IMG/VR virus record: IMGVR_UViG_3300009159_005376
Location: 1 to 25,010 of that record
Origin: a virus
Strand: one strand, 5' to 3'
Length of the DNA: 25,010 nucleotides
In this document: positions 1 to 25,010 of the stretch, piece by piece
How the letters are laid out: every line of letters starts with the position of its first letter
Position numbering within the stretch: position 1 is the stretch's first letter
Position numbers and translations under genes: made by a program
Notes under the pieces: model-generated
Told to the model about the DNA's origin: nothing
Databases searched by the model: none
What the model saw: only the letters and a program-made list of their open reading frames with translations

Positions 1-2
1 AC

Positions 3-854
3 AATGATGTTTGTCCAACGTGTAGCCAGAATCTTGACGAACATCTCAAAGGATCCGCAATCGAACTTCATACACATAAACGTGAAGAAGTGCAATCTGC
101 GATTGAAGCCCTTACATTGCAACTTGAAGGCATTGAAACTAGACTTAATGAGATTGATGCGATCGAAAAGAAAATCTCTGAATATACAAGCAACATCATT
201 AGATACCAATCAAAGATCATCGCATCTCAAACGTACATTCAAAAGCTACAAGCGGACCTGGCAGTCAACAATAATGATACGGCAAACATTGAAGATGAAA
301 CGAGGAAACTTAAAAACTTGGCCAAGGAAGTGGTCGCACTTGCCGGTGAAAAAAGTAAATTATCAGAAGATAAGCATTATTTAGATATTGCAAGTGTATT
401 GCTAAAAGATACTGGCATTAAAACAAAGATTATTCGTCAATATTTACCTGCAATAAATAAATTAGTAAATAAGTATTTGGTGGCAATGGATTTCTTTGTT
501 CACTTTGAATTAGATGAATCATTTAATGAAGTAATTAAATCTAGACATAGAGATGAATTTAGTTATGCTTCATTTAGTGAGGGTGAGAAACAAAGAATTG
601 ATTTAGCATTATTGTTTACTTGGCGCACAATTGCTAAGATGAAAAATAGTGCTAGCACTAATCTGTTATTATTAGATGAAGTATTTGATTCTTCATTAGA
701 TACAAATGGTACAGATTATGTTATGAATTTATTAAATACTATAGGTGAAGAAACAAACGTATTTGTTATTTCGCATAAAGGTGATCAATTACTAGATAAA
801 TTTAAGTCTGTAATTAAGTTTCAAAAGTATCAAAATTTTAGTAGAATATCATGA
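3..854 (+). CDS. 46: Recombination endonuclease subunit gp46 (SbcC/Rad50-like), 5' end outside the window
   Basis: This is the C-terminal part of the ATPase subunit of the gp46-gp47 nuclease, which resects DNA ends for T4-type recombination-dependent replication. The reading frame is open from base 3. A CPTC motif (Cys codons at 12-14 and 21-23) is the zinc hook at the tip of the Rad50/SbcC coiled coil. It is followed by the returning helix rich in Leu, Ile, Lys and Glu. The C-terminal ATPase lobe shows the ABC signature SEGEKQR (about 572-600), Walker B with D-loop LLLLDEVFDSSLD (about 664-700) and the H-loop VISHK near 770. About 284 codons are visible, roughly half of the 560-residue T4 protein, so the Walker A half lies upstream. 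An internal GTG at 90 is not the real start, because the hook lies before it. The stop overlaps the next start in ATGA. Codon use changes sharply near base 355 (see findings). Confidence 0.93.
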   Translation, partial: NDVCPTCSQNLDEHLKGSAIELHTHKREEVQSAIEALTLQLEGIETRLNEIDAIEKKISEYTSNIIRYQSKIIASQTYIQKLQADLAVNNNDTANIEDETRKLKNLAKEVVALAGEKSKLSEDKHYLDIASVLLKDTGIKTKIIRQYLPAINKLVNKYLVAMDFFVHFELDESFNEVIKSRHRDEFSYASFSEGEKQRIDLALLFTWRTIAKMKNSASTNLLLLDEVFDSSLDTNGTDYVMNLLNTIGEETNVFVISHKGDQLLDKFKSVIKFQKYQNFSRIS

Positions 855-1426
855 TTATATTAAGAAGAGACAAATTAAATTTAGTAGAACCAACTGATGA
901 GGTAATGCATAAAGCACCTCAGCCTTTTAATTTTGAAACCGATGGTGATAGTGCTCAGAATATTGCAAATGTTTTATTTGATAGAATGAAACAATTAGGC
1001 GGAGTTGGTTTAAGTGCAAATCAAGTAGGTTTAGATATGCGCGTATTTGTAATGGGGTTAGGTGAAACTAAAATTGCAGTATTTAATCCTTTTATAACTA
1101 AATATAATGACACAGAAGAATTATTTAATGAAGGTTGTTTATCTTATCCTGGAATTATGTTAGCTATTAATAGGCCAACTAAAATTACAGCTACATATCA
1201 AGATGAAACTGGTAAATTCATTGAGCAAGAATTTAATGGATTAACTGCTAGAATATTTCAGCATGAATATGACCATATGAATGGCACTGATTTTACTGGT
1301 CGAGTATCTAAATTTAAATTAGATTATGCTAAAAAGAAATTCGAAAATAAGCGTAAAAAGATAATTAAAAAATACGCAGTTAAAACAATGATAGAGGCAC
1401 TAAATGTCAATAAAGATTCCAACTGA
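851..1426 (+). CDS. def: Peptide deformylase
   Basis: Metal-dependent hydrolase that removes the formyl group from the initiator methionine of new proteins. All three family motifs are present in the 191-residue product: GVGLSANQ (51-58), EGCLSYP (94-100, metal-ligand Cys96) and HEYDH (138-142, two metal-ligand histidines and the catalytic Glu139). The length is that of a full bacterial enzyme with a Lys-rich C-terminal tail (about 154-180). Phage deformylases in marine phages usually lack such a tail, so the extension is slightly unusual. The start overlaps the gp46 stop by 4 bases, so translation is probably coupled. Phage deformylases are known from aquatic T4-like phages and are thought to keep up with maturation of abundant new proteins during infection. 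The identity is near certain; the benefit to the phage is inference. Confidence 0.96.
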   Translation: MIILRRDKLNLVEPTDEVMHKAPQPFNFETDGDSAQNIANVLFDRMKQLGGVGLSANQVGLDMRVFVMGLGETKIAVFNPFITKYNDTEELFNEGCLSYPGIMLAINRPTKITATYQDETGKFIEQEFNGLTARIFQHEYDHMNGTDFTGRVSKFKLDYAKKKFENKRKKIIKKYAVKTMIEALNVNKDSN

Positions 1427-1817
1427 ATATGATAATGGATTTGATTTTGGGTTTACAGCTGTAGATTCAGAAGAGTCTATTGTAGAAAAACCGGTAGTTA
1501 AAACCCAAGATATAGTTGATTCTGTATCTGTTGAATTAACATTATTAAAAGATAAATTAGATTCCGTATATAATAAAATTGATTCAATGGAAGAGATAAT
1601 TAAAGCTGGTGCTGGTTCTAATTTTGATATTGATAGTTATAAAGTTTTAGTAGATAAAGATTCTAATGAGAAACTTAAAAAGGTTGAGGCATTAATAATG
1701 CCATTATTAGCAAATTTATTAAAAAATCCGGATAAAGATTATATTAAATGGCCTAATAGAACTCCGATTATTGAAGCACAAATACAGAAAATTCTCGCAA
1801 TTACTCGTCCAAATTAG
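1404..1817 (+). CDS. Unrecognised 137-residue protein with a short coiled coil
   Basis: I do not recognise this family. The product is soluble and acidic. It has a low-complexity N-terminus (about 1-35), a heptad-like segment around residues 42-68 (LTLLKDKLDSVYNKIDSMEE) that probably forms a coiled coil, and a C-terminal region around 95-135 rich in Leu, Ile, Pro and Asn with a KNPDKDYIKWPNR stretch. There are no membrane segments or catalytic motifs. It overlaps the end of the deformylase gene by 23 bases in another frame. It is the last gene before the strong promoter at 1829-1857, so it closes the gp46-def transcription unit. A virion or DNA-metabolism accessory role is possible but nothing in the sequence decides it. 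Gene reality is supported by the intact frame, codon use matching its neighbours, and tight packing. Confidence 0.75.
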   Translation: MSIKIPTEYDNGFDFGFTAVDSEESIVEKPVVKTQDIVDSVSVELTLLKDKLDSVYNKIDSMEEIIKAGAGSNFDIDSYKVLVDKDSNEKLKKVEALIMPLLANLLKNPDKDYIKWPNRTPIIEAQIQKILAITRPN

Positions 1818-1828
1818 TAAAATTTCTG

Positions 1829-1857
1829 TTGACTTCTGTTGCAAACGGTGTTATAAT
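1829..1857 (+). promoter_or_regulatory. Sigma-70 type promoter before the CobT-like gene
   Basis: TTGACT (1829-1834) and a perfect TATAAT (1852-1857) are separated by 17 bases, the ideal spacing. The -10 element sits in GGTGTTATAAT, a string repeated exactly at the promoter at 4108-4136. It lies in the only gap in this part of the window, just before the ribosome site AGGAGA (1870-1875) and the ATG at 1880. The form resembles T4 early promoters read by unmodified host polymerase. The transcription start would be around 1864-1866. Confidence 0.85.
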
Positions 1858-1879
1858 AGTCTTATAGACAGGAGATCTT

Positions 1880-4111
1880 ATGACACTAGCAAATTCAAAG
1901 TCAACGCTTGCCAAACTTTTAGCTCAAGAAAATCTTTCGGTTGAGCACCGCAATGTAAGCACTGCTTATTTTGATCCCAAGAACAGGGTTCTTGTTCTCC
2001 CCATCTGGAAAGAAATGTCCACTGAACTGTATGACTTGCTTGTAGGTCATGAAGTAGGCCATGCATGGGAAACCCCCGCCGAAGGCTGGCACACAGCCGT
2101 TACATCACATCCAAAAGGTTTTAAATCATATCTTAATGTGATCGAAGATGCACGTATTGAGAAAGCTATTAAATCTCGATACCCTGGTCTTCGTTCTGCT
2201 TTTTACAAGGCATACAAAGAACTGATTGAAAAAGACTTCTTTGGTATTGCAGATGCCGATATTAATGGATTGGCATTGATAGACCGAATCAATCTGCACT
2301 ATAAGGTTGGTCCTTTTATGAATGTTCATTTCTCATCCGATGAACAAGCAATTTTAACTGACATTGATAATGCATCGCAATGGGATGATGTTCTTAGAAT
2401 TGCCAAAAGTCTTTATGAGCTTCGCAAAGAAGAAATGGAAACAAACTCGTTTGACGATTTTGAATATGAACCAGGTGAAGATGGTGAAGACGAAGATGGC
2501 GATTATGATATTGATTCTGAATATGATTCAGACTTTTCAGATGAAGATGAGGATGGCGACGAGGACTTAGATTCAAAGAGAAAACAATATCGCGGAATGA
2601 CTAGGGATATTGACCCAGAATCATTCACAGACAAAGTATTCCGTCAAAAAGAAGAAACCCTTATTTCTGACGAGATCCGACCATACTGTTATGTCAATTT
2701 ACCATTAGTAAATACTAAAGATTTTATTGTGTCCTATAAAAAAGTATACGAACAATCTGCCTGGACCTCAGTCGATAATTATCAAACCTTTGTTAAAGAA
2801 CAGGTTGCCAATGCAACGTATGACATGACATTGAAAGAAGGCGACGCATTTAATCCAACCACACTATTATCGGAATACAAAGAAACAAATTCAAGATTCA
2901 TTCAATATCTTGTTAAAGAATTTGAATTGAAACGAAATGCTGCACAATTTGCCAGAGCAAGCGTGTCCAAGACAGGTGAGTTGGATGTTGAAAAAGTATT
3001 CGCATATAAATTCAAAGAAGATCTTTTCAAGCGTGTTACTAAAATTCCATTCGGCAAGAATCACGGCATGGTAATGTTCGTCGATTGGTCAGGTTCAATG
3101 ACAAACAACATTACATCTACAATTGAACAAACTTTGATTCTTGCAGATTTTTGTCGCAAGGTTAATATTCCTTTTGAAGTTTATGCGTTTACAAACTGTG
3201 ATGCAGGATTTGAATCTCATTTAGGTTTTCCTAAAAATGCTAAAATTCGGTATTCCCGCAGATCAAAGGATCTTTGCTTAGAGGATAGAAGTTTTCGGTT
3301 GTTGCAGTTATTATCTAATACTATGGATAGCAAACAATATCGTACGGCTCAAACACGCTTGCTTCAATATGGCAAAGTGTATGAATATTATCTTAAAGAT
3401 AGATATAATCATACAGACGCGTCAATTGCAAGATTTCGTGAACGCCAATTACCTCTCGAATTGCGTTTGGCAGGCACCCCGTTAAATGAAGCATTGGTTC
3501 TCGCTAATTATATTATTCCAGAATTTAAGACAGCTTATCGATTAGATGTAGTAAACACTATTTTCCTAACAGATGGCGAAGCTAACGACACCGATATGAT
3601 AGTTGTGGTTGACGAAAAAAATGGCGAACATAGATCGCATGGACGTATGTTAGCATCTGAGTATAATGCATCGAAACACAAAGGTTACAATGTTATTCTT
3701 AATGACAAAGAAACAGGCAAAGTTGGTTATGCTAAACCTCGTGAGCCAATGACAACTGCTTTACTTCGTTTGTTGAAAGAACGCACAGGTACAAATTTAG
3801 TTGGATATTATATTAGTTCATATACTAGCAGAAATGGTATTAAGGGATTCCTTGGTACTGCAGGTCAACCTACTGAGAATGTAGATTCGATTTATACATT
3901 TATGAGAAAGAATAAATTTTATGATCTAAAAGATGCAGGATATGACAAGTATTTTTTGGTAAATAATAAAGATTTGATTGTAGAAAATTCCGAATTATCT
4001 GTTGAAAAAGATTCATCCAAAAAAGATATTATGAAAGCTTTTATTACAAATCAAAAGAAAAAGTTAATTAACCGTGTTCTTTTGAACAAATTTATTGCAG
4101 AAATTGCTTGA
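1880..4111 (+). CDS. CobT-like protein: HExxH, acidic linker, von Willebrand A domain
   Basis: A 743-residue protein resembling the CobT subunit of cobaltochelatase and other VWA partners of MoxR-type ATPases. The N-terminal part carries HEVGH (57-61) followed by IEDARIE (88-94), where Glu89 could be a third zinc ligand, giving a gluzincin-like metal site. Residues about 192-232 are a very acidic Asp/Glu linker, as in CobT. The C-terminal VWA domain starts near 395 with the MIDAS motif DWSGS (402-406). TPLNEA (533-538) supplies the MIDAS threonine and LTDGE (563-567) the following aspartate. It has its own promoter and ribosome site (AGGAGA, 1870-1875). The CobS-like ATPase follows 56 bases after its stop, so the two probably form an AAA+/VWA complex. 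Whether it inserts metal, acts as a chaperone or cleaves protein cannot be told here. Leucine codons shift from CTT-rich to TTA-rich along the gene. Confidence 0.85.
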   Translation: MTLANSKSTLAKLLAQENLSVEHRNVSTAYFDPKNRVLVLPIWKEMSTELYDLLVGHEVGHAWETPAEGWHTAVTSHPKGFKSYLNVIEDARIEKAIKSRYPGLRSAFYKAYKELIEKDFFGIADADINGLALIDRINLHYKVGPFMNVHFSSDEQAILTDIDNASQWDDVLRIAKSLYELRKEEMETNSFDDFEYEPGEDGEDEDGDYDIDSEYDSDFSDEDEDGDEDLDSKRKQYRGMTRDIDPESFTDKVFRQKEETLISDEIRPYCYVNLPLVNTKDFIVSYKKVYEQSAWTSVDNYQTFVKEQVANATYDMTLKEGDAFNPTTLLSEYKETNSRFIQYLVKEFELKRNAAQFARASVSKTGELDVEKVFAYKFKEDLFKRVTKIPFGKNHGMVMFVDWSGSMTNNITSTIEQTLILADFCRKVNIPFEVYAFTNCDAGFESHLGFPKNAKIRYSRRSKDLCLEDRSFRLLQLLSNTMDSKQYRTAQTRLLQYGKVYEYYLKDRYNHTDASIARFRERQLPLELRLAGTPLNEALVLANYIIPEFKTAYRLDVVNTIFLTDGEANDTDMIVVVDEKNGEHRSHGRMLASEYNASKHKGYNVILNDKETGKVGYAKPREPMTTALLRLLKERTGTNLVGYYISSYTSRNGIKGFLGTAGQPTENVDSIYTFMRKNKFYDLKDAGYDKYFLVNNKDLIVENSELSVEKDSSKKDIMKAFITNQKKKLINRVLLNKFIAEIA

Positions 4112-4136
4112 CACCGAAACCAAAAGGTGTTATAAT
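4108..4136 (+). promoter_or_regulatory. Consensus sigma-70 promoter before the CobS-like gene
   Basis: A perfect TTGACA (4108-4113) overlaps the stop codon of the CobT-like gene, and a perfect TATAAT (4131-4136) follows after 17 bases. The -10 region GGTGTTATAAT is identical to that of the promoter at 1829-1857. With both hexamers and the spacing ideal, this should be a very strong promoter for unmodified host RNA polymerase, early-type in T4 terms. The start codon of the next gene is at 4168, leaving a leader of about 25 bases. Confidence 0.9.
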
Positions 4137-4167
4137 TAATTATGATTAACCGTGAGACTACTTTATT

Positions 4168-5355
4168 ATGAAATCTACTGACATTCAAAAGAAACAAATT
4201 GTATCTGATCTGATTCAAGCATTTGGTAAAACCGCTGCTAGAAAAGATGTTATTGCTTTTATCAAGCAAAAAGGTATTACTATGCCTAACTGGTTAATCA
4301 ACGGTGAAGCATATCGAGCAGGCCGTGGTCTTATTAATCTTGATGCATTTGGAACAGATAAAATGAACAACAAACCCCATACTCCAGTAACAGCTTCTGC
4401 TGTAGAAATGCCCGCAATGCAAGCTCAAGTTGTTCAATTGCGTCAACGCAAGCTAGTAACAGAAGTTGATAATCTAATTCCAAATAAAGACGCAACATAT
4501 GTGCCGTTTGGTTTTTATAAAGATCTAGAATCTATTGTAAAATCTAAAGCATTTTATCCATTGTTTATTACTGGTCTTACTGGTAACGGTAAAACAACAA
4601 TGGTAGAACAAGTATGTGCTAAATTAAAACGTGAATGTATTCGTGTCAATGTTTCTATTGAAACAGATGAGGATGACCTTGTAGGGGGTTCTACTTTGAT
4701 CGACGGTAATGTTACATTCCGCGAAGGTCCAGTTATTACAGCAATGAAGCGTGGTGCAGTTCTTTTGATTGACGAAATTGATCGCGGTTCAAATAAGTTG
4801 ATGTGTATTCAGGGTATTCTTGAAGGCAAGTCATACTTTAATAAAAAGAACGGTGAAGTAATTTATCCGGCCGAAGGCTTTAATGTTATTGCTACAGCAA
4901 ATACTAAAGGTCGCGGTACAGATGATGGCAAGTATATTGCAGCACAAATTCTTGACGAAGCTTTCTTAGAGCGATTCCCGATTACAGTTGAACAAGAATA
5001 TCCCTCAACCTCAATCGAGCGCAAGATCATTATCAACAATATGGAAACAAGCAATTGCGTAGATGAAGAATTTGCAGACAAGTTGGTGGCTTGGGCCGAG
5101 ATTATTCGTAAGACATATATGGAAGATGCGATTGACGAATTGATTTCTACTCGACGTCTTGTTCATATTGTAAAAGCATTCTCAGTATTTAAAGATCGTA
5201 GCAAGGCAATTAATCTGTGTATTAATCGTTTTGACGATGACACAAAGAATGCGTTTATGGATTTGTACTCTAAGATTGATTCGCCACCCGTTGAAGAACC
5301 AGTTGCCCCTGTTCAAGAAAACAAGGTTACAGAGGATGAAGACATCCCATTTTAA
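4168..5355 (+). CDS. cobS: CobS/MoxR-like AAA+ ATPase
   Basis: A 395-residue AAA+ ATPase of the CobS/MoxR group. Residues 1-65 form a small N-terminal domain. Walker A is GLTGNGKTT (136-144), Walker B VLLIDEID (198-205), sensor 1 lies in NVIATANT (239-246), and the arginine finger is probably Arg269 in EAFLERFP. The GxTGxGKT form and the insertion between Walker A and B (LVGGSTLIDG, FREGPVI) are typical of CobS and MoxR. CobS-like genes are common in T4-like cyanophages, where the name implies the cobalt chelatase of B12 synthesis. Here the preceding gene encodes a matching CobT-like VWA protein, so the phage carries both small partners but no large CobN-like subunit within the window. Role in cobalamin synthesis versus remodelling of another target is open. 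The gene symbol is by similarity only. It is driven by the promoter at 4108-4136. Confidence 0.85.
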   Translation: MKSTDIQKKQIVSDLIQAFGKTAARKDVIAFIKQKGITMPNWLINGEAYRAGRGLINLDAFGTDKMNNKPHTPVTASAVEMPAMQAQVVQLRQRKLVTEVDNLIPNKDATYVPFGFYKDLESIVKSKAFYPLFITGLTGNGKTTMVEQVCAKLKRECIRVNVSIETDEDDLVGGSTLIDGNVTFREGPVITAMKRGAVLLIDEIDRGSNKLMCIQGILEGKSYFNKKNGEVIYPAEGFNVIATANTKGRGTDDGKYIAAQILDEAFLERFPITVEQEYPSTSIERKIIINNMETSNCVDEEFADKLVAWAEIIRKTYMEDAIDELISTRRLVHIVKAFSVFKDRSKAINLCINRFDDDTKNAFMDLYSKIDSPPVEEPVAPVQENKVTEDEDIPF

Positions 5356-5364
5356 AGGAAATAA

Positions 5365-6123
5365 ATGAGTAATGAAAATTTTGCAGTTGTAGATTCGGTG
5401 TATGGTAAATTTATTTTGCCGAAAAATTATACACCGGGTCCCCCAACTCCTCCGCCCTATGTAGAAATGTCTAATACAGGTCGGACACATATTGAGCATG
5501 AAATACAAAATATTCTTGCAATTGTTCACACGCTAGATGATGGATCAATTATTATTGACGGCGGTGCGAATATTGGATTCTTTACTATCCCGGTTGCACA
5601 ATTTATGCGGGAGAGAAACTGCAAAATTATTTCGTTTGAACCGCAAAAGCAATTGTTCTATGCATTAGGTGGTAGTGTTGCCCTGAATGAATTAAACAAC
5701 GTTTATCTACATAATTTAGGTATCGGTGATAAACAATCTATTGCAGAATTATCTGAAATGGATTATAGTAAAAAAGCAGATTATGGTATGGTTACATTGA
5801 CTGAGAAGTCTAATCATATTGAAGTGCCTTATTTGCGTTATAATTCTGCAGATGTAATTACTATTGATTCTATGGAATTACCTGGATGCGATTTCCTTAA
5901 ATTAGATATTGAAGGATATGAGTGTCAGGCATTGCGAGGAGCAATCGATACTATTAAAAAATATAGACCATGGATTTGGATTGAATATAATATGGCAGGT
6001 GAAGATAATATCAAAGCAGAACTAAAAAATATTCCAGACTATGAGTATATTATTATTGATTGGCAAAATATGTTATGTGCTCCGAAAGAACGCATTGAGT
6101 CATCTGGTATAGACTTTAAATAA
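5365..6123 (+). CDS. FkbM-family SAM-dependent methyltransferase
   Basis: A 252-residue class I methyltransferase of the FkbM family, whose members mostly O-methylate sugars or polyketides. Motif I is IIDGGANIGFFT (63-74). The acidic residue binding the SAM ribose is probably Glu92 in SFEPQ. The family motif KLDIEGYE occurs at 179-186 with IWIEYN following. Residues 18-35 are Pro-rich. A clear ribosome site (AAGGA, 5355-5359) begins at the stop of the CobS-like gene. A hairpin terminator follows its own stop. As the first gene of the sugar island it most likely methylates a hydroxyl of the glycan assembled by the downstream enzymes, but the acceptor cannot be read from the sequence. Confidence 0.88.
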   Translation: MSNENFAVVDSVYGKFILPKNYTPGPPTPPPYVEMSNTGRTHIEHEIQNILAIVHTLDDGSIIIDGGANIGFFTIPVAQFMRERNCKIISFEPQKQLFYALGGSVALNELNNVYLHNLGIGDKQSIAELSEMDYSKKADYGMVTLTEKSNHIEVPYLRYNSADVITIDSMELPGCDFLKLDIEGYECQALRGAIDTIKKYRPWIWIEYNMAGEDNIKAELKNIPDYEYIIIDWQNMLCAPKERIESSGIDFK

Positions 6124-6140
6124 AATTTTTAATTTTACAA

Positions 6141-6171
6141 AATCCCACTTAGGTGGGATTACTTATCTTTT
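6141..6171 (+). terminator. Hairpin, probable intrinsic terminator
   Basis: An 8-bp perfect stem AATCCCAC (6141-6148) / GTGGGATT (6153-6160) with loop TTAG is followed by a T-rich tract ending in CTTTT (6167-6171). It lies 18 bases after the FkbM stop. The T-tract is interrupted, so efficiency may be moderate. It ends immediately before the next start codon, and the only Shine-Dalgarno-like bases (AGGTGG, 6151-6156) are inside the hairpin. Confidence 0.75.
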
Positions 6172-6942
6172 ATGAACACTATTGTAGCTCACACCCACAC
6201 CGGTTTAGGTGATCATATTATTACAAATGGGATGGTACATTCCTTTGCTGAAGATTATGACAAAGTATATGTACCGCACATTAAGATGTTTGGCGAGTCT
6301 GTTCGAGCATTATATGCAGGTTATGATAAGATTGAAACAGTTGAATTTCCGGACATTGATATTAATCTCCACGGCCGGCATTTAATTGAAAATCTTATTA
6401 CAGATACTAAGTCTGAAGTAGCAAAAATTTGTGATCCTTATTTATATTATCCTCGCAGGTTAATACAGGATAAAGATGGCAAGTTTGCCTACGTACATGC
6501 TGCAACAAATTTTGATAGACAATTCTATGAACTTGCAGGCATGCACTTCTCATATAGATATACTAAATGTAGAATTCCTCCTCCAACAGATAAATCTAAT
6601 AACATTTATCAATCATTAACTGGTGGAAAAGACTATATTCTTGTTCACGGCAATAGTAGTCAAAGCGATGGCTACCCGATTCAAATTACAAATAAAGATT
6701 TGCCGATAGTTGAAATTAAGCCCGGTATTACTGATAATGTATTTGACTTTGTAGATCTAATTAGAAATGCTACAGAGATTCATGCTGTAGGTAGTTTCTT
6801 TCAATGTTTGGTTGATAGTATGTGGAATGACACAAAGGCAAAATTATATTTTCATAATATTATGACAAAACATGATACACAAATAAATTGTTTTTGGAAT
6901 AATAATAGTTGGAATATTATAGAATACGACAGGAAGTACTAA
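6172..6942 (+). CDS. Putative glycosyltransferase (GT-B-like), paralogue of the 18472 gene
   Basis: A 256-residue soluble protein with an N-terminal HTHTGLGDHIITNGMVH segment (7-23), reminiscent of the first Rossmann motif of ADP-heptose-type glycosyltransferases (GDxxxTNG). It has a second half with DYILVHG (about 153-159) and EIHAVGSFFQCLVDS near 199-213, where those enzymes bind the donor. The gene at 18472-19167 shares this organisation and several matching positions (GxGDxxxxNGxVH, DYIxVH, ExH), so they are diverged copies. It is about two thirds the length of a standard GT-B enzyme, so activity is not certain. Start: the ATG at 6172 directly abuts the terminator T-tract and has no free ribosome site at normal distance. 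Its role in the island is probably transfer of a sugar, inferred from family resemblance and context. Confidence 0.6.
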   Translation: MNTIVAHTHTGLGDHIITNGMVHSFAEDYDKVYVPHIKMFGESVRALYAGYDKIETVEFPDIDINLHGRHLIENLITDTKSEVAKICDPYLYYPRRLIQDKDGKFAYVHAATNFDRQFYELAGMHFSYRYTKCRIPPPTDKSNNIYQSLTGGKDYILVHGNSSQSDGYPIQITNKDLPIVEIKPGITDNVFDFVDLIRNATEIHAVGSFFQCLVDSMWNDTKAKLYFHNIMTKHDTQINCFWNNNSWNIIEYDRKY

Positions 6943-6950
6943 TTTTAGTA

Positions 6951-6958
6951 TATAAATA
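6951..6958 (+). promoter_or_regulatory. T4-type late promoter before gmd
   Basis: TATAAATA, the exact T4 late -10 element recognised by sigma gp55 with gp33 and the gp45 clamp. It stands in the 50-base gap between the stop at 6942 and the gmd start at 6993. From here to 21275 the genes overlap or nearly touch, so this element could drive the glycan island late in infection. Confidence 0.75.
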
Positions 6959-6992
6959 AATGTATATTATAAATTCATTATAGGAATTGAAA

Positions 6993-8000
6993 ATGAAAAC
7001 AGCATTAATTACTGGTATCACAGGCCAGGATGGATCATACCTTGCAGAATTACTTCTCGAAAAAGGCTATATGGTTCACGGTGTTATTAGACGTAGCTCT
7101 TCAATTAACACAGGTCGCATCGACCACATCTACAGCAATCCCAATTTAAAATTACACTATGGCGACGTAACAGATTCGTTGTCCATTATGAACATACTTA
7201 AGAAGTATGAGCCAGATGAGATTTATAATTTGGCGGCACAAAGTCATGTTAAAGTATCTTTTGAAACTCCCGAATACACAGCGCAGGTTGATGCATTAGG
7301 TACTTTGAAAATTCTCGAATCTGTTAGATTGTTGAACTTAGAACATAAGACAAAAATTTATCAGGCATCCACATCTGAACTGTATGGTTTGGTTCAGGAA
7401 ACCCCACAAAAAGAAACAACCCCGTTTTACCCCAGATCGCCATATGGTGTGGCTAAACTATACGGGTTTTGGATCGTTAAAAATTATCGTGAATCATATA
7501 ATATGTTTGCCTGTTCTGGTATACTATTTAACCATGAATCTCCTCGTCGAGGACATAATTTTGTAACTAAGAAAATTGTAGATGGACTAGAGGCAATTAG
7601 TGCTGGTCGTCAAGAGTGTTTGTATATGGGCAATTTAAATGCTAAACGAGATTGGGGTCACGCTAAAGATTATGTGAAGGCAATGTGGTTAATGCTACAA
7701 CAAGATACACCTGACGACTTTGTTATTGCAACCGGCGAACAATATTCGGTTAAAGATTTTGTTAATAAATGCGCACCCTACTATCACTTATCTATTAGAT
7801 GGGAAGGTGAAGGTCTTAATGAAGTAGGTATCAATAATTACAATAATAAAGTAATTATTCGTGTAGATGAAAAATACTTCCGCCCTGCAGAAGTAGAAAC
7901 TTTATTGGGTGATCCATCAAAGGCAAAGAGTGTGCTAGGTTGGCAGCCTGAGCATACATTCGATAGTTTAGTTGAAGATATGTGTGTTAATTTTGAGTGA
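6993..8000 (+). CDS. gmd: GDP-mannose 4,6-dehydratase
   Basis: Extended short-chain dehydrogenase that converts GDP-D-mannose to GDP-4-keto-6-deoxy-D-mannose with bound NADP, the first step to GDP-L-fucose and related sugars. The 335-residue product has the nucleotide motif GITGQDG (8-14), the [13 protein letters not shown] segment (33-45) typical of this enzyme, the catalytic Thr127 and Glu129 in STSELYG, and Tyr151-x3-Lys155 in YGVAK. Length is slightly shorter than the E. coli enzyme (373). The ATG at 6993 with TAGGA (6981-6985) seven bases upstream is a better start than the in-frame TTG at 6987. It is followed after 7 bases by fcl, so both enzymes of the GDP-fucose branch are co-transcribed. 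No GDP-mannose-forming genes (manB, manC) are present, so GDP-mannose must come from the host. Confidence 0.96.
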
Positions 8001-8007
8001 GGATAAT

Positions 8008-8967
8008 ATGGAAAAGAATAGTAAAATTTTTGTTGCAGGTCATAATGGTTTAGTTGGATCGGCCATTGTTCGTAAACTTCGTAATGAAGGATATGATAAT
8101 TTAATTCTTCGTTCTAGAAACGAATTAGATTTGCGAGATCAACGCGCAGTTCGTAATTTCTTTAGTACAGAAAAACCTGAATATGTTTTCTTAGCTGCTG
8201 CTAAAGTTGGAGGCATTATTGCTAATGCACAGGCCCCTGCAGATTTCACTTATGATAACCTAGCTATTCAGACTAATGTTATTGATTCTGCATATCGCAA
8301 TGGCGTTAAGAAACTATTGTTCCTGGGTTCTGCTTGCATCTATCCTAAGATCACATCACAACCAATTAAAGAGGAATATTTGCTTGAAGGCAAATTGGAA
8401 CCTACAAATGAAGGGTATGCTCTTGCTAAGATTGTCGGATTAAAATTATGCGAATATTATAAACAACAATATGGCTTCAATGCTATCAGTTTAATGCCTG
8501 TTAATTTATATGGTCCGAATGATAACTTTGATCCTACAAAGAGTCACGTTATTCCAGGTATGATTCGTAAATTCTATGATGCAAAGAAAAATGGTCTCGC
8601 ATCAGTAAGTTGCTGGGGCGATGGATCACCTACAAGAGAATTTTTACATTCTGATGATTTAGCAGATGCTTGTTTGTTCATGATGAATAGTTATAATGAT
8701 ACGCAATTTGTTAATGTAGGTAGCGACAATGAAATTACAATTAAAGCATTGTCTGAAATGATTAAGAAAGAGATTGGGTTTGAGGGTGAAATTATTTGGG
8801 ACACAACTTATCCCAATGGTCAACCTTTGAGAAAATTAGATTATACTTTGATGGATAATCTGGGATGGAAATCTAAAGTATCTTTTGAAGAAGGTCTTCG
8901 TACAACTGTTAAATGGTTTATGGATCATAAAGTAATTAATTATGATATCCAATTTGGAGGTAATTAA
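8008..8967 (+). CDS. fcl: GDP-L-fucose synthase
   Basis: Bifunctional epimerase-reductase that converts GDP-4-keto-6-deoxy-D-mannose to GDP-L-fucose with NADPH. In the 319-residue product the Rossmann motif is GHNGLVG (11-17), and the family-specific AAKVGGI is at 64-70. The catalytic residues Ser108, Cys110 (in GSACIYP), Tyr137 and Lys141 (YALAK) match positions 107, 109, 136 and 140 of the E. coli enzyme almost one for one. GSPTREFLHSDDLA is conserved near 205-218. The ATG at 8008 is preceded by GTGAGGAT that overlaps the gmd stop; an in-frame TTG at 7972 would lie inside gmd and is unlikely. The product would feed the family-10 transferase two genes on. Confidence 0.96.
   Translation: MEKNSKIFVAGHNGLVGSAIVRKLRNEGYDNLILRSRNELDLRDQRAVRNFFSTEKPEYVFLAAAKVGGIIANAQAPADFTYDNLAIQTNVIDSAYRNGVKKLLFLGSACIYPKITSQPIKEEYLLEGKLEPTNEGYALAKIVGLKLCEYYKQQYGFNAISLMPVNLYGPNDNFDPTKSHVIPGMIRKFYDAKKNGLASVSCWGDGSPTREFLHSDDLADACLFMMNSYNDTQFVNVGSDNEITIKALSEMIKKEIGFEGEIIWDTTYPNGQPLRKLDYTLMDNLGWKSKVSFEEGLRTTVKWFMDHKVINYDIQFGGN
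8956..8960 (+). promoter_or_regulatory. Strong ribosome binding site inside the end of fcl
   Basis: GGAGG lies eight bases before the ATG at 8969 and is encoded within the last codons of fcl. It decides the start of the next gene against an in-frame upstream codon at 8942. Confidence 0.8.
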
Positions 8968-8968
8968 T

Positions 8969-9319
8969 ATGTCTGATCTAGGATTAGCAATCGAAAATGC
9001 AATTAAGGATACGGTAGATCGCGTATTAACTAAAGGCGATATGGTAGATACAGACTATATTGCTACAGATAATTTAGGTGAAATTGTTGAGAAGTTAGTT
9101 ATTCTTCATATCCGTACTTGGATGCTTGAGGATCAATTGCCAATGGCAAAAGATGATGCGGAAGTAGGTATCATTAAAAAGAAAATTGATATCTGTTTTA
9201 AAATTAAAAGACCAAAATTTGTGCAGGCAATTAATCTATTAGTTGAAGATGCTATTAGAAACAATAAGTCTTTAAAAGAAGACTCGGTTAAATTATACAA
9301 AGGATTTGCTAATGAATAA
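8969..9319 (+). CDS. Small helical protein of unknown function in the fucose module
   Basis: A 116-residue, probably all-helical, soluble protein. I do not recognise it firmly. The central part LVILHIRTWMLEDQ (43-56) followed by IIKKKIDICFKIKRPKFVQAI (around 68-88) has the pattern of a helix with paired Trp-x-x-Glu-Asp and a Lys/Arg-rich helix. This is weakly like DUF4254-type proteins that sit in bacterial sugar clusters. No catalytic motif is visible. The start at 8969 is fixed by GGAGG. The stop overlaps the next start (9312) by 8 bases. Position between fcl and the fucosyltransferase suggests an accessory role in glycan assembly, but that is inference from context only. Confidence 0.65.
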   Translation: MSDLGLAIENAIKDTVDRVLTKGDMVDTDYIATDNLGEIVEKLVILHIRTWMLEDQLPMAKDDAEVGIIKKKIDICFKIKRPKFVQAINLLVEDAIRNNKSLKEDSVKLYKGFANE

Positions 9320-10190
9320 ACTTCGCCTCGGTATTACAGATACACATGACCACCTTGCACAGTTCTTTGTAGCATTGATTGGTAGCCGGTATGATTTAGT
9401 ACTTGTCGATGTAGAGCAAGAAAAACCTGACGTATTATTATTCGGAGATAATAATTTTGGCAATAATAATATGAAGTTTAGTCGGGATGATTGTGTTAAG
9501 CTTTTATATACGGGCGAAAATCAGCGCCCCGAAGACTATGATTGCGATTATGCAATTTCGTTTGACCACAACTTTGAGCCGTGGCATTATCGTTTGCCGT
9601 TATATGTAATCTATATGTGGGCATTAGAATATATTCATAATACGCCCTATGATTATAATTACATTTTTAATCCGGAAGTAAAGGAAAAGACGGACTTTGC
9701 ATCTTTTGTTGTATCAAATCCTAAGTGCGAGGAACGAAATACCTTTTTTAAATTATTGTCCGAATATAAAAAGGTAGATAGCGCAGGCAAGTTATATAAT
9801 AACATTAATACTAACCTTGAAGGTGAACAATCTAAAATTGATTTCTTATCCTCGCGTAAATTCAACATTTGTTTTGAACCAGAATCACATCCTGGATATA
9901 CTACAGAGAAAATTTTGCACGCATTCTATGCGGGGACTGTTCCAATTTATTGGGGTTCGGAAACAATTGCAAACGATTTTAATCCGGCATCTTTCATAAA
10001 TGTCCACGATTTCAATAGCCAGGAAGAGGCTATTGAACATATAATTAAGGTTGATCAAGATGATGAACTTTATGCATCTTATATAAATGCACCTAAATTT
10101 TTAAATGGTGTACCTCCCTCACATATAATGTTGGACAATTTCTTAAATTGGTTTGATGCTATAGTATATAATAAAATTAATAAAAGATGA
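9312..10190 (+). CDS. Family 10 glycosyltransferase, probable alpha-1,3/4-fucosyltransferase
   Basis: The 292-residue product matches the GT10 fold. It has YTGEN (66-70, the GT10 TGENxxP-type motif with RPEDYD next), FASFVVSNP (129-137), and the donor-binding block FNICFEPES (184-192) with GYTTEKILHAFYAGTVPIYW at 195-214. It ends with ASFINVHDF (226-234). GT10 enzymes transfer L-fucose from GDP-L-fucose, which the gmd and fcl products just upstream would supply, so pathway and transferase agree. The ATG at 9312 follows AGGA (9301-9304) by seven bases, and the stop overlaps the next start in ATGA. No membrane segment is visible, as in bacterial GT10 enzymes. The acceptor is unknown: it may be a phage glycan or a host surface sugar. 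Confidence 0.88.
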   Translation: MNKLRLGITDTHDHLAQFFVALIGSRYDLVLVDVEQEKPDVLLFGDNNFGNNNMKFSRDDCVKLLYTGENQRPEDYDCDYAISFDHNFEPWHYRLPLYVIYMWALEYIHNTPYDYNYIFNPEVKEKTDFASFVVSNPKCEERNTFFKLLSEYKKVDSAGKLYNNINTNLEGEQSKIDFLSSRKFNICFEPESHPGYTTEKILHAFYAGTVPIYWGSETIANDFNPASFINVHDFNSQEEAIEHIIKVDQDDELYASYINAPKFLNGVPPSHIMLDNFLNWFDAIVYNKINKR

Positions 10191-11596
10191 AAATACAGAC
10201 ATTTATTTTCAACTGGCGTGGACAGTATGAAAAGACAAAAGAAAAACAAAAACAACTGAGTGCCATTGGGGTCATGCCTGTCGTTATTAATAGTGACGAC
10301 AATCACCGTGAGGATGATCCTAATTGGCACAACATTGGTGAAGATAGTTATTTTACTGCACAATTTTTAAAGGCAATTGAATTGTTTGATGGTGACGCCA
10401 TGTTCCACATTCAAGCAGATGCATCCTATACTGATTGGGTAAGTATTTACAAAGGTGCTGAAGATTGTTTTGATACTTACAATTGGGGAATATATGCGCC
10501 TAATGTAGATTATACCTGGTACGATTCTTCAAGGACAAATTTAACATCTTTTGATTTAGAAGAACCCAATCTAAAAATGGTTGCAAATACTGATTGCACC
10601 TGTTGGTTTATTCATAAAGATATTATCAATGAGGCTAAGCGCAGAGGTATTGATTTCTCCCCGTATAAGATGGGTTGGAGTTTTGATATTGTTTATCCTG
10701 CAATTAGTTACATCTGCAAAAGACCAGTTATCCGAGATTACGCATATACTATTGACCATCCGTCAGGAACCAATTATAATAAGGATCAAGCTGAAAGAGA
10801 AATGCATACCTTGTACAATACTTTAGATGATGAAGTAAAACAAGCATTTCAGTATATTAAAACAGACATCAATAAACTTGCAGAATACTATGTGGAAAAA
10901 GAAATGAACGTAGCAATTGTATCGTGCCATAATCAAAGTTATATTCCTTTGGCAAATTTAACTTGGGATAGAAATAAAAAGCTTTATGCTGAAAGGCATG
11001 GATATTCTGCAGAATGTAAAGTATGGGAAAACAGAAACAATCCTCCAGGTTGGGAGAAGATGTTGCACGTCAAAGAATTGTTCTCAGATCCTACAAAGAA
11101 TATTAGTTGGGCATGGGTAACAGGTTGCGATTCTTTGATTACAAATTTTGATATTCCTATTACATCTGTTATTGATGAAGCATATCACTTTATTATTTCT
11201 GCGGATATTAATGAACTTAATGCTGATAGCTTCTTGATTAAGAATAGTCCCGAGGGTAACGAGTATTTAGATTTCTTATTATCTAAAATGAAAGATCCTG
11301 TGTTTATGAATCAACCGCCTATCGGTCATGGTAGATTTGAGCAAGGTGCAATGGTAGATACTTATGAACAATGGAAACACATAATTAAAGTTGTTTCGCA
11401 AAGAACATTTAATTCATATGATTATAGTTATCTAGCTTGGCAACCTCCTCAAATAGATAAGACTGGCGCGCATGGTAATTGGATGCAAGGCGATTTGTTA
11501 TTGCATTTGCCTGCAATGACATTGCAAAGACGTATCAAATATATTGAGCATTATATGAATTGTATAACAGGAGTGGGCAATCCACTAATGATGTAA
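10187..11596 (+). CDS. Two-domain glycosyltransferase-like protein
   Basis: A 469-residue protein with two apparent GT-A-type domains. Domain 1 (about 1-230) begins with a beta strand IQTFIFNW, has HIQADAS (74-80) where GT-A enzymes carry their metal-binding aspartates, and GWSFDIVYP (163-171). Domain 2 (about 240-469) starts with NVAIVSCHN and resembles the GMA12/MNN10 (GT34) family: GWEKMLHVKELF (288-299), SWAWVTGCDSLITN (307-320) and ISADINELNADSFLIKNS (337-354). The first Asp of the usual DxD pair is replaced (GCD instead of DAD), so either the metal site is altered or the domain has changed function. The start overlaps the GT10 stop by 4 bases. The glycosyltransferase assignment is moderately sure for domain 2 and weak for domain 1. 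Confidence 0.65.
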   Translation: MKIQTFIFNWRGQYEKTKEKQKQLSAIGVMPVVINSDDNHREDDPNWHNIGEDSYFTAQFLKAIELFDGDAMFHIQADASYTDWVSIYKGAEDCFDTYNWGIYAPNVDYTWYDSSRTNLTSFDLEEPNLKMVANTDCTCWFIHKDIINEAKRRGIDFSPYKMGWSFDIVYPAISYICKRPVIRDYAYTIDHPSGTNYNKDQAEREMHTLYNTLDDEVKQAFQYIKTDINKLAEYYVEKEMNVAIVSCHNQSYIPLANLTWDRNKKLYAERHGYSAECKVWENRNNPPGWEKMLHVKELFSDPTKNISWAWVTGCDSLITNFDIPITSVIDEAYHFIISADINELNADSFLIKNSPEGNEYLDFLLSKMKDPVFMNQPPIGHGRFEQGAMVDTYEQWKHIIKVVSQRTFNSYDYSYLAWQPPQIDKTGAHGNWMQGDLLLHLPAMTLQRRIKYIEHYMNCITGVGNPLMM

Positions 11597-12525
11597 TGCA
11601 AACAGACTTTCACACAATAAACAAACTAATTGCAGACAAATTAGATTCCGGTGAACCGTTTTCGGTTATAAGAATTGATAATACTGCAGGCCATGTAATT
11701 GATTGTAGACTTAGAGGAGAATATCCTTCGGGTGAACATTATCATGAACGAAGTTTAGTTGAAGGCGGTATACATCCGCATACTGTAGATTATGCTTACA
11801 ACTATGTTATTCCTCCTACAATTAAAGCCCTTGAAGATGCCGACATCGTGGGCTTTGTTGATTGTGCGCAAACATTACAGCAAAGCCCCACAATTATAGA
11901 AACTTATAAAGATAAACCATCATTCTTTAGCCATAGTTTTTTAGTTATGGATCCTGGTGCATTACTTGGTTTCGATACATTGCACCCATACTCTTGGGGA
12001 GCAGTTGCTGACCCATGGACTGCGCATTTGAAGGGCAAAAAAGTATTGACTATATCTACTCATTGTGAATCTATTAATCACCAATGGAAAAACATTGATA
12101 AGATTTGGGGAAGCAATCGAGATAAAATTGCACCTTTTGAATTAGTAGGTACAATTAGATCACCTTATCATCCCATGATGGATGATAGACAATATCCTAA
12201 CTGCAATGCTTGGCACGAAAGTGTTGAATATATAAAGCATGAGATGGAAAAGTATGACTTCGATGTATTGCTATCTGGAGCAACAACATCTTCTCCTATG
12301 TATGTGGATCATGCTAAGAAGATGGGCAAGGTAGGAATTCAAACAGGTGGAACACTACAATTGTTTTTTGGCATCTTGGGTTATCGTTGGGCCCCTGAAG
12401 CTAAGAATGGATATGCTCCTTGGGCAGCAATGTATAATGAACATTGGATATATCCATTAAAAGAGGACTCTGCTCAACAAAGAGAGAATTATAAATTTTT
12501 AGAAACTAACTACGCATATTGGTAA
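11596..12525 (+). CDS. Putative GT-D-type glycosyltransferase (DUF1792-like)
   Basis: A 309-residue protein. The N-terminal FSVIRIDNTAGHVI (22-35) and the C-terminal block DVLLSGATTSS with GKVGIQTGGTLQLFFGILGYRW (about 253-274) resemble the GT-D fold glycosyltransferases first described as DUF1792. There a conserved GG-x-LQ-x-x-FGI-x-G-x-RW segment ends the donor site. The start is an ATG in TAATG that shares an A with the previous stop. The nearest AGGAG (11569-11573) is 22 bases upstream, so restart by the terminating ribosome is likely. It is the last gene before the RfbH cluster. The family assignment comes from recalled motif patterns and is moderate; the sugar and linkage are unknown. 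Confidence 0.6.
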   Translation: MQTDFHTINKLIADKLDSGEPFSVIRIDNTAGHVIDCRLRGEYPSGEHYHERSLVEGGIHPHTVDYAYNYVIPPTIKALEDADIVGFVDCAQTLQQSPTIIETYKDKPSFFSHSFLVMDPGALLGFDTLHPYSWGAVADPWTAHLKGKKVLTISTHCESINHQWKNIDKIWGSNRDKIAPFELVGTIRSPYHPMMDDRQYPNCNAWHESVEYIKHEMEKYDFDVLLSGATTSSPMYVDHAKKMGKVGIQTGGTLQLFFGILGYRWAPEAKNGYAPWAAMYNEHWIYPLKEDSAQQRENYKFLETNYAYW

Positions 12526-12527
12526 TT

Positions 12528-13850
12528 ATGGAAAAACAAGATATTATTAAAAGTGTTGCTGAATTTATCCAAGAGAAAAACAGCAAAAAGACATGGACCG
12601 CTGGCAAAGATTTTGTTAATTATGCCGGCCCATATTTTGATGAACAGGAAATTACGGCAGCAGTATCTACATTGTTAGATAGTTGGCTTGTAATGGGAGA
12701 TCAATCAATAAAATTTGAGAAACAATTCCCTAAGCAATTTCAAAAGAATTTTGGAATACTTACTAACTCAGGATCAAGTTCTAACCTATTGATGATGTCT
12801 ACGCTTACATCTAAGCGAGGTTACAATTTACCTAAAGGTACAAAGGTACTAATGCCTATTGCAGGATTTCCTACAACATTGAATCCGACATTACAAGTTG
12901 GATTTGAACCTGTATTTTTAGATATTGAATTAGATACACTTAATTTAGATTTAACTAGAGCAGAAGAACTAATTAAGAAACACGACATTCGAGTAATCAC
13001 ATTTGCTCACGTATTGGGCAATCCCCCTAATATGCGTTGGGTAATGGAACTTGTTAATCGTTATAATTTGATTCTATTAGAAGATTGTTGCGATGCTTTA
13101 GGTTCAACCTATGGCGGACAACCGTTAGGATCATTTGGTGAAATGGCATCTTGCTCATTCTATCCTGCGCACCATATGACAATGGGTGAAGGTGGTTTTG
13201 TAGCATGTAAGTCTTATGAGACTGAAGTTATTCTTCGTTCATTCAGAGAATGGGGTCGCGGGTGTTATTGCGTAGGTCCGGAAGCTAATAAACTAAAGTG
13301 TGGTTCTTGTGGCAAACGATTCCAAGAATGGATTCCAGAAATGCCTGGTGAAATTTTTGACCACAAATATGTTTATGATGAGATTGGATATAACCTTAAG
13401 CCTATTGAATTGCAAGGTGCAATGGGATTAGTTCAATTAGAAAAACTGGAGACAATTCATGCACTTCGTCGTCGTAATTATGGTTTGTTGTTTGATATCT
13501 ACAGCAAATACGAGGAGTATTTCCATCTACCAAGAGCACAAGAATACTCAGACCCAAGTTGGTTTGCGTTCCCATTAACAATTCGTGCAGGTTCACCTTT
13601 CAAGCGCAGTGACATTGTAGACTATTTGGAAGAGAATTTAATTCAGACAAGACCTTATTTTGCCGGCAATATTATGTTGCAACCTGCATATTCTCATTTA
13701 ATGAATCCTGCAGATGCAAGAGATAATTTCCCAGTTGCTACAATGACAATGACTAATACTTATTTCCATGGTACAAGTCCTGTTATTACTCCAGAACAAA
13801 TTGCATACATCGGAGAAACTGTAGACAGTTTTATGAGTTTATTTAAATGA
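12528..13850 (+). CDS. rfbH: RfbH/E1-type NDP-4-keto-6-deoxyhexose 3-dehydratase (PLP and [2Fe-2S])
   Basis: A 440-residue member of the DegT/DnrJ/EryC1 PLP family, and specifically of the E1 (RfbH, AscC, DdhC) branch that removes the 3-hydroxyl from an NDP-4-keto-6-deoxyhexose. In SFYPAHHMTMGEGG (210-223) the usual PLP lysine is replaced by His215, the hallmark of the dehydratases. Cysteines 188, 246, 248 and 258 are spaced C-x57-C-x1-C-x9-C, close to the C-x57-C-x1-C-x7-C iron-sulfur motif described for E1. Length fits E1. ColD-type enzymes of the GDP pathway lack these cysteines. E1 needs a flavin-iron-sulfur reductase partner (E3) that is not in this window. The ATG at 12528 is preferred over an in-frame TTG at 12519 that lies in the previous gene. 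The natural substrate would be the product of the RmlB-like dehydratase at 17531. Confidence 0.9.
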   Translation: MEKQDIIKSVAEFIQEKNSKKTWTAGKDFVNYAGPYFDEQEITAAVSTLLDSWLVMGDQSIKFEKQFPKQFQKNFGILTNSGSSSNLLMMSTLTSKRGYNLPKGTKVLMPIAGFPTTLNPTLQVGFEPVFLDIELDTLNLDLTRAEELIKKHDIRVITFAHVLGNPPNMRWVMELVNRYNLILLEDCCDALGSTYGGQPLGSFGEMASCSFYPAHHMTMGEGGFVACKSYETEVILRSFREWGRGCYCVGPEANKLKCGSCGKRFQEWIPEMPGEIFDHKYVYDEIGYNLKPIELQGAMGLVQLEKLETIHALRRRNYGLLFDIYSKYEEYFHLPRAQEYSDPSWFAFPLTIRAGSPFKRSDIVDYLEENLIQTRPYFAGNIMLQPAYSHLMNPADARDNFPVATMTMTNTYFHGTSPVITPEQIAYIGETVDSFMSLFK

Positions 13851-14470
13851 TATCCAATCAAGAATTAATAGATTTTGAAACAGAAATCGGAGAATTATTT
13901 AATCAAGCAAAGATTAGAGCTCCGATTCACTTATCCTCGGGGAATGAAAAACAAATTCGCCAAGTATTTAAATTTATTGATACTGAAAAAGATTGGATAT
14001 GTTGCACTTGGCGCAACCATTATCAGGCATTGTTAAAAGGCATTCCACCTGAGATATTAAAAGAACAAATTGTAAAAGGCAAAAGCATGATTTTGAATAT
14101 GCCTGAATACAAATTTATTTGTTCTAGTATTGTGGGCGGTATTCCTAGTATAGCAACAGGCATTGCGCTTGCAGCTAAACTAAAAGGAACCTCTGAAAAG
14201 GTTTGGTGTTGGGTTGGAGATATGAGTGCAGAGACGGGTGCATGGGCAGAGGCATACAAATATGCGGTTGCCCAAGATTTGCCTATTACTTTTATTGTAG
14301 AAGATAACGAATTAAGTGTAATGACTCCTACTGAAACAGTATGGGGAAATCACAAATGGTATTTGCCTGAGCAAAACGTCGATAAGTTTGTAAGTGAACA
14401 CTTAATATACTACAAATATAAAAATGATAAGTATCCTCATGCAGGAGCAGGTGTAAGGGTTCAATTTTAA
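13847..14470 (+). CDS. Thiamine diphosphate enzyme, E1-alpha-like (transketolase N-type) subunit
   Basis: A 207-residue protein that binds the pyrophosphate end of thiamine diphosphate. The motif runs from GDMSAETGAW (124-133) to EDNE (152-155), the GD...N metal-binding pattern, with GGIPSIATGIALAAK (97-111) before it, as in pyruvate dehydrogenase E1-alpha and transketolase. It is much shorter than PDH E1-alpha (about 350) and ends in YPHAGAGVRVQF (196-207), which looks like a natural end, not a break. The partner subunit follows with a TAATG overlap. With RfbH directly upstream, the likely role is transfer of a two-carbon unit to a keto-deoxy sugar, as proposed for AviB1/AviB2 in avilamycin. 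That link is inference from family and context. Confidence 0.82.
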   Translation: MISNQELIDFETEIGELFNQAKIRAPIHLSSGNEKQIRQVFKFIDTEKDWICCTWRNHYQALLKGIPPEILKEQIVKGKSMILNMPEYKFICSSIVGGIPSIATGIALAAKLKGTSEKVWCWVGDMSAETGAWAEAYKYAVAQDLPITFIVEDNELSVMTPTETVWGNHKWYLPEQNVDKFVSEHLIYYKYKNDKYPHAGAGVRVQF

Positions 14471-15012
14471 TGACTACCGCAAAATACAATGCTGAATTAA
14501 AGCAAGCAATGAATTGGATTGCAGATCAGGATAATGTAATGATACTTGGTCAAGCAGTTTGTTATGCCGGCACAGGTTGCTATGAAAGTCTAACAGAAGT
14601 TCCTGCTAATAAGAAAATGGAATTTCCTGTAGCAGAAAATTTGCAAATAGGTGTTAGTACTGGCCTAGCACTTAACGGAATTGTTCCCGTTAGTGTAGTT
14701 CCTCGTTGGAATTTTTTATTAGCTGCAACAGATCAAATTATTAACCATTTGGATAAAATGCGATTAATGAGTGACGGTAAATGTAGCCCTAAAGTTATTA
14801 TTAGAGTTGCAGTAGGATCAGAGACACCTATTGATCCTCAAGATCAACATAAAGGTAACTTTGCAGAAGCATTTAGATTGATGTGCAAAACAATTGATGT
14901 CGTAGAATTAAAAACAATTGAGGATATCATGCCCGCATATCAAAAATCATATAATAGAACAGATGGTATTAGTACCATACTTGTAGAGTTTCCAGATTTT
15001 GGAAAGGCATAA
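14470..15012 (+). CDS. Thiamine diphosphate enzyme, E1-beta-like (transketolase pyrimidine-binding) subunit
   Basis: A 180-residue protein corresponding to the pyrimidine-binding domain of PDH E1-beta and transketolase. FPVAENLQIGVSTGLALNG (52-70) carries Glu56, the residue that activates the thiazolium ring, and VPVSVVPRWNFLLAATDQI (72-90) follows as in E1-beta. The C-terminal transketolase domain of E1-beta is missing. With the preceding gene it makes a minimal two-subunit enzyme with one complete active site per alpha-beta interface. The ATG at 14470 shares its A with the previous stop, giving tight coupling and probably equal subunit amounts. Donor and acceptor are unknown; pyruvate or a ketol phosphate are the usual donors in the family. 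Confidence 0.82.
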   Translation: MTTAKYNAELKQAMNWIADQDNVMILGQAVCYAGTGCYESLTEVPANKKMEFPVAENLQIGVSTGLALNGIVPVSVVPRWNFLLAATDQIINHLDKMRLMSDGKCSPKVIIRVAVGSETPIDPQDQHKGNFAEAFRLMCKTIDVVELKTIEDIMPAYQKSYNRTDGISTILVEFPDFGKA

Positions 15013-15013
15013 A

Positions 15014-16021
15014 ATGAGAGTTTGTGATTGGATTGCCGAATATTTGTATTCAGCAGGAATTAAAAATGTACATGGTTTAATGGGCGGTGGTGCTAGTGGC
15101 CTGAATGATGGATTTATTAAAAACAAAAATATCAATTATATTTGTTACCATCATGAACAAGGCGCTGGGCATGCTGCAATTGGCGAAGCAAAATTTACAG
15201 GTAACATCGCGGTTGTTAATCCTACAACGGGGTGTGCTGGAACAAATTGCGCAACATCAGTATTAAACGCATGGCAGGATTCGACTCCTGTATTGTTTAT
15301 ATCTGGCAATGTTAGAACAAATACTTGCTCAGGCCATATTAACAATATGAGAAAGATAAACATTCGTAAGTATGGGGTACAAGAACATCATGTGGTGGAT
15401 ACATATAAATCAATAACAAAGTTTAGTCAATTTGTAACTAGACCCGAAGATGTTCCTTTCGCATTATCTTTAGCAATACATATAGCTAAAAGTGATAGAC
15501 CAGGCCCCGTTTGGTTAGATATTCCTAGTGATGTTCAAACAGCAAAGATGCCTACAAGTTATGTAGAATATAATGCTGGTCAACGTAAAAGACCTATTGA
15601 AGTTTCTCATATAAAGGCAACGATTGAAAAGTCTGAAAGACCAATTGTTCTTGCAGGTTATGGTATTAGACAAGCAGATGCTGTATATAACTTTAATAAA
15701 TTCATTGAATCATATAAGATTCCATACGTTAGTACATATGGTGCAAGAGATTATAATGATGCCTATCATCCTTTGAATGTGGGTGCCATAGGCATTAAAG
15801 GTAGTCGAGCAGGAAACTTTGCTATGCAGAATGCTGACCTGTTGTTAATTTTAGGTTGTAGTTTGGGTGCTAGTGTAATTGGATATGATCCAAAACAATT
15901 TAGCCCACACAGTTATAAAATTATGGTAGATATAGATGCAGATGAATTCGATAAAGGTATTGTTCATATAGATGAAACATATAACACATCATTGAATGAA
16001 TTTTTTGGAGCAATGTTATGA
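15014..16021 (+). CDS. Acetolactate-synthase-like thiamine diphosphate enzyme, N-terminal half
   Basis: A 335-residue protein equal to the pyrimidine-binding and central domains of acetohydroxyacid-synthase-type enzymes. Glu48 in HHEQGAGHAAIGEAK (46-60) is the catalytic glutamate. TTGCAGTNCATSV (71-83) is the conserved loop after it. RPGPVWLDIPSDVQ near residues 164-177 closes the first domain, and LAGYGI near 214 opens the central domain. The protein stops where the linker to the pyrophosphate domain would begin, and that domain is encoded by the next gene with a 4-base ATGA overlap. YerE, which adds a two-carbon unit from pyruvate to a CDP-4-keto-dideoxyhexose to make yersiniose, belongs to this superfamily and fits the context. 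The ATG at 15014 follows GGAAAGG (15001-15007). Confidence 0.85.
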   Translation: MRVCDWIAEYLYSAGIKNVHGLMGGGASGLNDGFIKNKNINYICYHHEQGAGHAAIGEAKFTGNIAVVNPTTGCAGTNCATSVLNAWQDSTPVLFISGNVRTNTCSGHINNMRKINIRKYGVQEHHVVDTYKSITKFSQFVTRPEDVPFALSLAIHIAKSDRPGPVWLDIPSDVQTAKMPTSYVEYNAGQRKRPIEVSHIKATIEKSERPIVLAGYGIRQADAVYNFNKFIESYKIPYVSTYGARDYNDAYHPLNVGAIGIKGSRAGNFAMQNADLLLILGCSLGASVIGYDPKQFSPHSYKIMVDIDADEFDKGIVHIDETYNTSLNEFFGAML

Positions 16022-16758
16022 CAAGAGCCGAATGGGTTGAAAAATGTGCATGGTGGCGACACAAGTGGCCTGTAATGCAAAATGAATATAGAGCAGATAA
16101 CGACACATATCGAGTAAACATCTATGCTGTTCTTGATGCAATTAATAAGCATAGTACTGCTAATGATATTTTAATGGGGGATGCTGGTAGTATTAGCTAT
16201 GCTGGCCCTGTTGCGTTGAATGCTAAAAAGGGACAAAGACTTATCTTTAGTCCTGCACAAGCTGATATGGGATGGGCATTGCCTGGTGCAATTGGAGTTA
16301 GCTTAGCTAGTAAACAACCCGTTATTGCTATTACGGGCGACGGCAGTTTTATGAGTAATATACAAGAACTTGCAGTTGTTAAACAACATAATCTTAATAT
16401 TAAATTTGTGATACTGAATAATAATGGATATTTAAGTATTAAAAATACACAGACAAAATATTTTGATGGTCGCGTATATGGCACAAGTTCTGATACTGGA
16501 TTATGGTTTCCTTCATTTAAAAATATTGCCGCATCTTTTGGTATAGGATATGAGGATGTTAGACTTGCAAAAGATTTAGATAGAATGGGCGAAATGTTAT
16601 CTAAAGAAGGCCCTGCAATTATAGATTGCCAATGTCTTTTAGAACAAGAAATATTGCCAGCACAGGCATTAAAGAATGGTAAACAATGTGGCCTACACGA
16701 CATGATGCCGTTTCTAAGCGATGAAGAATTAGAAAGTGAAATGATTGTAAAACTATGA
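16018..16758 (+). CDS. Acetolactate-synthase-like thiamine diphosphate enzyme, C-terminal half
   Basis: A 246-residue protein equal to the pyrophosphate-binding domain of acetohydroxyacid-synthase-type enzymes. The motif GDGSFMSN (107-114) through LNNNGY (133-138) is the classic GDG...NN metal site, and SPAQADMGWALPGAIG (78-93) precedes it as in the family. The first 35 residues (MTRAEWVEKCAWWRHKW and on) belong to the linker that in single-chain relatives follows the central domain. Together with the previous gene it reconstitutes a full-length enzyme of about 580 residues, so this is a split gene, not a loss. The overlap ATGA keeps the halves coupled. The next gene, a reductase, overlaps its stop by 4 bases. 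Confidence 0.87.
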   Translation: MTRAEWVEKCAWWRHKWPVMQNEYRADNDTYRVNIYAVLDAINKHSTANDILMGDAGSISYAGPVALNAKKGQRLIFSPAQADMGWALPGAIGVSLASKQPVIAITGDGSFMSNIQELAVVKQHNLNIKFVILNNNGYLSIKNTQTKYFDGRVYGTSSDTGLWFPSFKNIAASFGIGYEDVRLAKDLDRMGEMLSKEGPAIIDCQCLLEQEILPAQALKNGKQCGLHDMMPFLSDEELESEMIVKL

Positions 16759-17534
16759 AAATTTTAATTGTAGGTGCCGGCGGATTTGTTGGTACATATT
16801 TGACTGAGCATTTAGCTAAAAAGCACGAAGTATATCCTTTATACAAAGGCACACTTGACTTATTGGATAATACTACAGTTACTACATTATTAGAAACACT
16901 GCAAGTTGATATAGTTGTTAATTGTTTAACTTTTGGCGGTAAAGAAAAGGTTAAAGAAAATAGCGCAACAGATGTAGCAGATAACCTTGCAATGTTCTAT
17001 AATTTTTATACCAATCAACATTTGTATACTAAATACATTAATATAGGTTCTGGAATTGAAAAATCAGAAGACAGTTCTGCATATGCATTTTCTAAAAGAA
17101 CAATTCATAATATTATAAAAAACAACAATAAATTTTTCACACTTAGATTATATGGTTGTTTTGGAAAAGGCGAACCTGATTTTAGATTGTTAAAAAAGTT
17201 TCTATCAGCAACTGAGCCTCTAAAAATTGCAGATAAGTATTTTGATTATTTTTCAATTCAAGATTTTGGAAATGTTGTAGAATATATTGCGAATGAAACA
17301 CAAACAGGTAACGAACGATACTATAGTTATGATATAGATTGTGTTTATGGACAAAAAATGTTGCTTAGCGAGTTTTTAGATTACTTTTGCGATATAAATA
17401 ATATTGAGAAGAATTTTGTAGTAGAGTCATACTCCGATAAACATTATACCGGAGATAGTAATAATCTAATGAAACTGCAAGGGGCTGGTCTTAGATTATA
17501 TGGCTTAGCCCATGGATTGAAAGTTTATATATGA
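16755..17534 (+). CDS. NAD(P)-dependent epimerase/reductase (extended SDR)
   Basis: A 259-residue short-chain dehydrogenase with nucleotide motif GAGGFVG (7-13) and catalytic Tyr110-x3-Lys114 in YAFSK. NIGSG (96-100) gives the nearby serine. FTLRLYGCFGKGEPDF matches the extended SDR fold of nucleotide-sugar reductases. It is somewhat shorter than typical epimerases (300-340) because the C-terminal substrate lobe is reduced. It is flanked by the split thiamine enzyme and the RmlB-like dehydratase with 4-base overlaps on both sides. A likely job is reducing a keto group of the deoxy sugar, either at C4 or, as YerF does in yersiniose synthesis, on the added side chain. That assignment is inference from gene order. 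Confidence 0.82.
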   Translation: MKILIVGAGGFVGTYLTEHLAKKHEVYPLYKGTLDLLDNTTVTTLLETLQVDIVVNCLTFGGKEKVKENSATDVADNLAMFYNFYTNQHLYTKYINIGSGIEKSEDSSAYAFSKRTIHNIIKNNNKFFTLRLYGCFGKGEPDFRLLKKFLSATEPLKIADKYFDYFSIQDFGNVVEYIANETQTGNERYYSYDIDCVYGQKMLLSEFLDYFCDINNIEKNFVVESYSDKHYTGDSNNLMKLQGAGLRLYGLAHGLKVYI

Positions 17535-18478
17535 AAAAAGTAGTTTATGTAACCGGTTGTCTTGGTTTTATTGGTTACCATGTCACAAAGAAATGTCTTG
17601 ATGCAGGATACTATGTATTTGGTATTGATAAAAAGACATACGCAAGCAATTTAAATTTCCTGCCAGAATTAGAAAAGTCTCTAAAATTTAAATTTTTAGA
17701 ATCAGATATTAATGACATTGAGCGCATTCATGATTGCGATTACATCATTAATACTGCGGCAGAAACACACGTAGATAATAGTATTGCCAGCTCAGATGTA
17801 TTCTTACAGAGTAACATCAATGGAGTGCATAAGTTATTAGAACTTATAAAAGCATTACCAAAAGCAAGAAGGCCAGTATTATTGCATTTTAGTACAGACG
17901 AAGTCTACGGAGATATAGAAGAAGGGTTTCATACTGAAACAGATCTTCTTAAACCCAGTAACCCTTACTCAGCAACAAAGGCTGCTGCGGATATGTTAGT
18001 TACAGCCTGGGCAAGAACATATGATGTACCTTATATAATTGTTAGACCCACTAACAATTACGGTATAGGACAATATGTTGAAAAATTTATACCCAAAGCA
18101 GTTAAGCATTTGATGTTGGACAGACCAATTTTAATGCACGATAACGGCACACCCACAAGAACATGGTTGCACGTTAGTGATACTGCATCTGCAGTCTTAA
18201 CAATTATTGAATCTGGCAAGATTAACGAAACATATAATATTTCTGGCAATTACGAAGAACAAAATATTGTTGTTGCTAATAAAATATTAAAAGCATATGG
18301 CATTGATAAATCTGATTACTTAGATCATATGGATTTCTCTGAAAAGAGACAAGGCCAAGATGTTAGATATGCAATAGATGATTCTAAATTAAAATCGCTT
18401 GGATGGAGACCAGTAGCTAATTTTGATACTCGATTAAAAGAAATTGTACGATATTACAAAGAACATTTCATATGGTAA
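17531..18478 (+). CDS. rfbB: dTDP-glucose 4,6-dehydratase-like enzyme (RmlB family)
   Basis: A 315-residue extended SDR. It has GCLGFIG (9-15), AAETHVDNSI (76-85), the STDEVYGD motif (121-128) with the Asp123-Glu124 pair and Thr122 of RmlB dehydratases, Tyr146-x3-Lys150 in YSATK, and RPTNNYGIGQYVEKFIP as in dTDP-glucose 4,6-dehydratase. The CDP-glucose enzyme RfbG has a different motif here, so a dTDP or UDP sugar is more likely than a CDP sugar. It would make the NDP-4-keto-6-deoxyglucose needed by RfbH and the branching enzymes. No rmlA-type nucleotidyltransferase is present, so the NDP-glucose must come from the host. It is slightly shorter than E. coli RmlB (361). The next gene overlaps the end by 7 bases. 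Confidence 0.9.
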   Translation: MKKVVYVTGCLGFIGYHVTKKCLDAGYYVFGIDKKTYASNLNFLPELEKSLKFKFLESDINDIERIHDCDYIINTAAETHVDNSIASSDVFLQSNINGVHKLLELIKALPKARRPVLLHFSTDEVYGDIEEGFHTETDLLKPSNPYSATKAAADMLVTAWARTYDVPYIIVRPTNNYGIGQYVEKFIPKAVKHLMLDRPILMHDNGTPTRTWLHVSDTASAVLTIIESGKINETYNISGNYEEQNIVVANKILKAYGIDKSDYLDHMDFSEKRQGQDVRYAIDDSKLKSLGWRPVANFDTRLKEIVRYYKEHFIW

Positions 18479-19167
18479 ATCGAGCAATTATATACCACCA
18501 TCTTGGGATGGGTGATCTGTTTACTTGTAATGGATTAGTTCATCACATTGCCAAAGACTTTGACGAAGTATGGTTAGCTACTAAAGATTACGTAGTGCCA
18601 ACTGCGACACATCTATATGCAGACTATCCCAAGATTAAAATATTTGAAGTTAAACAAGAACCGCATGATATTTTTGACTTTGGTACAATTTCAGAAATAT
18701 CCGTTATAAAGGTTGGATTTGAGCACACAGATCCAATGCACTTTGAACGATCTTTTTATGCGCAGTATGGGTTGACACTCGAGGATAAAAATACAAAATT
18801 TAGAATGCCGTTAGACCTATCACAGTCTATTAAATTTTATAATAAGACTGTTTCTAAATTAGGAAATGATTATATCTTTGTTCATACAGAAAGCACTGCT
18901 GGTAATTTTGAATTACAGATTAATTCCGCATCTCCTAAGTTTATAGTAGATAAATCTGATACTCCAGATGTGTTAGATTATATACACACAATATGCAATG
19001 CGAAAGAAGTCCATTTTATAAACAGTGGACTATATCCTTTAATATCTTTATTGTCACATTTAGGATTATTAAAGACAAACAAGGTTGTTTATCACAACAC
19101 CAGAAAATTTCACCAAGGCGGATTGCCTATAGAAATACCAAATCATTTTGAAACAATTAATTATTGA
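18472..19167 (+). CDS. Putative glycosyltransferase (GT-B-like), paralogue of the 6172 gene
   Basis: A 231-residue protein with HHLGMGDLFTCNGLVHHIAK (9-28) at the N-terminus, the same GxGDxxxxNGxVH pattern as the gene at 6172. DYIFVHTES near 142-150 and EVHFINSGLYPLISLLSHLG near 184-203 match the corresponding segments of that gene. No membrane segment or metal motif is visible. It is short for a complete GT-B enzyme. It follows the RmlB-like gene with a 7-base overlap and precedes a GT-A-like gene, so it belongs to the second part of the island. I infer a sugar transferase, with donor possibly the deoxy sugar made upstream. Confidence 0.6.
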   Translation: MVNRAIIYHHLGMGDLFTCNGLVHHIAKDFDEVWLATKDYVVPTATHLYADYPKIKIFEVKQEPHDIFDFGTISEISVIKVGFEHTDPMHFERSFYAQYGLTLEDKNTKFRMPLDLSQSIKFYNKTVSKLGNDYIFVHTESTAGNFELQINSASPKFIVDKSDTPDVLDYIHTICNAKEVHFINSGLYPLISLLSHLGLLKTNKVVYHNTRKFHQGGLPIEIPNHFETINY

Positions 19168-19169
19168 TT

Positions 19170-19865
19170 ATGAAAATTATATCCATAAGTGTTTGGGGTG
19201 ATGACCCAAGATATATTGTTGGCGCAAACCGTCAATACGAATTATCAAAAAAATATTACTCCGATTGGGAATTTAGAATTTATACAGATGACAAAAATAA
19301 ATTCTCAAATTTAGCAGATGCAAATATCATAGAAGTTAATGATGGTAGCTACGGAATGTACTGGCGGTTTCGAGCAATGTTTGAGAATGAAAATAACATT
19401 GTGCTTGTACGTGACTCAGATAGTAGAATTACTATACGAGAACAAAAAGCAGTTAATGACTGGATAAATTCTGATAAAAAGTTCCACACATTCCGAGACC
19501 ACGATGCACATTTTGAATTTCCTATTATAGGTTGCGCATTTGGTTATAAGGGTAAATTTAGTACGCCTGTATTTAATTTGATGAACAAGTATACAGAACA
19601 ACTTAATTATTATGTGGGTGATCAAATATTCTTGCGTGATGTAATTTGGCCTTTGGTTCAAGATAGTGCATTAGTGCATTCTATGAATGAAGGCTGGTTT
19701 GGAGAAACAAGAGCACTATTAGTTAATCCATATGATTTTTGTGGTAATGGATACGACGAACACGATATGCCAATGTATCCTCCTACATTAAAAGAATGTG
19801 CGGAGTTTGATCCAAAATCTGTATCTAAAAAGTATAAGTTTAACAATGGTGAATTACACGAATAA
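19170..19865 (+). CDS. Putative GT-A-type glycosyltransferase
   Basis: A 231-residue protein. It starts with a strand-helix unit KIISISVWGDDPRY, has DWEFRIYTD (32-40), and VLVRDSDSRIT (78-88) in which Asp82-Ser-Asp84 has the DxD form used by GT-A enzymes to hold the metal and nucleotide. FRDHDAHFEFPIIGCAFGYKG follows as a probable acceptor region, and QIFLRDVIWPL as the region before the C-terminal catalytic residues. I do not recognise a specific CAZy family. The ATG at 19170 is preferred over the in-frame TTG at 19164, which overlaps the previous stop. It is followed after 14 bases by a methyltransferase gene with ribosome site AAGGAAAT. Confidence 0.65.
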   Translation: MKIISISVWGDDPRYIVGANRQYELSKKYYSDWEFRIYTDDKNKFSNLADANIIEVNDGSYGMYWRFRAMFENENNIVLVRDSDSRITIREQKAVNDWINSDKKFHTFRDHDAHFEFPIIGCAFGYKGKFSTPVFNLMNKYTEQLNYYVGDQIFLRDVIWPLVQDSALVHSMNEGWFGETRALLVNPYDFCGNGYDEHDMPMYPPTLKECAEFDPKSVSKKYKFNNGELHE

Positions 19866-19879
19866 AATAAGGAAATATT

Positions 19880-20560
19880 ATGGGAATTGGTAATCAGGAA
19901 ATGCAGTTTTTAGTCAACGTAAGTCAGCACGGCCCGTTTGGTAAAACAATTACTGCAGGTAGACAAGGTCTTCATGTGCAAAAACATAATGTTGAACATT
20001 TTTTAAACATAAAAGATTTTAAACCTAGTCAATATTGTGACGATATGTTAATGGAATATTTTGGAGCAACAAAGGTTGATTCAATAGATTATTCTGATTA
20101 TGAGGGCGCAAACATTATTCATGATATGAATTTACCTTTGAATCGCCCTGAAGAATATGATACTGTTATTGATAGTGGAACATTAGAACACGTATTTAAT
20201 ATTAATGAAGCATTTAAAAACATAACTAGATTATGTAAAGTAGGTGGCCAAATTTTACATGCACTGCCTGCAAATAATAATTGCGGACATGGATTCTGGC
20301 AATTCTCTCCTGAATTATTCTTTGCATTGTATTCTGAAAAGAATGGGTATAAAGACACACAAGTATTTGTGGGCGATACCGCAGACTTGGGATGGACATA
20401 TGAATTGGATCCGCCTGAGCCCGGACAACGATTGGAAATAGAACATCCAAGACCAGTATATGTTATGGTTAGAACTGTTTTAGCGAGAAAAGATTTCGCA
20501 CATAAAAATATACAACAAGCAGATTACGCATATCAATGGAGCAAAGCTGCAAATGACTAA
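19880..20560 (+). CDS. Class I SAM-dependent methyltransferase
   Basis: A 226-residue methyltransferase. KVDSIDYSDYEGANIIHDMN (65-84) ends motif I/II with an acidic residue for the SAM ribose. DTVIDSGTLEHVFN (94-107) is motif IV with the surrounding pattern of Methyltransf_11/23 proteins. LCKVGGQILHALP (118-130) is the post-motif, followed by GHGFWQFSPELFFALY (136-151). Unlike typical members, the glycine-rich loop of motif I is not obvious. It overlaps the next gene by 8 bases. Placed among glycosyltransferases, it most likely methylates a sugar or the glycan's terminal residue. It is distinct from the FkbM enzyme at 5365, so the island carries two methyltransferases. Confidence 0.78.
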   Translation: MGIGNQEMQFLVNVSQHGPFGKTITAGRQGLHVQKHNVEHFLNIKDFKPSQYCDDMLMEYFGATKVDSIDYSDYEGANIIHDMNLPLNRPEEYDTVIDSGTLEHVFNINEAFKNITRLCKVGGQILHALPANNNCGHGFWQFSPELFFALYSEKNGYKDTQVFVGDTADLGWTYELDPPEPGQRLEIEHPRPVYVMVRTVLARKDFAHKNIQQADYAYQWSKAAND

Positions 20561-21275
20561 GGTGACAGTAATTACAGCAACAACAGGTTCAGAATATCTA
20601 AGAGACAATATTAGATCAGTTGCATCCCAAACATATCTTGATGTTCAACATCTTGTGGTTGTAGATGGCGAGCATCATCTAGACAAGGTGGCGCAAATCT
20701 TGCAGCAAGAAAACCACAATGCAGACTTAGTTGTCTTACCTTATGCAACAGGGGTCGATCAATATAATGGTCATAAAATTTATGGCGCGTTTACTCATAT
20801 TGCAAAGGGCGATTATATTTGTTACCTGGATGAGGATAATTGGTTAGAACCAGAACACGTAGAATCCCTAATAAAAACGGTTGGCGATAACCAATGGGCG
20901 GCGACCTTAAGAAAGATTGTAGACAATGAAGGTAAGTTCATTTGTAATGATGATTGTGAAAGCCTATGTAATTGGGAATCGGTTATCAGAGATTATTTTG
21001 TAGATGTTAATTGTTTCTTTTTTAGTAAACCATTAGCATTGCAATTAAGTCCTATTTGGTTTAGACGTGCAAGGCATCCAGACGATCAACCTGAGGTTGA
21101 TAGAGCATTGACTTATACGCTTAAAGATAATAAAATAGAGTGTGAGGTGACAGGAAAGTATACTGTAAATTATCGAGCAGGTAATAGAGCAGATTCGGTT
21201 CAAGGCCAATTCTTTTTGAAAGGCAATGAGATTATGAAACAAAAATATAATGGAGTATTCCCGTGGAGAAAGTAG
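20553..21275 (+). CDS. Glycosyltransferase family 2
   Basis: A 240-residue GT2 (GT-A fold) enzyme. The N-terminal KVTVITATTGSEYLRDNIRS (3-22) is the nucleotide-binding strand and helix, VVVDGEHH (35-42) carries the uridine-contacting Asp38, and GDYICYLDEDNWLEPEHVE (86-104) contains the DxD metal site Asp93-Glu-Asp95. The C-terminal RRARHPDDQPEVDRALTYTL holds acidic residues suitable for a catalytic base. There are no membrane helices, so it acts in the cytoplasm. It is the last gene of the island and overlaps the following small gene by 13 bases. The donor sugar is unknown. Confidence 0.87.
   Translation: MTKVTVITATTGSEYLRDNIRSVASQTYLDVQHLVVVDGEHHLDKVAQILQQENHNADLVVLPYATGVDQYNGHKIYGAFTHIAKGDYICYLDEDNWLEPEHVESLIKTVGDNQWAATLRKIVDNEGKFICNDDCESLCNWESVIRDYFVDVNCFFFSKPLALQLSPIWFRRARHPDDQPEVDRALTYTLKDNKIECEVTGKYTVNYRAGNRADSVQGQFFLKGNEIMKQKYNGVFPWRK
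21252..21265 (+). promoter_or_regulatory. Ribosome site and GTG start of the DUF3310-like gene
   Basis: GGAG (21252-21255) stands seven bases before GTG (21263-21265). No in-frame ATG lies nearby (an ATG at 21250 is out of frame), so GTG is taken as the start. The whole signal is inside the end of the GT2 gene. Confidence 0.7.
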
Positions 21276-21595
21276 ATTACAAATACAACGAAGGTGAACT
21301 TATTAAAGAGTTCCAAGAATATATTGATGCAACATATGGACAACATTATTCAATGAATAGATTTCAGGCAACTGAATTTATTATTGACAATGGACATGGC
21401 GTAGGCTTTACCGCCGGCAATGTTATGAAATATGTTCAAAGATATGGAAAAAAAGCAGGAAGGAATAGACAAGACCTGCTAAAGGTGTTACACTATGCAT
21501 TGATGCTTTTATATGTACACGACATTGAAGTAGAAGAGCCGATGATGCATCGGGAACCAATTGAAGATTATGTGACGGACTATCCCCAAATTTAA
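21263..21595 (+). CDS. DUF3310-like small phage protein
   Basis: A 110-residue protein with the pattern found in many phage DUF3310 (SaV-like) proteins: TEFIIDNGHGVGFTAGNVMKY and then QRYGKKAGRNRQDLLKVLHYALM (about 46-93). In such proteins a helix with GNxxKYxxRxxKK and a DLxKxxxY helix follow each other. The molecular function of the family is not established; some members are annotated as nucleotide-metabolism accessories. The N-terminus (about 1-35) is acidic and helical. It starts on GTG with a good ribosome site. It bridges the glycan island and the replication cassette; gp45 follows after 11 bases with AAGGAAAA. Confidence 0.75.
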   Translation: MEKVDYKYNEGELIKEFQEYIDATYGQHYSMNRFQATEFIIDNGHGVGFTAGNVMKYVQRYGKKAGRNRQDLLKVLHYALMLLYVHDIEVEEPMMHREPIEDYVTDYPQI

Positions 21596-21606
21596 AGGAA
21601 AATATT

Positions 21607-22263
21607 ATGCAATTTAGTAATGAAACAATTCAGTTCTTAAAGAACTTCGCCGCAATTAATAGTAACATTTTGATCCGTAAAGGTCAGACATTATCTACAA
21701 TCAGCACAGCAAAGAATATCTTTGCTCGTGTAACAGTTACTGAAGACTTCCCTGTAGAAGTTCCTGTTTATGATTTGAATTCTTTGTTGGCATTGTTAAC
21801 TTTGATGGAAAATCAGCAAGTTGATTTTGGCGAGAAGTCTTTGACTATTTCTAAAGACAATGGTAAATTTGAGTATTTCTATTCTAACGCAAGCGTTATT
21901 GTTGCGGCACCAGATAAGAACATTGAGATTGATGAGCATTTTAAATTTAACCTCTCATCTGAAGATGTTAACATGATTATGAAGGCAGCAGCTATTACAG
22001 CAGCACCTACAATTTCTGTTATCAGTAAAAACGGTCAAGTTACATTGACTATCGGTGATAAGAAAAATGATACTGCAAACACTTATAAAAAGACAATTGG
22101 TGCTTCAGATGAAACATTTGAATGCCACATGGCAGTTGAAAACTTCAAGATCGTTCCCGATGCTTATGCAGTAACAGTTGCTAAAAAGAAATTGTTCCAC
22201 TTTAAAAACGCTACAAAGCCTTTAGAGTATTTCATTGCAATGGAACCTGATTCGGTGATCTAA
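21607..22263 (+). CDS. 45: DNA polymerase sliding clamp gp45
   Basis: Trimeric sliding clamp that tethers the phage polymerase and, in T4, also activates late transcription. The 218-residue product begins with FSNETIQFLKNFAAINSNIL (3-22), closely following the T4 gp45 opening, and has VYDLNSLLALLTLM (55-68) as the first interdomain segment. Length is near the 228 residues of T4. Ribosome site AAGGAAAA lies before the ATG. It leads the clamp and clamp-loader cassette in the T4 order 45-44-62-regA. The presence of TATAAATA late promoters in this window fits a clamp-dependent late transcription system. Confidence 0.95.
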   Translation: MQFSNETIQFLKNFAAINSNILIRKGQTLSTISTAKNIFARVTVTEDFPVEVPVYDLNSLLALLTLMENQQVDFGEKSLTISKDNGKFEYFYSNASVIVAAPDKNIEIDEHFKFNLSSEDVNMIMKAAAITAAPTISVISKNGQVTLTIGDKKNDTANTYKKTIGASDETFECHMAVENFKIVPDAYAVTVAKKKLFHFKNATKPLEYFIAMEPDSVI

Positions 22264-22610
22264 TGAATCCCGTAGGTCGTAGATCATTTGCTAAAGGCCT
22301 AGGTTTTATAGGCCTAATAGGTGTAGGTGTTGCAGGTTATAAAGAAGCCAAAGAGCGTCTTATGCCTGCGCCCGATGAACTAGCGTCTAAAGAGTTATCT
22401 GACAAATTAGACGAACAGCCTTTACTTCAGTTGCAGGCAACATATGGTGAAAAGATGCCGCCACCACCGCCACCCGCTGGACAATTTATGTTTATAGGCA
22501 CCGGTCCTAATTATAAACCCGGAACTGAAATACATGTGCAAGCTAAGATGCAGGTTGGACCTGACGGAAAGCTATATGTCAAAGAGAATAACATTTGGCG
22601 TAAAATTTAA
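22263..22610 (+). CDS. Small protein with Tat-like N-terminus and poly-proline segment
   Basis: I do not recognise this 115-residue protein. The N-terminus is VGRRSFAKGLGFIGLIGVGV (4-23): twin arginines followed by a polar-F-x-K segment and a glycine-rich hydrophobic stretch, as in a Tat signal or an N-terminal membrane anchor. There is no clear cleavage site. Six prolines in a row (66-71) precede a small beta-rich C-terminal part (FMFIGTG, IHVQAKMQVGPDGKLYVKEN). It overlaps the clamp stop in TAATG and is followed after 15 bases by gp44. Codon use matches its neighbours. The location between two replication genes is unexpected for an exported or membrane protein. Confidence 0.75.
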   Translation: MNPVGRRSFAKGLGFIGLIGVGVAGYKEAKERLMPAPDELASKELSDKLDEQPLLQLQATYGEKMPPPPPPAGQFMFIGTGPNYKPGTEIHVQAKMQVGPDGKLYVKENNIWRKI

Positions 22611-22625
22611 TATTATGGAGTTATT

Positions 22626-23567
22626 ATGGAATTTCGTGAAGATCAATTTTTGTGGGTTGAGCGTTATCGCCCTCGTAAACTAGATGAATGTATTTTACCT
22701 GCAGACCAAAAGAAGGTCTTCCAGGACATGGTTGAAAAAGATGAAATACAGAACATGCTATTGTGTGGTTCGGCGGGTGTAGGTAAGACTACTATTGCTC
22801 GAGCATTGTGTGAAGAATTAGGTACAGACTATATCATTATTAACGGTTCAGAGGAATCGGGTATTGATGTTCTTAGAACTAAAATTAAACAGTTTGCTTC
22901 TACAGTATCCTTTAGTGGCAAGACTAAAGTTGTTATTTTAGACGAGGCAGATTACTTAAACCCTAATTCTACACAACCGGCCTTAAGAGCATTCATAGAA
23001 GAATTCTCAGCAAATTGCAGATTCATTTTTACTTGTAATTTTAAAAATCGTATTATTCCTCCGCTTCATTCTCGTTGCGCGGTAATCGAATTTAAAATTG
23101 GTAAAGAAGAACGTCCGAAGATTGCTGCTCGTTTCTTTAAACGTGTTAATGAAATCTTGGCAAACGAAAAGGTTGAAGCTGACCCTAAAGTTGTAGCAAA
23201 AGTTCTTGAGAAACATTTTCCCGATTATCGTCGTGTACTTAATGAGTTACAGCGTTATGCATCTTCGGGCAAGATCGATGAGGGTATTCTTGTTAATATG
23301 GGTGAGGTTAATATGCAAGACCTTATCTCTGCTCTCAAAGACAAAGATTGGAAAAAGATGCGTACTTGGGTTGTTAACAATTTAGATAACGATCCGCAAA
23401 CTCTTTTCAGAAAAATCTATGATACATTATTAGATTCAGTTGTACAGGTACCGCAACTTGTTTTATTGCTTGCAGACTATCAGTACAAGGCCGCATTTTG
23501 TGCAGACCAAGAAATTAATCTTGTTGCGTGTTTAACAGAGATTATGGCGTCGGTTGAATTTAAATGA
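22626..23567 (+). CDS. 44: Clamp loader ATPase subunit gp44
   Basis: AAA+ ATPase that opens and loads the gp45 clamp with gp62. The 313-residue product (T4: 319) has the RFC-box-like opening LWVERYRPRKLDE (9-21), Walker A GSAGVGKT (48-55), Walker B VVILDEAD (102-109), sensor 1 in FTCNFKN (135-141) and the arginine finger in HSRC (148-151, Arg150). The C-terminal collar domain begins near 230. Ribosome site GGAG (22617-22620) precedes the ATG at 22626. The stop overlaps the start of the small membrane protein by 4 bases, so the loader genes are translated as a coupled series. Confidence 0.96.
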   Translation: MEFREDQFLWVERYRPRKLDECILPADQKKVFQDMVEKDEIQNMLLCGSAGVGKTTIARALCEELGTDYIIINGSEESGIDVLRTKIKQFASTVSFSGKTKVVILDEADYLNPNSTQPALRAFIEEFSANCRFIFTCNFKNRIIPPLHSRCAVIEFKIGKEERPKIAARFFKRVNEILANEKVEADPKVVAKVLEKHFPDYRRVLNELQRYASSGKIDEGILVNMGEVNMQDLISALKDKDWKKMRTWVVNNLDNDPQTLFRKIYDTLLDSVVQVPQLVLLLADYQYKAAFCADQEINLVACLTEIMASVEFK

Positions 23568-23851
23568 TTGATTTATTACGACCCACATTAGATTGGATTA
23601 GACATGATTATACTAGTAATCGCTTTCGTTTTTGCGTGGAGTTGCTTGCTTGGGCTATTAGTATTGGGTGTTCAATTACCATGGCTCTCACAGTCCCCAA
23701 TCCGCCCCTATTATCTCTTTACCCTATATGGATCCTCGGTTGTGGTATGTATGCTTGGGCTGCTTTTACTCGCAAATCTTTTGGCATGCTGGCTAACTAC
23801 TTGCTATTGGTAACAATAGATTCAGTAGGATTAGTGAGGATGTTAACATGA
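23564..23851 (+). CDS. Small membrane protein with three predicted transmembrane segments
   Basis: A 95-residue protein with hydrophobic segments at about 22-43 (CVELLAWAISIGCSITMAL), 49-68 (LSLYPIWILGCGMYAWAAF) and 73-92 (GMLANYLLLVTIDSVGLVR), joined by short loops with Arg/Lys. It starts with an amphipathic, charged N-terminus (DWIRHDYTSNRFRF). It resembles small hypothetical membrane proteins seen in aquatic T4-like phages at the same place, though I cannot name a family. It overlaps gp44 and gp62 by 4 bases each, so it is produced along with the clamp loader. The role is unknown. Confidence 0.8.
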   Translation: MIDLLRPTLDWIRHDYTSNRFRFCVELLAWAISIGCSITMALTVPNPPLLSLYPIWILGCGMYAWAAFTRKSFGMLANYLLLVTIDSVGLVRMLT

Positions 23852-24288
23852 GCTTATTTGGAACCCCTGTAGAAAAACCCGCAGAAGTTCCTTATAAGGC
23901 CCCTGCAATCTCACCCTTCGACTTTATTAATGCTATTCATTATAGCAAAGATAATCTCATTGTAGATGATTGGTCGGAGAAACAATATAACCCGTTTATC
24001 ATTAATAAAGGACTATCTTACGGACATGATACAGTAATCCCTGCGAATGAGATGAATTCGCGACCACATCTTGAGAAAAAGATGCAGTTTTCGTTTCTTA
24101 TAAATACAATTAGGCCCCGTAAAAGATTCAATAAATGGATCAAAGCGGAGAAAATTGAATCGATCGAAGTAATTAAAGAATACTATGGATATAGCACAGA
24201 AAAAGCCCGCCAAGTACTCCCTCTTCTCGACGACTCAAAATTAGATTATTTAAGAACAAAACTAATAAAAGGTGGTCGTAATGGCTGA
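23848..24288 (+). CDS. 62: Clamp loader small subunit gp62
   Basis: Non-ATPase subunit of the gp44-gp62 clamp loader. The 146-residue product has the characteristic NKGLSYGHDTVIPANEMN segment (about 53-70), MQFSFLINTIRPRKRFNKW (about 79-97) and VIKEYYGYSTEKA (about 108-120), with a final PLLDDSKLDYLRTKL. It is shorter than T4 gp62 (187), with the N-terminal part reduced. Its place after gp44 and before regA matches T4. It overlaps regA by 8 bases. The identification relies on recalled conserved segments and gene order, which agree. Confidence 0.92.
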   Translation: MSLFGTPVEKPAEVPYKAPAISPFDFINAIHYSKDNLIVDDWSEKQYNPFIINKGLSYGHDTVIPANEMNSRPHLEKKMQFSFLINTIRPRKRFNKWIKAEKIESIEVIKEYYGYSTEKARQVLPLLDDSKLDYLRTKLIKGGRNG

Positions 24289-24712
24289 AGATATTTTTCA
24301 CATTGATTATCCTGGATACAACCCGCTGGAAGTAACCATGGCACAACCTGACGATTTTTTGAAGGTCAGAGAAACTCTCACACGTATCGGTGTAGCATCA
24401 CGCAAAGATAAAGTACTTTATCAATCTTGCCATATCTTACATAAGCAAGGTAGATACTTCATTGTCCATTTTAAAGAGCTATTTGCTCTTGATGGTAAGA
24501 CTGCAGATTTGACAGAGAACGATTTACAAAGACGTAATACAATTGCTAAGTTGCTAATAGATTGGGGCTTGGTAAAAATTATTGATCCTGATAAATTTAC
24601 AGATTTAGCACCGTTATCGCAGATCAAAGTAATTGCATTTAAAGATAAAAATGAATGGTCTTTACAAACAAAGTATAATATTGGTAAGAAAAAACAACCT
24701 ACAGAAGAATAA
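24281..24712 (+). CDS. regA: Translational repressor RegA
   Basis: RNA-binding protein that blocks translation of many T4 early messages, including the clamp and loader genes and its own, by covering their start regions. FLKVRETLTRIGVASRKDKV (26-45) and YQSCHILHKQGRYFIVHFKE (47-66) match T4 RegA very closely, followed by QRRNTIAKLLIDWGLVKI (about 83-100) and VIAFKDKNEWSLQTKYNIG. The product is 144 residues against 122 in T4, with about 14 extra residues at the N-terminus and a longer C-terminus. The ATG at 24281 has AAGGTGG (24269-24275) at good spacing. An internal ATG at 24338 would give a T4-like N-terminus but has no clear ribosome site. It is the last gene of the replication cassette. 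Confidence 0.95.
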   Translation: MAEDIFHIDYPGYNPLEVTMAQPDDFLKVRETLTRIGVASRKDKVLYQSCHILHKQGRYFIVHFKELFALDGKTADLTENDLQRRNTIAKLLIDWGLVKIIDPDKFTDLAPLSQIKVIAFKDKNEWSLQTKYNIGKKKQPTEE

Positions 24713-24716
24713 TCTG

Positions 24717-24724
24717 TATAAATA
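24717..24724 (+). promoter_or_regulatory. T4-type late promoter after regA
   Basis: An exact TATAAATA just after the regA stop (24712), followed by TTATAAT. It stands at the head of the long leader and the strongly translated-looking gene at 24918, as expected for an abundant late product. The transcription start would be about 24730. Confidence 0.85.
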
Positions 24725-24917
24725 ATTATAATCCCCGGGATGGGAAACGCAGCAATCGGTGTGGGCTGTATAAACCAGAAGCCGAACTAATTTCAGTCCC
24801 ACTACCTTGGGAACGTCTAAAGCTGGTACAACGTATGGTACCCCTGTAGTCAGTAAGCAGGATTAACGCTATGCCTTCGGGGTAGCAAATCTAAAACTCG
24901 CTTAATAGGAGAACTAT
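24725..24917 (+). ncRNA. Structured leader, candidate regulatory RNA
   Basis: About 190 bases with no long reading frame, visibly richer in G and C than the genes around it. Possible helices seen by eye: GTGGGCTG (24761-24768) with CAGTCCCAC (24794-24802, one bulge); GGTAC (24825-24829) with GTACC (24838-24842); CCTG (24843-24846) with CAGG (24858-24861); and GCTAT-CC (24868-24875) with GGGTAGC (24880-24886) closed by a UUCG tetraloop. TGGGAAACG (24741-24749) is nearly repeated as TGGGAACG (24808-24815). It does not match any riboswitch, ribozyme, tRNA or group I intron core I know. It could be a leader controlling or stabilising the message, or a separate RNA. Confidence 0.55.
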
Positions 24918-25010
24918 ATGTTTTACGCAAACATGGCTATCGATTCAATTCAAAACGCCAAAATCAACTTCCTCAAACAAACAGTCAAGGAAGATTCCCT
25001 TCAAAAACCC
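24918..25010 (+). CDS. Start of a late gene, product unrecognised, 3' end outside the window
   Basis: Thirty-one codons are visible from the ATG at 24918 to the window edge. Ribosome site AGGAG (24907-24911) is six bases upstream. The start reads MFYANMAIDSIQNAKINFLK and continues with a hydrophilic, probably helical stretch (QTVKEDSLQKP). I do not recognise it; a helical pattern of this kind occurs in phasin-like and small structural proteins. Codon use differs from the genes before it: C-ending codons dominate (ATC, AAC, TTC, CTC, GTC, TCC), a sign of a highly expressed gene. With a T4 late promoter and a structured leader it is likely an abundant late product. In T4 the next gene after regA is the polymerase gene 43, which this is not. 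Confidence 0.8.
   Translation, partial: MFYANMAIDSIQNAKINFLKQTVKEDSLQKP

Follow-up and report, generated by a model that had tools for sequence, protein, structure and literature searches.

The yersiniose A pathway of the Yersinia O-antigens comprises RfbF, RfbG, RfbH and E3, together with YerE and YerF. Two known groups of enzymes, the YerE-like ThDP enzymes (YerE, ErwE and JanthE, PDB 8rph) and the alpha-KADH2 enzymes (AviB1/B2, Pau11/12, EvdU5/EvdS3 and KbDH), have been shown to attach units derived from 2-oxo acids to keto sugars or to analogues of these, and enzymes of this kind are wanted as biocatalysts (PMC12247030). Parts of the viral setting are also known. The LPS islands of the T4-like cyanophages (P-SSM2, S-SM2 and P-TIM68) contain nucleotide-sugar genes and glycosyltransferases, their function being unknown (PMC3037559), and rfbH has been seen in phages. 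LPS-island genes were deliberately dropped from the catalogue of at least one large survey of ocean AMGs (PMC11360552). Viruses of the Megavirinae make rare deoxy sugars that decorate the virion in capsid fibrils; these are eukaryotic giant viruses, however, and thiamine-dependent branching is not mentioned for them (PMC10117803). No description of a phage pathway for a branched deoxy sugar was found in the open-access literature searched, which leaves uncontradicted the claim of an earlier note, made from the sequence alone, that none had been described.

The window, meaning the whole 25,010 nucleotide stretch of DNA that was analysed, comes from a T4-like environmental phage contig. The replication genes identified in the contig using PHROGs (gp46-like, which is SbcC-like, gp45, gp44, gp62 and a RegA-type translation repressor) mark it as a T4-like myovirus. 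Between positions 12528 and 18478 on the + strand are seven intact, close-set ORFs, encoding in order RfbH, E1-alpha-like and E1-beta-like subunits, the N and C halves of a second thiamine enzyme, an SDR and an RmlB-like protein. The earlier note had named these genes as one unbroken series with overlaps of 1–4 bases. All are present in that order with their frames intact, and the junctions overlap by 4, 1, 4, 4 and 4 bases. The exception is the junction between the E1-beta-like gene and the N half, which is a 14-base overlap if the TTG start at 14999 is used or a 1-base gap from the ATG at 15014. The same gene set was found again in dozens of divergent viral contigs, therefore it is not the product of chance or a sequencing artefact.

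It is likely, with a probability of about 0.74, that the seven genes let the phage make an NDP-linked 3,6-dideoxy sugar branched at C4, of the yersiniose type. This is an inference, without an assay. The proposal of the earlier note that the phage makes an NDP-linked branched deoxy sugar is supported and strengthened, the chemistry remaining inferred. In the proposed pathway the RmlB-like enzyme would turn host NDP-glucose into NDP-4-keto-6-deoxyglucose, from which RfbH, using electrons from a host reductase, would take off the 3-hydroxyl to give NDP-4-keto-3,6-dideoxyglucose. A thiamine enzyme would then decarboxylate a 2-oxo acid, pyruvate being the simplest, and join the resulting two carbons to the ketone at C4, making a tertiary alcohol. 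This step may be open to either of two unrelated enzymes, the minimal E1 pair or the split YerE-like protein. The SDR would reduce the ketone of the branch. The substrates, donor, product and order of steps are all inferred. As in the yersiniose A pathway, an RfbH 3-dehydratase, a YerE-like enzyme and an SDR are clustered. The phage differs in having an RmlB-like protein in place of RfbG, a window without RfbF or E3, a thiamine enzyme split into two genes, and an added E1 pair.

RfbH (12528..13850, +) is annotated as an RfbH/E1-type NDP-4-keto-6-deoxyglucose 3-dehydratase (PMP, [2Fe-2S]). It scores above the NCBI curated equivalog cut-off (NF011936, 436.9 against 423 bits) and matches PDB 3bcx and 3bb8 at 324 and 320 bits. 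The PLP-binding Lys is replaced by H218, in YPAHHMTMGEGG, and this His is kept in 57 out of 57 RfbH-type relatives. So are C191, C249, C251 and C264, which align with Cys of 3bcx and are taken, as in E1, to be the [2Fe-2S] cluster ligands. Score, His and Cys residues together suggest a 3-dehydratase, with activity on a CDP- or dTDP-4-keto sugar likewise inferred. All DegT-family proteins found in the E1/YerE-type loci are of the His type; wherever one is present, 3-deoxygenation chemistry therefore goes with the thiamine enzymes. A search of 17 phage contigs found no reductase (Fer2) and no phage-borne E3, and the RfbH step therefore needs a host reductase.

The RmlB-like NDP-glucose 4,6-dehydratase (17531..18478, +) scores 307 bits against TIGR01181, under the cut-off of 365, and far over the 79 bits of the CDP-glucose model. 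Its best nine PDB matches are all dTDP-glucose 4,6-dehydratases. The nucleotide is unsettled because RmlB suggests dTDP and RfbH suggests CDP. The CDP version of the yersiniose A pathway is seen in a Bacteroidota cluster and in viral contig L015, which has a split thiamine enzyme with RfbF-like, 4,6-dehydratase and RfbH genes. In bacterial cluster L141, RfbH, RfbF, RfbG, SDR and thiamine enzyme form one operon, to which cluster L137 adds a probable E3 reductase; gene names in these two clusters were assigned partly by eye. A phage-borne supply of NDP-glucose was considered and rejected, as PF00483 is present in only 9 out of 29 contigs, several of these being long fusions, with RmlA-like proteins in two and an RfbF-like protein in one. 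Supply by the host is assumed for this reason. With RfbH and RmlB in the same gene run, the cluster would be able to supply a 4-keto-3,6-dideoxy sugar to a YerE-like enzyme.

The YerE-like enzyme is encoded by an N half carrying PYR and central domains (14999 or 15014..16021, +; TPP_enzyme_N and TPP_enzyme_M) and a C half carrying the PP domain (16018..16758, +; TPP_enzyme_C). Both exceed their Pfam cut-offs, at 94 and 110 bits. The top PDB match of each is 8rph, at 164 bits for the N half and 110 for the C half, compared to 138 and 64 for IlvB of E. coli. The catalytic Glu is found in the HHEQ of the N half, and the C half has GDG and the signature GYLSIKNTQ, an instance of the GYxxIKxTQ motif common to the window protein and the YerE-like enzymes. 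Domain order, catalytic residues, tree position and RfbH linkage thus agree with YerE, ErwE and JanthE, although those are single polypeptides and the phage version is two. A frameshift artefact is rejected as the cause, the gene being split likewise in relatives such as L007–L010 and L015. In the tree, the YerE-like proteins separate from the acetolactate synthases IlvB and IlvI plus Gcl and PoxB (100/99, 98% of bootstraps), and the window protein groups with crystallised JanthE and RfbH-linked Bacteroidota enzymes. The reference set is small, with one crystallised member and without YerE itself; it excludes four bacterial rows that had been extracted wrongly and gave absurd branch lengths. 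The YerE analogy of the earlier note holds strongly; 2-oxo acid carboligation to a keto sugar is an inference from the sequence. In the annotated collection, phage matches to the YerE-like half are mostly host-like acetolactate synthases in bacterial-looking records.

The E1 pair consists of an alpha-like subunit of 207 aa with the PP domain (13847..14470, +) and a beta-like subunit of 180 aa with the PYR domain (14470..15012, +). The alpha-like protein is over the Pfam E1_dh cut-off, at 56.7 bits, with G124-D125 invariant and N154 near-invariant in alignment A1. The beta-like protein, in which E56 is invariant, is weak in Pfam (23.1 bits, cut-off 27) and scores 50 bits with the PDH E1-beta NCBIfam model. 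The closest PDB folds to its AlphaFold model (pLDDT 82) are PDH/BCDH E1-beta, with TM 0.72–0.79 over the query. Its match covers the first half of E1-beta and no more; it is not a full-length beta subunit with the C-terminal transketolase domain, as PDH-type E1 has. Like the alpha-KADH2 enzymes this is a two-subunit E1-like protein in a deoxysugar cluster, with a C2 unit from pyruvate expected, but the phage subunits are minimal and have no beta C-terminal domain. In the tree the E1 proteins of phages form a clade (100/99) whose sister group (97/93) is made up of bacterial E1 genes located next to His-type dehydratases, and which is far from the long PDH-type E1-alpha (split 100/100). AviB1/B2 and Pau11/12, the antibiotic-type enzymes, were not in this tree. 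E1 relatives also occur beside zinc alcohol dehydrogenase and kinase genes, or radical-SAM genes, so membership of the family does not in itself imply sugar branching. The cyanophages S-SM2 and P-TIM68 have a fused minimal E1 protein at ~42% identity; theirs is of a different clade, beside zinc alcohol dehydrogenase and kinase/heptose genes, without the RfbH-YerE-SDR module. The analogy with AviB1/B2 held only in part, for mechanism. By this analogy the phage proteins would work as AviB1/B2 do, and they are best seen as a separate minimal family, of which no member is known to have been characterised.

It could be argued that the thiamine genes serve ordinary auxiliary metabolism, that of branched-chain amino acids or pyruvate, and are neighbours of a 3,6-dideoxyhexose pathway by chance. 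The top NCBIfam names, acetolactate synthase and PDH E1, favour this. However, both proteins are outside the acetolactate synthase and long E1-alpha branches, the window encodes neither an E2/E3 nor an IlvN partner, the beta subunit of the E1 pair is without a C-terminal domain, and the association with an RfbH-type dehydratase, RmlB and SDR is seen repeatedly among 89 loci. This explanation is very unlikely, and an ordinary acetolactate synthase or PDH is rejected on trees, linkage and domain loss. The earlier note had named a grouping of the thiamine proteins with ordinary metabolic enzymes as a result that would refute it; in the trees both group with relatives from sugar clusters, and the proposal is not refuted. 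If the sugar-branching pathway is correct, phages are a widespread, unrecognised reservoir of enzymes for tertiary-alcohol branched sugars, including the minimal E1 type and the split YerE-like type.

The SDR (16755..17534, +; RmlD/Epimerase Pfam models at a weak ~40 bits) is the proposed branch-ketone reductase and only distantly resembles any named enzyme. A scan with it as the query found only the two near-identical contigs. The Tyr of YxxxK is present in 83 out of 83 relatives and the Lys in 82. In 79 of the 89 viral loci an SDR gene is directly behind the thiamine gene, or behind a PanB gene that follows it.

These loci contain E1 only (69), YerE-like only (13) or both (7). The two thiamine types fill the same slot and 12 changes between them are seen on the RmlB tree. 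The closest relative, L007, has the YerE-like enzyme only, and the window phage has both; a single acetyl branch does not account for two branching enzymes in one phage. Other phage loci have a PanB-type gene between the thiamine enzyme and SDR, or HpcH/HpaI aldolase, SDR and DHQ-synthase-like genes ahead of the thiamine gene, the latter being the case also in Bacteroidota clusters L137 and L140. A bolder reading, to which the evidence gives clearly less than an even chance, is that T4-like phages keep a sugar chassis (RmlB, His-type dehydratase and SDR) and swap the branching cassette, so that related phages would make different branched, even higher-carbon, sugars, and two rounds of branch extension may occur in those that have both enzymes. 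The swapped variants would be the E1 pair and split or fused YerE-like enzymes, in some cases accompanied by donor genes of the PanB, aldolase or DHQ-synthase-like type. If true, cassette swapping is a combinatorial system that varies a viral glycan.

For the window itself, a branch of more than two carbons, or one built in two rounds, is possible and would give a higher-carbon sugar. The YerE-like enzyme may act on a more elaborate 2-oxo acid, as is the case for ErwE, or it may join a further unit to the acetyl ketone put on by the E1 pair. ErwE favours 4-hydroxy-2-oxo acids and alpha-KADH2 enzymes give C2 branches (PMC12247030); the donor-type genes of related loci and the presence of both enzymes in the window and several other contigs point the same way. 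Against it, the window lacks PanB, aldolase and DHQ-synthase-like genes, and in the tree its YerE-like protein and the fused PanB-linked ones fall into separate subclades.

The island could alternatively be non-functional filler; 'stuffer DNA' was raised by Sullivan et al. for cyanophage LPS genes (PMC3037559). This is all but excluded by the seven intact frames, the conserved catalytic residues, and retention of the module while neighbours and thiamine enzymes change. A functional pathway for the branched sugar would, if confirmed, provide a testable answer to what such LPS islands do.

The product would be transferred by glycosyltransferases encoded nearby, with the cytoplasm as the most likely place and a phage component as the most likely acceptor. 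Near the seven genes are a GT-D-fold-like protein immediately before RfbH (11560..12525, +; PF22882 25.8 bits, slightly under the cut-off of 27), a GT34-like glycosyltransferase (10187..11596, +; PF05637 61.4 bits) and a GT2 glycosyltransferase (20553..21275, +; PF00535 38.3 bits). The target is inferred, and of the virion, DNA or host surface suggested by the earlier note it remains undetermined which is used. Remodelling of host LPS or capsule is possible: yersiniose and related sugars belong to O-antigens (PMC4753412), and cyanophage clusters of this kind were named LPS islands (PMC3037559). However, 18 related viral contigs of up to 212 kb yielded neither Wzx flippase (PF01943) nor an initiating sugar transferase (PF02397). 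This counts against lipid-linked LPS assembly by phage genes and favours use on the virion or DNA. Slow change of the host surface would also seem of little gain to a lytic T4-like phage. A second thymidylate-synthase-type enzyme is encoded by one gene in 3 out of 10 contigs and by none in the other seven, so DNA hypermodification through that enzyme is unsupported, not excluded.

A second sugar pathway is nearby, with GDP-mannose 4,6-dehydratase (Gmd, 6987..8000, +; TIGR01472 545.8 bits, cut-off 415), and a GDP-fucose synthase-like protein (Fcl, 8011..8967, +; NF047922 444 bits, cut-off 500). Next to them is a GT10 fucosyltransferase-like protein (9306..10190, +; PF00852 79.8 and PF18025 60.3 bits, both above cut-off). 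An FkbM-type methyltransferase (5365..6123, +; PF05050 63.6 bits) has a possible role in sugar O-methylation.

The sugar genes of this T4-like phage form one run between T4-type genes at the two window ends (SbcC/gp46-like, peptide deformylase, gp45, gp44, gp62 and a RegA-type repressor). GC content is 30–39% along the whole length and a tRNA search of the window found none. The seven ORFs at 12528-18478 (+) named in the earlier note held, being intact and in the order it gave. Their junctions are overlaps of 4, 1, 4, 4 and 4 bases, and that between the E1-beta-like ORF and the YerE-like N half (15012/14999 or 15014) varies in size with the start codon chosen. It is likely (about 0.74) that these genes are a yersiniose-type branched-sugar module, the chemistry and use being inferred and untested.

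The first ORF is over the NCBI cut-off for RfbH, with the E1 dehydratases 3bcx and 3bb8 as its closest solved structures. Position 218, a Lys in aminotransferases, is His here, and the residues C191, C249, C251 and C264, matched to cysteines of E1 in the alignment, are invariant in 57 related phage proteins. The PDH-E1-like pair is minimal: the 207 aa alpha-like ORF covers just the first half of the E1_dh model, and the 180 aa beta-like ORF lacks the C-terminal domain, its predicted model (pLDDT 82) being nearest to PDH and branched-chain E1-beta. The YerE-like ORFs are the N plus central domains and the C domain of one thiamine enzyme, and 8rph is the best solved-structure match of both. By alignment, 8rph contains the CDG motif described for the YerE-like enzyme JanthE (PMC12247030); from this motif only, 8rph is inferred to be JanthE. 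The SDR has both YxxxK and the glycine motif, and dTDP-glucose 4,6-dehydratases are nine of the nine top solved structures for the RmlB-like last ORF.

In IMG/VR, the YerE-like N half and E1-alpha as queries retrieved 15 and 76 loci respectively, two of them contigs near-identical to the window, and profiles built from these loci show a recurrent module. Across 89 viral loci, 69 have only the E1 pair, 13 only the YerE-like enzyme and seven both; the set includes a few near-duplicates, and two of the seven are near-copies of the window. RmlB is present in 81 loci and a DegT-family protein in 76, with the catalytic His in every full-length copy. These DegT proteins are either of full RfbH type or of a second type that lacks the cluster cysteines yet still has E1 as its nearest solved relative. 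This second class (SFYASHVITAGG..GGMV, without [2Fe-2S] cysteines) replaces RfbH at L013:7895-9049 and in about 13 similar viral genes. In 79 of the 89, the SDR start lies no more than 60 bases from the thiamine gene or, where a PanB-type gene follows that gene, from the PanB-type gene.

Two unrelated thiamine enzymes sharing one slot ahead of one reductase would be expected if the two catalyse one type of reaction. Enzyme type changes 12 times on the RmlB protein tree, as scattered as shuffled labels. L007, the closest relative (82% in RmlB), has its YerE-like gene 2 bases after RfbH and no E1 pair anywhere in its 16.6 kb. Because loci were sampled via the thiamine genes themselves, the type frequencies are not estimates. 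The module with interchangeable thiamine enzymes is widespread in environmental phages. In two loci (L040:11180-12781 and L045:11184-12777), inserted DJ-1/PfpI, cupin-like and HAD-like genes separate E1b from the YerE-like gene.

A 100/99 branch separates phage YerE-like proteins, RfbH-linked Bacteroidota enzymes and 8rph from E. coli IlvB, IlvI, Gcl and PoxB. The group shares GYxxIKxTQ, where acetolactate synthases show YLGMVxQWQ or similar; a PanB-linked fused subgroup, deeper in the tree, has CYGIIKQFQ instead. Phage E1-alpha proteins are a single clade (100/99); the sister group (97/93) consists of E1 genes from Verrucomicrobia, Parcubacteria, Bacteroidales and Acidimicrobiales, and most of these genes have a His-type dehydratase next to them. 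Long E1-alpha splits from all minimal E1 proteins at 100/100. Fused minimal E1 proteins (L002:15049-16194 in P-TIM68, L003:14971-16179 in S-SM2, and L104-L106) have a zinc alcohol dehydrogenase and a kinase as neighbours in cyanophages, in Prochlorococcus and in Parcubacteria-type genomes, and represent another, unexplained pathway. In Desulfobacterales, a deltaproteobacterium and a nanoarchaeote (L103, L107, L108), the neighbours of the minimal E1 pair are radical-SAM-like genes.

YerE-like genes over the strict threshold occur in four of 247 genomes of the bacterial class searched. Bacterial gene orders are RfbH, RfbF-like, RfbG-like, SDR, thiamine enzyme (L141) and, in Bacteroidota L137, thiamine enzyme, HpcH/HpaI-like, SDR, DHQ-synthase-like, RfbH, probable E3 reductase; Bacteroidota L140 has thiamine enzyme, aldolase, SDR and DHQ-synthase-like genes. 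The RfbF, RfbG, E3 and aldolase names were assigned by eye from sequence. The block of L137 and L140 recurs in phage L038 (3819-6273), where HpcH/HpaI aldolase, SDR and DHQ-synthase-like genes (Pfam) adjoin the YerE-like gene. PanB-type genes (ketopantoate hydroxymethyltransferase, 319-327 bits) lie exactly between the YerE-like gene and the SDR at L010:11759-12688, L013:11791-12726 and L078:12975-13901, and at seven further viral loci; this placement suggests an elaborated 2-oxo acid as donor. Viral contig L015 combines a split thiamine enzyme, RfbH (592 bits), a 4,6-dehydratase scoring nearly equally with dTDP and CDP models, and a cytidylyltransferase-like gene (TIGR02623, 202 bits, below the cut-off of 300).

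An NTP_transferase gene is absent from the majority of related contigs, several of these being 165-197 kb long, and no Fer2 reductase was found in any related contig searched, therefore the host has to supply both sugar nucleotide and electrons. Related contigs searched also have no Wzx flippase or initiating sugar transferase, therefore lipid-linked assembly is not encoded. These absences are weak evidence since contigs may be incomplete. Taken with the many glycosyltransferases, they tip the balance towards direct cytoplasmic transfer to virion protein or DNA, a use that is inferred and untested. A search of ten contigs for a second thymidylate-synthase-type base-modifying enzyme found none.

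YerE-like and alpha-KADH2 enzymes are the two thiamine-enzyme groups known to branch sugars (PMC12247030; PMC4753412; PMC10338323), and no description of either in phages was found in the open-access literature searched (subscription papers were outside its scope). Cyanophage LPS islands of unknown function (PMC3037559) and viral rfbH from Sargassum viromes (PMC11295528) are known; a global AMG survey left such islands out (PMC11360552). The enzyme kinds are already known in bacteria; new, as far as searchable, are their setting in phages, the minimal split E1 and split YerE-like types, and the interchange. The earlier inference that the phage makes an NDP-linked branched-chain deoxy sugar is supported and sharpened by gene content, trees, linkage and interchange, its chemistry and use remaining inferred only.

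Elsewhere in the window, a large 'peptidase' gene (PHROG 459, vWA-like by eye) and, after it, a CobS-like AAA ATPase (PHROG 249, 'porphyrin biosynthesis') occupy 1880-5355. A perfect match to the sigma-70 promoter consensus (TTGACA-17-TATAAT, plus an extended -10) lies at 4108-4136, just ahead of the sugar region; the overall count of promoter-like matches is no higher than chance. Gmd, Fcl and GT10 fucosyltransferase genes are present at 6987-10190, from which it is inferred that the same phage likely also makes and transfers GDP-fucose.
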